Part shown: positions 1-64,000 of the stretch, piece by piece
How positions within the stretch are numbered: position 1 is the first letter of the stretch
Layout: the number at the start of each line of letters is the position of its first letter
Source: an uncultured Caulobacterales bacterium
GTDB taxonomy: Bacteria > Pseudomonadota > Alphaproteobacteria > Caulobacterales > Caulobacteraceae
Assembly: GCA_903900155.1 (NCBI GenBank)
Contig: CAIUMD010000076.1
Coordinates: 62,001-126,000 of the forward strand
Reading direction: 5' to 3'
Length of the DNA stretch: 64,000 bases
Made by a program: the position numbers and the translations under genes
Notes under the pieces: generated by a model
What the model saw: only the letters and a program-made list of their open reading frames with translations
What the model was told of the DNA's origin: nothing
The model's database searches: none

Positions 1-1720
1 GGGCCAGCACCGCGGCCGGATCATCGCCGATCTGGCCTTGGTGTAGCAAAAGGTCAAACAGCGAGATCTCGATCTGGCGCAACGTGCCCAGACCTTCCTG
101 GAAGTAGCGGGCCGCCTGCAGGCTCTCAAAGAGTTCTCGGGGCAAGCTCTCCCCGGTTTCCACGTGCCGAGACATGCCGCGCAGCACCTCGAAGTCCCAG
201 GCAAAATCCTCCATCAGCTGGCTGGGCAGCTCGATGGCGTCCCACTCCACGCCGCTGATCCCGGCGATGACCGGTCGATCGACCTGGGTGAAGAGCTGAT
301 GCAGGCAGTGGCCGGTCTCATGCAGCAGGACCTTGATGTCGCCATGTGACAGCAATGAGGGCTTGTCATCCAGCTTGGGGGCGAAGTTGCATGTCAGATA
401 GGCCGCCGGCTTGCCCACCAGACTGCCATCGGCCAGACGCGGACGCGCCGGCGCCATCCAGGCGCCGCCACGCTTGCCCGCCCGCGCGTGCAGGTCGACA
501 TAGAGGCCCGACTGCACCACGCCGGCCTCATCGACGACATCGAAATAGGTCGCATGCGGCGACCACAGGTCGACATCCTCGCGCTCGTGCAGACGGATGC
601 CATAGAGCCCTTCAAGCAAGGCCTTCCAGCCGGTGATCACCTGCTCGACCGGGAAATAGGCTCTGAGCTCGTGCTCCTCGAACGCATAGCGCTCAGCGCG
701 CAGGCGGTTGGACGCGAAGGACAGGTCCCAGGGCTCCAGGGCGTCAAGGCCAAGCTCACGGGCGGCGAAGGCCGACAGCTCGGCCATTTCGCGCTCGGCA
801 TAAGGTTTGGCGCGGCCGGCGAAGTCGCGCAGGAAGTCGAGCACTTCCTGCGCGTTGACGGCCATCTTGGTGGCCAGCGACCAGGCCACGGGCGTGTCAA
901 AGCCCAGCAGGGCCGCGATCTCGCGGCGAAGCTCCAGCGTCCTGGCGATGCGGGCGGAATTGTCGAACCGTCCCGCATGAGGCCCCTGGTCGGAGGCGCG
1001 GGTTCCCATCGCCTCGTAGACGCGGGCGCGCAGATCACGGTTTTCCACGAAGGTCAGGATCGCCGAGACGCTGGGCTGCTGGAGGGTGACGAGCCAGCCC
1101 TCCAGCCCCTTGTCCTTGGCCGCGGCGGCAAAGCCGACCATGGCCGCCTCCGGCGCCCCGGCCAGCAGGCCGGGATCGGTGACATGTTCAGACCAGGCGT
1201 CGGTGGCGTCGAGCACGGCGTCGCCGAACGCTGTGGAGAGCGCGGTCAGCTCCGCCGAGACGGCCGCGTAACGCGCGCGCTGGGCCGGCGCCAGCGCCAC
1301 CCCGCTCAGTTCGAAGTCGCGGATCACATGCTCGACCGCGGCGCGATCTTCCGGCGACCGTTTGGCGAACTCGGGCTTGTCGCGCAGCGCCACCAGCAGG
1401 GCGTAGAGCTCGGGGCTCTGACGCACGCGGGTGGTGACCTCGACCAGACGGGCCTCGCCAGCGGCATGGGCGGCGCGCAGCTCGGGCTGGTTGACCATGG
1501 CGTTGAGGTGGGAGACGGCGCCCCAGAAGGTGTCGAACGCCGCCTCGATCCGCTCCAGCGGCAGCCAGAGGGTTTCGAAGGTGGCGGGCCGCTTGCTGAT
1601 CAGCATCTCGACCGTGGCCTCGTAGCGAACGATGGCTTCGTCCATACCCAGGGTCACCGCCTGGGGCGTCAGGGCGCTGAAAGGCGGCAAGGCGATAGGA
1701 TCAAGCAGGGAAAGGGTCAT
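1..1720 (-). CDS. prlC: M3 family metallopeptidase (oligopeptidase A-like), C-terminus cut by window edge
   Basis: Reading leftwards from an ATG at 1720 there is one open frame of 573 codons that runs off the window. It carries the zinc motif HETGH at residues 467-471, followed by CLHQLF, which is the M3 (thimet/oligopeptidase A) signature. The N-terminus (LLDPIALPPFSALTP) and the central helical region also match M3 oligopeptidases, which are cytoplasmic enzymes that degrade short peptides. Family members are about 680-700 residues, so roughly 110 residues are missing at position 1. The prlC versus dcp assignment is less sure than the family. Confidence 0.9.
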   Translation of the reverse strand, partial: MTLSLLDPIALPPFSALTPQAVTLGMDEAIVRYEATVEMLISKRPATFETLWLPLERIEAAFDTFWGAVSHLNAMVNQPELRAAHAAGEARLVEVTTRVRQSPELYALLVALRDKPEFAKRSPEDRAAVEHVIRDFELSGVALAPAQRARYAAVSAELTALSTAFGDAVLDATDAWSEHVTDPGLLAGAPEAAMVGFAAAAKDKGLEGWLVTLQQPSVSAILTFVENRDLRARVYEAMGTRASDQGPHAGRFDNSARIARTLELRREIAALLGFDTPVAWSLATKMAVNAQEVLDFLRDFAGRAKPYAEREMAELSAFAARELGLDALEPWDLSFASNRLRAERYAFEEHELRAYFPVEQVITGWKALLEGLYGIRLHEREDVDLWSPHATYFDVVDEAGVVQSGLYVDLHARAGKRGGAWMAPARPRLADGSLVGKPAAYLTCNFAPKLDDKPSLLSHGDIKVLLHETGHCLHQLFTQVDRPVIAGISGVEWDAIELPSQLMEDFAWDFEVLRGMSRHVETGESLPRELFESLQAARYFQEGLGTLRQIEISLFDLLLHQGQIGDDPAAVLA

Positions 1721-1785
1721 GGGATGGGATCCTGAAACAGAGACATTCTAGAAAGGGCTTGCGCCTTGTCCGGCGCGCCCGGTGG

Positions 1786-2793
1786 CTATGGAGGCGGCGC
1801 GAGGCTCCCCGCGTCGATCAGATGGCGCTCGGCCTCCAGGGCGGCCATGCAGCCCATACCGGCCGAGACGACAGCTTGGCGAAAATGGCGGTCCTGAACG
1901 TCGCCAGCGGCGAAGACGCCGGGGACGCTGGTCGCGGTCGAGCCCGGCGTGACCAGGATGTAGCCATCCTCGTCCATCGCCAGCTGCCCCTTGAAGAGTT
2001 CGGTGGCGGGATCGTGACCGATCGCCACGAAGAGCCCGTCCAGCGCCAGGTTGGAGCTCGCCCCGGTCTGGGTGTCGGTCAGCGTCACCGCGGTCACCCC
2101 GCGACCATCGCCCAGGACGTTATCGACGACCGCGTTCCAGATCACCTCGACGTCAGGATGAGCCGCCAGGCGGGCCTGGTTGGTCGCGTCCGCCCGCAAC
2201 GTATCGCGGCGGTGGATGAGATAGACCTTGGAGGCGAAGTGGGCCAGGTGAAGCGCCTCTTCCACGGCCGTGTTGCCGCCGCCGACGACGGCGACGATCC
2301 CCCCCTTGAAGAAGATGCCGTCACAGGTGGCGCAGGCCGACACTCCCGCGCCGCGATATCGGGTCTCGCTCTCCAACCCGAGCCAACGCGCCGAGGCTCC
2401 GGTGGCGATAACCAAGGTGTCGGCAGTATAGACTACGCCGCTGTCGCCGAGGGCCTTGAAGGGACGTTGGGCAAGATCGACCTCGACGATAGTGTCCGAC
2501 GCGATCTTGGTCCCGACCTCCTGGGCGTGCGTTCCCATCCTGGCCATCAGATCCGGCCCCTGGACCCGGACGTCACCAGGCCAGTTCTCGACGTCAGTGG
2601 TTATGGTCAGTTGGCCGCCCGGCTGCTCGCCCTGGACGATCAGCGGGTCCAGCGCCGCCCGCGCGGCGTAGATCCCCGCAGTGTAGCCGGCCGGTCCTGA
2701 ACCGATGATCAACACCTTGGTGTGGCGCGGTTCTGAACGCCTTGCCGCCCGGCTCATGCCTGGATCTCCATTCTGCTGACCATGGTCTTTCAT
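1786..2793 (-). CDS. trxB: Thioredoxin reductase
   Basis: FAD- and NADPH-dependent reductase that recycles thioredoxin. Visible are the FAD-binding GSGPAGYTAG loop (residues 31-40), the redox-active CATC at 154-157, the NADPH-binding GGGNTA near 171, and the C-terminal FAD motif GVFAAGDVQD. Length (about 320-335) is normal. The 2793 ATG overlaps the stop of the upstream Lrp-type gene (ATGA), implying translational coupling; an internal ATG at 2757 (MSRAARRSEP) would give the usual short N-terminus and may be the true start. Thioredoxin itself lies about 2 kb upstream on the same strand. Confidence 0.96.
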   Translation of the reverse strand: MKDHGQQNGDPGMSRAARRSEPRHTKVLIIGSGPAGYTAGIYAARAALDPLIVQGEQPGGQLTITTDVENWPGDVRVQGPDLMARMGTHAQEVGTKIASDTIVEVDLAQRPFKALGDSGVVYTADTLVIATGASARWLGLESETRYRGAGVSACATCDGIFFKGGIVAVVGGGNTAVEEALHLAHFASKVYLIHRRDTLRADATNQARLAAHPDVEVIWNAVVDNVLGDGRGVTAVTLTDTQTGASSNLALDGLFVAIGHDPATELFKGQLAMDEDGYILVTPGSTATSVPGVFAAGDVQDRHFRQAVVSAGMGCMAALEAERHLIDAGSLAPPP

Positions 2794-3359
2794 TCGAGCC
2801 TGCCTTGAGCATCGCGAGGCGGTCGCTGCTCAGGATGGGGCTCCGCGTCGCAAGCGCCGAGGGTCGAGCCGAGGATCGCCGCAGCGAAATTGCAGTGCTC
2901 GAACAGGTTGCGCACAAGGAGCAACCTGCCGGCCAGGACCGAGCGATGCGCTAAAAGTTGCGAGTACCAGGCCTGTGCGGCGAGGATATCGGGGTGAAAT
3001 ACGCTCAGCCGATAATCATAAGCACCGGCCACGGAGTCAGCGGTCCACACTGCCGGATCGGCGACCAGCCTCTGTTCGAGATCCGCGATCAGGTCTCGAT
3101 CGGACGCTTCGCAGCGCAGGTAGACGACGCATTCCTGCGCGCCGGAAAACAGCCCTCGCCGGACCATTGAGACCTCGCGGATCACCGCCTCCGATCTCAG
3201 GCGCTCAAGGACGCGCCACGCGCTCGTGAAACTGACCCCCAGCCGGAAGGCCAGGCGCTTCAAAGACAGCTTGGACTGTCCCTCGATCAGGGCGATCAGG
3301 CGCAGGTCATGGTCAGACGGAAATCTGGCCCCCGGGGTCTTGTTTGGCGCGCGTCGCAT
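2790..3359 (-). CDS. Lrp/AsnC-type transcriptional regulator
   Basis: 189 residues: an N-terminal winged-helix segment (about 14-65, containing LRLIALIEGQSKLSLKRLA and a recognition helix SFTSAWRVLERL) and a C-terminal ligand/oligomerisation-like part that resembles an RAM domain (DRDLIADLEQRLVADPAVWTADSV, then AYDYRLSVFHPD). Family members sense amino acids or related ligands and bind DNA as octamers. Its stop overlaps the trxB start, so it is probably the first gene of an operon with trxB; whether it regulates trxB is inference. Confidence 0.72.
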   Translation of the reverse strand: MRRAPNKTPGARFPSDHDLRLIALIEGQSKLSLKRLAFRLGVSFTSAWRVLERLRSEAVIREVSMVRRGLFSGAQECVVYLRCEASDRDLIADLEQRLVADPAVWTADSVAGAYDYRLSVFHPDILAAQAWYSQLLAHRSVLAGRLLLVRNLFEHCNFAAAILGSTLGACDAEPHPEQRPPRDAQGRLE

Positions 3360-3985
3360 AGCCTGCCCCTAGACCTGACGCGCGATCGCGCTCACGGCCG
3401 GAGACGGGGCGACGACGCTCCTCGACGCCAGCCACGCGCCGATCATCAGGACCGGACGGGGATTTCGATCGAAACCTAGTTTTTTGGCTGGATCCATTTT
3501 CCACACGGCAGCGGACTGCGGGGTTGAAAGCGCTTTGAAGACCCGCTCTTCGATGCGATTTTTCCGCCGACCGCAGGTCAAAGCACTTGTCTTGCGCGAT
3601 GTAGCGCGAGAGGCCGAAAAGCTGCGTCCTTGCGCCCGCAACATCCCTTGCCCGACACTGCAAGTTGGGAGCGGTTGAACCGGCTGGCCAAAGCGCCAAA
3701 GGGCAAGCCCAGGCTCTGGGCGGCCGCCGGTCGCCTTGTCCCACCCGGATGGTCGGCGACATGCCCGCGCCGAGCACCAGCGCCATCAGCAGGAACGACA
3801 CCAGTTGCCGCTGATCGTCGCGGCCGGCGCCTGCTCGCCAAGAAACCGTCCGCCCCAGATCGAATTGATCGATCCCCAAGCGATTGCAGGGCGGAGGACA
3901 TCAAGGTCGGAAGCCCAAACATGATCACAGCCGACGCCACAGGTTCTCGCGTCAGGTCCCGAGCGACTTGGGTTGAAGCGACGAC
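3360..3985. other. Gap without convincing gene
   Basis: About 620 bases between the Lrp-type gene and the end of the next gene. Several open frames exist on both strands but none has a recognisable domain, a good ribosome site or consistent codon use. A hydrophobic stretch (SFLLMALVLGAGMSPTI, minus strand near 3750) could be a relic of a membrane protein. I see no RNA gene. Confidence 0.4.
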
Positions 3986-4900
3986 CTATTGAGCGCCGAC
4001 AACGTGGGTGGCGGCCTGCGAAGCGCCCTCGGCGACGGCCTCGAACGCAAGCGCTTCGCGGCAAGCGCGACACAAGGTCGCCAAGGCTGTTGAGCGCCAA
4101 CCGCGAAGATGGGGCCCCAAATGGTTTTCCCAATAGGCGGAAAGCGCGCGCCAGTCCTGGTCCAGCCCCTCCCTGGCCAGCAACTCGTCGATACGGGCCT
4201 GGCGCTCAACCGCATGATCCTTGAGCTCTTGCGGGGTGGCGTCTTGCCCTGGCGGCGCCACCTCGCTGAAGGCCTGCTGCATGGCCTTGCGCAGCGCCTC
4301 GCTGATCTGGTTCTGGCTTTCCTGGTCCCAGCCCGCGCCCAGGTCGCATTCGGTTGTCACCGCGTGCTGCCAAGCTATCCAGACGTCGCTGGCGACGCCG
4401 GGCGAAGCCTCGATGTCCCAGGCCATTGCCGCGACGACACGAGCATATGCGCGTTCGACCGGACGAAGTCCCGGCGCGGCGAGAAGCGTGCTGCGGGCCG
4501 ATTTCCAGACCGCGCGAGATTTTGGCCCACCGGCCTCGACCATGGCCACAATGGCCTCAGCCGCCTGCCGCCCTGCCGGAGCAGCCAGCTTGCGCGCCAC
4601 CCCATGGCTCGGATGACGATAAATCTCGACCATCCAGTCGCGGACCAGGCCGGCGGTATCGGCGCCGGGCGCAAGCGCTTCGAACGCCTCGATCGCCGAC
4701 GTCTTGCCTTCCGGCCAGGGCAGGAGCGTCGCGGTCGTGATCAGCCCCACGAACGCAGGATCCAGATGCGCGGCCCGGGCGGTCTCTTGCCGCTCGACGA
4801 GGCTGGCATTGATGAACCAACCGCGATCGGCGTCCGTCGCAACGTCGTTGATGACCTTGGCTTTCAGAGCCGGATCACCATCATAGGCGCGCAGGCTCAC
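3986..4900 (-). CDS. Conserved-looking protein of unknown function, coupled to thioredoxin
   Basis: 304 residues, mostly helical, cytoplasmic by composition; no signal peptide or membrane segment. I do not recognise a domain. Its start codon overlaps the stop of the thioredoxin gene (ATGA at 4897-4900), so the two are almost certainly co-translated, which is the only functional hint. Tryptophan- and alanine-rich helices (VWIAWQHAV, LGAGWDQESQNQ, LDQDWRALSAYWENHL) suggest a helical repeat fold. Codon use matches the flanking chromosomal-type genes. Confidence 0.75.
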   Translation of the reverse strand: MSLRAYDGDPALKAKVINDVATDADRGWFINASLVERQETARAAHLDPAFVGLITTATLLPWPEGKTSAIEAFEALAPGADTAGLVRDWMVEIYRHPSHGVARKLAAPAGRQAAEAIVAMVEAGGPKSRAVWKSARSTLLAAPGLRPVERAYARVVAAMAWDIEASPGVASDVWIAWQHAVTTECDLGAGWDQESQNQISEALRKAMQQAFSEVAPPGQDATPQELKDHAVERQARIDELLAREGLDQDWRALSAYWENHLGPHLRGWRSTALATLCRACREALAFEAVAEGASQAATHVVGAQ

Positions 4901-5232
4901 AGCGAAGCCTCCAGATGGGTCTCGATCAGCTCGGCGATCCGGCCGCGGGTCTGATTGCCGATCAGCCGTTCGCGGGGCGCTCCGTCGCGAAACAGGAAAA
5001 GCTGAGGCACGCTCTGGATGTTGTAGGTCTGGCCCACGGACGGCGATCCATCCAGGTTCAGCACGACCACCCGGATCTCATCGGCATAATCCTCGGCCGC
5101 ATCGGCCAGGGCCGGCGCCAGGAGCTTGCACAGACCACAACCGTCGCTGGTGAACTCCACCAACACCGGGATCTTGGATTGCAGGACGACCTCGTCGAAA
5201 CTGGCGTCCGTGATTTCGGTAAGCTGGGCCAT
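4897..5232 (-). CDS. Thioredoxin-like protein
   Basis: 112 residues from ATG at 5232 (MAQLTEITDASFDEVV), a typical single-domain thioredoxin. The active site is CGLC within FTSDGCGLCKLLAP rather than the usual WCGPC, so it is an atypical member. The cis-proline motif is present (QSVPQLFLFRDG). An upstream ATG at 5367 would add 45 residues with no thioredoxin similarity, so I prefer 5232. It reduces disulfides in the cytoplasm, presumably with the nearby TrxB, and is coupled to the unknown gene downstream. Confidence 0.9.
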   Translation of the reverse strand: MAQLTEITDASFDEVVLQSKIPVLVEFTSDGCGLCKLLAPALADAAEDYADEIRVVVLNLDGSPSVGQTYNIQSVPQLFLFRDGAPRERLIGNQTRGRIAELIETHLEASL

Positions 5233-5467
5233 TTGAAACCGTCGACTGGCTGAAAACAAGCGCACAGAGCCGCTGATTGAACCATCTCTCCGTGCAGCCC
5301 GATCATCCGCCCTGAAGCCCATCGCGGTAATGGCTCCGGGTGCAGGATGTTCGGCCTGAGACTGCAATCCCCTGATTGACCGACTTCGGAAGCGCAGGGC
5401 GGACGTTTCGAAGGTCGCCTATGAGGCGATCGTGTTGAAAAAGGCCGGTTGAAGCGGTGACGGCGGC

Positions 5468-6102
5468 TCAGGCCGGGCGCCAGGGGACATGGCCCGCGAT
5501 ATCGCCAAGACCGACGCCTACATCCGGATCGACCAGGACGTCGGCGATATTCTGAACGTCGCGGACCTCGTCGGGGCCCTTGCGAACTTCCAGCAGCGGA
5601 TTGTAGCGGGCCGAGCGCGGATCGGCGGATTGAACAGCAGGCAATGCGAGAACCGCGACCGCCAGCCAGCGGTCAGCATCCAATTCTCGCCCTTAATGTC
5701 GTGGACGACCGAGAAAGGCGCCGCCGTCGCGGAAGAGCCCGCCCGGCTGACTTCGCCGACGCTCGCCCAGCGGGAGGAGCCGTAGGTCGTGACCCGATGT
5801 GTCTGGCGGGCTCGCCAGAGGGACCCGACAATGGCGCCGGCGCAACCCAGGAAGCCGCTCGTCCCGGCCAGCAGGTCGGCCTTGTCGAAGACGGCCGGCG
5901 CGTAGGCCTCGTAGTGGCACCACCATCCGAAGAGCTGCCAGGGTCGATAGACCGGCCTGCCGAGCACCTCGAACCAAGCCGGCCCCAGCTGCGACTGGTA
6001 GGCCAGCAGGTCGGCGGCCCACTGGGTCGCCGCCCACACGCCCAGGATCACGATCGCGAAGGCCGCAAAGATCTGGCCGATGAGGAGCTTCGTGGGCGTC
6101 AT
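5468..6102 (-). pseudogene. traG: Broken conjugal coupling protein TraG (VirD4-type) remnant
   Basis: From ATG 6102 the frame begins like an IncP/Trb-type TraG: N-terminal membrane segment (IGQIFAAFAIVILGVWAATQ), the second TraG segment (YRPWQLFGWWCHYEAYAP) and HRVTTYGSSRWASVGEV. It then jumps directly to HDIKGENWMLTAGWRSRFSHCLLFN, so the Walker A region normally in between is deleted. Similarity continues in another frame (DPRSARYNPLLEVRKGPDEVRDVQNIADVLVDP, about 5525-5635), which proves at least one frameshift, and ends near 5468. It is unlike the intact VirD4 at 41.8 kb, so it is a scar of a second, Trb-type element. Confidence 0.85.
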
Positions 6103-6241
6103 GCGCCGGGTTTCCGCGCCGGCGCCGCGACATGCGAAACCGGGCCTGGCGAGACTCAGGCGGGTGTCGAGAAACCCTTACGGCGCTTAGGCCGAACCAC
6201 ACCCCCTCAAGGGGCCTTTCGGCGCCGTAGGTCCGTTAGCG

Positions 6242-6766
6242 CTAGTGCCAGGAGGCGGGATTTCTGGGAAGGCGATGGTCGGGGTCGTGCACCTCGACTC
6301 GATCTCCAGCGTCCAGATTCGCGAGGAAGACGACCAGATTGACCCCGCCGGCATGACGCAGCGAGGGGAAGAGCAGACCCTTGACGCCGGCGGTCACGAG
6401 GTTGTCGGCCAAGAGCCAGGACGGCGGTGTCTTGCCGTCGAGGCGCGCGATGCGGCGCCAGGCGCAATCCCAGTCGGACCACGCCGTGGCCCAGACCGTC
6501 GGGTCGTACCCGGCGGAGAGGTCGGCGACGTTCGACAGCGTGACCTGATAGGCGGCCAGGGTCGCTGGCGGCGTGATCGAGGCGTCCTGGCGGTATTCGT
6601 CCAGCGCGGTCTGCGGCGCCACGGACAGGTAGAGCGCTTCGACGCCGGGACGATTGAAGCGACCGCCCTGACTCGCGGCCCCGGCTCCGCTGGTCGGCAG
6701 ATAGGCCCAGCGAGGGGTCAGGTACCGATGGAAGATCGCGTCAGGACCAAGCGCGACGGTCTTCAA
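6242..6766 (-). CDS. RES-domain toxin (NAD+ phosphorylase family)
   Basis: About 174 residues from a TTG at 6766, which overlaps the stop of the antitoxin gene (TTGA). RES features are clear: FHRYLTPRWAYLPTSGAGA, then GGRFNRPGVEALYLSVAPQTALDEYRQ and a C-terminal VNLVVFLANLDAG. RES toxins of Xre-RES pairs deplete NAD+ and cause growth arrest. A longer frame to an upstream ATG at 7180 is antisense-like filler overlapping the antitoxin, so it was not used. Pairing with the upstream Xre/MbcA-like gene is exactly the known toxin-antitoxin order. Confidence 0.87.
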   Translation of the reverse strand: MKTVALGPDAIFHRYLTPRWAYLPTSGAGAASQGGRFNRPGVEALYLSVAPQTALDEYRQDASITPPATLAAYQVTLSNVADLSAGYDPTVWATAWSDWDCAWRRIARLDGKTPPSWLLADNLVTAGVKGLLFPSLRHAGGVNLVVFLANLDAGDRVEVHDPDHRLPRNPASWH

Positions 6767-7155
6767 CCGGTGGCCCCGTTCTCCAGGTCCTCGATGAAGG
6801 CCAGGACCGCCTCCAGATGCCCTTCGGCCACCAATTCCGCTGCGGTCTTGTGGCCGTAGTCGGCGATGGGCTCGTTGCGGTACCAATAGAGTGCGGCCTG
6901 AAGGTCTCCGGTCAGCAGGGTCGCCGCAGCGATGGCCTTCAGCATTTCGCGCAGCTTGCCTTGCAGGCGCTCGGACCCGGGATTGCGCAAGGTGTTGCGG
7001 TGGACGCCAGCCAGGCTGGCTAGGCCCGACACCTGCACGCCCAGGGCCTCGGAGAAGCGTTTGGGCGAGATGTAGGGCGTCCGCGGCTCTTGCAGGCTGG
7101 CCACGAAGCCGGAGACCGCTGCTTGCGGGTCTAGACGTTGCGCGGTCGCCGCCAT
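6763..7155 (-). CDS. Xre/MbcA/ParS-type antitoxin of the RES module
   Basis: Start chosen at ATG 7155 because a GGAGG ribosome site sits 6 bases before it; an upstream in-frame ATG at 7203 would add 16 residues. The protein has an Xre-like HTH (YISPKRFSEALGVQVSGLASLAGVHRNTLR) and the C-terminal toxin-binding part (LLTGDLQAALYWYRNEPIADYGHKTAAELV... ), which is the DUF2384 signature that blocks the RES active site. The region immediately upstream contains GTGCATAATATGTGC, an AT-rich stretch suited to an autoregulated promoter. Confidence 0.88.
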   Translation of the reverse strand: MAATAQRLDPQAAVSGFVASLQEPRTPYISPKRFSEALGVQVSGLASLAGVHRNTLRNPGSERLQGKLREMLKAIAAATLLTGDLQAALYWYRNEPIADYGHKTAAELVAEGHLEAVLAFIEDLENGATG

Positions 7156-7300
7156 GAACTGCCTCCGTAACATCACGCACATATTATGCACAATCTGGCG
7201 CATATCAAGCGCCCATACGATCGCCTATTGGCGTGTACGCTATCGCTTTCAGACCACGACGAGGACATTTTGAACCCAATCTGGTGAGGCGACCGCGACG

Positions 7301-7552
7301 GTGACGTCCAAGCTATGGAACAACCTCCTTTCGCTCATAACGGCAGAGGCTCCCTATCTCTCTTCCAAGACCTTCAACCACGCCCAGCGTCAGTTCGAGA
7401 TCCGGGTCGAGATTTCCGATACCGATCCCAGCTACGTCGAAGCTGTGGTCTATGAGGATGGCCAGTTGGCCAGCCTGCCCTATCCGGGCGACGACGACGC
7501 GCTGCCAACGTTCGGGGTCACGCTCTCGCGCAACGCCGGCTGCGCCCGTTGA
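7301..7552 (+). CDS. Small hypothetical protein, doubtful
   Basis: 83 codons from a GTG. The composition is balanced and protein-like (FEIRVEISDTDPSYVEAVVYEDGQLASLPYPGDDD), but I recognise no family. Its last 12 codons run antisense through the integrase fragment at 7518-7679, so its original 3' end has probably been replaced by a recombination junction. Confidence 0.3.
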   Translation: MTSKLWNNLLSLITAEAPYLSSKTFNHAQRQFEIRVEISDTDPSYVEAVVYEDGQLASLPYPGDDDALPTFGVTLSRNAGCAR

Positions 7553-7679
7553 TGCGGTAGTCGTAGCGGAACGACTTTCGCCCGGTTGGGGTGACGTGGA
7601 CGTACATACCGTCACGATCTGCGACCTTGTACGCTTTCGCCTTCTGTTTCAGTGCCTTAAGCGCCGTGTCAGTGAGCAT
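7518..7679 (-). pseudogene. int: P4-type tyrosine integrase, N-terminal fragment
   Basis: 53 codons from ATG 7679, preceded by a GGAGGG ribosome site. The peptide MLTDTALKALKQKAKAYKVADRDGMYV... followed by TPTGRKSFRYDYRINGR is the arm-binding DUF4102 domain found at the N-terminus of P4-type phage/ICE integrases (normally about 400 residues). The frame then closes at 7518 after an unrelated RSRRCARA. The catalytic domain (R..HxxR..Y) is absent. It lies next to a guaA-end-like sequence at 8002, as expected for an integrase beside its attachment site. Confidence 0.82.
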
Positions 7680-7724
7680 TTCGCCCTCCGAAACCGTCGC
7701 GACAAGACCTGAAAAGGCAGCAGA

Positions 7725-7830
7725 GTACCGTCAGCGGCTAAGCCTTCTCGCCGCCGGCTCACTTCCTTATATTTTTCAGTAACTTGCGGCGACGAAAATA
7801 CCGTCAATCCGTTCGATTAGCTGACGGTAC
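7725..7830. repeat. 11-bp inverted repeat flanking 84 bp
   Basis: GTACCGTCAGC at 7725-7735 is repeated inverted as GCTGACGGTAC at 7820-7830, and a partial copy TACCGTCAA lies at 7799-7807. The position, upstream of the integrase fragment start, fits integrase arm sites or an excisionase site, but this is inference. Confidence 0.4.
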
Positions 7831-8001
7831 CGAGCGCTTCGCCGACGCACAAGACGCGCCGGCGCCGTCATATCCATCCACCTCAACGGCGGATAAGCCG
7901 GCGCGCAAAGACGCGAAAACATTCCTCGATAATTCAATAACAGTTTCGGACACTTGTGCGGCGTTCCGCCCACGCATTCGGCGCCAGATTTGGGGCCTGA
8001 A

Positions 8002-8022
8002 TTACTCCCACTCGATGGTATC
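8002..8022 (-). other. guaA 3'-end-like sequence, candidate attachment site
   Basis: On the minus strand this reads GATACCATCGAGTGGGAGTAA, coding D-T-I-E-W-E-stop. TIEWE is the nearly invariant C-terminus of GMP synthase (GuaA), whose 3' end is a known integration site for genomic islands. No other part of guaA is adjacent, so this would be an att core left by integration or excision. It sits about 320 bp upstream of an integrase fragment. Confidence 0.5.
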
Positions 8023-8344
8023 GAGCACACCTAAGCGACTGTATTCACTGCTAAAATCCGGCGACAGGCAGCGGAATCCCGCTTGGCATCCCGACAAAAA
8101 ATCGGGCTGTTGATTTTTTTGAGGAAATTGCCCGATCACAGTCGCGTTACCATCGGGGACATTCGCAGACGTTCGACTCGGGAATGCGAGAGCTCGGTCG
8201 TGCGTGGAAGGCTAGCAGACCATGAGTCCAAGGTCGACATCGGCCTTTTTTCACCAGGGGCGCATGGTTCTCAGACGCGCCAACTTGATTGGATCGGGCC
8301 CACCCACTACGTTAGACGAAATCGAATTTTGTTGGACATACGCC

Positions 8345-8710
8345 ATGGTCAAGAACATCGCCGTTCAGGGCGCTGAGGCCGCGAAGCCGCAGAGCCGTAA
8401 GCCCGGATCTGGCCGGTGGGCGCTGAAACGCGACGCCAGCACCGGCCAGATCACGACCGTGCATGGCACACAAGTGGAAGCGGTCATGGCCGCAGCGCAG
8501 CGTTCCGGGCTGCTACTCGAGAAGAGCGGCCGGATCGGCGGTCGTGTGAGCCAGGCGCTCGTCGAAAAGGCCAAGGCGCGCACCGGTATCACGACGGACA
8601 CCGACCTGATCGAATTCGCGCTCGCCAATATCGCCTTGGAAGACAAGTTCGCAGAAATCTTCAAGGCCGCGCGCGGCACAGTAGACCCGGACCTCGACCT
8701 CACGTTCTGA
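8345..8710 (+). CDS. RHH-like antitoxin of PIN toxin module
   Basis: 121 residues from ATG 8345 (MVKNIAVQGAEAAKPQ); an upstream in-frame ATG at 8222 looks spurious because the added residues have no protein-like pattern. The C-terminal half (GRIGGRVSQALVEKAKARTGITTDTDLIEFALANIA) resembles a ribbon-helix-helix or related DNA-binding segment of VapB-like antitoxins. The stop is one base before the start of the PIN-domain gene, so the two form a tight bicistron. Antitoxin role is inferred from this pairing. Confidence 0.72.
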   Translation: MVKNIAVQGAEAAKPQSRKPGSGRWALKRDASTGQITTVHGTQVEAVMAAAQRSGLLLEKSGRIGGRVSQALVEKAKARTGITTDTDLIEFALANIALEDKFAEIFKAARGTVDPDLDLTF

Positions 8711-8711
8711 A

Positions 8712-9284
8712 ATGGCAGGGTTCGATATTGCAAGCGCGATCCGTTGGGCGCGCTTTGATCCCCGTCGCACCTTGGCGCGTCGTTCAGATGATCTGCTGCC
8801 GTTCGCCGGCGAGGATGACCTAGCCGGACAGCCCCTCCTCCTCGACACCTGCGTTTTTATCGATCAGATGCAGGGGCGAGCGCCTCCACTGGTCGAACAA
8901 CTCGTCGGTGCCAGACAGGTCAATCATTCAACGATCGCGATCCAGGAGCTGACGCACACGGTTGGCGTCCTCAATCCTGACGATCGCCGGAGCGCAGCGG
9001 TGATCACGCAGGTGCGCGCGCAAATCGAGGCGATGCCCGATCATCGTGTCTTCACACCGGACGCTGATGTCCTGGGGCGTGCGGCGCTGCTCGCAGGTAT
9101 GCTCGCGCGGCTTCAAGGCTATGCCCAGGACGCCCGGCAAAAGTGCCTGCACGACTGCGTGCTCTTCCTTCAAGCGCAAAAGCTCGGCTTCGCGGTGCTC
9201 ACCGCTAACGTCGCCGAATTCGATCTGCTCCTGCAGCTGATCCCTACGGGTCGTGTGCTCTTCTATCGCACTGGCACGACGTGA
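8712..9284 (+). CDS. PIN-domain toxin (VapC-like)
   Basis: 190 residues. PIN-domain acidic residues are visible: LLLDTCVFID (Asp45), IQELTH (Glu near 79), HDCVLFLQAQKLGFAVLTANVAEFD near 148-170. PIN toxins cleave RNA, often initiator tRNA or rRNA. At 190 residues it is longer than classic VapC (about 130), the extra 40 residues being at the N-terminus. It follows the putative antitoxin after one base. Confidence 0.82.
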   Translation: MAGFDIASAIRWARFDPRRTLARRSDDLLPFAGEDDLAGQPLLLDTCVFIDQMQGRAPPLVEQLVGARQVNHSTIAIQELTHTVGVLNPDDRRSAAVITQVRAQIEAMPDHRVFTPDADVLGRAALLAGMLARLQGYAQDARQKCLHDCVLFLQAQKLGFAVLTANVAEFDLLLQLIPTGRVLFYRTGTT

Positions 9285-9314
9285 CCGATGGAGGTCGCCA
9301 TTCTGACGTCGCGG

Positions 9315-9581
9315 CTAACGCTCGCCGAAAGGATGCTTTCCGTACTTTCGAAGTAGGTCATCGAAGGCTTCACCCATCAAGGCCTGCAGACTGACGTCCT
9401 GTTCCAGTCCGAGCTGATGCAAGGCCCTTCGGAGCTCAGCGCTAAAATATCCGCTTACCGCCTTCTTGCCTTCGCGAGCGACGGGCCTGGCCGACGATGG
9501 CCCGCTTGGGAGGGCGGGCGGCGCGGCTGGCTCTGCTGAGGGCGGCGCCCGCTCGGACTTGATCGAGGCGAACCGGCTCAT
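9315..9581 (-). CDS. Ribbon-helix-helix ParA partner protein
   Basis: 88 residues: a proline/alanine-rich N-terminus and a C-terminal RHH-like domain (SGYFSAELRRALHQLGLEQDVSLQALMGEAFDDLLRKYGKHPFGE). Its start overlaps the parA stop by 4 bases. Small RHH proteins immediately downstream of parA act as the DNA-binding partner in plasmid-type partition and as autoregulators. Confidence 0.78.
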   Translation of the reverse strand: MSRFASIKSERAPPSAEPAAPPALPSGPSSARPVAREGKKAVSGYFSAELRRALHQLGLEQDVSLQALMGEAFDDLLRKYGKHPFGER

Positions 9582-10234
9582 GCGAACACGACTGCCTGTT
9601 CACAGGTGGACAGATGAACCTGCTCTCGTGTCCACGCCCACAACGCCGCGATCTCTGCGGCCGCCTTGCTGGCGGGTGCGAACTGCGGCGCAGTTCGGCC
9701 GGCGGCGGTGCTGTGATGGAAGGCGCCGCGTTCCGGAAGCGAAACCGGCGCAATGGGAAGACCGAACTTGCCCGTGATCAGCTCGTGGGCCTCCTGATAA
9801 ATCAGCGGCGCTCGCGGCGGACCAGCCATGAAGACCACGAAGGCCGGCTTTTTGCTCGCGGTGACCAACTCGGCCGACGCCTCGATGGCCGCGAGATCAA
9901 AGGCCTTCGGCCGGCAGGGCACGAGGATGAGGTCGGCCAGCTTAGCCGCCTGCCGGGCCATCGCATCGGCATGGGGCGGCGTGTCGATCACGACCAATTC
10001 GGCGCCCAACGCCTCGGCCTTACTCAGCTTGTCCCCCAAGAGCGACGGCGCGCCGCAGTCGATCACCTCGGGATCCATACCGCCCCGCCATTGCCCCCAG
10101 CGGCTTGCCGTCGCCTGCGGATCAGTGTCGATTAGAAGCGTGACGCGCTCAATCGAGGCTGCCGTTGCGAGGTGGACAGCGAGGGTGGTTTTACCCGCAC
10201 CGCCCTTCTGGCTGATGATTGAGATCGTTCGCAT
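9578..10234 (-). CDS. parA: ParA-family partition ATPase
   Basis: 218 residues starting at ATG 10234, chosen because AGGAGGTGAAC lies directly upstream and MRTISIISQKGGAGKTTLAVHLA is the natural ParA N-terminus with the deviant Walker A motif KGGAGKTT. Walker B-like LVVIDTPPH and the DTDPQ switch are also present. Short ParA proteins of this kind segregate or stabilise plasmids and integrative elements with an RHH partner, here the next gene. A palindrome at 10295-10308 lies upstream of the start. Confidence 0.93.
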   Translation of the reverse strand: MRTISIISQKGGAGKTTLAVHLATAASIERVTLLIDTDPQATASRWGQWRGGMDPEVIDCGAPSLLGDKLSKAEALGAELVVIDTPPHADAMARQAAKLADLILVPCRPKAFDLAAIEASAELVTASKKPAFVVFMAGPPRAPLIYQEAHELITGKFGLPIAPVSLPERGAFHHSTAAGRTAPQFAPASKAAAEIAALWAWTREQVHLSTCEQAVVFA

Positions 10235-10294
10235 GTTCACCTCCTGGGTCGGCCACAGGTGAACACGTGGACTGAGCGCCCCATCGGGCGAAAG

Positions 10295-10308
10295 TCGTAA
10301 GTCTACGC
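10295..10308. promoter_or_regulatory. Transfer-region palindrome, copy 1 (upstream of parA)
   Basis: TCGTAAGTCTACGC; on the minus strand GCGTAGACTTACGA. 13 of 14 bases are identical to the copy at 11970. It lies 61 bases upstream of the parA start and could be an operator for that transcript. Confidence 0.45.
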
Positions 10309-10334
10309 CCCTGCAGCAGCTCTCGGCGGTCGGC

Positions 10335-11363
10335 TCAGCGCTCGCGATCCCGTCCGGCGGGGCGGTCCTGAGCCATCTGGCGATTGGCGGCTCGCAGCTC
10401 GCGGGCCAGAGCCAGGCGCTGGCTGTCCGGCGCGGGCATGGACCGCACGAACGTCTCGACCTTCTCACCGAGCGCGCGGTCCTTGGGATCGGGCGAGCCC
10501 TTCAACAGCGCGGCCTGGGCGAGATAGGTCCTGCGGACGCCGGCTTGGCGCTCGAGCGAGCGCCGCTCCCACGGCCTCGGGCGGGTGTCGCCCTGAAAGG
10601 CCGCCTTAGCGGCCTCCTGGTAAGCGGCACGCCGCACCTGGGACATCTCGCCCTTCCCGGCCTCGTGCCGATCCCGCATTTTTCGCAGTGGCGTCCGCTC
10701 AGGCTTGCGGGTCACCCCTCGCGCCCGGCGCGCTGTCGCCTCGGCTTCGACGCTGCGATCGCGCAGCGCTTGCGCGAAGTCCTGCCGCCACCGCTCGAGA
10801 TCCGCCTTATTCGGATTGAGGCGCTCGCCCGCGTGGCCCCGTGAACAGATGGACAGGTGAACGTGCGGACGTGGCGTGTCGGTATGCAGTGTGAACACGT
10901 ACTCATGCCGCCCTGCGAACGTGTTGGCGGCGAAGGCCCGCGCCGCGTCGCGCAGCGCCAACGCGTTGGTCCCAGCCGGCATCGAGAGGATGACGGAATG
11001 GCTGAACGGCGCATCGGCGCGCGTCCGTCGATCAGCCAACTGCTCGGCCGCCCAGTCGACGGCGAGATCTTTGATCGCCGCGCGGGAGCCGACCAGCATT
11101 CCATCTTGGTTCTCCAGATCAAGTTCGCCGTTGCGGCTGATATAGTCGAGGTGCGCCCGCAGGTGGCCAGGGTCCCGCGTGCGGCCGGTGACCTTGACCA
11201 TCACCTCCGGCGCCCGGTTCGTCACCCGCACGAGACGCGCCCGAACCTCCGCACCGTTGGGTCCCGCTGCGGGCTTAAGGACCGCGCGTGTGAGCCGGAC
11301 CCGGATGGCGACCGGGGGCCGCCAAACCTCTTCGAAGCCGCGGACGGTCTGGAAATCGGTCAT
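10335..11363 (-). CDS. Relaxase/mobilisation nuclease (MobA/VirD2-like)
   Basis: 342 residues from ATG 11363, which overlaps the mobC stop by 4 bases. The HUH-type metal motif is HTDTPRPHVHLSI (His160, His167, His169) and a candidate catalytic tyrosine is in HLDYISRNGE (Tyr74). The basic C-terminal half (RRARGVTRKPERTPLRKMRDRH) fits DNA binding. Relaxases nick oriT and stay covalently bound to the transferred strand. An oriT-like nick motif lies just upstream of mobC at 11914. Confidence 0.88.
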   Translation of the reverse strand: MTDFQTVRGFEEVWRPPVAIRVRLTRAVLKPAAGPNGAEVRARLVRVTNRAPEVMVKVTGRTRDPGHLRAHLDYISRNGELDLENQDGMLVGSRAAIKDLAVDWAAEQLADRRTRADAPFSHSVILSMPAGTNALALRDAARAFAANTFAGRHEYVFTLHTDTPRPHVHLSICSRGHAGERLNPNKADLERWRQDFAQALRDRSVEAEATARRARGVTRKPERTPLRKMRDRHEAGKGEMSQVRRAAYQEAAKAAFQGDTRPRPWERRSLERQAGVRRTYLAQAALLKGSPDPKDRALGEKVETFVRSMPAPDSQRLALARELRAANRQMAQDRPAGRDRER

Positions 11364-11875
11364 GGCTGAGCCTGCCAGTAGGCCAGGTTGCCCGCAAAGG
11401 CCTCGCCGATCGCGTCGATGTGGGCGCGCAGCTCCATCCTCAGGGCGTCGAGGTATTGGAGTTCCAGGTCGAGCACGGCGCCCTCCATCACCGCCGTGTT
11501 CAAGGCCCGGGCGATCTGATTGACGTTCACCCCGATCCGCCGGACCTCGGCTCGCAGAGCGATCAGCTCCACCTCGTGGTCGCGGCGCAGGGTCGGCCGG
11601 CCCTGCAGCCGGTGACGGAGGACCGCCGCCGCCCAGGCGTTCGGCGTCATGCCCATGGCTTCGGCTTCGGTGGCCAGGCCCCGGCTGTCCCAAGCGCTTA
11701 GGCGCACGGTCAGCTTCATCGGGCGGATCGCAGGGCGGCCTGTGACGGCCGCAGGTCCGCTCGCGGCCTGCTCCATCAGGCGCCGCAACGCCGGCGAACG
11801 ACCGCCCTGGGCGGCCGCCCACGCGTCGAAACGGCCCGCCAGGCTCTCGGAGATCCGGACTTGGAAGTTGGCCAC
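11360..11875 (-). CDS. mobC: MobC-like relaxosome accessory protein
   Basis: 171 residues. The N-terminus has an RHH-like part (FQVRISESLAGRFDAWAAAQGG) and the C-terminal half has the MobC hallmark EVRRIGVNVNQIARALNTAV. MobC proteins bind oriT and help the relaxase melt the nick site. It is the first gene of the two-gene mobilisation operon and reads away from the putative oriT. Confidence 0.85.
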   Translation of the reverse strand: MANFQVRISESLAGRFDAWAAAQGGRSPALRRLMEQAASGPAAVTGRPAIRPMKLTVRLSAWDSRGLATEAEAMGMTPNAWAAAVLRHRLQGRPTLRRDHEVELIALRAEVRRIGVNVNQIARALNTAVMEGAVLDLELQYLDALRMELRAHIDAIGEAFAGNLAYWQAQP

Positions 11876-11904
11876 TGACGCGCCTCGCGTAACGATCCGC
11901 CGCC

Positions 11905-11930
11905 GCGAAGGCTATCCTGCCCTAGACCGC
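11905..11930 (+). other. oriT: Putative oriT nick region
   Basis: GCTATCCTGCCCTAGACC contains TATCCTG|CC, matching the nick consensus ATCCTG|C shared by RP4-type oriT and Ti-plasmid borders, with the cut expected between 11919 and 11920. It lies 39 bases upstream of mobC, the standard position. I do not see a convincing RP4-like long inverted repeat beside it. Confidence 0.6.
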
Positions 11931-11969
11931 GACCCCGTCACTCTGGCCCCTCCCCTCGGCGGGCGCGAT

Positions 11970-11983
11970 GCGTAAGTCTACGC
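11970..11983. promoter_or_regulatory. Transfer-region palindrome, copy 2 (mobC/caspase intergenic)
   Basis: GCGTAAGTCTACGC, a perfect GCGTA/TACGC dyad with a 4-base centre. It lies 95 bases upstream of mobC and 62 bases upstream of the divergent caspase-like gene, so it could control either or both. Confidence 0.5.
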
Positions 11984-12044
11984 CTCGCGCCCGCTCGCCC
12001 GCCGCCCCTGCGGGTCGCCCCAGCCGTGGCCAGAGGGGCGCGTC

Positions 12045-14129
12045 GTGCTAGATCAACCTGCCGAAATTCGAGACGGAGCCGGATCGGGGATGTTCAATTT
12101 GCTTGTGTCGGGAGTCGCGGGCGCGTGGGAAGGCGCCCACCTCGACATGGACCTTGATCGGTTCAAGGAATACAGCGGCAAGTACGGTGAGATCATCGAC
12201 CCCGACGACCCCGCCAGCCTGCGCCAGCTGAACGGCGCGCCGGCCCTCGTGATGTACGAGATCGGCGTCGATGGCCCGAACGCCAAGATCGTTCGGCATG
12301 GCCGGCTTAGGAATGTCGCGCGCTACGGTCAGATCGTGAGCTGCCAGATCGAGCTGGACGCGGACCGGCCCTACCTTCCCCGCGAGAAGATCGTCGAGTT
12401 CGCCAGACACCTCGACATGAAGCCCTTCGAGCAAGGCCGCACCCATTGGGCGATCAAGGACGGAGACCTTCCGCCCGCCCTCTTGGACTCATCGTTCAAG
12501 ACCCTCGACCCCGCCGATGTGGCCGAAGCGGAAGTCGCTGGTGCGGCGCGCGAGACCCTGGTCGACGGCGTGGCGGTCCTGCCTGAGGCCGCCAGGGTCG
12601 TGGCCGTCATCGTCGCCCTGGAGAACTACCGGCCGGCAGACGCCAACCAGATCGAACCGGTGGAGTTCGCCAAAGCTGACGCCGAAGCCTTTAAGTTGGC
12701 TGTGGAGACGATCTTCGCCGACCACAGGCCCGAGGTGGTCGTTCTGGCCGACAGCGACGCGACCCACGCCAGCGTCGTCAACGAGATCAAGGGCCGCGCT
12801 TGGGGTTTGGCCGAGGATGATCTGTTCATCTTCTACTACGCCGGCCACGGTTTCCACGACGAGACCGGCAACCGGCTGACGGCCTGGGACACGTCGGTCA
12901 CGAACATCGCCGGCACGACTCTGAGCCTCGACGCTGACCTGCTCGGGGTCGTGCGCGCCAGTCCTTGCCAACGGGTCCTCGCCTTCATCGACGCCTGCGC
13001 GACCCGCTTCAAAGCGTTGGGCCGCAAGGTGATCACACCGTTGGATACCGCCGAGTTCGCCCGGCTCCTGCAGTCGGCATCGTTCAATGCGATCTTTATG
13101 TCTTGCCGTCCGGGCGAGCAGTCCTATCCGGATCGAGATCTTGGCCACGGGGTCTGGACCCACTTTCTGCTCCAGGCGCTCAACGGAGCGGCGCCGGACG
13201 CCGTCGGGCCCGGCGGCTACATCACCAACGCAACGTTGCAGGACTACCTTCGCCAAGAAGTCCCCCGCCACGTCGCGCAGAACCCGCGCATTAGGGCGAC
13301 CCAGACGCCCGAGGCGGTCGTCACAGCCACGAATACCTTCGCGATCCGCCGCGTCACGGAGGCTGCTTCGTCACCCAGGCGCCGGCCGGCAATCGCTGTA
13401 GCCGCCTCGAATCCTGAGCCCTCCCGGTGGGAACGCTCTAAGGAGCCCTTTCCGGGCTCGAGCACCACGCTGTTCCACGATCGCTTCGCCTCCGCCTTTC
13501 CCGGCGTCAGGGAGCCACGATGGTTCACCGACCCTGCGGACATCCAACGGCGCCTGACCCGGCTTCTCGCGCCGCCCCTGACCTTCGCCAACGGCACCCC
13601 GTTCTGGTGGTGGGCCGACGGAAACCTGCACATCGAGAAGTTCGAGCACGTCGAAGGTCGGCGGTATCTGATGGATGTGCATGAGCTGGAAATCGTCCGC
13701 ATCGCAGCCGTGCCCGGGCGTGGCTATTGGGGCGACTTCGTCTATGTCGAGGTCGCCGCCATGCCGCCTACCGGGGCCAATCCAAACACAGCTCCTGAGG
13801 ATATCGCGCGCCGGGTCGGCTATCGCGGCTATGACGACGAAGAATACGGCCTCGTGGATGGTCGCATTGCGATCAGCCGCGGGGAGTACGATGACGGCGC
13901 CGCCGAGATCGATGGCGACCTGGTCGACACAATCGGCCGGGCAGCGCTGCGGGTGCGTTATCTGACCCCCTACAGCTTTCTGCTCGCGGCGAACGGGTCG
14001 CCGATCAACAACAACGACTTCGACTTGGTGCTGCCGAAGTTGCTTCGCGCCGTGCTCGAGGACGACAAGGCGTTCGAGCAACTCGTCAGCGCCGTCGAGC
14101 GGCTTCCGCGCCGCGAGCGCGAGAAGTAA
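12045..14129 (+). CDS. Caspase-like (C14) cysteine protease with novel flanking domains
   Basis: 694 residues from GTG 12045 (GAGGGG upstream); ATG at 12090 is an alternative start. The central domain (about 185-430) is a caspase/metacaspase fold: FIFYYAGHG with catalytic His268 and VLAFIDACATR with catalytic Cys318, then FMSCRPGEQSYPD and GVWTHFLLQAL. The first 150 residues form a separate domain I do not recognise. The C-terminal 230 residues (WFTDPADIQRRLTRLL, FWWWADGNLHIEKFE, GYWGDFVYVEVA, RVRYLTPYSFLLA) look like a second, possibly sensory, domain. It lacks a signal peptide, so it is cytoplasmic. It sits between the mobilisation genes and ardC; an abortive-infection effector role is inference. 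Confidence 0.85.
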   Translation: MLDQPAEIRDGAGSGMFNLLVSGVAGAWEGAHLDMDLDRFKEYSGKYGEIIDPDDPASLRQLNGAPALVMYEIGVDGPNAKIVRHGRLRNVARYGQIVSCQIELDADRPYLPREKIVEFARHLDMKPFEQGRTHWAIKDGDLPPALLDSSFKTLDPADVAEAEVAGAARETLVDGVAVLPEAARVVAVIVALENYRPADANQIEPVEFAKADAEAFKLAVETIFADHRPEVVVLADSDATHASVVNEIKGRAWGLAEDDLFIFYYAGHGFHDETGNRLTAWDTSVTNIAGTTLSLDADLLGVVRASPCQRVLAFIDACATRFKALGRKVITPLDTAEFARLLQSASFNAIFMSCRPGEQSYPDRDLGHGVWTHFLLQALNGAAPDAVGPGGYITNATLQDYLRQEVPRHVAQNPRIRATQTPEAVVTATNTFAIRRVTEAASSPRRRPAIAVAASNPEPSRWERSKEPFPGSSTTLFHDRFASAFPGVREPRWFTDPADIQRRLTRLLAPPLTFANGTPFWWWADGNLHIEKFEHVEGRRYLMDVHELEIVRIAAVPGRGYWGDFVYVEVAAMPPTGANPNTAPEDIARRVGYRGYDDEEYGLVDGRIAISRGEYDDGAAEIDGDLVDTIGRAALRVRYLTPYSFLLAANGSPINNNDFDLVLPKLLRAVLEDDKAFEQLVSAVERLPRREREK

Positions 14130-14168
14130 CGCGGTTGCGGGCGAGCGCCGGGCGCCCGCCCGCAGCGC

Positions 14169-15077
14169 CTAGGCGGCCTGCGCCTGTGCTTGTCGCTGCG
14201 CGAGGAAGTCGACCGCACGCTGGGCGTGAGCGGCAGCGGTGAAGATGAACCGCTGGTCGGACTTCAAGACCTTGAGCCAGCTGTCGATGTAGCTGGCATG
14301 ATCCGAACGGGGCTGGAGCTCCAATCCCAGGTCGGCGCAAAGGAAGGCGGCGCCCAATTCGGCCACGAGCTCCTCCCGGGCGTATCCGTCGTCGCCCCAG
14401 CGCTTCCGACCGAAATCACGGTCGAGCCGCGTCGGATGCCTCGTCCAATGGGTGCACTCATGGGCCAGGGTGGCGTAGTAGCCTTCCGGGTCCTCGAAGC
14501 ATTCGAAGGGCGGCATCTGCACATAGTCGGGCTGCAGGGCGTAGTAGGCCTGATTGCCGCCGTGCCGGATGTCGGCGCCGGTCGCCGCGAAGAAGGCGTC
14601 GGCGTGATCAATTCGTTGGGCGGCGTCGAGGTTGGGTTCCGTCACTGAGTAGAAGTCGGCGGGCAGACCCTCGACCTGATCGACGTTGAAGACCGTGTAA
14701 GCCTTCAGGTACGGGATCTGGCGCTCGATATCCTGGCCATCGTCGCCGGATTCGGTGCGGGTGATACGGTTGGCATAGACCACCGTGGCGCCGTGTTCCC
14801 CCTTGCGCACATGGCCGCCGAGCGCCAGGGTCTGGCGGAAGGTGATCCAGATCGGCGCCGTGTAGCCCCGGGCGACCGCCTCGGCCCAGAGCAGGACGAC
14901 ATTGATGCCACTGTAGGGCTCGCCGGTGGCGCGGAGCGGCCGGGTGATCCGGCCCGCCAGATGTTCGGAGGACCACGGCTTGGTCCAGGGTCGCACGCCG
15001 GCTTCCAGCTCGGCGAGGATGGCGTTGGTGACCCGGCTGTAAAGGTCCGGGCGCGTGGTCTCGTGGGGGCGCGACAT
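14169..15077 (-). CDS. ardC: ArdC-type antirestriction protein
   Basis: 302 residues. The N-terminal ArdC ssDNA-binding domain (DLYSRVTNAILAELEAGVRPWTKPW, YSGINVVLLW) is followed by a zincin-like peptidase domain with HECTH at 206-210 and a downstream acidic helix (EELVAELGAAFLC). ArdC proteins bind single-stranded DNA entering by conjugation and protect it from restriction. The gene is typical of conjugative islands next to DUF736 and parB. Confidence 0.93.
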   Translation of the reverse strand: MSRPHETTRPDLYSRVTNAILAELEAGVRPWTKPWSSEHLAGRITRPLRATGEPYSGINVVLLWAEAVARGYTAPIWITFRQTLALGGHVRKGEHGATVVYANRITRTESGDDGQDIERQIPYLKAYTVFNVDQVEGLPADFYSVTEPNLDAAQRIDHADAFFAATGADIRHGGNQAYYALQPDYVQMPPFECFEDPEGYYATLAHECTHWTRHPTRLDRDFGRKRWGDDGYAREELVAELGAAFLCADLGLELQPRSDHASYIDSWLKVLKSDQRFIFTAAAHAQRAVDFLAQRQAQAQAA

Positions 15078-15155
15078 GGCGGCCTCCTTGGATTCGGGTT
15101 GTAGGGAAGGCGGCGCCCCGCCGGGGTCCCGGCGGAGCGCTCGGCGGGAGTCCAG

Positions 15156-15452
15156 TCAGCGCGACCAGATCAGGCTGTAGCCCTCGTTGGCGTCGACCAG
15201 GCTGGCGTAGATCGGTGCCGGGAAGCTCGGGTCATCCAGCTTGACCGACAGGTAGGCCCGGTCCTCCTTGGAGGTCTTCATCCAGGCGGCGCCGAATTCC
15301 GTCTGGCCGGAGAAGATGCGGAAGTCGGGGGCCTTGTCGTTGTCCTTCTCGACCTTGCGCAGGACCGCCTGCTTGACGTTGAGGGTCAGGGTCTTGATCG
15401 CGCCGTTGTAGTTGCCGGCGTCGTCCTTGGTGAAGGTGCCGATGGTCGCCAT
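15156..15452 (-). CDS. DUF736 family protein
   Basis: 98 residues from ATG 15452, with GGAGAA just upstream. [22 protein letters not shown] and the end EGYSLIWSR are characteristic of DUF736, a small family found almost only on alphaproteobacterial conjugative plasmids and islands. Function unknown. Confidence 0.92.
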
Positions 15453-15849
15453 GGTAGTTCTCCTTGTTCCTCGGACCGCGCCCATCGCGGCCTCGATGGC
15501 GATTTCCAGGACGAGGGGCGCTGAGCGCCGCAGCCGTAGGCCCGCAGCGCAGCGGAGGACGCCGGCGACGACTTGTTTGCTGCGCGAGGAATGGCGCCCC
15601 AGGCGCCAGGGGAAAGAAGTCGAAGAGCCGGCGTTGCGGCGATCAGCGGGGCCGGTACGGCCCGAATCCTCGGCCCTATCAGGCCAGAGAGGCGGCATGG
15701 GTCGGTTGCGAAGGTGAGGAGATCGGCCCGGCGACCGGGACCACACCACCGGCGGCGCCGGTGTCTTCAAGCAAGAAAAATGGGCCGCCCGCCTCGTCAG
15801 CGAACGGCCCAGGGTCAGAGCGAAGAGAGCGGCAACGCGGCCCCCTCCC
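15453..15849. other. Non-coding gap between DUF736 and parB
   Basis: About 400 bases, very GC-rich. No frame has a recognisable domain or good start. It presumably holds the DUF736 promoter; I see no strong hairpin-plus-T terminator. Confidence 0.4.
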
Positions 15850-17827
15850 CTAAGCGGCTTCTTCGGTCACACTCGGCGCCTCGGGTTGAACCTCAACCTC
15901 CACCGGGACCGGCGCCCGAAGCAGGCTCGGCAACCAGCCCTTCCCGGCTAGCAACGCCTCGGCCTCCGACGCCATATCGGGCTTCTTCATGCCGCCGATC
16001 CGCTCGGCCGCTTCCTCCGACACCGCCTCGCGCACGGCCTCGCCGATCCTGGCCTTGGTGACGCGGCCCAGGTAGCTCGCCACGGTGGGCGTCCAATAGC
16101 CCGTCATGTCGAGGTCCACAGCCTGGGCCAGCCGGTCAGCGTGCGCCCACGCCCCCGGCTTCCGGTCGAACAGTGCGCACCGCATTGACGGTCAGGCTCG
16201 CGCAGTGGGCCAGGAGGTCCAGCAAATCCGTCGCCCCCAGGCCTTCCACGAAGGCCCAGAGGTCAGCTGCCTCCTTGGGCAAGCGCACCGCCCAGCGCTC
16301 ATGGCGTTGGGCGATGCTGCGTCCGGCGCGGGTGTCGTCGATGCCCGGCGCGTGCCCGTCGAGGTAGGCGGTGGCGCCCTTGATCTCCAAACAGGAGGCC
16401 CGGTCGTAAGGCGGATAGAAGGCGAACAGCGCCAAGCTGTGCACCACCGCCGACAGGGCGACCGTGGGGCTCGCCCCCAAGGCGTCGCGAAGGGCCAAGG
16501 TCCGATGGGCCGTGAGGTCCAGCACCAGACGCTCCGACAAAGGGGCGCCCGCGTCCTCGTCGGCATCATCGGGCTCCGCAGAAGCCTCCTCATTGCCGCT
16601 GTCTGCGCCGCTCGCGTCTTCGCCTTCGGGCTCACCCTGGGGCTCGGGCGCCGGGATATCCTCGGGGCGAATCAGCCCCCGCTCGACCCGGGCCACCCCA
16701 TCCTGGCCGAGGATGACGAACACCCCGCCGCGCGCGATCTCGTCGGGCTCGAAGGCCGTTCCATCGCCGAAGGCTTCAAGCGCCGCATCGATCTCGGCGA
16801 ACCGGGCCTCGATCTCGGGCGGAAGGTCCTCGACCGCATCCCACTCGCTGACCAGGGCGTCGTATTCCTCAGACAGCGCCGACATGCGCGCGCGCTCTTC
16901 TTCCGGGCGCTCCACCGGGTGCGGATAAACGCGGGCGAGGCCGAGCGCGCGCGGATAGTCCATGTGGGCCTCGGCCCATTTCCACCCCTCCTTGTCCCGC
17001 ACGTCCTGGGCGATCCCGGCCAGCTTCTCGGCGGCCAGCCGGTCCAGCAGGGCCGGGTCCTCAAACCAGCCCCCGCCGTCCTCGGTGAAGAGGTCGCGCA
17101 GGATGGTCCCGCCCGCCTCGCCGTAGGCCTCGGCGCCGACGAAAACCGCCCGCCGATCCGTGGCCGCGACCTTGGCTTCGGTCATGGTGCGGCGGATCAG
17201 ATAGGGGGGCCGATCCGGCCCCAGCAGATCAAAGACCTGCTCCTGGCGCGCGTGGTCTTCGCTGACGGCATAGGCCATCATCTGGTCGAGAGTCAGGTCG
17301 CCTGCGCGATAGCGCCCCATCAACACCGGGCTGACCGCTCCAAGTCGTAGACGCTGGCGCACGACCTGGGCCGACACGCCGAATCGAGCGCCGATCTCCT
17401 CGGCGCTGAGGCCCCGCCGCTCGGCCTGTTCGCGAAAGGCCTCGAACTCGTCGGCGGGGTGCATGCGGAAGCGGGTGACGTTCTCGTCCAAGCTGATTTC
17501 GTGCGGATCGTTCGCGAGGTCCACAACGCAGCGCACCGGCTCGACTTTCTTGACCACCTTGCGCTTGGCGAGCAGGGCGAGCGCCAAGCGGCGGCCCTCG
17601 CCGATGGTCACCAGATAGAAGCCGGTCGCCGCCCCGGCCTCGTCCGTCTCGGGCTCCACCACAGGGGCCTGGAGGACGCCCTTCACCGCGATGCTGGCGG
17701 CCAGGGCTTCGATATCCGCCTCGGCATGCGGCGTCCGCCGCGCGTTGCGCGGCGACTTCTTCAACTTGTTAAGCGACACGTCGATGACGTCGCCGTCCTG
17801 ATGAAGGATGGGGGTGTCTTGGGTCAT
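15850..17827 (-). pseudogene. parB: ParB/Spo0J-family protein, interrupted by a frameshift
   Basis: Starts at ATG 17827 behind AGGAGC. The N-terminal ParB nuclease-like domain is intact (LNKLKKSPRNARRTPHAEADIEALAASI, GEGRRLALALL), followed by the KorB-type HTH (SAEEIGARFGVSAQVVRQRLRLGAVS) and an acidic linker around residue 400-450. The frame stops at 16136 after NAVRTVRPEAGG. The expected family ending (FDRKPGAWAHADRLAQAVDLDMTGYWTPTV ... KKPDMASEAEALLAGKGWLP) continues in another frame down to 15850, so a one-base loss or two-base gain lies near 16165-16185. Full length would be about 659 residues. It could be a sequencing error or a real lesion removing about 100 residues. Confidence 0.85.
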
Positions 17828-18275
17828 AGCTAAGCTCCTTGGGGCATGGGTTGCAGGCGCAAGGCGCGCCTGCAGCCCTGCCCGTCGGCGAGACCGGGGG
17901 TGCAAACGGAGGGGCGGCTTCGCGGGGAACCGGCTGCAGGGCTTCAAGTCCTGCGCTCCTGCCGGTCCTGGCCAGCCCGAAGCTGGGCGGAAGCCGCTCC
18001 GAAGTGCGCCGGGGGCGGAGCCCCAAGCCACGGCCGCGCGTCAGCGCGGCGAAGGGAGAAGGCCGCAAGGAGCCTGCGCACCTTCAGGTGCTGCAGGGCG
18101 GAAAGCGCCGTTGAGCGGCCAGCGGCGACGAAGTCGCCCGAAGGGGCGGACCCGCAGGAGCCGCGGAACGCGGCGGGACCGAGCACGCCCGTCGGCTGCT
18201 CACCGTTTGGTCCTGGGGGCGTTGCGGGGCAGGCTGTGCTAAAAGTCGCAGCCGCCACGATCATATCGCAGCCGC
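17828..18275. other. Gene-free GC-rich gap before merR
   Basis: About 450 bases. It contains the dyad GCAGGCGCAAGGCGCGCCTGC near 17862-17882. Open frames on both strands are antisense-like with arginine/proline bias and no domain. It marks the seam between the island backbone and the mercury cargo. Confidence 0.4.
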
Positions 18276-18677
18276 TCAGGCGGCGCGGAGCGCCTCGATC
18301 AGCGGACAGCCTGGATCCTGCCCCGCGTCGCAAGCCCGCACCGAGTCGGCCAGCACCCGCTCCATCCGCTTCAGGTCGGCGATGCGCGTGCGCACGTCTT
18401 TCAGATGCGATGCGGCGAGGTTGCGCACCTCGGCGCAGGACGCGTGCCCGCCGCCTGCAAGGCCCAGCAGGGCGCGCACCTCGTCCAGCGTGAAGCCCAG
18501 CTCGCGGGCCCGTCGCACGAAGCCGAGGCGGCCCACGTCGTCCGCGCCATAGCTCCGGTAGCGGCCCCGCCGGGGCGGGGCCGGCATCAGGCCGATCCGC
18601 TCGTAGTAGCGGATCGTTTCGATGTTGCAGCCCGTGCGCCGGGACAGTTCGCCAATCGGAATCGCGGTATCCGCCAT
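18276..18677 (-). CDS. merR: MerR, mercury-responsive regulator
   Basis: 133 residues. The MerR HTH is at the N-terminus (IGELSRRTGCNIETIRYYERIGLMPAPPRRGRYRSY), followed by the dimer helix. The three Hg(II)-binding cysteines are recognisable: SCAEVR, and CDAGQDPGC near the C-terminus. It is divergent from the mer structural genes and overlaps none of them; it should repress without Hg(II) and activate by DNA untwisting when Hg(II) binds the dimer. Confidence 0.95.
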   Translation of the reverse strand: MADTAIPIGELSRRTGCNIETIRYYERIGLMPAPPRRGRYRSYGADDVGRLGFVRRARELGFTLDEVRALLGLAGGGHASCAEVRNLAASHLKDVRTRIADLKRMERVLADSVRACDAGQDPGCPLIEALRAA

Positions 18678-18703
18678 GCTGTTCGCGCCTCTCAATTTTG
18701 GGC

Positions 18704-18734
18704 TTGAGTCTGTAGTCGCTACAGATCGTATGTA
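18704..18734 (+). promoter_or_regulatory. MerR-type mer promoter/operator with 19-bp spacer
   Basis: A -35-like TTGAGT (18704-18709) and a -10-like TATGTA (18729-18734) are separated by exactly 19 bases, the over-long spacing of MerR-activated promoters. The spacer carries the dyad CTGTAG-TCG-CTACAG (18710-18724), where the MerR dimer would bind. It points toward merC. Confidence 0.8.
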
Positions 18735-18818
18735 GTGATCCTCAGCCCCCACGGGCAAGCTGCAGTCCTGATTGTAGCGTCGCTCTGACGGTTCCACGAA
18801 GTCGCCGAGGCTATTGCG

Positions 18819-19244
18819 ATGCCCATCCAGAATCCCCTCACCCGCGCGGCCGACAAGGCGGGCGTCATCGGCTCGATCGTCACCGCCATGGGCTGCGCGG
18901 CGTGCTTCCCGGCTCTTGCGAGCCTTGGCGCCGCGCTGGGCCTCGGGTTTCTGAGCCAGTACGAAGGCGTCTTTATTCGTTACCTCCTGCCGCTGTTCGC
19001 CGTGATCGCCCTCGTCGCCAACGTGGTCGGCGGACTTCGCCATCGCCGGTGGCCGCGAATGGCGCTGAGCGTCATCGGGCCGATCTTGGTGCTGGCGGCG
19101 GCTTTGCTCATGGCCACCCGCGGTTGGCCGACGGCGTGGCTCCTCTATCCCGGACTGACCTTGATGGTGGTCGTCGCGATCTGGGATCTCGCTGCACCGC
19201 CTCGCAATGCGCCCGCGCCACCCCGCGAAAGGGCTGTTTCCTAA
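18819..19244 (+). CDS. merC: MerC, inner-membrane mercury transporter
   Basis: 141 residues with four predicted membrane segments. The signature is GSIVTAMGCAACFPALASLGAALGLGFLSQYEG, with the CAAC cysteine pair in the first membrane segment that receives Hg(II). MerC moves Hg(II) to the cytoplasm for reduction by MerA. First gene downstream of the mer promoter. Confidence 0.94.
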   Translation: MPIQNPLTRAADKAGVIGSIVTAMGCAACFPALASLGAALGLGFLSQYEGVFIRYLLPLFAVIALVANVVGGLRHRRWPRMALSVIGPILVLAAALLMATRGWPTAWLLYPGLTLMVVVAIWDLAAPPRNAPAPPRERAVS

Positions 19245-19278
19245 CGTGATGGCGGAGTTGATCGGAAGGAGAGTCGAC

Positions 19279-19629
19279 TTGTCAGAACCCAAAAGCGGCC
19301 GCAGTGCGTTGGCGCTAGGAGGCGTAGCCGCCATTCTGGCATCGACCTGTTGCCTCGGCCCGCTCGTCTTGGTCGCCCTCGGGTTCAGCGGCGCCTGGAT
19401 CGGCAACCTGACCGCGCTGGAACCGTATCGTCCGTTGTTCATCGGCGCAGCGCTGATCGCCATGGTCTTCGCCTACCGCCGAATCTTTCGCCCGGCCCGC
19501 GCCTGCGAGCCCGGCGAAGTCTGCGCCGTGCCCAAGGTCAGGACCACCTACAAGGTCATCTTCTGGGCGGTCGCAGCGCTCGTCCTTGTCGCGCTGGCGT
19601 TCCCCTACGTCCTGCCCCTGTTCTACTGA
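19279..19629 (+). CDS. merT: MerT, inner-membrane mercuric transporter
   Basis: 116 residues from TTG 19279, chosen because AAGGAG lies 8 bases upstream and the product then begins (M)SEPKSGRSALALGG at exactly the normal MerT length. Vicinal cysteines STCCLGP lie in membrane segment 1 and a second pair (ACEPGEVCAVP) in the cytoplasmic loop; both relay Hg(II) from MerP to MerA. An upstream ATG at 19249 is possible but has no better site. Confidence 0.95.
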   Translation: MSEPKSGRSALALGGVAAILASTCCLGPLVLVALGFSGAWIGNLTALEPYRPLFIGAALIAMVFAYRRIFRPARACEPGEVCAVPKVRTTYKVIFWAVAALVLVALAFPYVLPLFY

Positions 19630-19641
19630 AAGGAAGTCCCC

Positions 19642-19920
19642 ATGAAGACGCTCGTCTCCCTGATCGCCCTGATGGGCGCGCTCAGCTCGCCCGCGTGGGC
19701 CGCGACGAAGACGGTCACCCTGGCGGTGCCCGGCATGACCTGCGCGGCCTGCCCGATAACCGTCAAGACGGCGCTTGCCAAGGTCGACGGCGTCGAGAAA
19801 ACCGAGGTCAGCTTCGAAAAGCGCGAGGCCGTCGTCTCCTACGATGACGCCAAGACCACGGTCGCCGCCCTGACCAAGGCGACGGCGGGCGCGGGCTACC
19901 CATCCACCGTGAAGCGCTGA
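19642..19920 (+). CDS. merP: MerP, periplasmic mercury-binding protein
   Basis: 92 residues: a signal peptide (MKTLVSLIALMGALSSPAWA, cleavage after AWA) and a heavy-metal-associated domain with GMTCAACPITV. MerP captures Hg(II) in the periplasm and hands it to MerT. GAAAGGAAG lies before the start and the gene follows merT by 12 bases. Confidence 0.96.
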   Translation: MKTLVSLIALMGALSSPAWAATKTVTLAVPGMTCAACPITVKTALAKVDGVEKTEVSFEKREAVVSYDDAKTTVAALTKATAGAGYPSTVKR

Positions 19921-21573
<1,653 letters not shown>

Positions 21574-21607
21574 AGGTTCAGTTTGGGTGGCGAGCGGAGC
21601 GCGCGTG

Positions 21608-22387
21608 ATGACGACGCCCACCTCACACGCTGAAGCCACCGGATGGCCCGCCGTCGAGTTTCGAGGCGGCGTGATCATCCCAGACTGGGGAGCGGTCACG
21701 ACACCACAGGCCCAAAACGCCCTGAGGGCCGTCGTCGAGGCCTTCATCGGCCCCAAGTGGGATGGGCTGGATGAGACCGAGAGCCGAATCCACGGCATCG
21801 TCCTGAGCGCCTACGCCATGAGCGGGCACGCTCCGGAGGCCGCGGACGTCGCCGCCGGGGCCGGACTCGCCATCGCTGAGACCGACAGCGTGCTGCGGCG
21901 TCTGGCCGGGCGCGACCTCCTCATTCTCAACGTTGCCGGCCGGATAGGCGGCGCCTATCCGTTCACCGATGGTCCGACTGAGCATCACGTCGAGACCGGC
22001 GGGCTCTCCGTGGGCGCCATGTGCGCCATCGACGCGCTCGGCGTCGGGGCGATGCTGGAGCGCGACATCACCGTCCGCTCGGCGTGCCGTCAGTGCGCCC
22101 GTGCGCTCGCCATCCACACACGGAGCCACGGCCGCCAACTGGATCAGGTCGAGCCTTCGGGGATCGTCGTCTGGTCCGGCCATCGCTACGCCGCCGGTTG
22201 CGCGGCGTCTTCGCTCTGCACCCTGCAGGCCTTCTTCTGCGATGACGCTCACCTGGAGACCTGGCGCACGAACAGCCTGGCCGCCGGTCAGGACGGGGTG
22301 CGCCTGAGCCTGTCCGAAGCGCTGGAGGTCGGCCGCGCGATCTTCGCGCCGATGCGGATGGAGTTGCGGCCATGGCCTACGACCTGA
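21608..22387 (+). CDS. merB: MerB, organomercurial lyase
   Basis: About 259 residues from ATG 21608; a GTG at 21587 would add seven residues. Catalytic features are conserved: GAMCAIDALGVGAML (Cys and Asp) and YAAGCAASSLCTLQAFFCDDAHLETWR (second Cys). The enzyme cleaves the carbon-mercury bond of organomercurials to give Hg(II) for MerA, making this a broad-spectrum resistance operon. A Cys-rich segment RSACRQCAR is an extra possible metal site. Overlaps the next gene by 16 bases. Confidence 0.93.
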   Translation: MTTPTSHAEATGWPAVEFRGGVIIPDWGAVTTPQAQNALRAVVEAFIGPKWDGLDETESRIHGIVLSAYAMSGHAPEAADVAAGAGLAIAETDSVLRRLAGRDLLILNVAGRIGGAYPFTDGPTEHHVETGGLSVGAMCAIDALGVGAMLERDITVRSACRQCARALAIHTRSHGRQLDQVEPSGIVVWSGHRYAAGCAASSLCTLQAFFCDDAHLETWRTNSLAAGQDGVRLSLSEALEVGRAIFAPMRMELRPWPTT

Positions 22388-23715
22388 TCGTCATCGGCAG
22401 CGGCACGGCGGCCCAGGTTGCCGTTGCGAAGGTCCGCGCCGCCGGCTGGTCCGTCGCCGTGATCGATCACCGGCCGTTCGGCGGCACGTGCGCGCTCCGC
22501 GGCTGCGATCCCAAGAAGATGCTGGTAAGCGGCGAGGAAGCGATCGACGCGGCCAGGCGCATGGCCGGGCATGGCGTCGAAGGCGCCCTAGCGATCGACT
22601 GGCCCGGCCTGATGGGGTTCAAGCGGACCTTCACCGATCCCATCCCCGCCAAACAAGAACATCGCTACGCCGAGTTGGGCGTCGACGCCGTCCACGGGCT
22701 CGCCCGCTTCGCCGCCCCAGACACGATCGAGGTGGACGGCCGGACCTTGCAGGCCCGCCACGTGCTGATCGCTACCGGGGCGCGGCCGATCCCGCTTGGC
22801 ATCCCGGGCGAGGGACTGGTCGTCACGAGCGACACCTTCATGGAGCTTGAACGCCTCCCGCGCCGGATCGTGCTGATCGGCGGCGGCTACGTCGCCGCCG
22901 AATTCTCGCACCTGGCGGCGCGCGCCGGGGCCGAGGTCACCATCCTGCAACGGCCTGCGCGGCTGCTGCCGAATTTCGATCCCGACCTGGTCGGCTGGCT
23001 CATGCCGCGCTTCCATGAACTCCGCATCGCCGTCGAGACCGGCGCTACGGTCACCCGTGTCGAGCCGGTCCAGGGCGGCCTGCTAGTCCATGCCAGCCGT
23101 CCGGGCGCGCCGGACCTCGCTGTCCCGGCCGAACTGGTGGTGCACGCCGCAGGCCGCGGGCCCGACCTCGACGCATTGGACCTCGCGGCGGGCCAGGTCA
23201 CCGTGCGCGACGGCCGCATGCAGCTAAACGACCATCTGCAAAGCGTCTCCAACCCGCGGGTCTATGCCGCTGGCGACGCGGCCGGCGTCGGGCCGCCCCT
23301 GACGCCGGTCTCCAGCCACGACGCCAGGGTGGTGGCCGCCAACCTGTTGGACGGCACGTCGCGCAAGCCGGACTATCGCGGGGTCCCGAGCGTTGCCTTC
23401 ACCGTGCCGCCGATCGCCGCAGTCGGACTCTCGGAGGCGGAGGCCCGTCGCCGCGGGCTGGTGTTCCGCATCAACGCCGCCTCGACGCCGGACTGGTTCA
23501 CCGCCCGCCGCTTGGCCGAGCGGGTCTACGGCCACAAGGTGCTGATCGAGGAGCACAGTGACCTGGTCCTCGGCGCGCATCTTGTGGGGCCGGGCGCCGA
23601 CGAGGTGATCAACCTCTTCGGCCTGGCGATCCGCCACGGCCTGACCGCCGCCGACCTTCGCTCCACCATGTTCGCCTATCCGACCGGCGCATCGGACCTG
23701 GGTTACATGCTGTAG
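22372..23715 (+). CDS. MerA/glutathione-reductase-like flavoprotein disulfide oxidoreductase
   Basis: 447 residues. FAD-binding VIGSGTAAQVAVAK, redox-active pair in GGTCALRGCDPKK, NADPH-binding IGGGYVAAEFSHLAARAG, and FAD motif YAAGDAAG are all present. It lacks the N-terminal HMA domain and the C-terminal CC pair of MerA, so it is probably not a second mercuric reductase. It starts inside the merB 3' end, so it belongs to the mer transcript; maintaining thiol pools during mercury exposure is a plausible role (inference). Confidence 0.87.
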   Translation: MAYDLIVIGSGTAAQVAVAKVRAAGWSVAVIDHRPFGGTCALRGCDPKKMLVSGEEAIDAARRMAGHGVEGALAIDWPGLMGFKRTFTDPIPAKQEHRYAELGVDAVHGLARFAAPDTIEVDGRTLQARHVLIATGARPIPLGIPGEGLVVTSDTFMELERLPRRIVLIGGGYVAAEFSHLAARAGAEVTILQRPARLLPNFDPDLVGWLMPRFHELRIAVETGATVTRVEPVQGGLLVHASRPGAPDLAVPAELVVHAAGRGPDLDALDLAAGQVTVRDGRMQLNDHLQSVSNPRVYAAGDAAGVGPPLTPVSSHDARVVAANLLDGTSRKPDYRGVPSVAFTVPPIAAVGLSEAEARRRGLVFRINAASTPDWFTARRLAERVYGHKVLIEEHSDLVLGAHLVGPGADEVINLFGLAIRHGLTAADLRSTMFAYPTGASDLGYML

Positions 23716-23852
23716 CGCTCGCCAATGCCTTAGACTGAAGGCCCTCGGCCGATGTAGGAAAATCTCAGTGTACGAACGCAAGACTGTGACTACGTCTGTC
23801 CGAGAGGCGCGAACACTACTAGAATCTACACCTGATTAAGGCCTGCCCTGAG

Positions 23853-25280
23853 GTGTTCGTGAGCTTTATCGAAGGAACAGAACGCGGTCAGGCCAGCCTG
23901 CTTCCGCCTTGCCTCGACGATTATGTCGCCCCGGACGCGCTCGTGCGCATCGTCGATGCGTTCGTCGCCAGTCTCGACCTGACTGAACTGGGTTTTGGCC
24001 GCACCGTCGCCGCGTCCACCGGCCGTCCTGGTTACCGCCCGGGCGACATGCTCAGGCTCTATATCTGGGGCTATCTCAACCAGCTCCGATCCTCGCGCCA
24101 TCTGGAACGCGCATGCACTCGCGACCTTGAAGCGCTCTGGTTGCTCCGCCGATTGGCCCCAGACTACCGCACGATCGCCGCCTTCCGGCACGACAACCCG
24201 GAAGCCATCATCGCTTCGAGCGCCGCCTTTATTCAGTTCTGCAGGGAAGCCGGCCTGATCAGCGGCCGTCTCGTCGCGCTGGATGGGACCAAGATGCGCG
24301 CGGTCGCCAGCTCCAAGAATATCGCCGGCGCAGATCGGCTTGCGCGCGACCTGGCGCACACGGAAAAGGAGATCGGCTACTACCTGGACCGGCTCGACAT
24401 CATGGACGAGGCGTCGGCCAAGGGCTTCGACGATCAGCCGAAGCACCGCCAGGCGTTTACGGATGCAATCGCCGCTCTGCGCCGCCGAAAGGATCGTCTT
24501 GTGCGCCGCCAGCAGGTTTTGGCGGATCGCGATGAGAAGGTGCTCGTTTTCGGCGAGCCTGACGCCAAGCCTATGGGCTACGGCCGCGCGCCCAAGTTCC
24601 CTGCGTACAACATGCAAAGCGTCGTCGATGTCGACAGCGGACTGATCATTCATCACGACGTCGCCAACGAGGCGAACGACAGCCAACTCCTTCACCCCAT
24701 GTCGCTGGCGGCGATGGAGGTGTTGGAGATCGACCGGCTCAAAATCCTGGCCGATGGCGGCTACTCGAACGCCCAGGCTGTCGCCGAATGTGAGCGTGAC
24801 AACATCGAGGTGGCTGCGCCGATCAAGCGTGGCGCGATGAGCTCCGACTTCTTCCGGCCGATCCAGTTTACCTACGATGAAGTGTCCGACACCATCCGAT
24901 GTCCGGCCGGCGAGACCCTGAGGCCGTCGGGCAAGCACACGCGCAACCGCGCCATCCGATACCGAACGTCCACGTGCAAGGACTGTCGACTGAAATCCCG
25001 ATGCACGCCCGGCGCCCAGAGGACGATCCATCGACTTTTCGATCAGGCGGCCCTCGATCGGATGGAGGCTAGGATCTACGCCGATCCGAGCTTGATGGTG
25101 ACGCGCCGATGTACTGTTGAGCACCCGTTCGGCACGATTAAGCGAATGTCGGGCGGCGGCAGATTCCTCACACGAGGGCTCAGAGCGGTGAAAGCGGAGG
25201 CCGCGCTCTCGATCTTGGCTTTCAACATCCTCCACGCGGTGAACGCCTTCGGTGCGGAGCGTCTAACGCCAGCGGCCTGA
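23853..25280 (+). mobile_element. tnp: IS1182-family transposase (IS ends not resolved)
   Basis: 475 residues from a GTG (23853 or 23859). The N-terminal DUF772-type DNA-binding part (YRPGDMLRLYIWGYLNQLRSSRHLERA) precedes a DDE core: LVALDGTKMRAVAS (D), LKILADGGYSNAQ (D), TVEHPFGTIKR (E). A Cys cluster (CKDCRLKSRC) sits before the last catalytic residue, as is typical of this family. The gene appears intact. I could not identify terminal inverted repeats. It separates the mer operon from the next accessory block. Confidence 0.9.
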
Positions 25281-25313
25281 GCCGCACGGCGCTTCGCTGC
25301 AGTCGCCGGTGCT

Positions 25314-25337
25314 CTGTGCCGCCGAGTTTTGGCACAG
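25314..25337. terminator. Hairpin downstream of the transposase
   Basis: CTGTGCC (25314-25320) and GGCACAG (25331-25337) form a 7-bp stem with a 10-base loop including TTTT. It could end the transposase transcript or be part of the IS right end; no T-run follows. Confidence 0.35.
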
Positions 25338-25457
25338 CCTGGGGGCGTCCCCGCTGAAGGGGTCGGCCGAGACGGCACGCGCTCGGCCGCAGGGGAAGGC
25401 TTTCCCCTCAGGCCCTTGTCGAGGGCAGACCCGCCCAAGCCTGTCCGAAGCTTGCCC

Positions 25458-26255
25458 TCAGCCCTCAGTCGCCCCCGTCTCCTGCTGTGCGTCCCGGTCC
25501 GCCTTGTTGGAATCGCTGAGCCTGCGAGACTCGGCGGCGAGGGCGTCGAGCCGCTCGCCGACGTCGACCCCGCCGAGGGCCTCGTTCGCGGCGACGATGG
25601 CGCCCAGGACCGCCGTGCAAAGCAGCTCCAGCGTGTCGCTGGCTTCGGCGGGGTCCGCCGCCGGCTCCGCATGCAGGGTGAACGGCGGGCCGTCCTCGCC
25701 TTCATTGAGGGTGACGTGGCGGCTGAGCGACTGCGCCGTCGGATGAGCCGAGTCGCTGGAGAGTTCGCGATAGACGATGATGCTGTCGCCCACTCCCCCG
25801 TCGACGGCGACCTGCAGCAGGACGATCGACGTGGTCTTGCCATGCTCCTCGCGCAGGCGGTCGCGGAACGCCTCGAGATTGGCCTGATAGCCTTCGATCT
25901 GCCCCTGCGCCTTGGCCCAGTCCAAAAGGCCGGTCGCGCGCTTCTTGCGGCTCGTGATGTCGTCCAGCTCGATTGCGTCAACGAAGGCGGCGCCCTTCTT
26001 CACCAGGGCCGCCAGCCAGAAGAAGTTCTCATAGGCGGAGCGGCTGATCGTGCGGGCCTCGACGATCTGGCTCTGTTCGAGAAGCAGGACCACGGCCTTC
26101 ACGTGGCTGAGCGTGCGCGCCAGCAGGGTGAGGGCGACGACCTTGGGATCGCGCGTCCCCTCCTCCGTCACCAGCGGGTGCGCGCCGTCGAAGACGTCTA
26201 CTCCCTTGGCGTACAGCCGCTCCGTGAGCGCCAGCCACTCTTCAACAGTCGCCAC
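25458..26255 (-). CDS. DUF5677-like protein
   Basis: 265 residues from a GTG at 26255. The N-terminal helical part (LTLLARTLSHVKAVVLLLEQSQIVEARTISRSAYENFFWLAALVKKG) matches the pattern of DUF5677 proteins, many of which occur in accessory regions and are suspected HEPN-like folds. The C-terminal part is acidic. Divergently transcribed from the RES-domain gene at 26307, with about 50 bases between, so a shared regulatory region is likely. Confidence 0.68.
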   Translation of the reverse strand: MATVEEWLALTERLYAKGVDVFDGAHPLVTEEGTRDPKVVALTLLARTLSHVKAVVLLLEQSQIVEARTISRSAYENFFWLAALVKKGAAFVDAIELDDITSRKKRATGLLDWAKAQGQIEGYQANLEAFRDRLREEHGKTTSIVLLQVAVDGGVGDSIIVYRELSSDSAHPTAQSLSRHVTLNEGEDGPPFTLHAEPAADPAEASDTLELLCTAVLGAIVAANEALGGVDVGERLDALAAESRRLSDSNKADRDAQQETGATEG

Positions 26256-26306
26256 CGTGGTTCTCCGTCTGAACGCCGGTCTACAGTGCGATGCAAGGAG
26301 ACCAAA

Positions 26307-27131
26307 ATGCCGACCGAGGCCCCCTCACCCGACTTTCCGTCCTGGCGGAGCTACTGGACGTTCGCCCGGTCCGTGGGGCGGGAGTATCGCTACATCCGCC
26401 CGCCAGAAGTCGAGGCCTTCCTCGCGACCGTCCTCGCGACCAGCGCGGCGCGCAAGGTCGAGATTCCCAAGGGCCGCTTGTTCTGGCGGGCCCAGGTCGG
26501 CCACGACTGGCGACCCATGGGCGCCGAAACGGATGACGAGATCCCCTGCGCCTACCCGCCCGATCGCATGAAGCCGTTGGAGGGCCGGGCCTCCGACGGC
26601 CGCGCCAACCCGCGCGGCATCCCCAGCCTCTATCTGGCGACGACCAAGGAGGCCGCCATGTCCGAGGTTCGGCCCTGGATGGGCTCCTACGTGTCCTGCG
26701 GACAGTTTCGGACCAACCGACCGTTGACCGTGATCGATTGCGGTCGCCGACCCAAGGCGAACCCGCTGTTCTTTAAGCTAGACGACTTCAACTACGAGCC
26801 GCCCCCTCAAAACCGCGCCGATGCGGTCTGGGCCCACATCGATCGCGCCTTCGCCGAGCCGACCACCCGCTCGGACGACGTGGCGGACTATGCGGCGACG
26901 CAGATCCTCGCCGAACTCTTCAAGCACGCCGGCGCCGACGGCGTGGTTTACAAGAGCAACTTCGGCGACGACGGCTTCAACATCGCGCTTTTTGACCCCG
27001 GCGCGGCGGACCTTATCAACTGCGGCCTGTTCGAAGTAAAGGGCGTGCAGCTGACGTTCCGGGAGGCCGACCAGTTCTACTCCGTCGCCGAGCCGCCGAA
27101 GACGGCGTCAACCGATTGCGGCGGCGCCTGA
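26307..27131 (+). CDS. Stand-alone RES-domain protein
   Basis: 274 residues from ATG 26307 with AAGGAG directly upstream. The RES fold is seen as GRLFWRAQVG, then GRANPRGIPSLYLATTKEAAMSEVRPWMGSYVSCGQF and late LFKHAGADGVVYKSNFGDDGFNIALFDP. It differs from the 174-residue toxin at 6242 by a 45-residue N-terminal extension and an elaborated core, and no Xre-type antitoxin lies beside it. NAD+ or nucleotide phosphorolysis is the family activity. Confidence 0.8.
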   Translation: MPTEAPSPDFPSWRSYWTFARSVGREYRYIRPPEVEAFLATVLATSAARKVEIPKGRLFWRAQVGHDWRPMGAETDDEIPCAYPPDRMKPLEGRASDGRANPRGIPSLYLATTKEAAMSEVRPWMGSYVSCGQFRTNRPLTVIDCGRRPKANPLFFKLDDFNYEPPPQNRADAVWAHIDRAFAEPTTRSDDVADYAATQILAELFKHAGADGVVYKSNFGDDGFNIALFDPGAADLINCGLFEVKGVQLTFREADQFYSVAEPPKTASTDCGGA

Positions 27132-27170
27132 GGAGAAGATACCCTGAGGGTCGAATCCGGCGGGGCGCCC

Positions 27171-27578
27171 ATGCAATACCACACCCATTCCATGGGGCCG
27201 GACGCGGCCGCCTTTCGCCGGGCCTTCGCCAAGGCGATCGCCGAGGCCTCGGCCACCGGCGTGAACGAGCTGATCTTCCTTGTGCATTCGTTGCACATGC
27301 TGGAAGGCGGCGTCTTCGAGGAAGTGCTCGGCGAAAAGTTCGTCGCCGGCTTCGCTAAGAACAAGGTCGCATCAGCCGAGGGCGTGCGTCTCCATCTGGA
27401 GACCGAGCGGGTACGCTCCGCGGCCGACGCCGCGGTGGTCTTCGCCCCGTTCGTCTCCGCAAAGCTCCTGGCCAAGGCCATCGGCGACTACCGGACCAAA
27501 GGCCTCGTCTATGTGCCCTGGGCGGAAATCGAACGGGACGCCTATCTCGCCCTCTATCCGACCTCCGTGCCGGTCTAA
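27171..27578 (+). CDS. Hypothetical protein
   Basis: 135 residues, alpha/beta pattern (ELIFLVHSLHMLEG, AAVVFAPFVSAKLLAKAIGDYRTKGLVYVPW). I do not recognise a family. It follows the RES gene by 39 bases in the same direction and is probably co-transcribed; the histidine-rich N-terminus (MQYHTHSMG) is notable. A role as the missing RES partner can be considered but nothing in the sequence proves it. Confidence 0.65.
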   Translation: MQYHTHSMGPDAAAFRRAFAKAIAEASATGVNELIFLVHSLHMLEGGVFEEVLGEKFVAGFAKNKVASAEGVRLHLETERVRSAADAAVVFAPFVSAKLLAKAIGDYRTKGLVYVPWAEIERDAYLALYPTSVPV

Positions 27579-27637
27579 GCCCGCTCCCGTAAACGGACGG
27601 GGTTGGTCGGCCTGGCCGCAGGAGGCATGCTGCCCGA

Positions 27638-27892
27638 ATGGCCAAGTATGATCCCCTTTCCGGCTATCTGCGCCGCCGGCGGCCGATGGACGTCGAGCTG
27701 ACCTTCGTGGAGATTGAAAGGATCATCGGCAACATGCTGCCACGCAGCGCCGAACGCCCGCAGTGGTGGGCCAATGATGTCGATCCCGCCACTACCCACT
27801 TGCAGCGCAAGGCCTGGGGCGACGCGGGTTACGACGCCTTTCTGGTCGTCGGGAAGGACCGTGTGCGCTTCAAACGGGCGGCCCGGCCATGA
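27638..27892 (+). CDS. DUF7662-like small protein
   Basis: 84 residues. The pattern MAKYDPLSGYLRRRRPMDVELTFVEIERIIGNMLPRSA...WW, then HLQRKAWGDAGYDA, matches the small DUF7662 family often found near defence or mobile genes. Probably in the same transcript as the RES and hypothetical genes upstream. Confidence 0.7.
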   Translation: MAKYDPLSGYLRRRRPMDVELTFVEIERIIGNMLPRSAERPQWWANDVDPATTHLQRKAWGDAGYDAFLVVGKDRVRFKRAARP

Positions 27893-27947
27893 CCGAGACG
27901 CGCTGGAAGACCGCGCGACGTCCCCAGGCGGGCGGGCGTCAGGCCCC

Positions 27948-28718
27948 ATGAGCGTCGCCCTCTACCGATCCTTCCGACGGGCGCTGAAGGCGACCCCGTT
28001 CACCGGGCGGTTCATGCCCTATGGGTGGGGCGGGCTTCCGAGTCCGTTGAGCGCCACATGGATGGCCTACGCCCAGATGCTCGGCGAGTTCTCGACGGAG
28101 CTGGCCAACGCCATCAACGGCTTCACCCACGACGTGGAGCGACTGCGCGCCTGGTCCGTGGTCGTAGCCCCGCTTTCCGACCAGCAGAAGCTGAACGCCA
28201 CGCACGAGTTCATCGACACGCTCGCGACCAACGCCGTCAATCTCCCCTATGTGATCCGGTCCCGGTTCGCCTTCGCCGTCGCCCATCTTTGCCACCAGGC
28301 CAACTTGGCGAAAGACCCCGCCGGCTGGAAGGACGACCTGCCGTTGGACGGTGAGATCTGGCTGAACACGGCCGACACCTACGGGAAGGGCTGGGCCGCC
28401 TATGGGCCCCTCAAGCTGTGTCTCGAAGGGATCGGCGCCAAGGCGTTCAAGGATGCGACGGGCGATTTCCGCAACGCCTACAACCACCGCTTCTCGCCGC
28501 GGTTCGTGGTCGGCATGACCGGGTTAGTGACCCGTATCGTCGACAAGAAAACCGGCCGTGTCTGCTACGGCTTCGGCGGGCGCGAGCCGCTCGACCTGGC
28601 AGCGGTCGCCGACCTGCTCACGGCGGAGCGCGACCGTTGCTACGCGGCTTTCACCGCCTTCCAGACCCTGGTCGCCGAGCAGGTCGCTGTGATCTCAGCC
28701 CACGAGCGCGCAGTCTAA
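27948..28718 (+). CDS. HEPN-like protein of unknown function
   Basis: 256 residues from ATG 27948, all-helical. Residues 175-180 read RNAYNH, the R-x4-H arrangement that forms the RNase active site of HEPN domains, inside GDFRNAYNHRF. N-terminal helices (YAQMLGEFSTELANAINGFTHDVERLRAW) would form the rest of the bundle. The family assignment rests on this motif and the fold pattern only. Last gene of the RES-led cluster. Confidence 0.6.
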   Translation: MSVALYRSFRRALKATPFTGRFMPYGWGGLPSPLSATWMAYAQMLGEFSTELANAINGFTHDVERLRAWSVVVAPLSDQQKLNATHEFIDTLATNAVNLPYVIRSRFAFAVAHLCHQANLAKDPAGWKDDLPLDGEIWLNTADTYGKGWAAYGPLKLCLEGIGAKAFKDATGDFRNAYNHRFSPRFVVGMTGLVTRIVDKKTGRVCYGFGGREPLDLAAVADLLTAERDRCYAAFTAFQTLVAEQVAVISAHERAV

Positions 28719-28798
28719 ACGCGACTGTCCCGCATCCGCCGATGAACCAATAAGCGGAACCGGAAGAGTGGCGGGTGGATCGCTCGGCTCTGGAAACG

Positions 28799-29023
28799 CT
28801 AGTGCTTGGCCTTGGGCGGCAGCATGGCCGCGACCGTCTGCGACCACAGCTCCAGGATCGCAGCCTCCTCGGGGTCGGTTTCGCCGACGGTGTCAGCGAA
28901 CACCTGGATCAGTCGCGCGAACTCGTCGGTGGTGGTCACGCCCTTGGCGTGGAGCACGCTGGCCACCAGGGCGACCATCTTGCCATGCGCGGAGACCAGC
29001 GCCCGATCCATCGTCACCGACAC
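28799..29023 (-). CDS. Small hypothetical protein downstream of Xre regulator
   Basis: 74 residues from GTG 29023; ATG at 29011 is an alternative. Helical, with an acidic centre (VTTTDEFARLIQVFADTVGETDPEEAAILELWSQTV). It begins 9 bases after the Xre gene stop and is likely co-transcribed. No family recognised. Confidence 0.6.
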   Translation of the reverse strand: MSVTMDRALVSAHGKMVALVASVLHAKGVTTTDEFARLIQVFADTVGETDPEEAAILELWSQTVAAMLPPKAKH

Positions 29024-29032
29024 CGGTAGGAG

Positions 29033-29296
29033 TCAGTCACGGGGCCGACGGCCCTTGCGAAGGGGTTGGGGCTTCTCGGCGCCCGCGGCCGGTTCGGCGA
29101 AGAGGGCGGCGATCGGCACGTCGAGGGCCGCGGCCAGGCGGTCCAGGAGGTCGACAGAGGTATTGCCCTGTTCGCGTTCAAGCTCGCTTACCCATGCACG
29201 GTCCACGCCTGCGTCCACCGCCAGTCGCTCCTGTGAGAGCGACTTGGCGGTGCGCAACGCCCGCAGATTCCAAGCCAGAAGCGCCCGTCCCGTCAT
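29033..29296 (-). CDS. Xre-family transcriptional regulator
   Basis: 87 residues: a single Xre HTH (NLRALRTAKSLSQERLAVDAGVDRAWVSELEREQGNTSVDLLDRLAAALDVP) and a basic proline-containing tail. This architecture is common for ICE and cargo control proteins. Likely autoregulated through the gap at 29297-29485, which it shares with the divergent SRAP gene. Confidence 0.88.
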   Translation of the reverse strand: MTGRALLAWNLRALRTAKSLSQERLAVDAGVDRAWVSELEREQGNTSVDLLDRLAAALDVPIAALFAEPAAGAEKPQPLRKGRRPRD

Positions 29297-29485
29297 CCAT
29301 GAACGGGGACACTTCTGTCGCCGATAAAACCACGGTCTACAGACTACATAATAAGGGCCTGGCGCCGCGTCTCAAGCCAAAGCTCATCCCAGATCATGTC
29401 GAGGGTATGGTGAATGTCTCTCACTATGTCGACTCACTCAGAGGCGAGTCCTCATATGACCGTGGAAGGCGAGGACACGGCCCCA

Positions 29486-30241
29486 ATGTGCAATCTCTAT
29501 GCGATGATGAAGACCCGGGCGGAAGCCGCGCGGATCGCGCGCGCCATGACCGACCGCAACAACAACCAGCCGCCGCAGCCGGGCATCTATCCGGACTACG
29601 AAGCGCCGGTGATCATCGTGGGCGAGGACGGTCAGCGCGAGATGCGCAACATGCGCTGGGGCATGCCGTCCTCGAAGAAGGCCCTGTTCGACGCCGCCAG
29701 CAAGCGGGCGGACACCCTGCGCAAGAAGGGGACCGAGTTCGACTTTGACGAGCTCTTGAGGATGGAGCCGGACAAGGGCACGACCAATGTCCGCAACACC
29801 ATGAACGTCCAAGGCAAGCCCAACGCGCACTGGCGGCCGTGGCTCGGCCCGGCCAATCGGTGCCTGGTGCCCTTCACCTCGTTTGCCGAACCCGACCAGG
29901 ACTTCGAGGGGACGCGGAAGAACATCTGGTTCGCGTTTGGCGAAGAACGGCCCCTCGCCTTCTTCGCCGGCATCTGGACGCCCCACGCCTGCGTGCGGAT
30001 GAAGTCCAAAGGCTGGGAGGACGTCCAGGCCTACGGCTTTCTCACCACCGACTCCGCCCCTCCGGTGAAGACCTATCACGCCAAGGCCATGCCGGTGATC
30101 CTCACCGAGGAAGTAGACCTGGACCTGTGGCTCAGCGGCGCGCCCTGGGACGAGGTCCGCCACCTGCAGCGCCCATTGCCGGACGGCGTCTTGCAGATCG
30201 TCGCCCAAGGCGTCCGTCAAGACGAAGCGCAGCCGGGCTAG
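29486..30241 (+). CDS. SOS response-associated peptidase (SRAP/YedK/HMCES family)
   Basis: 251 residues. The start is fixed at ATG 29486 because the product must begin MCN: Met removal exposes the catalytic Cys2 that cross-links to abasic sites in single-stranded DNA. Further family marks are RCLVPFTSFAEP, IWFAFGEERPLAFFAGIW and the histidine of TYHAKAMPVIL. It protects abasic sites in ssDNA, useful for transferred DNA and near the SOS mutagenesis genes. Upstream ATGs would bury the catalytic Cys. Confidence 0.93.
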   Translation: MCNLYAMMKTRAEAARIARAMTDRNNNQPPQPGIYPDYEAPVIIVGEDGQREMRNMRWGMPSSKKALFDAASKRADTLRKKGTEFDFDELLRMEPDKGTTNVRNTMNVQGKPNAHWRPWLGPANRCLVPFTSFAEPDQDFEGTRKNIWFAFGEERPLAFFAGIWTPHACVRMKSKGWEDVQAYGFLTTDSAPPVKTYHAKAMPVILTEEVDLDLWLSGAPWDEVRHLQRPLPDGVLQIVAQGVRQDEAQPG

Positions 30242-30258
30242 GCGTCGGGGACAGGGCG

Positions 30259-31098
30259 ATGATCAAGGTCTCGGCCAGCAGCGGAACATCGCTTCGCATC
30301 GTCGGCCACGGCCTGAGCGTCGATGAAGACTACGCGATCGCGACAGGGGTTACGGTATCGCCCACCATCCCGGTCCATCCCCCTTCCTTCGGGACTACGA
30401 TGGGTCAACTTCATTCGGCGGTCACCATCCTGAATCTCGAACCGCTCGCGAACTTCTCCCTTGAGATAGAGCACCCGGAGGGCGGCGAGGCCCTGGCCCG
30501 CAAAGCGTGGAACTGCCTCTGGGATTTCAGTCTCCTCGCCCTGGCTTGTCGGTCGCCGATGATGTCGCTGTACAGCGTCTCCGGGGGAGAATTTTCCCTG
30601 GCCAACCGCAATGTGCTGATCCGCCCGTTGTCGGCCCCAGCGCGGGCAGGTCGGGCCGAACTCGACTGGGCGGCGTCCCACTACGAGCGGTTTGGCGCCC
30701 TGATCGATGAACCTCGGTTCCAAGCGGCGCAGCGCTACTACAACAACGCGCACTACCTCTTTGATGACGACGCGAAGATCATGTTGCTTTGGGCCGGGAT
30801 CGAGGGGCTGCTCGGCGTCGAGGCCGAGCTCAGCCGTCGCATCGCCCTGCATGCGGCGATCCTCTTCGATGGCGATGTCACAGCAAAGGCCGCGCACTTC
30901 GCTGAGATCAAGAAGGCCTATGGCACCCGGTCGAAGGTCGTCCACGGCGCGGGCGCGGACGCGGCGAGCCTCCGCAAGGGATACGGCTTTGCCAGCGGGC
31001 TGCTTGTGGGCTTGCTCCGAAAGATGGTCGAGTTGGGCCGCGTCCCAAGCGCGAGCGAGCTCGACGACCTGGCGGTGGGTGCGTCTCTGCAATCCTAG
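30259..31098 (+). CDS. Apea-like HEPN-domain protein
   Basis: 279 residues from ATG 30259, 17 bases after the SRAP stop. The C-terminal helical region has KIMLLWAGIEGLLG, SRRIALHAAILF and YGTRSKVVHGAG; RSKVVH (Arg214, His219) is the HEPN R-x4-H motif as found in Apea-like HEPN proteins. The N-terminal 110 residues are beta-rich and may sense a ligand. Possible RNase of an antiviral or toxin type, by family. Confidence 0.7.
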   Translation: MIKVSASSGTSLRIVGHGLSVDEDYAIATGVTVSPTIPVHPPSFGTTMGQLHSAVTILNLEPLANFSLEIEHPEGGEALARKAWNCLWDFSLLALACRSPMMSLYSVSGGEFSLANRNVLIRPLSAPARAGRAELDWAASHYERFGALIDEPRFQAAQRYYNNAHYLFDDDAKIMLLWAGIEGLLGVEAELSRRIALHAAILFDGDVTAKAAHFAEIKKAYGTRSKVVHGAGADAASLRKGYGFASGLLVGLLRKMVELGRVPSASELDDLAVGASLQS

Positions 31099-31108
31099 TC
31101 GCTGGACT

Positions 31109-31371
31109 GCCAGCACCAGCCGTCCTTGGCCGACCACTCCCATTCGCCGAGCCAGATGATGCGATCTGGCGCGCTGGACATCGACCCGATCCCGACCCCC
31201 ACGGCGCCGCAGGTCGCTTGACCAGCCAATCGCGGTCTTAGCTCGATGTGCCTGCAACGCGTCGCGGCCGGCGTCTATGGCGGCCTGCTCGCCGGCGCAT
31301 TGCAGCTCCATGCCTTCCCACCGCTCCTGGTCGAGCCGCAAGTTCAGCGTAAAGGTCGAGGTCCGGCTCAT
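31109..31371 (-). pseudogene. Small gene with probable frameshift, coupled to upstream gene
   Basis: The ATG at 31371 overlaps the stop of the upstream gene (ATGA), which argues for a real start. The first frame gives MSRTSTFTLNLRLDQERWEG followed by ALQAHRAKTAIG, then loses protein character. A neighbouring frame continues QATCGAVGVGIGSMSSAPDR and ends IIWLGEWEWSAKDGWCWQSSD at 31109. A one-base shift near 31215 joins them into about 87 residues. No family recognised; could also be a sequencing error. Confidence 0.45.
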
Positions 31372-31745
31372 GTCTCGGTCGGCGGCGCCCACCGCCAGGT
31401 CGGATCGTCGTAAAGGTGCGGGAAGATGGCGATGTCGTGCGCACCGCAGCCTTCGTCTCCGGCGCAGACAAGCCGCTCGCAGAGATCGGCCACACGAAGC
31501 TTGAGCTTGGCGCCGAAGCGTCGCGCTAAGTCCGGCGGCGTCCACTCTGTAAGGCGCTTGCACTCACGACAGCAGATCGCCAGCGAGAATCCGTTCTGGA
31601 GAAAGGTCTCGATGGTGTCGTCGCCGACCTGGCCGACATGGAAGCGGTCGAGCGCCTTCTTGGGCGGCATCTTAAGGGTCGAAGCGATCCTCGGCGGCGG
31701 GAGTTCGGCGTCGGCGAACAGCCCCTTCCCCACAGCTGAGTTCAT
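31368..31745 (-). CDS. Hypothetical protein with cysteine pairs, divergent from imuA
   Basis: 125 residues from ATG 31745. The centre holds CCRECKR and later CERLVCAGDEGCGAHD, which could bind zinc. It shares a 76-base upstream region with imuA that contains a LexA box, so it may also be DNA-damage regulated. An in-frame extension to 32090 lies antisense to imuA and was rejected. Confidence 0.68.
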   Translation of the reverse strand: MNSAVGKGLFADAELPPPRIASTLKMPPKKALDRFHVGQVGDDTIETFLQNGFSLAICCRECKRLTEWTPPDLARRFGAKLKLRVADLCERLVCAGDEGCGAHDIAIFPHLYDDPTWRWAPPTET

Positions 31746-31777
31746 GACGGCCTCTTGACTCTTGCTCGCCGCGAGCG

Positions 31778-31792
31778 GAACGAATGAGGAAC
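31778..31792. promoter_or_regulatory. LexA (SOS) box upstream of imuA
   Basis: GAACGAATGAGGAAC fits the alphaproteobacterial LexA box GTTC-N7-GTTC read on the opposite strand. It is 30 bases before the imuA ATG and 33 bases before the divergent start at 31745. Confidence 0.85.
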
Positions 31793-31821
31793 ATGCGTAA
31801 CCTGTCGCCCTTCCGGAGTCC

Positions 31822-32583
31822 ATGCCGTCGAGTCTCTCCCCTTCCGCCTTCGAGGCCTTACGCGCCGAGATCGAGCGGATCGAGGCCAACGGCCGCCCAC
31901 GCAAGGGCGTGCTGCCGTTCGGTGTGGACACCGTGGATCGCCAGCTGCCCGGCGGAGGCCTGGTCCTCGGGGCCCTCCATGAAGTGGCCGGCGGCGGCGA
32001 TGGGGCGGTCGATGGCGCCGCCTCGGCCCTGTTCGCCGCGGGGGTCGCGGCCCGCACGCGGGGCAAGGTGCTCTGGTGTGTCACGCGCACGGACCTCTTC
32101 GCCCCGGCGCTGGCGCAGGTCGGCCTTTCGCCCGACCGCCTCGTCTACTTCGAGGCCGGCGACGAAAAGTCGGTGCTGGCGACCTTCGAGGAAGGCCTGC
32201 GCCACGGCGGTCTGGGCGCGGTGGTCGGCGAGGTGTCGCGGCTCTCCATGACCGCCTCGCGGCGCCTCCAGCTCTGCGCCGAGGAGACCGGCACCCTGGC
32301 GATCGCCGTGCGGCGATGGCGCCGGCAGGCCGAGGCCGCCGATTTTGGACAACCGACGGCGGCCAATACGCGATGGCGGATCACCGCCATGCCGTCGACG
32401 CCTCTGCCGGCGGCGGGCGTTGGCCGGGCGCGATGGATGGTCGAGCTCCTCCGCTGCAAGGCGGGCGAACCTGCTGATTTCGAACTGGAAGCTTGTGATG
32501 AGACGGGTCGTCTCGCTTTACCTGCCGACCTGGCCGACCGATCGACGACAGCGCCAGCTTGGGCGCGCCGCGCCGCCGGCTGA
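31822..32583 (+). CDS. imuA: ImuA, SOS mutagenesis accessory protein
   Basis: 253 residues, RecA/SulA-like fold: FGVDTVDRQLPGGGLVLGALHEVAG (a degenerate P-loop region), GKVLWCVTRTDLFAPALAQVGLSP, and the C-terminal WMVELLRCKAGEPADFELE typical of ImuA. With ImuB it links the sliding clamp and DnaE2 for error-prone translesion synthesis. A LexA box is just upstream. Its 3' end overlaps imuB by 86 bases in another frame. Confidence 0.93.
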   Translation: MPSSLSPSAFEALRAEIERIEANGRPRKGVLPFGVDTVDRQLPGGGLVLGALHEVAGGGDGAVDGAASALFAAGVAARTRGKVLWCVTRTDLFAPALAQVGLSPDRLVYFEAGDEKSVLATFEEGLRHGGLGAVVGEVSRLSMTASRRLQLCAEETGTLAIAVRRWRRQAEAADFGQPTAANTRWRITAMPSTPLPAAGVGRARWMVELLRCKAGEPADFELEACDETGRLALPADLADRSTTAPAWARRAAG

Positions 32584-34021
32584 GACGCCAGTCGCCTTGG
32601 TCGGGCGGGAGGGCCGCCGTAAGGTCGTGCTGGCGGCGAACGCCGCCGCCCTGGCCCAGCGCGTGCGGCCAGGCCTGCCTGCGGCCGAGGCCCGCGCCCA
32701 TTGCGCCAAACTGATCGTCGAGGACGCCGATCCGGCGGGCGACTTGGCCCACCTGGATCGGCTCGCGGTCTGGGCGCTTCGGCGCTATTCGCCCATCGTC
32801 GCCGCCGACCCGCCGGTCGGTCTGGTTCTCGACGTCACCGGCGCCGCGCACCTCTTCGGCGGCGAAGAGGCCTTGCTCGGCGACATGGTCGCGCGGCTGG
32901 CGGCGACTGGCGTCGCCGCCCGCGCCGCCATGGCCGGAACCTGGGGCGCCGCGCACGCCCTGGCCCGCTACGTCGCCAAACCCCTGCTTGTCGTCACCAC
33001 CGAGCAATCGGGCCGCGCCGTCGCTCACCTGCCGGTCCGCGCCCTCCGATTGGCGGACGCCACCGTCGTCGGGCTGGGCCAGGTCGGCATCGACAGCATC
33101 GCCGAGCTGGAAGCCAAGCCCCGCGCGCCCCTGGCGCTGCGTTTCGGGCCGGAGCTGACCCGCCGTCTCGATCACGCCTATGGGCGCCAAGCCGAACTCA
33201 TCGAGCCCGTGGAGGCCCCCGAGCTGATTCAAGTTCGGCGCGCCTTCGCCGAACCAGTCGGCGCCCCCGAGACCCTGGCCCGCTATACCCTGAAGCTGGT
33301 CGAGCAACTGTGCATGGCGCTGGAGGCCGACGGCCTAGGCGCCCGCAAGCTGGACCTGCGCTTCCACCGCGTCGACAACCGCATCGAGGCGATCCGGGTC
33401 GGCACCGCCAAGCCGGTGCGCGATATCAAGCGCCTGACCCGCCTCCTCTGCGACAAGCTGGAGGCGGTCGATCCGGGTTTCGGCGTCGAGGCCATGGTGC
33501 TGGCCGCGCCCCTGGCCGAGCCCTTGACGCCGAGGGTGGTCGCCAACGACCTGACCGAGACGCCAGTCCCGGACGTCACCGATCTGATCGACACCTTGGC
33601 CAACCGCTCGGGCGGACACCGCCTCTACCGCGCCGCGCCGGCGCAGAGCGATGTGCCCGAGCGGTCGGTGCGCAAGATCGAGCCGACCGCGCCCGAGACG
33701 GGCGACGGCTGGCCGCAGCGCTGGCCTCGGCCCAGCCGTCTGCTCACCCGGCCCGAGCCGATCGAGGCGGTGGCGCTGTTGCCCGACCAGCCGCCGGTCA
33801 CCTTCACCTGGCGGGGCGTCCGACGTCGGGTGCGCCGCGCCGACGGCCCTGAGCGGATCTTCGGGGAGTGGTGGCGCCGCGACGGCGAGCTCGACGCGGT
33901 GCGCGACTATTTCCAGCTCGAGGACGACGCCGGCAAGCGCTTCTGGGTGTTCCGGCGGGGCGACGGCGAGCGCGCCGCGACGGGCGACCTGAGTTGGTGG
34001 ATGCACGGGCTGTTCGGCTAG
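32498..34021 (+). CDS. imuB: ImuB, Y-family-like polymerase-related mutasome protein
   Basis: 507 residues from ATG 32498. The Y-family fold is recognisable (RRVVSLYLPTWPTDRRQRQ, VGLVLDVTGAAHLFGGEEALL, GLGQVGIDSIAELEAKPRAPLALRFG) but the first catalytic acidic motif is replaced (SLYLPTW), as in all ImuB proteins, so it is a scaffold that recruits clamp and DnaE2. Its stop overlaps that of the convergent PIN gene. dnaE2, normally next in the cassette, lies 3.8 kb away. Confidence 0.94.
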   Translation: MRRVVSLYLPTWPTDRRQRQLGRAAPPAETPVALVGREGRRKVVLAANAAALAQRVRPGLPAAEARAHCAKLIVEDADPAGDLAHLDRLAVWALRRYSPIVAADPPVGLVLDVTGAAHLFGGEEALLGDMVARLAATGVAARAAMAGTWGAAHALARYVAKPLLVVTTEQSGRAVAHLPVRALRLADATVVGLGQVGIDSIAELEAKPRAPLALRFGPELTRRLDHAYGRQAELIEPVEAPELIQVRRAFAEPVGAPETLARYTLKLVEQLCMALEADGLGARKLDLRFHRVDNRIEAIRVGTAKPVRDIKRLTRLLCDKLEAVDPGFGVEAMVLAAPLAEPLTPRVVANDLTETPVPDVTDLIDTLANRSGGHRLYRAAPAQSDVPERSVRKIEPTAPETGDGWPQRWPRPSRLLTRPEPIEAVALLPDQPPVTFTWRGVRRRVRRADGPERIFGEWWRRDGELDAVRDYFQLEDDAGKRFWVFRRGDGERAATGDLSWWMHGLFG

Positions 34022-34638
34022 GTCCTCAGGGCGCGCCGTACACTGATCGGAAGGCTGTTGCATCCTTCGGCCCGCTCGCGGCCAACGCAGGCGACCACTT
34101 CAGCTGCGTGGTGCGCCGCTACGCGCATCCGCGCCTCGACCAACGCCCCGTAAAGCGCATGGCCGAGGTCAGCTTCGCCGAGGCCGCGGCGAACGTCGGA
34201 GGAGAACAGCAGATCCACCGTGGAAGCGACCATCAAACTCGGAAACCGTACTGCCGCCAGCGACGTGGCTTTGCGCTCGTCGATGTAGGCCACCGCCCCG
34301 GCCCGTTGGGCATAGACCAACGTCGCCGCCTCACCGTCATCCAAGGTCTGGGCCGCATCGCCAGCCACCAAGCTCAGGAACAAGTCTTCATCCTGTGGGT
34401 CGAGGTCGACAACCTGCAGCAGGCCGAGATGCAACCACGCGGCCACTTCATCAGCAGCCTGCCGCCCCTTGTCGCGGCCCCGCTCCAACTCGGAGAGCGC
34501 GGTCCGCGTGATTTCAAGGGTTCCGTTGTAGAGCCCGAGAATCCTGTCCGCGCAGCCGGTGGCGGCGAGATTGATCCAGACGCTCGCATCGGCGACGGCC
34601 ATGCGCGCCTCAGAGCATCGGACGGGAGGACGCGTCAT
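34018..34638 (-). CDS. PIN-domain nuclease-like protein (last gene of QueC-like operon)
   Basis: 206 residues from 34638 (overlapping the upstream gene by 29 bases) or 194 from ATG 34602 (8 bases past its stop). PIN/DUF3368-like features: VADASVWINLAATG (Asp17), TALSELERG (Glu), LDDGEAATLVYAQRAGAVAYIDERKATSLA (Glu/Asp). It probably cleaves RNA or DNA. Its placement after an Xre-ImmA/IrrE gene suggests an effector controlled by that protein. Confidence 0.8.
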   Translation of the reverse strand: MTRPPVRCSEARMAVADASVWINLAATGCADRILGLYNGTLEITRTALSELERGRDKGRQAADEVAAWLHLGLLQVVDLDPQDEDLFLSLVAGDAAQTLDDGEAATLVYAQRAGAVAYIDERKATSLAAVRFPSLMVASTVDLLFSSDVRRGLGEADLGHALYGALVEARMRVAAHHAAEVVACVGRERAEGCNSLPISVRRALRT

Positions 34639-35779
34639 CGACCTCCTCGTCTTCGAAAGCGTCGATCAGCTCGCGGATTTCGACGCGATCGAGCTGCAGC
34701 AGCCCGGCCAATTGGCCTTCGCTGAGGAGGTTCTTCTTCCAGGCCTCGCGCGCCAGCATGCCGAGCCGCAGCGACACCGGTCGGGCGGCGTCCGCCTTTC
34801 GGGCGTCGACGCTCCAGGAGTCGCCGAGGACTTGGCGCGCCTGGTCGTTGGTGATGCCGCCGTTGTGCTCGAACCAGTCCCAGGTTCCGGCCTTGGTCAG
34901 GCCAAGCTCTTCCAGGCGGCGGACCATGGCTTCGCGCGCCACGCCGAAGGCATGGGCGAGCACGATGACGTGGCGCCGGGTCAAGGAGGAGCTGCCAGCG
35001 GTGACATCGCGGAACATCGCCATGACGGCGCGGGCCGGAGTGAGGAACGCTCGGGCGAAGGCGTTCGCGTAGCGCTCTTCCCGACTGGCTTCGGGCGAGC
35101 CGTCGTAGAGGGCGTCGGGCGCCCGCCGGGTCGAGACCAGGTGGCCAAGCTCGTGGCCGCCGGTCTGGGCGCGGCGCTCGCGCGGGTGGGCGGCATTCAG
35201 GAGAATGCAGGGACCGGCGGCCTCATCGTAGGCATACAGGCCAGAGATCTTGGCCGGCAGGCGGCGAACGAACACCCTGACGCCGAGTTGAAGTTCGAGC
35301 AGCGAGACGATGTCGTGCACCGGCGCCTGGCCGATGCCGAGCCATTGGCGCAGCTCCGCCGCATCGTGCTCCGCCTGCAGGACCACGTCTCCGGGCATGA
35401 GCGGGCGTTCGGGCGGATCGTTTCGGGCGCGCCGCACGCCAAGGAGATCCTCGAGTTCCAGCTCTGCCTGGACGAGGGTGGTCAGGAGGGCGACGGCGCC
35501 TTCGACGCCGGCGTCCTGCTCGCCCATCCGCCGGAAGCGGGGCTTGAGGTCGACCTGCACCGCTTCACGGCGCAGCAGCGCGTTCAGCGAGACGCCGTAC
35601 AGCGAGGCCAGCCGCTGGAGTTCATCCAGCTTGGCCCGACGCTGGCCCTGCTCGATGGCGACCACGGTGGTGCGCGCCACCTCGAGGGCGGCGGCGGCGG
35701 CGGCCTGGGTGATCTTCGCCGCCTCCCGCGCGATCCGCAGCCGCTCGCCGACTTCCTGAGGGGTGAGCGCTTCGCTCAT
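34610..35779 (-). CDS. Xre-ImmA/IrrE regulator-metallopeptidase
   Basis: 389 residues. Residues 8-65 are an Xre HTH (LRIAREAAKITQAAAAAALEVARTTVVAIEQGQRRAKLDEL). Residues 130-280 are an ImmA/IrrE zinc peptidase with HELGH at 209-213 and a later EERYANAFARAFLTP helix supplying the third ligand. Such fusions act as repressors and/or cut a repressor or antitoxin on a stress signal. Start overlaps the QueC-like stop (ATGA). Palindromes upstream of the operon are candidate binding sites. Confidence 0.9.
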   Translation of the reverse strand: MSEALTPQEVGERLRIAREAAKITQAAAAAALEVARTTVVAIEQGQRRAKLDELQRLASLYGVSLNALLRREAVQVDLKPRFRRMGEQDAGVEGAVALLTTLVQAELELEDLLGVRRARNDPPERPLMPGDVVLQAEHDAAELRQWLGIGQAPVHDIVSLLELQLGVRVFVRRLPAKISGLYAYDEAAGPCILLNAAHPRERRAQTGGHELGHLVSTRRAPDALYDGSPEASREERYANAFARAFLTPARAVMAMFRDVTAGSSSLTRRHVIVLAHAFGVAREAMVRRLEELGLTKAGTWDWFEHNGGITNDQARQVLGDSWSVDARKADAARPVSLRLGMLAREAWKKNLLSEGQLAGLLQLDRVEIRELIDAFEDEEVDDASSRPML

Positions 35780-37152
35780 GGCTGGACGGCCGAAAGGCCC
35801 CGCACGAAGGAGTCTGGCGCGAGGGCGTCAAGGAACAGACGCCATTCGGCGGCGTGGCGGACTAGCAGCGAACGCAACCGCGCTTCGATCTCGATCGGAT
35901 CCTCGTGCAGGACCTCTGCAGTTTCGCGCGCGATCCGCCGGACCGCGCGAGCCGCGGTCGGGGCGGTCGCGAGGTCAGCCAGGTGGTCCATGTGCAGGAC
36001 GCCGGCGATGGCGTGCTCGCGCATGGAGCCGGTAATGCCGGTGAAGCCAGCCGCCACGCCTTCTTCGAAGGTCGGGGCGGACAGGTTTTCCCAGACATAG
36101 GCGTCGACCGGCTCCGACAGGCCGGCGCTGAACATGCTCATGCGCCGGAGCATGCAGGCGGCGCAGATGCCGCACTGCCGGCGTCGGCCATCGACGGAGG
36201 CGTGGCGCGATTGTTGCCAGCAGGAACGGGTGTCGTCCCAGGTCGGAGGATTGGCCAACCTCGCCGCCTCGGCGAGGGTCTCGCCCTTGGTGGACCACAG
36301 GCGCGGATATTCGTAGCGCGCAGTTGAACCCACCAGGGCCTCGAAGAGGCGCTCGACGCGAGCGGTGAAGAGCGGATGGACCCGGTAGTCCGGATAGATT
36401 TGGCCGCTGACGGCCATCATCGGGCCGAAGGCGCCTTGGCCGCTCTCGGTGACGACAATCCGGTCGACGCCCGCGATCTGCGCCGCCACCCCGGTGACGA
36501 CCGCGAACTTGAACCCTCGGGACCGGGCCGAGGATTCTTTCCGCATCGGCACCTGGACCTTGTAGGGCACGAGGGTGAAGGCCGCGCGGCGACGCTCACG
36601 CTGCGGATCGTCCACGCCCACTGATCCCAGGCGCACGCGCACTAGGGCCGAACCGCCAATCGCTTGGGCGGTGATGGCGTGGACGGCGCGCGAATCCAGC
36701 CCGTCGCTGTAGGGCATGATGGCCTTGGCCCCCGCCGGCAATTCAAGGCTCAGCGGCCGGCTGGTCTCGGCGCTGCGCTGGCGCGCCACGAAGCTGAAAG
36801 TCCAGCTATCGCCGGTCAGGAAGATCAGGGCGTCTTCCAAGGCTCCCTTGACCGCGGGCGATGACCAGAGGGCGACGTCGTGGACCGCCACTCGCACGTC
36901 GAAGCTGCGCGACCAAGAAACGGTCGAGCGCGCCTTGGCCGCATCGCAGTACTCCGCCGCCGCCGCGACGACGAGCAAATCGAACAGCGCAGGGCGCCAT
37001 TTGGAGAAAAAGTAGGTTTCGAGACCTTCCGTCGACAGCCGGATAGCGTCGCCGAGGGCGGCAAGCTCGGCGTCTTCCCGGACCGGCGCTCCGGGCTCGA
37101 GAACGTCGACGACCATGGATTCGTCGACCAGGCGGGTGGCGAGGGCGGTCAC
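35776..37152 (-). CDS. QueC-like PP-loop enzyme (7-cyano-7-deazaguanine synthase-related)
   Basis: 458 residues, about twice the size of housekeeping QueC (230). The PP-loop is [13 protein letters not shown] (SDGLDS at 149-154). The Zn site is complete: Cys311 in TRSCWQQ and C-x2-C-x2-C at 327/330/333 ([12 protein letters not shown]). [12 protein letters not shown] is also QueC-like. Residues 1-130 and the helical C-terminus are extra. Relatives are found in defence systems: QatC of Qat and Cap9 of type IV CBASS. No queDEF genes are nearby, so queuosine synthesis is unlikely. Coupled on both sides by 4-base overlaps. Confidence 0.87.
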
Positions 37153-37715
37153 AAGCTTACTCCTTCATCGAGACCGGACCGGTCGACAGACGAAGTCAGA
37201 TCACGGGCCGCGGCGCCGGCGACGAGGGCCGACGCAAGGCTTCTCAGATCGGCGGCCGCCATCGAGTCGGTCAGGCGAGCGCGGATGTCCGCGGCCTTAC
37301 CCTGCGAGGCCTCGCGCCGGTAGTGTTCCTCGACCTGGCGCTGACCTCGGTCAGCGCGCTCGGCGATGGTCGCGGCCGCCGCTTCCTCGACAGCGGCGGC
37401 GCCGCGATAGCCGTCGCGCAGCACGTCCATCGCGTTGTCCGCCAGCAGGGCCTCCATCGGGTTGCTGGCTTGCGAGCGCAACCGGGCCACCTCCTGCTTG
37501 GCGACTTCCGGCAGGAGCATGCCGCGCTCGTCATCGCCGAGGGCGGCGCGCATCTGGCGAAGGAACGGCTGACCGATCTCCCGCCAGTCGGCCGCCAGCG
37601 CGGCCGGCACGGCCTCGGCAACTTCGGCGGCGCTATGGGCGGCATTGCCGGCGAGCTTCGCCAGCGCCTTCCACTTCACGCTCATCTTTAGGGTCTTGTA
37701 GGGGCCGTCGCTCAT
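37149..37715 (-). CDS. Helical protein of unknown function, first gene of QueC-like operon
   Basis: 188 residues from ATG 37715, chosen because GAGG lies 9 bases upstream; ATG 37724 is directly adjacent to the same site and less likely. Almost entirely helical ([35 protein letters not shown], then a charged C-terminal helix with [15 protein letters not shown]). No signal peptide. Stop overlaps the QueC-like start. By position it could be the substrate or partner of the QueC-like enzyme, as QatB is for QatC, but I see no sequence proof. Confidence 0.75.
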
Positions 37716-37729
37716 GCCAGGCATCCTCG

Positions 37730-37799
37730 AATGTCAGGATAGATGCCCGAACCTCCCGACAATGTCAAATCGGGCGGGGCCGACGGCTGACATTGTCAG
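37730..37799. promoter_or_regulatory. TGTCA-type palindromic operators of the QueC-like operon
   Basis: Two palindromes: CTGACA-T-TGTCAG (37787-37799, perfect) and GACA-A-TGTC (37758-37766), plus a half-site AATGTCAGG at 37730. They lie within 85 bases upstream of the first gene of the minus-strand operon and between it and the LexA box of dnaE2. The Xre-ImmA protein encoded in the operon is the obvious candidate binder. Confidence 0.65.
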
Positions 37800-37817
37800 G
37801 AAGCTGTTCGCGGAATA

Positions 37818-37832
37818 GAACAAATAAAGAAC
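37818..37832. promoter_or_regulatory. LexA (SOS) box upstream of dnaE2
   Basis: GAACAAATAAAGAAC, i.e. GTTC-N7-GTTC on the other strand, 14 bases before the dnaE2 ATG. This explains how dnaE2 stays SOS-controlled although detached from imuAB. Confidence 0.9.
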
Positions 37833-37846
37833 ATTCTGGACACCCG

Positions 37847-40800
37847 ATGCGGTATGCTGAGCTGCAAGCAACCTCGCACTTCTCCTTCCTGCGCGGGGCC
37901 TCCTCCTGTGAGGAGCTGTTCAGCCAGGCCAACCTCTGCGGCATTGAGGCCGTGGCCATCGTCGACCGCAACTCCTTGGCCGGGATCGTGCGTGCCCACG
38001 AGGCGGCCAAGGTCACGAATGTCCGGCTGATCGTCGGCTGCCGTCTCGACCTCGCCGACGGCGCCAGCATCCTCGTCTACCCGACTGATCGGTCTGCCTA
38101 TGCGCGGCTGTGCCGTCTGCTCAGTCTGGGCAAACGCAGGGCCGGCAAGGCGAAATGCCATCTCGAATGGGCCGATCTCCCGGACTATGCCGAAGGGCTG
38201 ACCGCCATTCTCGTGCCCGACGAGCCGGACGAGGTCTGCGCCCAGCGTCTGCGCAAGCTGAAGGCGACGTTTACCGTGGGCGCCTACCTGGCCTTGAGCC
38301 TGCGGCGTCGGCCCGGCGACGCGCTGCGACTGCACGATCTATCGAACCTAGCTGTCCAGGCGGGCGTGCTCACCGTCGTCACCAACGACGTCCTCTTCCA
38401 CCATCCGGACCGCCGCATCCTGCAGGACGTGGTCACCGCCGTTCGTCACGGCTGCACGATCGACGAACTGGGCTTTAGACGGGAACGTCATGCCGACCGC
38501 CACTTGAAACCGGCCGAGGAAATGCACCGGCTGTTCTCCAAATATCCCGAGGCCTTGGCGCGGACGCTTGAGATCGCCGATCGCTGCCGGTTCAGCCTGG
38601 ATGAGCTGAAGTACCAGTACCCGGACGAGGTCTCCGAACCGGGCAAGACACCTCAGGACACCCTCGCCGAACTGACCTGGGAAGGCGCAGCGAGGCGTTA
38701 CCCCGAAGGCCTGCCCGACAAGGTCGTGCGCAGCCTCAAACACGAACTGCGGCTGATCGAAACGCTGGGCTACGCGCCCTACTTCCTGACCGTGAACTCC
38801 ATCGTCGGCTTCGCCCGCAGCCGCGACATCCTCTGCCAAGGCCGCGGCTCGGCCGCCAATTCGGCCGTCTGCTACGTGCTCGGCATCACCTCCATCGACC
38901 CCGAGCGTAATGACCTGCTCTTCGAGCGCTTCGTCTCCGAGGAGCGGCGCGAGCCGCCCGACATTGACGTCGATTTCGAGCACGAGCGGCGAGAGATCGT
39001 CATGCAGTGGATCTACGACACCTACGGCCGCGATCGCTCGGCGCTCTGCTCGACGGTGATCCGCTATCGCGGCCGGGGCGCGGTCCGCGACGTCGGCAAG
39101 GCGCTCGGCCTCTCGGATGATCTGATCAAGATGTTATCGGGCCAGATCTGGTCGTGGTCGGAAGGCGGCGTTGAGGAAAAGCACGCGACCGAACTGAATC
39201 TCAACCTAGGCGACCGGCGCCTGAGTTTGGCGCTGGACCTCGCGCGCCAGCTGCACGGCACGCCGCGGCACCTGAGCCAGCACCCGGGCGGCTTCGTCCT
39301 GACTCGCGATCGGCTGGACGAGCTGGTTCCCATCGAGCCGGCGGCGATGAAGGACCGCCAGGTGATCGAATGGGACAAGGACGACATCGACGCGCTCAAA
39401 TTCATGAAGGTCGACGTCCTGGCGCTCGGGATGCTGACCTGCATGAAGCGCGGCCTCGACCTCCTGAAGAACCACAAGGGGATCGACCTCGACCTGGCCA
39501 CCATCCCGGCCGAAGATCCGCGCACCTATGCGATGATCCGCAAGGCCGACACCCTCGGCGTCTTCCAGATCGAGAGTCGGGCGCAGATGGCGATGCTGCC
39601 CCGCATCAAACCCAGAACCTTCTACGACCTGGTGATTGAGGTGGCGATCGTCCGCCCCGGACCGATCCAGGGGGACATGGTTCACCCCTACTTGCGCCGG
39701 CGGGAGGGCAAGGAGCCGGTGGAGTATCCCAAACCCGAGCTCGAGGCGGTGCTCGGCAAGACGCTTGGCGTGCCCTTGTTCCAGGAACAGGCCATGCGGG
39801 TCGCCATCGAGTGCGCCGGCTTCACCGCCGGCGAGGCCGACCAGCTGCGCAAGTCGATGGCGACCTTCAAGTTCACCGGCGGGGTCAGCCATTTCCGGGA
39901 CAAGCTGATCGGCGGCATGGTCGAGCGCGGCTACACTCAGGAGTTCGCCGAGCGCACCTTCAGCCAGTTGGAAGGCTTCGGCTCCTACGGTTTCCCGGAG
40001 AGCCATGCTGCCTCCTTCGCGTTGATCGCCTACGCCTCCTCGTGGCTCAAGTGCTGGCACCCCGACGTCTTCTGCGCCGCGCTGCTTAACGCCCAGCCGA
40101 CGGGCTTCTACGCCCCGGCGCAGATCGTCCGCGACGCCCGAGAACACGGCGTCGAGGTGCGGCCAGTCTGCGCCAACGCCAGCCGCTGGGACTGCACCCT
40201 CGAGCCCCTCGCGAACAGCGACCGCCATGCGGTGCGCCTCGGCCTCAGGATGGTGCGCGGCCTTTCCAACGCGGACGCCGCGGCCGTCGTCGCGGCACGC
40301 GGCGAGCAGCCATTCGCCTCGATCGACGATGTCTGGCGCCGAGCCGGCGTGCCAGCGGCCAGCCTGGTCAAGATCGCCGAGGCCGACGGCTTCCGCGAGA
40401 GCCTCGGCCACGCACGGCGCGAGGCGCTGTGGGCGATCAAGGCGCTTCGGGATGAACCCCTGCCGCTGTTCGCGGCGGCCGCGGCGCGCGAACAGCAGCT
40501 CGTCCCGGAGGTTGCCGAACCCGACGTCGTCCTGAAGGCGATGACCGGCGGCCGGGAGGTGGTGGAGGACTACGGTCATGTCGGCCTGAGCCTGCGCGAC
40601 CACCCCCTAGCCTTTGTCCGCAAGGACCTCACCAAGGAGCGTTACGTGACCTGCGCGGAAGCCATGGCGGCAAAGGACGGCCGCTTCCTGAAGGCCGCCG
40701 GCCTGGTGCTCGTCCGGCAGATGCCCGGGTCAGCCAAGGGCGTGATGTTCATCACCGTCGAGGACGAGACCGGCACAGCCAACCTCGTGGTCTGGCCCAA

Positions 40801-41110
40801 GATGTACGAGAAGTACCGACGAGTGATCCTGACCGCTTCCATGCTCGGGATCGACGGCCGCATCCAGCGAGAGGGCGACGTCGTCCACATGGTCGCCTGG
40901 AAGGTGATTGACCTCTCCGAGCTGCTCGCCAGCGTCGGCGGACGGGAGGCGCCCTTCCCCCTGCCCCACGGCCGGGGGGACGAATTCGCCCGCGGGCCCA
41001 GCGCGCCCGACACGCGCGAGGCCGCGCCGAAAGGCATGGCGGCGCGGGACATCTTCGTCCCCGACCTGCACATCGACACGCTCAAGCAGAAGACGCGGGA
41101 CTTCCGGTGA
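37847..41110 (+). CDS. dnaE2: DnaE2/ImuC, error-prone DNA polymerase III alpha-type
   Basis: 1087 residues from ATG 37847 ([28 protein letters not shown]). It has the N-terminal PHP domain, then the C-family polymerase core ([33 protein letters not shown] with the catalytic acidic pair, [27 protein letters not shown]), a helix-hairpin-helix region and a C-terminal OB-fold ([18 protein letters not shown]). With ImuA/ImuB it performs mutagenic lesion bypass. Length is normal for the family. Confidence 0.97.
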
Positions 41111-41111
41111 C

Positions 41112-41780
41112 CTAGCGGCTGCGCTGCCGTTCCCGCGAACGCTGGGAATCCGGCTGGGCCTGAGACCGACCGAGGTCGACGGGCCGAACATGCGCTCCTT
41201 GCTCGAGCCAGGACGCCAGCCGCTGGCGCGCAGCGGTGAGTATGCGCTCCTGCGCGGGACGATCGCCGACCCGGGCGCGCACGACCGCCTCGACCACCCG
41301 CAGGTTGTTCCGGGCGGACGCTGCGTTTTCGCGCGCCTCGCGGTCCGTCTGTTCCGGCCGCTCCTCGGCGGAGCGGTTGTTCTTGCGGGCCAGCGCCGCC
41401 TGCCGCTTTTCGAGCTCCTGTCGGTCCCGCTCGCTGGCTTGGTAGCCTCGCACCTCCATGCCCAGAGCTGACGCGGTCAGCCACGCTTCGCGCCGGAAAT
41501 CCGTGCCGCCATGCACGACGACGACGGTCCAGCCGCGGTGCTGCGCCACCGCCGCCATGTCGCGGATTGCGTTCGGGTCAGACCGGGGCGTCACCAGCCG
41601 AGCGCCGAGATCCCGGAAGGCGGCGGTCTGGATGCGGGCGTCGGCGTAGAAGCCGAGGCCTGGGCCGCCGCGCTCGTCCAGAAAATAACGGCGGCGAAGC
41701 GGCTCGGGCACATCGCCCTTATTCATCGAGCGCCCACGGCCCTCGCTGTCGATCTGATTGCGGTCGATCTCATCGGGCAT
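41112..41780 (-). CDS. LPD7-domain conjugation-associated protein
   Basis: 222 residues. The N-terminal half (RRRYFLDERGGPGLGFYADARIQTAAFRDLGARLVTPRSDPNAIRDMAAVAQHRGWTVVVVHGG and WLTASALGMEVRGYQASERD) is the large-polyvalent-protein-associated LPD7 domain, normally part of relaxases such as TraI/MobA proteins. Here it is free-standing with a charged helical tail. It overlaps the end of the coupling protein gene by 11 bases and is the last gene of the transfer operon; a role in DNA processing is inferred. Confidence 0.85.
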   Translation of the reverse strand: MPDEIDRNQIDSEGRGRSMNKGDVPEPLRRRYFLDERGGPGLGFYADARIQTAAFRDLGARLVTPRSDPNAIRDMAAVAQHRGWTVVVVHGGTDFRREAWLTASALGMEVRGYQASERDRQELEKRQAALARKNNRSAEERPEQTDREARENAASARNNLRVVEAVVRARVGDRPAQERILTAARQRLASWLEQGAHVRPVDLGRSQAQPDSQRSRERQRSR

Positions 41781-43641
41781 GATCTGCCTCCTGTCGTATT
41801 ACGGACCCGTCGATGAAGCGCTCCATCCAGCCCTCGACCTCCGCGTCGGTCGCGCCTTCCGGCGGCAAGGGCTCGAACCCCGCCGCCGCCAAGGCCGGCG
41901 CGACCAGGCTCACGTCAAGTTCGCCCTGCCGCCTCGTGGCCGCAGCCGAGCGTGGCGACGCCGAAGCTGCGGCGCTGACGCCAATGGCCGGATGAGCGCG
42001 GACGGTCGGCGGCGCGATCACCCGCGCCTTGAACGCCGTCTCGCGCCAGTATTGGATCTTGCGGCCGCGCACGGGCGGCATCCCGGCCCGGAGCAAGATG
42101 AGTTGGCCCGGGTCCATCTGGATTAGTTCCTGCGGCATCATCAGAGCGCGGCGCTGGTCGGACTCGGTGGTGCTGCGATTGCCCTTCCCCAGCAGGGTCG
42201 GCCGGCTGGTGGATCGGCCGGCGTAGGTCCAGAAGCCCAGCCGCTCCGAGAGGTCCTGGGCGACTTTCAACTCCTTGGGCGCGAAAGCGACCTCCAGGCC
42301 GCAGTTGGCCATGATTTCATCGGTGAGATCGGGGCCGTATTCGGCGCGGAGCTGAGCCGGGCTCTGAAGAACCGGCAACAACCGCAACCCATAGCCAGCG
42401 ACGTAGGAGAAGCCGTGAGCGATGACCGCCGCGTGCCCAAGCCGCGCGAATTCGTCCATGACCATGAGCACCTGCACCGCGTGCCGATCTGCGGTCGGCC
42501 GCTCACGCGTGTTAAGGTCAACCAACTGCTGCAGCAGCAGATTGTACAAGGGCGCGACCCGAGCCAGGTTGTCCGGCGAGACCCCGAGGTAGAGCGAGAT
42601 TCGCCGCTCCCGGAGGTCCCGCAGATCGAAGTCGCTGGCGTCCGTCGCCGCACAGACGCGCGGGTTTAGCCAGAGGTTCATCCTCGCGGTGATGGTCTGC
42701 TTGATCGACGCGAAGGTGTTCTCGGACGCCGAACAGAAGTCCGACAGGGCGCTGACGCACCCATAGGACAGCGGGCGCCCAGCGTCGGCCCGGGCCTTGA
42801 TGGTCTCGGGCAGACGGCTCCTGGAATCTCCGTGCGTGAGCTCGCGGTAGATGGCGCCCAGGCTGAACGGCAGCTCCGGCGTCTCGGCGACATAGGCGCC
42901 GACGCCGATCAGACCGGTCCGCGCCGCTTCCGCCCAGAACGGGTCGCCATGCTGCGGCGGTGGGAACAACATCACGGCGAGCTTCTGAAGCTCGTCGAGG
43001 ACGGCGATGGAGTCCGCCCGGTCGATATGGCCAAGCGGATTGAACCGTGCCGTTCGGCCCTCCGGATCGAGCGGATCGAACAGCACCACGTCCTGGCCAT
43101 GGGTGGCGCGAAAGCCGGCGCTCGCCTCCCAGTTCTCGCGCTTGACGTCGAGGACCACGACGGAATCCGGCCAGGTCAGAAGGTTTGGAATGACCACGCC
43201 GACGCCCTTGCCGCTGCGGGTCGGGGCGTGGAGCATGACGTGCTCGGAGCCGCCGAACACGAGCAGCCGGCCGCCCTTGCGACCAACGACGACGCCTTGT
43301 TGGGCGCGCAGGCCGGCGCTGACCAGTTCGGCCTCAGACGCCCAGCGCGCGGCGCCATGCAGCGGCGGACGTCGCCTCTTCATGATGCCGACGGTCGCGA
43401 CGCCGGCGCCGCCAAGCGCCGCCAGGGCGCCGATGCCAAGCCAGCGCTGCACCAGCGGGTCGGCGCGGAAATACCAGAACCAGGCCGGAACCTGGGCCGG
43501 GTCGATGTCGGCCGACAGGCGCTTGAGTCCGGCAAGCGCGATGACGGCCGCTAAGGTCGTCAGCCCGGCGATGACCCCGGCCGCCAGGGTTCCGACATAG
43601 GCGGCCTTAAGCGGCCAGGGCGCGCTTGCGAAGCGGCTCAT
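41770..43641 (-). CDS. virD4: Type IV coupling protein VirD4/TraG
   Basis: 623 residues. Two N-terminal membrane segments (AAYVGTLAAGVIAGLTTLAAVIALAG; WLGIGALAALGGAGVATVGIM), then the ATPase: Walker A HAPTRSGKGVGVVIPNLL, Walker B-like VLMVMDEFARLGH, and the conserved SDFCSASENTFASI. It brings the relaxosome to the T4SS and powers DNA export at the inner membrane. It overlaps virB11 by 35 bases. It is distinct from the broken TraG at 5.5-6.1 kb. Confidence 0.96.
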   Translation of the reverse strand: MSRFASAPWPLKAAYVGTLAAGVIAGLTTLAAVIALAGLKRLSADIDPAQVPAWFWYFRADPLVQRWLGIGALAALGGAGVATVGIMKRRRPPLHGAARWASEAELVSAGLRAQQGVVVGRKGGRLLVFGGSEHVMLHAPTRSGKGVGVVIPNLLTWPDSVVVLDVKRENWEASAGFRATHGQDVVLFDPLDPEGRTARFNPLGHIDRADSIAVLDELQKLAVMLFPPPQHGDPFWAEAARTGLIGVGAYVAETPELPFSLGAIYRELTHGDSRSRLPETIKARADAGRPLSYGCVSALSDFCSASENTFASIKQTITARMNLWLNPRVCAATDASDFDLRDLRERRISLYLGVSPDNLARVAPLYNLLLQQLVDLNTRERPTADRHAVQVLMVMDEFARLGHAAVIAHGFSYVAGYGLRLLPVLQSPAQLRAEYGPDLTDEIMANCGLEVAFAPKELKVAQDLSERLGFWTYAGRSTSRPTLLGKGNRSTTESDQRRALMMPQELIQMDPGQLILLRAGMPPVRGRKIQYWRETAFKARVIAPPTVRAHPAIGVSAAASASPRSAAATRRQGELDVSLVAPALAAAGFEPLPPEGATDAEVEGWMERFIDGSVIRQEADHAR

Positions 43642-44608
43642 ACCAGACCTCCGTCATGCGAAACCGGCCATCGACCCGGCGCAGCTGCACCACCACGTCG
43701 ACCAGCATCTGCAGCAGGGCGCGGATGTCGTCGCGCGCTAGGTCTCGCCCGCCGTCCGACTCCTTCACCAGCAGGGTCAACTGCTCGAAGGCCAGGGTGG
43801 CGCTATCGGCGTGGATGGTGGTGATCGAGCCTGGATGGCCGGTGTTGACGTTGCGCAGATAAAAAAAGGCGGTTCCGTCGCGAAGCTCCTGCAGCAGGAT
43901 GCGGTCGGGGCGCATGCGGAGCGCACTCTCAAGCAGCTCCTTGGCGCCGACCTTGGCGAGGCCCTGCCCGTCCTTGGCGTAGAGCAGATGGACGGCGTTG
44001 CGATGCGGCACGATGAGCTCGCGGGCGTCCTCGATGGTCAAGAGCCGCTCGCCATCGGGGATCAAACGGACCAGGCCCTTGGCGAAGGTGGTCTTGCCCG
44101 ACCCCGTCGCGCCGGAGATCAGGACGTTGCGCCGGCTTTGCACCGCCAGCCGGAAGAAGGCTGGCCAGTCGCCGGCGTCCCGCAGGGCCAAGAGCCGGTT
44201 CTCGGCTGGAGACAGGTCGTTGGTTGCAAGGGCGACATCATCGAACAACCCATTGCGGGCGAAGGCGTCGAGATCGAACGTGGCTTCTGACGGCTTGCGC
44301 AGGGTCAGCGACAGCTGCTCGGCGGCAGGCGGAATGACGATCTGGCAGCGTTCCCCGCGCGGCAGCACCGTCGAGCAGATCGGTGTATCGGGGGCGACAT
44401 CCTGGGACGTGAAGGCCGCCGCTGCCCTGGCCAGGGTGGCGAGCCAGCCCTCGGTCAACTCCGGGGCGGCGCGCCACTCCCAGCCGCCGGCCCGCTCAAT
44501 GCCCAGCTCGCCTGGTCGGTTGACCACCAGTTCGGTGACGCCCTCCGGCTCAAGCAGGGCCTGGAGCGGCGCGAGGTAATGCTCGAGGACGGCGGTGTCG
44601 TGGGCCAT
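43607..44608 (-). CDS. virB11: T4SS ATPase VirB11
   Basis: 333 residues. The N-terminal domain (LEPEGVTELVVNRPGELGIER) precedes the ATPase core with Walker A ISGATGSGKTTFAKGL, Asp box TIEDARELIVPHRNAVHL, Walker B RPDRILLQELRDG and His box GHPGSITTIHADSA. It forms a hexameric ring at the cytoplasmic face of the secretion channel. Confidence 0.97.
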   Translation of the reverse strand: MAHDTAVLEHYLAPLQALLEPEGVTELVVNRPGELGIERAGGWEWRAAPELTEGWLATLARAAAAFTSQDVAPDTPICSTVLPRGERCQIVIPPAAEQLSLTLRKPSEATFDLDAFARNGLFDDVALATNDLSPAENRLLALRDAGDWPAFFRLAVQSRRNVLISGATGSGKTTFAKGLVRLIPDGERLLTIEDARELIVPHRNAVHLLYAKDGQGLAKVGAKELLESALRMRPDRILLQELRDGTAFFYLRNVNTGHPGSITTIHADSATLAFEQLTLLVKESDGGRDLARDDIRALLQMLVDVVVQLRRVDGRFRMTEVWYEPLRKRALAA

Positions 44609-44609
44609 G

Positions 44610-45752
44610 TCACCGCGATCTCAGGCCATAGACGCCGGAGAAATCGAAGTCCTGGGCGACGAAGATCGAGACTTCCGAACCTTGAGCCTTGCGGAGCGAA
44701 GGCGGGATGCTGATTGAGTTCTGGACGGCAATGCCGGCGGCGTCGGACGGCAGCCGGGTCACATTGGACCCAGTGTTGGGCCCGGCGACCGCGTAAGCCG
44801 CGTCATCGACGATGCTGAGCAGCAGGGCGCCTCCGAACCGGTCCCAGAAGTGGGTGTCGATGTCACCGTCGAAGCCCGCGCGGCCGAGCGGGTCGGCGGC
44901 CGGCGAGGCCAACGCGATCGCGACCCCGGCCGGCGTGACGGCGCGCGTCCAGAGCACGAACAGGCGGCGCTGGCCCTGCTTCAGGGTCGAGCGGTATTCG
45001 CCAAGCACCTTGGTGCCCTTCTCCAGCAGCACCACGGCGCCATTGTCCGAGAGAACATCGCGGGGGATCAGGCAGCTGACATAGCCCGGCGTGGTGGAGT
45101 CCATCGCCGTCTGCAGAAGGCACGGGATGTTGGCGCCGGCGACGATCAGGAAGTTGCGGTCGGGCAGCCTCGCCGCCCTGGCCTGTCCGATCGCCGAAGC
45201 GCGCCGCAGCTGGTCGAGCTCGGTCCCCTCCGCGCGGCCTTGAGCTTCCGCCGCGATCAGCGTCGGCGCGACGGGCCCCGCGCCGCCGCCGGTCCGCGTG
45301 TAGGCCAGGATCGGCGCGCCGCGTATGGCGCCCAGCTCAGCCTGACGACGCGCAACCGCGTCGGCCGCCGTGCCGGCTCCGGCCGGCGTGGTCCCGGCCC
45401 CCGGACGGATCGCCGGGACCGTCTCGCCGGACCCGGCGGACGCCAGCACGGGGGCGCCGGCCCCCGGCGCCGCCAGGGTCGGGGCGGGATCCTTGGCGGC
45501 CGGCTCGAACGGCACCACCTGGCGGGCCGGCTCATCGCGTTCGGGTTCGGGCTTTGGCCGGTCGTGGCCCCAGCCGGCGGCTACAAACACGCCGCAGCCG
45601 GCGACGAGGGCGGCGAGGACGACGCCCTTGCCCGCCCAGCCGGGTCCAAGCCGGCCGGCGATCGGCGAGATCGATCGTTCGAACGCGGGCGCCGAGGGGG
45701 CGTCGCGTTCCACGCGCGGGGCGTCCGGGTTGAGGTCGGTGGCGTCGGTCAT
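44610..45752 (-). CDS. virB10: T4SS core protein VirB10
   Basis: 380 residues: cytoplasmic N-terminus, one membrane segment (GKGVVLAALVAGCGVFVAAGW, about 42-62), a proline/alanine-rich periplasmic linker, and a C-terminal beta domain (GANIPCLLQTAMDSTTPGYVSCLIPRDV, VLLEKGTKVLGEY, GVYGLR). It spans both membranes and transduces ATPase energy to the outer-membrane pore. Confidence 0.96.
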   Translation of the reverse strand: MTDATDLNPDAPRVERDAPSAPAFERSISPIAGRLGPGWAGKGVVLAALVAGCGVFVAAGWGHDRPKPEPERDEPARQVVPFEPAAKDPAPTLAAPGAGAPVLASAGSGETVPAIRPGAGTTPAGAGTAADAVARRQAELGAIRGAPILAYTRTGGGAGPVAPTLIAAEAQGRAEGTELDQLRRASAIGQARAARLPDRNFLIVAGANIPCLLQTAMDSTTPGYVSCLIPRDVLSDNGAVVLLEKGTKVLGEYRSTLKQGQRRLFVLWTRAVTPAGVAIALASPAADPLGRAGFDGDIDTHFWDRFGGALLLSIVDDAAYAVAGPNTGSNVTRLPSDAAGIAVQNSISIPPSLRKAQGSEVSIFVAQDFDFSGVYGLRSR

Positions 45753-46603
45753 GGCCGCGGGCCTCCCTGGTCGGTTCGCTGGACGTCGGGGGCGGCCGTC
45801 CCCGTGGCGGGGTTGACGCCATAGGGCTCGAACGCCTGGTTGTAGATGCAGAGCACGTCCTTGCCGCGCCGCAGGCGCAGCTGCCGGGCGACGGCGTGGA
45901 TGACGACGAATTCCCCGCGCACGTCGAAGGGGACCAGGCTCTCGGTCCCACTCGACTCCACTTGGTAGATCGTGGGGACCGGCTGATTGGCCGGGAAGCG
46001 CAGCACGGTGAAGCGACCGTTGTCGGAAACCTCCGACGGCTGCAGGGCCGTCGCGCCCTGGACGCCGTAGTTCAGGTTGCGCTTGCCCTCGACCACGGCC
46101 CGCTCGAGCTTCAGCTGCAGGATCCGCTGATCCAGCGCCGCGGCCTGGGCGCTCAGGGCGGCCGCGGCGGCGGCGCGCTCATCCTGGGGATAGCGGAAGC
46201 GCAGGCCGAACACCGTGTCCGCCGTCCCCCGCGCCGATGACCCGGCGCGTGTCGAGAGTTCGAAGGTGTAGTTGCGGGTCTCGCCGCCGGCGCGCGCGGT
46301 CGTGACGATCAGGTTGGTCGGCGCCCTGGGCGCCTTGGGCTTGACGAAGAGGATATTCTTCTCGGCCGCCACGTCCCAGCCGGTGGCGTCGCCGACGGCC
46401 ACATGCAGGATCGTCTCGTCGGGCCCGAGAAGGATTTGGGTGGCTGTGCGGAAGACGCCGGTGACGTGGACCACCGCCCATGGATCATAGTCGATGGTCT
46501 TGATCCGCGGATCGGAAGGTCCGGCCTTCGGCGTGTCGAGGGCGACGGCCGGCGACGCCGCGGCGATCGCCAAAGCCCCGAGCATGACGGCGGCGGGCCT
46601 CAT
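45749..46603 (-). CDS. virB9: T4SS outer-membrane complex protein VirB9
   Basis: 284 residues from ATG 46603 (coupled ATGA to virB8). Signal peptide (VMLGALAIAAASPAVA), then the VirB9/CagX pattern: DPRIKTIDYDPWAVVHVTG, NILFVKPKAPRAPTNLIVTT, RNYTFEL, and C-terminal LNYGVQGATALQPSEVSDNGRFTVLRFPANQPVPTIY. Forms the outer-membrane core ring with VirB7 and VirB10. Confidence 0.96.
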   Translation of the reverse strand: MRPAAVMLGALAIAAASPAVALDTPKAGPSDPRIKTIDYDPWAVVHVTGVFRTATQILLGPDETILHVAVGDATGWDVAAEKNILFVKPKAPRAPTNLIVTTARAGGETRNYTFELSTRAGSSARGTADTVFGLRFRYPQDERAAAAAALSAQAAALDQRILQLKLERAVVEGKRNLNYGVQGATALQPSEVSDNGRFTVLRFPANQPVPTIYQVESSGTESLVPFDVRGEFVVIHAVARQLRLRRGKDVLCIYNQAFEPYGVNPATGTAAPDVQRTDQGGPRP

Positions 46604-47274
46604 CGGACCACCTCCGGGTCGGCCCGGTAGCTGGTGACCTGGAAGCCGAGCGGATTGCGAAGCCGATCGGCCTCGCCCATCGGCGCCTTGGTGTAGGCGT
46701 AGGCGACGGTGGCGATCCAATCGCTCTCGGTGACCTGCGGCCCTTGGCGGACGATCCGATGGAAGCGGACGTTGGCGACGCCGTCGGAGACGAAGCTCAC
46801 CGCGCGGATGTCGATCTGCGCTTCCGCCGTTTGGCCAAACACGACCTGCGAGCTCGACGGATTGGCGGGCCGGTAGAGATCGGCCCAGCGCTGCTGTTCG
46901 GCGGGCGTCGACATGATCGAGACCTGGCGGAAGTTGGCCTCGGCGGCCGGCGCCAGCCAACCCTCGCGGGCGCGCACATACTGCGCCAGGAAGTGCTTGG
47001 TCACCGCCTCGTCATAGGTGAGCGGCTTCTCGCTCCTCAGGGCGGTCATCACGTCAACAGCGCCTGTGGCGCGATCCACCCGGACCACGAAGGGCTCGAC
47101 ACTTTTCAGCGGGGCCAGGACCGCCACGGCGCCGACGGCGACTGTCGCGAGCACGCAGGCGAAGCCGGCGACGCCCCACGCCAACCGACGTGATCGGACC
47201 TCGGCCCGCATGCGGTCCGCGTCCCAGCTCTTCGCCTCGGCGAAGTAGGTCCTGAGGTCTCGTTCGGCGTTCAT
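46600..47274 (-). CDS. virB8: T4SS assembly protein VirB8
   Basis: 224 residues: short cytoplasmic tail, one membrane segment (LAWGVAGFACVLATVAVGAVAVLAPL), and the periplasmic NTF2-like domain (VEPFVVRVDRATGAVDVMTAL, YDEAVTKHFLAQYVRAREGW, NPLGFQVTSYRADPEV). Nucleates T4SS assembly in the inner membrane. Confidence 0.96.
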   Translation of the reverse strand: MNAERDLRTYFAEAKSWDADRMRAEVRSRRLAWGVAGFACVLATVAVGAVAVLAPLKSVEPFVVRVDRATGAVDVMTALRSEKPLTYDEAVTKHFLAQYVRAREGWLAPAAEANFRQVSIMSTPAEQQRWADLYRPANPSSSQVVFGQTAEAQIDIRAVSFVSDGVANVRFHRIVRQGPQVTESDWIATVAYAYTKAPMGEADRLRNPLGFQVTSYRADPEVVR

Positions 47275-47507
47275 GCGCAGCTCCCGAAGGCGCTGGGCCG
47301 CTCGATGGCGGAAAGCGGTTTCGGCGTGGTCTCCACGGTCCCGGCCGGCGCCTTCCGGTCGCCCTCAGGCGTCGGCGCCAGGACGCTGCCGTAAGGATTG
47401 CCGGTACGGAGGTGCTTGCCATCGCACACGGGAAGCTTGCCGCCGCCGCTGCTGGCGCAGGCCGCCAAGCTGAGCAATGGCACGAGGATCAGAAGCATTG
47501 GACGCAT
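47271..47507 (-). CDS. virB7: VirB7-like T4SS lipoprotein
   Basis: 78 residues with a lipoprotein signal (MRPMLLILVPLLSLAACASSGG; lipobox LAAC). Small size, position between virB6 and virB8 and stop-start overlaps on both sides identify it as the VirB7 equivalent, which anchors VirB9 in the outer membrane. The C-terminal part has two further cysteines (PVCDGK, GSCA) that could disulfide-link to VirB9. Confidence 0.8.
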   Translation of the reverse strand: MRPMLLILVPLLSLAACASSGGGKLPVCDGKHLRTGNPYGSVLAPTPEGDRKAPAGTVETTPKPLSAIERPSAFGSCA

Positions 47508-48442
47508 CAGGCGCGGCCTCCGGCTGGACGGATGGAGCCCCCACCGCTCGGCGCACTGCGCGCCGCCTCCTGGGGACCTTGCGGCGAACCGGGGCGCGGC
47601 ACGCCGCTGAGGGAGGCCGCGTTGGCGAAGTCGGCGAGGCCGGCGCTAGCGCCGCCGGCGACGCCGGCGGCGATGGCCGGGGTCTGGAGGAAGAAGATCG
47701 CGCCGAGCAGGCACAGGGCGATGAACAGGAGACCGCCCGCCATGGGATCGGAGCCGTCGATGTTCCCCCACTGCTGGGCGACCAGCGATAGGATCAACTG
47801 GAAAACGGTGATGATCAGGGCGAAGAGGACGAGGTAGTTCACGGCCTGGCTCAGCCAGCCGAAGAAGAACCGCCGCGTCGCCTCGAAGAGGGTGCAGGCG
47901 ATGAAGATCGGGCCAAGGGCGATCAACAGCGCCAGCGCGACCTTGGCGATCAGGACCACGCCGAAGCCGATGGCGGCCGCGAGGGCGCCGACGATGTAGA
48001 CCACGGCGCCGAGGATCCAGGGCCCGAAGTCGATGGGGCTCGCTTCCTTGGTGATCTTCTCGGCGAGATAGGCGGCGCGGTTGAAGAACTGGTCGAAAGC
48101 CGAGCCTACGTCGGGGACGCCCGAGCCGCTGATCGCCTGGGTCAGGGTGTCGGGGAGGACATGGAAAAGCGGGTCGGTGACGTAGTGGCTATAGGCCACC
48201 GTCGTGGCCAGCATGACGATGAAGGCCAGCTTTATGCTGCGCACCACGAAGTCCATGAAGGGCTCCTGGATCGCGCCGCGCAGGATGGCGAAGCCGTACA
48301 GGATCACATAGAGCACGAGAGCGACCCGCAGAGGGCCGGCGACCTCCGACATCACCGATGCGGCCCGCTCGTTCAGGAAGACGTCGAGCTTGTCCTCGAT
48401 GAACTGGTAGGCGGGCTGAAAGATGTGGAGGGTCTCGGCCAC
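47507..48442 (-). CDS. virB6: T4SS inner-membrane protein VirB6
   Basis: 311 residues from GTG 48442, with AAGGGG upstream and 5 bases after the preceding stop. Six or more membrane segments (VALVLYVILYGFAILRG, LAFIVMLATTVAYS, GPWILGAVVYIVGALAAAIGFG, VALALLIALGPIFIACTLF, YLVLFALIITVFQLILSL, GLLFIALCLLGAIFFL) match the TrbL/VirB6 family. It is part of the inner-membrane translocation path. The C-terminus is Gly/Pro/Ser-rich. Confidence 0.93.
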   Translation of the reverse strand: MAETLHIFQPAYQFIEDKLDVFLNERAASVMSEVAGPLRVALVLYVILYGFAILRGAIQEPFMDFVVRSIKLAFIVMLATTVAYSHYVTDPLFHVLPDTLTQAISGSGVPDVGSAFDQFFNRAAYLAEKITKEASPIDFGPWILGAVVYIVGALAAAIGFGVVLIAKVALALLIALGPIFIACTLFEATRRFFFGWLSQAVNYLVLFALIITVFQLILSLVAQQWGNIDGSDPMAGGLLFIALCLLGAIFFLQTPAIAAGVAGGASAGLADFANAASLSGVPRPGSPQGPQEAARSAPSGGGSIRPAGGRA

Positions 48443-48447
48443 GGCGG

Positions 48448-48672
48448 TCAGAACCCCTTGCGGTAGGCGTCCATCCGCGCGTCGCGGCGGGCGGAGGCGA
48501 CGGCGGCCTGGGCGTTGACGCATTCCTGGCCCCGGTGAGCGCCGGACTTGCAGTCGGCGACAACCTGCGCGGCTTCATCAGCATGGGCCTCGAAGTAGCT
48601 GGTGCTGCGCGGCTCCGGGGAGCAGGCCGCGAGGGTTAGCAGCGCCAGGGCGGAGACGAGCCGAGCGTTCAT
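48448..48672 (-). CDS. eexN: EexN-family entry-exclusion lipoprotein
   Basis: 74 residues with a lipobox (LALLTLAAC) and the EexN pattern SYFEAHADEAAQVVADCKSGAHRGQECVNAQAAVASARRD. Proteins of this family block redundant conjugation into cells already holding the element. It lies between virB5 and virB6, its usual place, overlapping the virB5 stop. Confidence 0.88.
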   Translation of the reverse strand: MNARLVSALALLTLAACSPEPRSTSYFEAHADEAAQVVADCKSGAHRGQECVNAQAAVASARRDARMDAYRKGF

Positions 48673-49376
48673 TGGAACCCCTGCTTGTAGGCGGCCATCC
48701 GAGCCTCGCGGGCCGCCGCCATCCGCTCGCGTTCGCGTTGGGCGGCCAGGCGGTCCTCCGCAGCCTGGGCCATGGCGATGCCCTGCAGCCGCATCTGATC
48801 GTTGGCGATCATGGCGTTTTCGGTGGTCGCGCGGGCCTGGAGCTCCATCACCGCGCGGGCGCTCGGCGCGGTGTCGATGGCCGCCTGGAGGTCCTTTAGG
48901 CCTTCGAGGCGCACCGCCCCAGCGTCGGTGACGCTCTGGCCGAGCGCCAGGTCGCGCGCGACGCGCTGACCGCTCTGTTCGATCTCGGCGCCGAGCACAT
49001 CGCCGTCGGCCGGAGTGTAGAGCCGGTTGGCGGTGCGGATGGCGTCAGCCTTGGCGCCGATGGCGCCGAGCGCCGTGAAATCACCCTTCACCACGGCACT
49101 GAGGGCTGAAGTGTCGGGGAGGAAAGATCGAAGCGACGGCACGCCGAGCGCCGAAGCGATCTGGCTGACGCCGAACTTGTCGTTGAGGCTGGAGAAGAGC
49201 TGCTGGCCCTGGGTGACCTGCGTCTTCAGTTCGTTGAGCTGGTTCACGGCGGTCGTGGCCTGCTCGATCAGCTTGGCATAGCTCGTGGCGTCGTAGACGG
49301 CGAGCTGGGCATGCGCCTGCGAACCGCCGAACGCGACCGCGCCGGCGAGCGCGAGGGGGATGAGGGAGCGTCTCAT
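48669..49376 (-). CDS. virB5: T4SS minor pilus protein VirB5
   Basis: 235 residues from ATG 49376, which overlaps the virB4 stop. Signal peptide (LIPLALAGAVAFGGSQAHA) and a long helical body (ATSYAKLIEQATTAVNQLNELKTQVTQGQQLFSSLND; C-terminal heptad-rich ENAMIANDQMRLQGIAMAQAAEDRLAAQ) are typical of VirB5/TrbJ. Forms the pilus tip. Confidence 0.93.
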   Translation of the reverse strand: MRRSLIPLALAGAVAFGGSQAHAQLAVYDATSYAKLIEQATTAVNQLNELKTQVTQGQQLFSSLNDKFGVSQIASALGVPSLRSFLPDTSALSAVVKGDFTALGAIGAKADAIRTANRLYTPADGDVLGAEIEQSGQRVARDLALGQSVTDAGAVRLEGLKDLQAAIDTAPSARAVMELQARATTENAMIANDQMRLQGIAMAQAAEDRLAAQRERERMAAAREARMAAYKQGFQ

Positions 49377-51751
49377 AGCAGCGTCTTTCTCTGACGGTGG
49401 AAGGGGGCGAGCCATTGGGGGGGGTCATCGCCGACCTCGGCCCGGATGCGGTCCAGCAGGTCGACGGTCTCGGTGCGGCCGGACAAGATGGCGAGTTGGT
49501 CGTCCAAGCCATCGAGGCGAAGCTCGGCCACCACAGAGTTGAGGCCCTGCTTGATCAGGAATTGCCGCGCCTCAGGCGCTAGCTCCTCCCGGACTAGGGC
49601 AAACTCGCGCTGGGTCAGGCCGAAGCCGTCGACATAGTCGCGTTCGGCGGCGTGCGGGTTCGGCAAGAAGATCTTGGTGGCACACTGCTCAAGGATCGTG
49701 TGGGCGATCGGACTGCGCAGGACGTCGGCCGGTGACTGGGTCCCGAACACCATGAAGGCGTTCTGCTTGCGGTAGGTCTTGAGGCCGTCCTGGGCGAGGC
49801 TGCGGAAGGCCTCGTCGCCGAGCGCCTTCCAGAACTCGTCGATGTCGATCACCAGGCGACGGCCATCGACCAGCGCCTGCAGCCGATGGAAGAGGTACAT
49901 CATCATCGGCGTGCGGACCTCGGGGTTGTCCAGCACGTGGGTCATGTCGAAGCCGAGAAACCGGGCGTCCAAGCCCAGGGCGTCGGCGTCGTTGTCGAGC
50001 ACCCAGCCGAGCGCCCCGCCCCGGCACCACTTCTCCAGCCGTGCGCCGACGCCGCCGGCGTCGCGTTGGCCGAGCAGCGAGCGCAAGGCCGATAGCGACC
50101 GCTGCGCCGCCGGAAGCGGACCGAGGGCGGTGATCGCCTGGTCGATGGCCCGCTCCTCCTGGACGGAGAGCGGCCGATCCTGGGCGCCGACCAGCTGACG
50201 GATCAGTTGGCCGAGGAAGGCGACGGCGCCAGGCGTGAACTCGAGCGCCTTCAGGGGCGCAAAGCCGGTCGGCTCGCCGTTGCGGAGGGTCAGGTATGTG
50301 CCGCCGCACGCTCGGACGAAGACCTCGGCGCCGCGATCCTTGTCGATGAAGACCTGCTGCGCGCCGAACTTCTCCAGCGCCGCCAGCATGAAGTTCTGCA
50401 CGACGGTCTTCCCCGACCCCGACGGGCCGCAGATGAAGGTGTGGCCAAGATCGCCGACGTGGAAGTTGAAGTGAAAGGGCGAGCCGGCCGAGGTCTGCAG
50501 GACCGCTACCGCAGGGCCCCAGTGGTTGCCCTCGGCCCGGCCCGCCGGATGAGTGTGGAAGGGGGCCAGGGCCGCGAAGTTGCGCGAGGTGATGGCCGCC
50601 GGCCGCACGCGCCGCGAGAAGCTGCCAGGGAACTGGGCCCAGAAGGCGGCCTCCAGCGCCAAGTCCTCTCGCGCCGTCACGAGGCCGGAGTCCGCCAGCA
50701 GCGCCCGGGCGCCCGACAGGTGGTCGGCGAGCTGACGAGGGTCGTCGCCATAGACCAGGACCGAGGCCTGGTGGTCGCCCATGGCGAACCGGCCGGACAT
50801 CAGATCATCCAAGGCGTCGCCGAGGCCGGCGATCTGGGACGCGGCCCGGTCGCGCGCCGACAGCATCTGGTTCTGCTTGCGCTCCATCACCGCTCGGGCC
50901 GCGGCCTTGGAGAGGAAGGTGAAGGACTGGCTGGCGACGAACGGGAATCGCGCCGACAGGAGCCCATTCCAGAGGCCCGGTCGGGTGACGGCGGGATACT
51001 CCTTGATCCCGAACATGCCGGCGTAGCGCGCCTCGGCCGCGTCACGGATCTCCAGCGCCTCGCGCCCGAAGATCACCCGGGCTGTATAGACCGCCGAGCC
51101 GAGATGACCGCGCACGAGCGGCACGCGCTCGCGCCGTCCAGTCAGGACAAGGCGCAGCACCTCCAACGGTTCGGAGAACCACGCGCCGTCGCGTTCATAG
51201 AGGCCGAGCGGGCGCACGCCATAGCGGCCGAGATATTGGGTCAGGTCGCGGCCGGCGTCCTGCAGGCGCTTGACGCCGTCCGCCTCGTCCGCGTCCGAAC
51301 GTCCCCGGCGGGCGACCCAGGCGCTGGCCCGATCGGTCACATCCCGACCCGGATGCAGGACCAGGGTGACGAAGAGTTCGTTGACGTACATCTGGGTCGC
51401 GCCGAGCCGGGCGCGATAGAGGCCGTCGAGCTCGGCCGCGAAGGCAGACCGGAAGGCCCCGCCGGGGTAGCCCTCGTGACGACGTCGGACGAGATGGTGC
51501 CAGACCGCTAGGCGGTCGTTCGACAGGTTGCGCCAAGCGCCGTTCAGCTTCGCGTGCCAGTCGTTGAGGTCGCGGATGTCAGCGGTCTCGAAGCTCGCCC
51601 CATCGAGCTGAAAGGTCATCATCAGGGCTTGGGTGTCGAGGGCGATGATCTCACCCGTGACGTGGCGGGCATAGGGAAGCGCGCCCCGCGGATCGAGCTC
51701 GCGCCCCAAGGCTGAGGCCGATGCACGCGGATGCAGCGCGAGGTCAGCCAC
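49373..51751 (-). CDS. virB4: T4SS ATPase VirB4
   Basis: 792 residues. N-terminal CagE/TrbE region (YARHVTGEIIALDTQALMMTFQLDGASFE), then ATPase with Walker A FICGPSGSGKTVVQNFML, Walker B RLVIDIDEFWKALGDEAF and the VFGTQSPADVL motif. The largest T4SS ATPase, required for pilus assembly and substrate transfer. Confidence 0.97.
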   Translation of the reverse strand: MADLALHPRASASALGRELDPRGALPYARHVTGEIIALDTQALMMTFQLDGASFETADIRDLNDWHAKLNGAWRNLSNDRLAVWHHLVRRRHEGYPGGAFRSAFAAELDGLYRARLGATQMYVNELFVTLVLHPGRDVTDRASAWVARRGRSDADEADGVKRLQDAGRDLTQYLGRYGVRPLGLYERDGAWFSEPLEVLRLVLTGRRERVPLVRGHLGSAVYTARVIFGREALEIRDAAEARYAGMFGIKEYPAVTRPGLWNGLLSARFPFVASQSFTFLSKAAARAVMERKQNQMLSARDRAASQIAGLGDALDDLMSGRFAMGDHQASVLVYGDDPRQLADHLSGARALLADSGLVTAREDLALEAAFWAQFPGSFSRRVRPAAITSRNFAALAPFHTHPAGRAEGNHWGPAVAVLQTSAGSPFHFNFHVGDLGHTFICGPSGSGKTVVQNFMLAALEKFGAQQVFIDKDRGAEVFVRACGGTYLTLRNGEPTGFAPLKALEFTPGAVAFLGQLIRQLVGAQDRPLSVQEERAIDQAITALGPLPAAQRSLSALRSLLGQRDAGGVGARLEKWCRGGALGWVLDNDADALGLDARFLGFDMTHVLDNPEVRTPMMMYLFHRLQALVDGRRLVIDIDEFWKALGDEAFRSLAQDGLKTYRKQNAFMVFGTQSPADVLRSPIAHTILEQCATKIFLPNPHAAERDYVDGFGLTQREFALVREELAPEARQFLIKQGLNSVVAELRLDGLDDQLAILSGRTETVDLLDRIRAEVGDDPPQWLAPFHRQRKTLL

Positions 51752-52088
51752 GGTTGACCTCCGTGGCGGCGTAACGGCGCTTCACGGGAAGCGGCGTCGA
51801 GGAGCTCCCGCCCCAGAGCGACCCGTTCCGGGCGCGTCCCTTGGTGTCGACGAACATCCAAAGCACGCGAGAGGCGTTGTGGTCGTGTTTGCAGATGGCG
51901 CGAAATACAAGATGGACGGCCGGCGCAATCAGCAAATAGGCCGGCGAGTGCGCGGCGAGAAACACAGTCGCCGTCACCATGAGGTTCAGGCCCACGGCCT
52001 CCATCGGCACGCCGGCGATCATGGCTGGCCGCGTGCAGGCCAGGAACAGGGTGTCTTCGGCGAGGCGTTCCTCGGGCGCAGCAGACAT
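51744..52088 (-). CDS. virB3: T4SS protein VirB3
   Basis: 114 residues. One or two membrane segments (GLNLMVTATVFLAAHSPAYLLIAPAVHLVF) and the N-terminal pattern EERLAEDTLFLACTRPAMIAGVPMEA match VirB3/TrbD. It overlaps virB4 by 8 bases. Confidence 0.93.
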   Translation of the reverse strand: MSAAPEERLAEDTLFLACTRPAMIAGVPMEAVGLNLMVTATVFLAAHSPAYLLIAPAVHLVFRAICKHDHNASRVLWMFVDTKGRARNGSLWGGSSSTPLPVKRRYAATEVNRG

Positions 52089-52092
52089 CGGA

Positions 52093-52410
52093 TCAAGCGC
52101 CCCCGCCGCCGGTGATCAGGTCGACGATCGCCGCAGCGCTGAAGATGACGATGATCCCGATCACGACCGTGCCGGCGCGGCGCATGTCGAGATGCCCGAA
52201 CATCCAGGCGATGCCGGTAACGATGATGGCGATCACCGCGAGGCCGCGGATGACATTGGAATTGAGCAAATCGATGATGTTTTGGATGAAGGTGCCGACG
52301 TTGCCACCGACGCCGCCGGCGGCCTGGGCGAAGGCAGGGCTGGCGCTGGCCAGCACGATGGCGCCCGCCACGGCCACCTGGCTGATCAAGGCTGTCTTCC
52401 GAATGCTCAC
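52093..52410 (-). CDS. virB2: T4SS major pilin VirB2
   Basis: 105 residues: long signal peptide (ISQVAVAGAIVLASASPAFA) followed by two membrane segments (IRGLAVIAIIVTGIAWMFGHL; AGTVVIGIIVIFSAAAIVDLI) in TrbC/VirB2 arrangement. Processed subunits form the conjugative pilus. Overlaps the virB1 stop by 4 bases. Confidence 0.94.
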   Translation of the reverse strand: MSIRKTALISQVAVAGAIVLASASPAFAQAAGGVGGNVGTFIQNIIDLLNSNVIRGLAVIAIIVTGIAWMFGHLDMRRAGTVVIGIIVIFSAAAIVDLITGGGGA

Positions 52411-53042
52411 TGGGATTCTCCTGACGCTGCGATGGCGACGGTGGTGAAGAAGCTGGCTGCGCTGCGGACCTCGCCGAAGACGTCCCAGGCGCGCGCCGCC
52501 GCCACGGGCGGCGGTTCAGCGGCCGGGGACACCACGGGGATCGCGCCCGGAAGGCCGGAGGCGATGGCCGGCACGAGACGGCCGGCCGCCGTGGTGACCT
52601 TGGCGACGTAGCCGTTGCTCAATCCACGAAGGGGATGGCCTGTGTTGTAGAAGGAGAGCGCTGTCTTCAGCGCCGCCTGCTGGCCCACCCTACCCGCCTC
52701 GCCACGGGCGTAGCCTTCCTGAAGGATCCGGGCCGCGGCCTTCAGGTTCGTGCAGGGCTCGAACACCTCGGCGAGGCTAAGGCCAAGCCAACCGAGGTTG
52801 CGGCTGTTGATCTGCGCCAGGCCGAGATCGACACTGCGGCCCGCCGCGATCAACCGCTCGGCCGACGCCACCGCCTCCGGCGCCGAGGCCGGTGTGACCG
52901 TGACCCGCGGGGCGCCGTTGACGCCGATCGCCAATGGCTCGAAGCGGCTCTCAACCTGCACGACCGAGAGGAGGGTCTCCGGGGCGACCGAGGGCGCGCA
53001 TTGCGCGGCAAGGGCTAGTGCGGCGGCGAGAGAGAGACCCAT
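52407..53042 (-). CDS. virB1: Lytic transglycosylase VirB1
   Basis: 211 residues from ATG 53042. Signal peptide (LSLAAALALAAQCAPSVA) and an SLT-type domain (LLSVVQVESRFEPLAIGVNG with catalytic Glu, VDLGLAQINSRNLGWLGLS, NLKAAARILQEGYAR, ALSFYNTGHPLRGLSNGYVAKV). It locally opens peptidoglycan for T4SS assembly. First gene of the transfer operon. Confidence 0.93.
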   Translation of the reverse strand: MGLSLAAALALAAQCAPSVAPETLLSVVQVESRFEPLAIGVNGAPRVTVTPASAPEAVASAERLIAAGRSVDLGLAQINSRNLGWLGLSLAEVFEPCTNLKAAARILQEGYARGEAGRVGQQAALKTALSFYNTGHPLRGLSNGYVAKVTTAAGRLVPAIASGLPGAIPVVSPAAEPPPVAAARAWDVFGEVRSAASFFTTVAIAASGESQ

Positions 53043-53127
53043 GGCAGGCGCCCGCGTGAGTGAATGACAGGCGATTGTGGGCTTGGGGCCTCTCGCCGCG
53101 CGAGGCGCAAGCTTACCCACTTGGAGG

Positions 53128-53141
53128 GCGTAAACTTACGG
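53128..53141. promoter_or_regulatory. Transfer-region palindrome, copy 3 (upstream of virB1)
   Basis: GCGTAAACTTACGG; minus strand CCGTAAGTTTACGC. It has a CGTAA/TTACG dyad and matches 10 of 14 positions of the 11970 copy. It lies 86 bases upstream of virB1 and covers the stop codon of the LuxR-type gene. Confidence 0.4.
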
Positions 53142-53435
53142 TGCGCCGGCCGCGATCAGGCCGAGCTCTCTCGCGCGCACCACCGCCTGCACCCTGGTCT
53201 TCACGCCAAGATGGCCGCAGATGTTGCGGATGTGCTTTTCGACCGTGCGGGCCGATAGCCCGAGGATGGCGCCGATGTCGGTGGCGCTCTTCCCCTGCTG
53301 AACCCACGCAAGGCACTGCAGCTGGCGATCGGTGATGTGCCGCGCTACCGCGACTGCGGACGACAGGTCCTCAGCTCTTTCGAGGAAGCTCTTGGACTCG
53401 CCCAGACGCTCGTTGTTAGAATCTTGGGTCAACAT
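53136..53435 (-). CDS. LuxR-type HTH regulator, proximal to virB operon
   Basis: About 99 residues from ATG 53435 (CGGAG five bases upstream; ATG 53441 and 53594 are alternatives). The C-terminal GerE HTH is clear: ITDRQLQCLAWVQQGKSATDIGAILGLSARTVEKHIRNICGHLGVKTRVQAVVRA. No receiver or autoinducer domain, so activity is set by abundance or a partner. It directly precedes virB1 and is a natural controller of transfer. Confidence 0.88.
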   Translation of the reverse strand: MLTQDSNNERLGESKSFLERAEDLSSAVAVARHITDRQLQCLAWVQQGKSATDIGAILGLSARTVEKHIRNICGHLGVKTRVQAVVRARELGLIAAGAP

Positions 53436-53608
53436 ACTCATCTCCGAGTTCGGTCGCCCCCAAACCGGAGCCGGCGCGCATTCAGTCGCGTCGGCGGGAA
53501 CGCCGCCTGGTCCAGGCGACGGCGTGGCGTGATTTCTCACGACAACTACTCCTGATTGATTCGTCAGGGCGCGTGCGGCCGTCAATTCCCGCACGTTCCC
53601 GCCCGCAT

Positions 53609-53632
53609 GTTTACGGGGTCAGTTTAGTAAAC
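53609..53632. promoter_or_regulatory. GTTTAC/GTAAAC inverted repeat between the two LuxR-type genes
   Basis: GTTTAC (53609-53614) and GTAAAC (53627-53632) flank 12 bases. It lies at the end of the distal LuxR-type gene and upstream of the proximal one and may be an operator. Confidence 0.35.
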
Positions 53633-53834
53633 CGAGCCGAATTGCTACGGCGACGGCCTGAACTCTCGTGCGTACGCCAAGACGGGCGCAGGCGTCCGTC
53701 AGGTATTCATCTACGGTTCTTGGCGACAACCCGAGTTGCCTCGCAATATGTGCAGACGAAAGCCCCTCCGTGACCAATCGTAGGCAATCCAGTTGGCGCT
53801 CGCTGAGCGGTCGAATGGGGCGGTCGTCGGACAT
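53619..53834 (-). CDS. LuxR-type HTH regulator, distal
   Basis: 71 residues, essentially only a GerE HTH (LSERQLDCLRLVTEGLSSAHIARQLGLSPRTVDEYLTDACARLGVRTRVQAVAVAIRLGL). A minimal DNA-binding protein, similar to its neighbour at 53136 but not a recent duplicate by sequence. Same strand, reading toward the transfer operon. Confidence 0.86.
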   Translation of the reverse strand: MSDDRPIRPLSERQLDCLRLVTEGLSSAHIARQLGLSPRTVDEYLTDACARLGVRTRVQAVAVAIRLGLLN

Positions 53835-53849
53835 GGTCTATGTCACGAA

Positions 53850-53890
53850 TTTTCTTAAAATGGCCTCCCGACCCAAAGGCCGGGAGGCAG
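53850..53890 (-). terminator. Terminator-like hairpin after the LysR gene
   Basis: GCCTCCCG (53863-53870) pairs with CGGGAGGC (53881-53888); on the minus strand the stem is followed by TTTTAAGAAAATT. It would stop the minus-strand LysR transcript before the LuxR-type genes and may mark the edge of the transfer region. Confidence 0.65.
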
Positions 53891-53987
53891 TGATCCTGAT
53901 CCAGGGGAGGAAGATCAGGCATACGGTGGACCCGCCCGATTTCACGATGCCAGTGATTCTACGCAGGGTCATGTCGGCGCGCCCGCG

Positions 53988-54890
53988 TCAGATGGTTTCG
54001 TATGGGAGTGCTGAAAGCGCCGCCATCAAGACCGATCGAAACTCAATGACCAGCCGCGGCGGCGGGCTCCCACTGGGGAGCACTATCGCAAAATGATATG
54101 GGATGGCTGGGCCAAACGAGCGTTGGCAAAGGCTGGCCGACGAGTAATAGCTCGCAGTGAATGGATCCACGATCCCAACGCCTAGACCGGCGCTGACGAG
54201 ATCACACACGCTCATCGTAAGACTGCTTTCTATACGGCGCGTGCAGCTAACACGTTGGGCATCGAGGATAGCGTCAGTCTGGGTGCGAAGTAGGCTCGAC
54301 GGTCCTAGGCAGACGAGGGCTTCGCCTTCGAGATCACTCGCATGGATCGACGGTTTGGCAGCTAGCCGATGGGCAGGCGGGACGACGCAGACTGCCCGAA
54401 ATTTTGGAACCGTTTCGACGTCTAACCCTGCGTAGTCACCGGCAAGAACGGATATCCCCAAGTCGTATTGTTGCAGAGCAACTAACTCGAGAACGCTCCG
54501 AATAGGGATTGTGTCGAGATAGATCGTGACATCCGGCCGATTGGCCGTGAACGTTCGGATCACGCCGGTCATAAAACTCAAGGCCGGGGCCGTGTAACAT
54601 GCGATCCGAAGAGAACCCATGTGGGAGTTCCTCAGCTCGGCGGCGACGTTCTCGATGCGCGCGATACCTGTGAAGTGTTTGGACACTTCCTTAAACAGTA
54701 TGCTCGCCTCACGTGTCGCCCTCAGCCGATTGCCGATGCGCTCGAAAAGCAGAAGGCCGGTTGTTCCTTCCATATCGCGGACCAACCGGCTGATCGCGGG
54801 TTGGCTTATCCCTATGAGGTCGGCCGCTGATGTCATGCCGCCCGTCAACATGACCGCCCGGAAGGCCTCCAATTGACGCGGCTGTAGCAT
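53988..54890 (-). CDS. LysR-family regulator (OccR/NocR-like)
   Basis: 300 residues from ATG 54890 (54893 and 54923 possible). The N-terminal HTH (LQPRQLEAFRAVMLTGGMTSAADLIGISQPAISRLVRDME) and the effector domain (DVTIYLDTIPIRSVLELVALQQYDLGI) resemble the octopine/nopaline regulators OccR and NocR. It is divergent from the opine-oxidase-like genes and probably activates them in response to an opine or amino acid. Confidence 0.88.
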   Translation of the reverse strand: MLQPRQLEAFRAVMLTGGMTSAADLIGISQPAISRLVRDMEGTTGLLLFERIGNRLRATREASILFKEVSKHFTGIARIENVAAELRNSHMGSLRIACYTAPALSFMTGVIRTFTANRPDVTIYLDTIPIRSVLELVALQQYDLGISVLAGDYAGLDVETVPKFRAVCVVPPAHRLAAKPSIHASDLEGEALVCLGPSSLLRTQTDAILDAQRVSCTRRIESSLTMSVCDLVSAGLGVGIVDPFTASYYSSASLCQRSFGPAIPYHFAIVLPSGSPPPRLVIEFRSVLMAALSALPYETI

Positions 54891-54923
54891 CATCCATCCG
54901 CATAATAAGGATTGTGGCCGCAC

Positions 54924-55293
54924 CCTTGGGTGCTCGATCTACTCGTACCACTGCTCAATAGAAGCCTGCGGTAGTGCGCATAATTGAAAGTTGCCGCGAT
55001 TGATAACTGACGCGAATTAGTCAGGAGGCGGGTGGAGCAACAGCGTGAACCGATTTTCGTCGGCGCGGGCGGTTCCGCCTTTCGGCCCCTGAGCAGAAAC
55101 TGTAGTTAAATCAGAGCAGTAACGCGCAGATTTTGGCGCGCGGCCCCTCAGGCGCATGGCCGAGGTCGACGCGAATGTGCCGACGCAGCGTCCCGGGTCA
55201 TAACATTCTCGTATGGGCACATGCTCAGTTGCACCCTTGAGGGAGAGAAGTGGGGCCGTATCCTAAGATCCAGCATTAGATCGATGGACGTGA
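54924..55293. other. Divergent intergenic region between LysR and oxidase genes
   Basis: About 370 bases with lower GC. It should hold LysR-type operator and promoters; AT-rich segments occur near 54980 (GCATAATTGAAAG) and 55105. No supported gene. Confidence 0.4.
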
Positions 55294-56412
55294 ATGGATC
55301 GGGAATTCGACATAGCAATAGTAGGCGGCGGTATAGCCGGATCAGCCATTGGCTATGGGCTGGCCAAGGCCGGCCGTCGAGTTGTCATAGTAGACGGTTC
55401 AGACCACGGCCTGAGGGCGTCGCGTACAAATCATGGCCTCATCTGGATCCAAGGCAAGGGAGCCAATTGCCCACCCTATCAGCGTGTCACAAGGCTGAGC
55501 TCAAGACTGTGGCCGAGCTTCGCCGCCGAGCTCCAGGACCTTACGGGTATTGACCTAGAATATCGGCCTAGCGGCGGCTTGAACTTTTGTGTGTCGGAAG
55601 CCCAGTTCGAGGCTCAAAGAGCCTTGGCCGAGCGAATGGTGGGTTCCCATCCCGACTACGAGGTCGAGATTTGCGAGCGATCGCGCCTCGAGAACATGCT
55701 GCCCGGTATTCGGCTGGGGCCAAAAGTCTGTGGCGCATCGTTCAGCCCTATGGACGGTCACGTCAATCCGTTGCTCACCCTTCGCGCCTTGCTGGATGGG
55801 TTCGTTCGGTCGGGCGGGACGCTGGTGACCGGGGAAATGGTCAGCGCCATCACCCCCGCCGATGGAGCGTATCGTCTTACAACAAATTCTCGGGCCATTG
55901 CCGCCGAACGCGTGGTGCTAGCTGCGGGAAACGAGTCGACTGAGCTCGCTGCGAGCCTCGACCTGCCATTGACCCTCGTTCCGCAACGGGGACAGCTGCT
56001 TGTCACAGAGCGAGTGGAACCGGTGTTTCCATTTGCGGCGAGCGGTCTTCGTCAAAACGCGACAGGCACGTTTCAACTCGGCTTTACCAACGAGAATGTC
56101 GGCCGCTCGGTTGATGTGACCCTGAGCGGCGGAAACTCCATTGCCAATCGGGCGCTCAACATCATGCCGGACCTTGGAAAATTGCGTGTAGTCCGGCATT
56201 GGGCCGGTCTGCGTGTACTCACGCCGGATGGGGTTCCGATTTACGACCGATCCCGCACCCACCCCGGCGTCTTTGTCGCGGCTTGCCATTCTGCTGTCAC
56301 CCTCGCCGCTTTTCACGCTGGCCCGCTGGCTGATTGGCTATCGGACGGAGGTCCGGTTGGACACTACCAAGACTTCTCTGGCAGCCGCTTTGACGTGGGC
56401 GCCACGGCATGA
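55294..56412 (+). CDS. FAD-dependent amino-acid/opine oxidase subunit (OoxB/NoxB-like)
   Basis: 372 residues, DAO fold: FAD-binding IAIVGGGIAGSAIGYGLAKAGRRVVIVDG at the N-terminus and late GVFVAACHSAVTLAAFHAGPLADWL. In opine oxidases and D-hydroxyproline dehydrogenases this is the catalytic beta subunit that oxidises the C-N bond. It overlaps the next gene by 4 bases, giving a three-subunit operon. Confidence 0.88.
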   Translation: MDREFDIAIVGGGIAGSAIGYGLAKAGRRVVIVDGSDHGLRASRTNHGLIWIQGKGANCPPYQRVTRLSSRLWPSFAAELQDLTGIDLEYRPSGGLNFCVSEAQFEAQRALAERMVGSHPDYEVEICERSRLENMLPGIRLGPKVCGASFSPMDGHVNPLLTLRALLDGFVRSGGTLVTGEMVSAITPADGAYRLTTNSRAIAAERVVLAAGNESTELAASLDLPLTLVPQRGQLLVTERVEPVFPFAASGLRQNATGTFQLGFTNENVGRSVDVTLSGGNSIANRALNIMPDLGKLRVVRHWAGLRVLTPDGVPIYDRSRTHPGVFVAACHSAVTLAAFHAGPLADWLSDGGPVGHYQDFSGSRFDVGATA

Positions 56413-56702
56413 CCGGCGAACCTCTTTATCCGATGGGACCGACCGTCGAGATTTTCATAGATGGCCAGAGCGTTCAAGCTCGAGAAGGTGAGCCGATCGC
56501 GGCTGTCTTTCTACGTCTCGACGATATTCACACGCGGACGTCCTATCCCTCCAGGAAGCCTAGAGCGCCCTTTTGCATGATGGGAGTCTGCTTCGAATGC
56601 CTGGTGCATCTCGAAAGTAGAGGGACCGTCCGCAGCTGCCAGCAGGCCGTTACCGCGGGCATGAAGATCGACCGTTATGACTATCCCAAGAGGCTGGCGT
56701 GA
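56409..56702 (+). CDS. 2Fe-2S ferredoxin-like subunit of the oxidase
   Basis: 97 residues. Fe-S cysteines are in CMMGVCFECLVHLESRGTVRSC, the C-x4-C-x2-C...C pattern of small (2Fe-2S) subunits of opine oxidases and hydrogen-cyanide-synthase-type complexes (HcnA-like). It transfers electrons between the flavin subunits. Overlaps both neighbours by 4 bases. Confidence 0.88.
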   Translation: MTGEPLYPMGPTVEIFIDGQSVQAREGEPIAAVFLRLDDIHTRTSYPSRKPRAPFCMMGVCFECLVHLESRGTVRSCQQAVTAGMKIDRYDYPKRLA

Positions 56703-58117
56703 AAGTACCTGGCGAGATTGATCTCATTATCGTCGGTGCGGGGCCAGCTGGCATGGCCGCCGCCCGGCGAGCCGCTCGGCGCGATCTTTCTGTGGTCGTT
56801 CTCGATTCCCAATCCCAACCCGGCGGTCAGATATGGCGGAATGCGCGGCGTAACGCGCGAAGCCCCCTCATCAACATTTTGGGCGACGAATATCGACGCG
56901 GCGTACAGCAAATCGATGCGTTCCTTGCAAGCGGAGCTGAGTTTGTCGCGGACGCCCAGGTGAGCCGTATCGACCCCAACTGGACCGTCGAATACGTGAA
57001 GGATGACGTCATCCATTCATTGAAGGGACGGTCTCTACTCCTGGCGACTGGAGCGCAAGAACGGCCTGTCCCTTTCCCCGGGTGGACGCTGCCGGGCGTT
57101 ATGACGGTCGGCGCGGCTCAGATCCTTCTGAAAACAGCCGGCCAGTTACCGCAAGGCCCGGTCATCGTCGCCGGAAGCGGCCCGCTTCCGCTGTTATACC
57201 TACAGCAGATGCGTATGGCTGGGGCGAAGCCCGTCGCTTACCTCGATACAACCCCTCCAAAACTGTGGTGGCGGGCCCTTCGTGGTCTTGGAGGAGCAAT
57301 CACCCAGCCTGATCAGATACTCAAAGGCCTCGCCTGGCTGCCCATGTTCAGCAAGGTCCCCCACATTGGTATTTCTGGCAAAATTGTCGCGAAAGGGCGC
57401 GAGCGGCTCGAGAGCGTCGAGTTCACGACAACTGATGGCAAGACGCGAGAGATTGCTGCGGCGACGCTCCTCGTTCACGAAGGCCTCGTCCCCGGCCACC
57501 ACCTAGCGGTTTCCGCAGGGGCAAACCTAGCCTGGGATCAACACCAACACGCATTTAAATTCGCCCGTGATCAATGGATGAATGCCGGCCCGAGGGGCCT
57601 GTATCTTGCTGGAGACGGGGCGCGTATAGGCGGTGCGGTGAATGCTGAGATTGAAGGTGAAATCGCGGCAATCGGCATTCTTTTGCACAGCGGCGTGCTC
57701 TCGCTCGATGAGGCAAATTCCGCAGCCGCCCCTTTACGATCCTCACACTCCCGCCAAACCGCCTTCCGGGGCTTCCTCGATGGACTCTACCCTCCGAATA
57801 TTGCCCGCACGGAAGCCGACGACGCGACCATTCTTTGTCGTTGCGAAGAAGTGAGCGCCGGAGAGTTACGGAACGCCGCAATCCGCGGCAGCTGTACAGG
57901 ACCAAACCAGCTCAAGTCATTCACGAGGGCCGGTATGGGGGCCTGCCAGGGGCGCCAGTGCGGATACCCAGTGCATGAACTCGTCAAGTCCGTCGCCGGC
58001 GCGCCAGCGGATGCGGTCGGCCTTTACTATCCCCGGCCGCCTTTCGTTCCGATGACGGTTGCCATGTTGGCGGGCGTGCAGGTTGAGCCGATTGAGAACG
58101 CATCTCCTCGCCACTGA
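56699..58117 (+). CDS. NAD(P)/FAD oxidoreductase subunit (OoxA/NoxA-like) with BFD-type Fe-S site
   Basis: 472 residues. FAD-binding LIIVGAGPAGMAAARRAARRDLSVVVLD, a second dinucleotide region (VIVAGSGPLPLLYLQQMRMAGAKPVAYLD), FAD motif LYLAGDGARIGGAVNAEIEGEIA, and a C-terminal BFD-like [2Fe-2S] site (ILCRCEEVSAGELRNA ... GMGACQGRQCGYPV). Same architecture as octopine oxidase subunit A. Completes the complex with the two upstream genes. Confidence 0.9.
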   Translation: MKVPGEIDLIIVGAGPAGMAAARRAARRDLSVVVLDSQSQPGGQIWRNARRNARSPLINILGDEYRRGVQQIDAFLASGAEFVADAQVSRIDPNWTVEYVKDDVIHSLKGRSLLLATGAQERPVPFPGWTLPGVMTVGAAQILLKTAGQLPQGPVIVAGSGPLPLLYLQQMRMAGAKPVAYLDTTPPKLWWRALRGLGGAITQPDQILKGLAWLPMFSKVPHIGISGKIVAKGRERLESVEFTTTDGKTREIAAATLLVHEGLVPGHHLAVSAGANLAWDQHQHAFKFARDQWMNAGPRGLYLAGDGARIGGAVNAEIEGEIAAIGILLHSGVLSLDEANSAAAPLRSSHSRQTAFRGFLDGLYPPNIARTEADDATILCRCEEVSAGELRNAAIRGSCTGPNQLKSFTRAGMGACQGRQCGYPVHELVKSVAGAPADAVGLYYPRPPFVPMTVAMLAGVQVEPIENASPRH

Positions 58118-58187
58118 GGCAAGCTGCCGCGCCAGAACCTAGACCTATGCTGGGGCCTATCAGGCGCTACCAACCGGAAGGAAGATC

Positions 58188-59288
58188 ATGAAAGTTGGAG
58201 TAGCGGGCGCGGGCAATATTGGGATGGGGTACGCATCCCTCCTCACGCACTATGGGCATGAGGTTTGTGTCTGGTCACCATCTGGGAAGCAGACGGAGGG
58301 TCTTCGCAACGGTGAGGCGCTGATTATCACGGGCGCCCTCGAAGGGTCGTTCAATCCCACGGTTTGCACGTCGGTCGAGGACCTCGCAAATCAAGACGTT
58401 ATAGTGCTCGCCCTGCCCGCGTATTGCCACCGCTCAATACTAGACCGGCTTAGCCCGCTTCTGGAAGAGCGACACTTTGTGATCATAAGTTCGCATCTGT
58501 CGTTCTCTGCGCTCTACCTCTCTAAAATACTCGCAGAACGCGGCCTGACGATCCCTATTGTCGCCTGGAGCACGACGATTGTGACCTGTAAGCCACGAGG
58601 TTTGAACCAATACAATATCGGAGTAATTCGGGATAAGGTCGATATGGCCACGCTCCCCGCCAGATATTCGGATCGCGGGCTCGGCGTTTGCATAACGTTA
58701 TTTGGGGATCGTTTCGCGCTGAAAGATGACCTCCTCACGATCGCCCTTAGCAATTTAAACCCACCAATCCATGTGGCGACTGCCCTCTGCAACCTGACGC
58801 GCATAGAGAGCGCCGAACCGTGGGGTCAGAACAGAATGTTGACCCCTACGGTCGGGCGCCTGATTGAAGCAATGGACCTAGAGCGTGTTGCCGTCGCCAC
58901 CGCGCTCGGCAAGACCGTTAGGACGGTCTTCGACCACTACCGGCTATCCTATGACATTGCTGGCACCTCGGTTTCCGAGATTGCACTAGCCCAGGCGGAC
59001 CGGGGACGTGACCCGGTTGGCCCCGACAACATCTCCACCCGGTGGATCACAGAAGATGTGCCGTTCGGCATCGTACCGATCATCTTCTTAGCGTCGCTGG
59101 CAAACGTTCCAGTGCCTCTTCATCAGGGCGCTCTGGACGTTTTTAGCGGTTGTTATGGTCGCATGTTTACGGCGGACAATGATCTGCTTCCAGCCATTGG
59201 GCTCCTTGAAGCCGAAACAATTACCGCGCTGATGACAGACGGCTACCGTCCTCTAGATCCTGCTTGTTCCACCGGGTTGAAGCGGTGA
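58188..59288 (+). CDS. Octopine/nopaline (opine) dehydrogenase-family protein
   Basis: 366 residues. N-terminal NAD(P)-binding domain (MKVGVAGAGNIGMGYASLLTHYGHEVCVWS) and the C-terminal NAD/NADP octopine/nopaline dehydrogenase domain (LNPPIHVATALCNLTRIE, YDIAGTSVSEIALAQ, TRWITEDVPFGIVPIIFLASLANVPVPLHQG). Preceded by GGAAGGAAG. Such enzymes interconvert an N-(carboxyalkyl) amino acid with an amino acid plus 2-oxoacid. Its pairing with an opine-oxidase-like complex suggests a dedicated opine pathway. Confidence 0.88.
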   Translation: MKVGVAGAGNIGMGYASLLTHYGHEVCVWSPSGKQTEGLRNGEALIITGALEGSFNPTVCTSVEDLANQDVIVLALPAYCHRSILDRLSPLLEERHFVIISSHLSFSALYLSKILAERGLTIPIVAWSTTIVTCKPRGLNQYNIGVIRDKVDMATLPARYSDRGLGVCITLFGDRFALKDDLLTIALSNLNPPIHVATALCNLTRIESAEPWGQNRMLTPTVGRLIEAMDLERVAVATALGKTVRTVFDHYRLSYDIAGTSVSEIALAQADRGRDPVGPDNISTRWITEDVPFGIVPIIFLASLANVPVPLHQGALDVFSGCYGRMFTADNDLLPAIGLLEAETITALMTDGYRPLDPACSTGLKR

Positions 59289-59349
59289 GGCCCGCTCCTC
59301 CGGCAGCAGGGTTGGCGGGATATGGTATCACCTTGCTGGGCCCTTCGCG

Positions 59350-60726
59350 ATGAACGTCAGCGTCTTCGAGCTTTTCAAGTTGGGCGTGGGACCATCTAGC
59401 TCACACACCATGGGGCCGATGACGGCTGCGGGCCGTTTCCTCAGCCACCTGGCGGGCGCGGGACGTCTCTATCGCATCACCCGGATTGAGGCGATCCTCT
59501 ACGCTTCGCTGGCCCTGACGGGACGTGGGCATGCGACTGACCGGGCAGTGATTCTAGGACTGGCAGGATTGACGCCAAGGCCCCTTGACCCCGACGCAGC
59601 TGACGCCGTTGTGGCAGAAGTCCGTGAGCGCGGGCGGCTGAAGTTGGGTGACGGACCTGACATCGACTTCGACGAAGCTAGGGATCTTGTTTGGGAAGGC
59701 CGCACCAGGCTTCCACAGCATCCTAATGCACTGAAATTCATTGCTTATGATGTGGTAGGCAACCGTGTTGACGAGCGCACTTATTTCTCGGTGGGCGGCG
59801 GTTTCGTACGCGACGAGGACGAAATGGCGTTGAACACGCCTTCTGATCCGGGGCCAGGTGTTTCCTACCCTTTCGACAGCGGCGGGGAATTGCTGGAGCG
59901 GGCGGCGGCAGCCAACCTGACCATCTCTCAATTGGTGCTGGCCAATGAGCTGGCCAAGCGCAGCGAAGCGGAGATCAATGCCGGACTCGATGAGATCGTG
60001 AGCGCCATGTACGCCTGCATCGACCACGGGATGAAGGTGGACGGCGTGCTGCCTGGCGGGCTGAAGGTCCAGAGGCGCGCCCGCCAAGTGCTGAAGACGC
60101 TCACCTGCGATACGGACCGCCGGCTGGCCGATCCCCTGGCGGCGCTGGACTGGGTGAACCTTTGGGCGCTTGCGGTGAATGAGGAGAACGCAGCCGGCGG
60201 ACGGGTGGTGACTGCTCCCACTAACGGAGCAGCCGGCCTTCTCCCTGCGGTGCTTCGCTACTACGACCTATTCCACCATGGGACGGTAGAAGGCCGCCGG
60301 CACTTCCTGCTGACCGCAGCGGCCATAGGGGCGCTCTACAAGAAGAACGCCTCAATCAGCGGGGCAGAGGTAGGCTGCCAGGGCGAGGTGGGGGTGGCCT
60401 GCTCGATGGCCGCAGCCGGGCTGACCGCGGTGATGGGTGGGTCGAACGCCCAGATCGAGAACGCCGCTGAGATCGCCATGGAGCACAACCTGGGCCTCAC
60501 CTGCGACCCCATCGCAGGCCTGGTGCAGATTCCCTGTATCGAGCGCAACGCTATGGGAGCTGTGAAGGCAATCGACGCTTCTCGCCTGGCCGTGCTTGGG
60601 GACGGACAGCACAGCGTCAGCCTCGACAAGGTGATCGCCACCATGAAGCGCACCGGCGAGGACATGAGCCATATCTATAAGGAAACCTCGCTCGGCGGGC
60701 TTGCGGTGAACCTGGCCGAGTGCTGA
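59350..60726 (+). CDS. sdaA: L-serine dehydratase
   Basis: 458 residues, single-chain iron-sulfur L-serine ammonia-lyase. N-terminal [27 protein letters not shown] and core [48 protein letters not shown] supply the Fe-S cysteines; the C-terminal [24 protein letters not shown] is standard. It converts serine to pyruvate and ammonia, so serine may be one product of the upstream pathway. Confidence 0.96.
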
Positions 60727-60820
60727 AAAGCGCCTTGAGGGGCAACAAGACTCATCATGTCGGCTGGCGATAGGTGCGCTCGATCACCACGTTCACTCAG
60801 CCCGGCGAGTTGTGCCGGCG

Positions 60821-61726
60821 TCAGCGTTGGCGAGACACTAACTCGGCATACTCAACGAAGGGAAGCACCCCAGGAACTGGGCTGTCCGTTCGCCAACTAA
60901 TACCGATCGATAGCTCTTCGGTTAAATCCTCGACTGCTCGAAGGACGACCTCACTGCCGATCACCTTTTCGATCCACTCAGGGAGGAAGGTGATGCCTAG
61001 CCCAGCTGTCGCCAGAGTTATGGCCGCCGCTGTGCTTGAAGCATGCAAGCTTGTGTCAAGCTCGATTCCGGCGGCGACGGCCTTATCATAGACCGATCTA
61101 AAACAGGATATTTCAAAGCGATTTAGGGTAAAAACCCGATGTCCAACAAAGTCAGTCAACCGTAACTCTGCTCGGTTGGCGAGAGGCGAGCTCTTCGGGA
61201 TTACCGCCAGAAGTCGATCTGAATATAGGGGCCGAAACTGCAGTAGGTTTGCGTTCGTAGGTCGCCGCATGAAGCCAACATGCGATTCGCCCCTATCCAT
61301 CGCTCTCAGGAGTTCTGATGAGTCGACGATGCTCACCTCGAGCCGGGTGTCGGGAAACCTCTTTCGGAATCGGGCCAACACGCGAGGTAGCAGTGTGTGG
61401 GCGGCCGGCTCGATAGCGCTAATCTTCAGCAGTTCACCGCCGGCCGAGAGATTTCCGGCGGCAAGTTTAGAGAGTAGGACAGCCTCCTCAAGTTTGATCA
61501 GCGCCTCCTGAGCCAGGGGCAAAAACGTCGCCCCGGCTGGCGTCAACTCTACGCTTCGCGTTGAGCGAGCGAAGAGCTGCACCCCAAGATTTGCTTCCAA
61601 CTTTCTGATCTGCTGACTGAGCGTCGGTTGCGTCATATTAAGCCGCTTTGCGGCTCGGCCGAAGTGCAAGTCCTGCGTCAACAGGATAAAGCATCTCATG
61701 CTTCCAAGATCGATCGACGGGCTCAT
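60821..61726 (-). CDS. LysR-family regulator (BenM/CatR-like)
   Basis: 301 residues. HTH at MRCFILLTQDLHFGRAAKRLNMTQPTLSQQIRKLEANLGVQLFARSTRSVELT, effector domain with TRLEVSIVDSSELLRAMDRGESHVGFMRRP. Same strand as hyuAB and 107 bases from the hyuB stop; converges on sdaA. Target unknown. Confidence 0.92.
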   Translation of the reverse strand: MSPSIDLGSMRCFILLTQDLHFGRAAKRLNMTQPTLSQQIRKLEANLGVQLFARSTRSVELTPAGATFLPLAQEALIKLEEAVLLSKLAAGNLSAGGELLKISAIEPAAHTLLPRVLARFRKRFPDTRLEVSIVDSSELLRAMDRGESHVGFMRRPTNANLLQFRPLYSDRLLAVIPKSSPLANRAELRLTDFVGHRVFTLNRFEISCFRSVYDKAVAAGIELDTSLHASSTAAAITLATAGLGITFLPEWIEKVIGSEVVLRAVEDLTEELSIGISWRTDSPVPGVLPFVEYAELVSRQR

Positions 61727-61833
61727 GCCAACAACACCGCACCCTGCCCGTCCATGGGAGACGGACGACTTCCGTTTCGATCGCTCTGGTAAACGGTCAG
61801 ACCAGGATCCGGAAAACCAAGGACCTGCGCCTT

Positions 61834-63816
61834 CTAAGCGGCCACTGTAGACCGGCCATCGAGACGCGCAACCTCTTCGTCAAGTGCAAACCGCATCCGT
61901 TCAAGATCAACCGGTTTTCCCTCAGCTAGCAGCCGATTGTGCACGCTGAGCACCAGCTGACTACGGACGCGCGAGTTTTGCCCTAACGCCAGGGCGGCGA
62001 GCTCCCGTCGCACATCCATTCCCCAGACGTGGTCATGCCGTTGCCGTTCAGCACACAGGCTAAATTCCGCGGTCGCACAAGCTTGACGCACTTTGTCTCT
62101 CATCTCGGAAGTTGCCCCCGCGTCAATTGCTCCATCGGGCTTGAAAACGACCGCGTAGGCATCTTCTGCGCGCTTAAGCGACAGCATTCCGTCCTCGATC
62201 TCGCGCGCGATGGCCTCTAGGTCACGGTCCAAAGGATCACCGAAGCCGCCACCGCAGGGGCTCGTGAGCTGGACGACATCCCCCCGGCGCATTTCCAGGA
62301 CCGAGATCTTCCCTATTGAGCGCTCGTGAGGGGTCCCGGGATTGACGATCGTTTGACCCAATTGACCTGGTTCACCGCCTCGAAAGCCCCATGGCGCAAA
62401 CACGAAGCGGTTCATGTTCCTGACCGTCATGATGGCGCGGTCGGCGGTGCACTCGATCACCATTTGCAGCACCGCGCCGCTCACATAGCGACCCGCGCTC
62501 CGGCTATCGACCACATTGGCGATTGAGCGAATAATCAGTGATGTCTCGATTTCGATGATCTCAACAGGGACGGACCGCTGAGAATATCGGACTGCCGTTC
62601 CATCAACTCCGTCGCACTCCCGTCGCCCACCGCCGCCTCCAGTTATTGTGTTGATTACGCTTACCCGCTCTCTTCCTGAACGCGGGTCTGGTCCTGCTAC
62701 GACTATGACTCCAGCTGCGCCTGAATCCGCCGCGGCCAGCCCTTGAGGAAAGGCCTGGTTGAGACAGCCAAGAATGACGTCATATGCCCGCGTCGCGGAG
62801 GCCGCCCGTGACCCGCCGGAACATGGGTAAACGCCGTTCAATACCGTGCCGGCTGGCGCATGGGCGTTGATCGCGCGGAGAATCCCGGCATTACGCGGAG
62901 TTAGGGGATCAACTGTCAGAACGTAAGCATAAAGACATTGAATAATGTATGGGTGAGTAGCGGTTCCAGTCGTAAGATTGTAAGCTGCGGCGAGTTGAGG
63001 ATCGGTGCCAGCAAAATCAACCTCAATGAGGTTGCCGCTTACAGTCATTGTTGCAGTGAAATAGGCCAATTGGCCGTCTGTTATTCCCTCGAGGTAGTCC
63101 GCGAATTTATAAACTCCATCAGGTATCGTCGCGATAACTCGATGCGTCTTGGCTTCTGCGTATTTAATGACGTCGTGCATACCGTCCACGACGCTGTCTG
63201 CCCCATACCGGACGCACAGGTCACCGAGCCGTCGATCCATGCTCTTCAGGCCGGATATCATCGCCGTGATATCTCCCCAGATCTCGACCGGGATGCGGCT
63301 GTTGTCTTGGAAAATAGACTTAATCGCTTCGTTCAGAACTCCGCGGTCATACAGCTTAACGGGTCTAACTCTGAGGCCTTCCTGGAAGACCTCGGTCAAC
63401 GCAGGCGAGATACTTCCCGGAACGGCGCCACCGACATCCGACGAATGTACAAAAGCCCAGCCGACAGCGATGAGTTTTTCATCGTGAAAAATCGGGTAAA
63501 GGAGGGTGACGTCCATGATATGGGTCACCAGGCCGCCCGTATTAAACGGATCGTTTGTGATTATGATGTCACCAGGATTCAGGTTTTCAATCCCGACGGC
63601 GTCGAGCGCCGGCCTGAGGGGCGATCCAACAAACACGTTTACACCCGACATCATCGGGTAGGCAAACATGTCGCCTTCCGCTGTTGCCAACGCGCACTGA
63701 TAGTCTTGCGACACTTTAACGAATGTTGTGTATGCTGTTCTGTAAATTGCGGCCGAACCTTCTTCAACGATAGCGTTGAAGCGGTTATTCATAATAGCGG
63801 TGCGAATGGCGTCCAT
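61834..63816 (-). CDS. hyuB: Hydantoinase B/oxoprolinase subunit
   Basis: 660 residues. Family motifs: NNRFNAIVEEGSAAIYRTAYTTFVK, NPGDIIITNDPFNTGGLVTHIMDVTLLYPIF, VGWAFVHSSDVGGAVPGS, TATHPYIIQCL, and LTSPCGGGFGDPLDRD near the end. Together with HyuA it hydrolyses ATP-dependently a cyclic amide (hydantoin, 5-oxoproline or N-methylhydantoin). GC is lower than in the conjugative region. It starts 3 bases after the hyuA stop. Confidence 0.94.
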   Translation of the reverse strand: MDAIRTAIMNNRFNAIVEEGSAAIYRTAYTTFVKVSQDYQCALATAEGDMFAYPMMSGVNVFVGSPLRPALDAVGIENLNPGDIIITNDPFNTGGLVTHIMDVTLLYPIFHDEKLIAVGWAFVHSSDVGGAVPGSISPALTEVFQEGLRVRPVKLYDRGVLNEAIKSIFQDNSRIPVEIWGDITAMISGLKSMDRRLGDLCVRYGADSVVDGMHDVIKYAEAKTHRVIATIPDGVYKFADYLEGITDGQLAYFTATMTVSGNLIEVDFAGTDPQLAAAYNLTTGTATHPYIIQCLYAYVLTVDPLTPRNAGILRAINAHAPAGTVLNGVYPCSGGSRAASATRAYDVILGCLNQAFPQGLAAADSGAAGVIVVAGPDPRSGRERVSVINTITGGGGGRRECDGVDGTAVRYSQRSVPVEIIEIETSLIIRSIANVVDSRSAGRYVSGAVLQMVIECTADRAIMTVRNMNRFVFAPWGFRGGEPGQLGQTIVNPGTPHERSIGKISVLEMRRGDVVQLTSPCGGGFGDPLDRDLEAIAREIEDGMLSLKRAEDAYAVVFKPDGAIDAGATSEMRDKVRQACATAEFSLCAERQRHDHVWGMDVRRELAALALGQNSRVRSQLVLSVHNRLLAEGKPVDLERMRFALDEEVARLDGRSTVAA

Positions 63817-63819
63817 AGG

Positions 63820-64000
63820 TTAGCTCCGGATCATGAGAATAGAGCCAAAGGCGCCGACTTTTGCTGTGAACTCTGGCGGGACGACGATGGTTGCTTCAGG
63901 CTGCTCGATTACCGCGGGACCGATTACGGTCTGGTCCAGCGGCAGAAGCGCTCTCTCGTAAATGGGCACTCGCTCGATCGTCTGACCATGGAAACGCATT
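63820..64000 (-). CDS. hyuA: Hydantoinase A/oxoprolinase subunit, C-terminal end only
   Basis: The last 60 codons: MRFHGQTIERVPIYERALLP, then LDQTVIGPAVIEQPEATIVVPP and KVGAFGSILMIRS. IGPAVIEQPEATIVVPP is the conserved C-terminus of HyuA (about 690 residues). The rest lies beyond the window. Together with hyuB it forms one enzyme. Confidence 0.9.
   Translation of the reverse strand, partial: MRFHGQTIERVPIYERALLPLDQTVIGPAVIEQPEATIVVPPEFTAKVGAFGSILMIRS

What the first reader, a model, noticed from the sequence alone, without database searches (positions are those of the whole stretch)
37730..37799. Clustered TGTCA palindromes as a private operator for the QueC-like operon
CTGACA-T-TGTCAG, GACA-A-TGTC and a half-site are packed into 70 bases upstream of the operon. 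This is the layout of Xre-type autoregulation with cooperative sites.
Basis: partly seen in the sequence, partly recalled or inferred. Interest (0 to 1): 0.55.

Follow-up and report, generated by a model that had tools for sequence, protein, structure and literature searches.

The report
Conserved operator of a defence-like operon
A short repeated palindrome sits on the promoter region of a four-gene, defence-like operon and recurs at the same spacing in front of related operons from many bacteria, so it is very probably the operon's own on/off switch, worked by a repressor the operon encodes.

Summary
TGTCA starts at 37732, 37763 and 37794, exactly 31 bp apart: a perfect palindrome (O1, 37788-37798), a near-perfect one (O2, 37757-37767) and a half-site (O3). 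They lie upstream of a minus-strand operon A-B-C-D: unknown helical protein starting MSDGP; QueC/QatC-like protein; Xre-ImmA fusion; PIN nuclease. Of 66 related operons (below 70% identity in A, window included), 57 carry TGACA-N-TGTCA (at most one mismatch) in the 130 bp before A, against 15 of 5281 control windows. Half-sites recur 30-31 bp away, three helical turns. O2's left arm is also a -35-like TTGACA. The Xre recognition helix varies little. Best reading: autorepression by C, relieved through its ImmA domain, as in CapH/CapP. Binding and trigger are untested. A-B resembles the QatB-QatC pair and C-D a RosmerTA pair; I found no description of the combination in the searches made. The window's cassette sits between SOS-type imuAB and dnaE2, with LexA-like boxes before imuA and dnaE2; one Brevundimonas locus repeats this context.

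The parts
37788..37798 (.). O1: perfect palindrome TGACATTGTCA (13-bp core 37787-37799), distal site
   Evidence: a full upstream palindrome is also present in the close relatives L003 and L035-L039
37757..37767 (.). O2: palindrome CGACAATGTCA (operon strand TGACATTGTCG), the site conserved in the family; its left arm is the -35-like TTGACA
37732..37736 (-). O3: half-site TGACA on the operon strand, 31 bp downstream of the O2 left arm, just before the ribosome-binding site
37763..37768 (-). TTGACA, -35-like hexamer overlapping O2 (the -10 in this window is weak)
   Evidence: one search found no sigma-70-like promoter at its threshold
37725..37728 (-). GAGG, probable Shine-Dalgarno sequence of gene A
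   Evidence: GGAG at about the same place in most relatives
37149..37715 (-). gene A: 188 aa, predicted all-helical, unknown family, conserved N-terminus MSDGP (start corrected from 37724)
35776..37152 (-). gene B: 458 aa QueC-family, QatC-like
34610..35779 (-). gene C: 389 aa Xre HTH fused to ImmA/IrrE-type peptidase (HELGH), presumed operator-binding autorepressor and antitoxin
34018..34638 (-). gene D: 206 aa PIN-domain nuclease, presumed toxin/effector; overlaps the end of C
37818..37832 (.). GAAC-N7-GAAC, alphaproteobacterial LexA-type box (motif recalled, not from a call) of the divergent dnaE2; not part of the operator

Best explanation
The cluster is the autoregulatory operator of the A-B-C-D operon. 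The Xre domain of C binds TTGACA-N-TGTCA at O2 (over the -35) and same-face sites 31 bp away (O3 near the predicted start site, O1 upstream), and shuts the promoter off cooperatively. The fused ImmA-type peptidase, presumably activated by DNA damage or ssDNA during phage attack, inactivates C; this derepresses the operon and frees the PIN nuclease D, while B acts on A as QatC is proposed to act on QatB. Shown here: the sites, their conservation, spacing and association with the cassette. Inferred: binding by C, repression, cooperativity, the trigger, the roles of A, B and D.
For: 57 of 66 representative operons carry TGACANTGTCA (at most 1 mismatch) within 130 bp of A, against 15 of 5281 control windows; four decoy palindromes reach that level in 0 of 66. 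TGACA-to-TGACA spacing is 30 or 31 in 51 pairs and TGTCA-to-TGTCA in 16, every other spacing up to 60 at most once. Conservation upstream of A is concentrated in the operator and ribosome-binding columns (the rows were anchored on the best site, which favours those columns). C has an HTH and an M78 peptidase domain. HTH residues R36 and T38 are identical in 46 of 46 aligned C proteins, T37 in 98%; a minority of loci have P at 37. Seven genomes (window's included) with C at E of 1e-60 or less in searches with C all have B and D beside it. Exact palindrome plus half-site occurs once in the host genome. Two more distant operons, L010 and L011, in which A begins MRDD and C is about 45% identical, still have such sites.
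Against: No binding or expression data. L009 has the cassette but no recognisable site; sites are degenerate in some others, for example L006, L033, L056, L097 and G300. The window's -10 is weak, and over the 58 of 66 representatives scored the -10 signal is modest (16 with 5 of 6 matches, none with 6, against 5.8 and 0.6 in shuffles). Searching by pattern alone finds 3 of 4 genome hits and 9 of 9 viral stretches without the cassette. An 11-bp palindrome is compact for a canonical Xre dimer (general knowledge). The ImmA trigger is by analogy only.
Confidence: 0.78

Rival explanations
1. The conserved TTGACA is only a strong -35 promoter element; the palindromes are incidental.
For: TTGACA at O2 is nearly invariant, and a TATAAT-like hexamer 16-19 nt downstream is mildly enriched.
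Against: The right arm TGTCAG is nearly as conserved as the left (T95 G98 T98 C97 A80 G84 per cent of 61 anchored rows), and extra half-sites stand at 30-31 bp; a -35 box explains neither.
Confidence: 0.06
2. The sites bind a host regulator, or LexA, rather than C.
For: The palindrome also occurs elsewhere in the host genome (34 at up to 1 mismatch against 8 for the reversed control); a LexA-type box lies 19 bp away.
Against: The LexA-type box is a different motif (GAAC-N7-GAAC) and belongs to dnaE2. The same operator precedes cassettes in records labelled Alpha-, Beta- and Gammaproteobacteria, Geomonas and Acidobacteria, where no single host regulator is expected.
Confidence: 0.1
3. The sites act on the divergent dnaE2 (SOS mutagenesis polymerase), not on the operon.
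For: O1 is 19 bp from the LexA-type box and 48 bp from the dnaE2 start codon; L040 has the same arrangement.
Against: O1-type upstream palindromes also occur in L003 and L035-L039, where no dnaE2 was found in the fetched stretches.
Confidence: 0.04

Closest known systems
CapH + CapP (HTH repressor and ssDNA-activated ImmA-type protease of CBASS, Bub and other immune operons)
   Same: HTH and ImmA-type peptidase activities next to a defence operon; PADLOC capP (3.5e-14) and capH (1.6e-5) models match C; ssDNA-triggered cleavage of the repressor is described (PMC13373217, passages).
   Different: Here both domains are one polypeptide, encoded by the third gene of the operon with a PIN nuclease gene overlapping it; no damage response tested.
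RosmerTA (RmrA Xre-ImmA antitoxin with varied RmrT toxins)
   Same: C matches RmrA models (best 5.1e-29); association of ImmA antitoxins with PIN-like domains is reported (PMC10440598, passages).
   Different: Two extra genes, A and QatC-like B, precede the pair; D matches PDC-S70 models and no RmrT model at the thresholds used.
qatABCD, QatB-QatC pair
   Same: B matches QatC (8.7e-26; solved QatC chains at 5e-32 with the family profile) and shares several QatC motifs; A is a small protein encoded just upstream with a conserved N-terminus, as QatB has MGTS.
   Different: No QatA or QatD in the cassette; A starts MS/TDGP, not MGTS, with no sequence or fold match to QatB seen; the NCBIfam QatC cut-off is not reached (101 against 280 bits).
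CapK/CapS narrow-palindrome operators
   Same: Half-sites separated by one base pair, bound cooperatively, in an immune-operon regulator's promoter (PMC13373217, passages).
   Different: Different protein family and half-site (TTAA).

Membership tests
Autoregulatory Xre-type operator | Inverted-repeat sites upstream of an operon encoding an HTH protein | tested here: met
Autoregulatory Xre-type operator | Conserved upstream of homologous operons | tested here: met
   57 of 66 representatives
Autoregulatory Xre-type operator | The cognate protein binds the sites and represses | not testable with these tools
   needs footprint and reporter assays
qatABCD | QueC-family QatC | tested here: inconclusive
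   PADLOC QatC 8.7e-26, but NCBIfam QatC 101 bits, below its 280 cut-off
qatABCD | QatA NTPase and QatD TatD nuclease in the operon | tested here: not met
   the cassette genes are A, QatC-like, Xre-ImmA and PIN
qatABCD | QatB with N-terminal MGTS glycine motif | tested here: not met
   A starts MSDGP 96, MTDGP 7, MRDGI 2 of 105 (starts were placed by an M[STR]DG rule, so see also alignments)
qatABCD | QatB fold | tested here: inconclusive
   no QatB in the 50 rows shown for the A model by Foldseek or by VIA-align 2
RosmerTA | Xre-ImmA antitoxin RmrA | tested here: met
   14 RmrA models matched, best 5.1e-29; Pfam M78 and HTH_3
RosmerTA | Adjacent toxin neutralised by RmrA | not testable with these tools
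   D is a predicted PIN fold overlapping C; toxicity not tested
CapH/CapP regulation | Separate HTH repressor and ssDNA-activated peptidase genes | tested here: not met
   one fused protein
CapH/CapP regulation | Peptidase Zn motif HExxH | tested here: met
   H209, E210, H213 invariant in 46 of 46
PIN/VapC-type nuclease (gene D) | PIN fold with conserved acidic residues | tested here: met
   Foldseek probability 1.00 to VapC structures though best E only 1.5e-3; D17 and D101 invariant, E50 and D120 in at least 90% of 43; Pfam PIN reached by 6 of 43 members, not by the window's D
LexA (SOS) box | Alphaproteobacterial GAAC-N7-GAAC within O1-O3 | tested here: not met
   in the window such boxes lie at 30439, 31778, 37818 and 43477, none within O1-O3

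The most novel reading that the evidence does not exclude
The operator marks a not-yet-catalogued, mobile immune cassette that combines two known modules: a QatBC-like pair (B modifying the N-terminus of A at an MS/TDGP motif instead of glycine) and a Rosmer-like Xre-ImmA/PIN toxin pair, both held silent by one DNA-damage-cleavable autorepressor acting on 31-bp-phased sites. In the window lineage it is wired next to SOS mutagenesis genes.
Probability: 0.35. Interest if true: 0.75.

Novelty: new variant of a known kind. Interest (0 to 1): 0.52.

Why it matters
How toxic immune operons are kept off until needed is an active question. Here one compact, strongly conserved operator offers a clean reporter system for a fused Xre-ImmA regulator, and it points to a widespread four-gene cassette in which a QueC-family protein is tied to a PIN nuclease. 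The conserved MS/TDGP N-terminus makes it directly testable whether QueC-type protein modification extends beyond N-terminal glycine.

Tried and rejected
Rejected: promoter-only reading; LexA or a host regulator as binder; operator for dnaE2; an RNA hairpin (one-base loop; reasoned only, not folded).

Weak or uninformative: the palindrome count in the window alone. The Qat controls printed, L012, L014 and L015, show no TGACA/TGTCA upstream of the presumed qatB, but that stretch lies inside the qat operon by the usual gene order, so this is a poor control. Pattern-only searches gave 4 of 299 genomes, one at the cassette, and 9 viral stretches, none with the cassette, by my rough estimate about what a short pattern may give by chance. 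Operator/recognition-helix covariation: SRPTLVSIE helices go with TTGACTTTGTCAG in L027, L029 and L030 but not in L007 or L028; no conclusion. Fold search of A gave no match with E of 0.001 or less; one search gave middling Z (6.7 at most, to designed helical repeats) and lists no QatB; this does not exclude kinship. The A profile found no convincing solved relative (best E 0.33) nor Pfam family. Literature: (QueC, ImmA, defense) returned one paper, unrelated by title; (ImmA, HTH, operator, autoregulation, toxin-antitoxin) one Geobacillus survey, listing only; (four terms) none; (QatC, ImmA) one unrelated paper; (the palindrome string) listed 5 of 6 papers, none about this operon by title. DefenseFinder models and PADLOC system definitions were not available to me; PHROGs was not searched.

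Rows dropped and biases: L001 and L002 (the window itself) were left out. Of the 113 loci there, 8 had no A start by the M[STR]DG rule (L010-L015, L064, L084; operator-like sites seen by eye in L010, L011, L064, L084). Starts of L024 and L031 were set by hand. L024 (short A) was left out of the 66 representatives. The rule selects for M, D and G, so the N-terminus tally is partly circular for those positions; P5 was not selected for. Nine of 66 fell outside the spacing classes; by eye three of these (L021, L025, L088) have the zero-spacing palindrome TGACATGTCA with a half-site downstream, and L075 has its array further upstream. For the window and a few others one search took the upstream palindrome rather than O2 as reference. 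Representatives are related by descent and are not independent trials; L008 and L016 are the same locus. First looks scored at most 4 candidates a genome in the rows shown, so C could be missed.

Full report
Observation. Reading the operon strand (minus), the order is O1 (TGACAATGTCA, 37798-37788), O2 (TTGACATTGTCGG, 37768-37756) and O3 (TGACA, 37736-37732), followed by GAGG (37728-37725) and an ATG at 37715. Successive TGTCA starts are 31 bp apart, about three helical turns, so the sites should face the same side of the DNA. Two GACANTGTC within 70 bp occurred in 0 of 200 simulated windows. The bare palindrome is not rare in the host genome, but an exact palindrome plus spaced half-site occurs once in 4.94 Mb.

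The operon. Downstream on the minus strand are A (188 aa, start corrected to 37715), B (458 aa), C (389 aa) and D (206 aa). B matches QatC in PADLOC (8.7e-26), NCBIfam (101 bits, below its cut-off of 280) and solved QatC chains (5e-32 with the family profile). By my reading of the alignment the window's B keeps several motifs reported for QatC (PMC13329287, abstract and passages): DxWxxxF, RxRxxxF, ExG, HP and P(x)4TK, with SxGxDS in place of SGGxDS. C is HTH_3 plus Peptidase_M78 with HExxH invariant in 46 of 46. D is a predicted PIN fold (pLDDT 94; Foldseek probability 1.00 to VapC structures). A is a confident all-helical model (pLDDT 91.8) with no convincing relative found.

Conservation test. 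Homologues were collected by B: 14 of 299 genomes of the order, the window's own included; 89 plasmid records with a match, of which 18 were fetched for this (one further Qat record); and the best 80 of 210 related stretches in species genomes. 113 loci were analysed. In 105 a start could be placed upstream of B. In 99 of the 105 the order A-B-C-D is complete; the other six loci are 2.6-6.3 kb stretches in which D, or C and D, were not found. Reduced to 66 representatives below 70% identity in A, window included, 57 have TGACANTGTCA with at most one mismatch in the 130 bp before A (43 exact), against 15 of 5281 windows elsewhere in the same loci; four decoy palindromes reach that level in 0 of 66. 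TGACA-to-TGACA spacings of 30 or 31 occur 51 times and TGTCA-to-TGTCA 16 times; every other spacing from 6 to 60 occurs at most once. Two layouts dominate: palindrome with a downstream half-site (42 of 66) and palindrome with an upstream half-site (13 of 66); 2 have both, 9 neither by the script. The window, L003 and L035-L039 have an additional full upstream palindrome, though O2 or O3 is degenerate in some of them. Outside the sites and the ribosome-binding region the upstream DNA shows little conservation. The clear exception is L009; several others have degenerate sites.

Link to C. Three samples were searched with C: 41, 385 and 398 genomes, overlapping. The seven distinct genomes with C at E of 1e-60 or less, window's included, all have B and D beside C and A upstream. 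Five have an exact palindrome, G417 a one-mismatch site, and G300 a degenerate site about 30 bp from a half-site (and the window). Three remote Xre-ImmA genes (25-30% identical) have different recognition helices and no exact palindrome in the loci fetched. The recognition segment ARTTxVAIExG varies little in the cassette family. This makes C the natural binder but does not prove it.

Promoter. O2's left arm with the preceding T is TTGACA. In the 58 of 66 representatives scored, a TATAAT-like hexamer 16-19 nt further on has 5 of 6 matches in 16 cases against 5.8 in shuffles, and none has 6 against 0.6. If this is the promoter, O2 covers the -35 and O3 lies near the start of transcription, the layout of a repressor site. 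In the window itself the -10 is weak and the scan found no promoter at its threshold.

Mechanism and relatives. CapH/CapP pairs repress adjacent immune operons until CapP, activated by ssDNA, cleaves CapH (PMC13373217, passages). RosmerTA antitoxins (RmrA) are ImmA-type proteins, often with an HTH, paired with varied toxins and also associated with PIN-like domains (PMC10440598, passages). QatC binds QatB, and an N-terminal glycine motif of QatB is essential for defence (PMC13279940, abstract and passages). The cassette looks like a QatBC-like pair plus a Rosmer-like pair in one operon. The QatB comparison is partial: A lacks MGTS and no QatB fold match was seen. By my reading of annotation names, 11 of the 15 annotated plasmid neighbourhoods hold other defence or toxin-antitoxin genes (AbiE, Shedu, Lit, restriction, VapBC or other toxin-antitoxin, reverse transcriptase), consistent with a defence role that has not been tested.

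Context in the window. The cassette lies between imuA/imuB-type genes (31822-34021) and dnaE2 (37847-41110; family matches, those of imuA and imuB below their cut-offs). imuA and dnaE2 each have a GAAC-N7-GAAC box (31778, 37818). In L040, an uncultured Brevundimonas, the cassette sits in the same place and orientation with equivalent boxes. No dnaE2 match was found in the fetched stretches of the other 111 loci, so the operator is not a dnaE2 element.

Verdict. The operator is ordinary in kind but unusually well conserved, and it belongs to a cassette for which I found no description in the searches made.

Noticed in passing
window 31778-31792 and 37818-37832: GAAC-N7-GAAC (alphaproteobacterial LexA-type, recalled motif) boxes upstream of imuA and dnaE2; the imuAB and dnaE2 genes are separated by the four-gene cassette.
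   Followed up: partly
L040 1072-10337: Uncultured Brevundimonas contig with the same cassette between imuAB and dnaE2 in the same orientation.
   Followed up: partly
window 41770-48523: Conjugation-type genes (coupling-protein-like, VirB11/TrbB-like, VirB10-like and others, by eye from the ORF list) beside dnaE2, suggesting an integrative conjugative element.
   Followed up: no
L142 and L145: Viral contigs with TTGACA-N-TGTCAG followed by TATAATGGGTGACA: possibly a phage repressor using a similar operator.
   Followed up: no
window 37713-37724: The ORF listing start of gene A (37724, MPGMSDGP) is probably wrong; conservation and the GAGG site point to the ATG at 37715 (MSDGP).
   Followed up: yes
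L010 and L011: More distant operons whose first protein has MRDDLHKT near its start instead of MSDGP, with a QatC-like protein and Xre-ImmA but no PIN gene found in the short stretch fetched, keep operator-like sites.
   Followed up: partly
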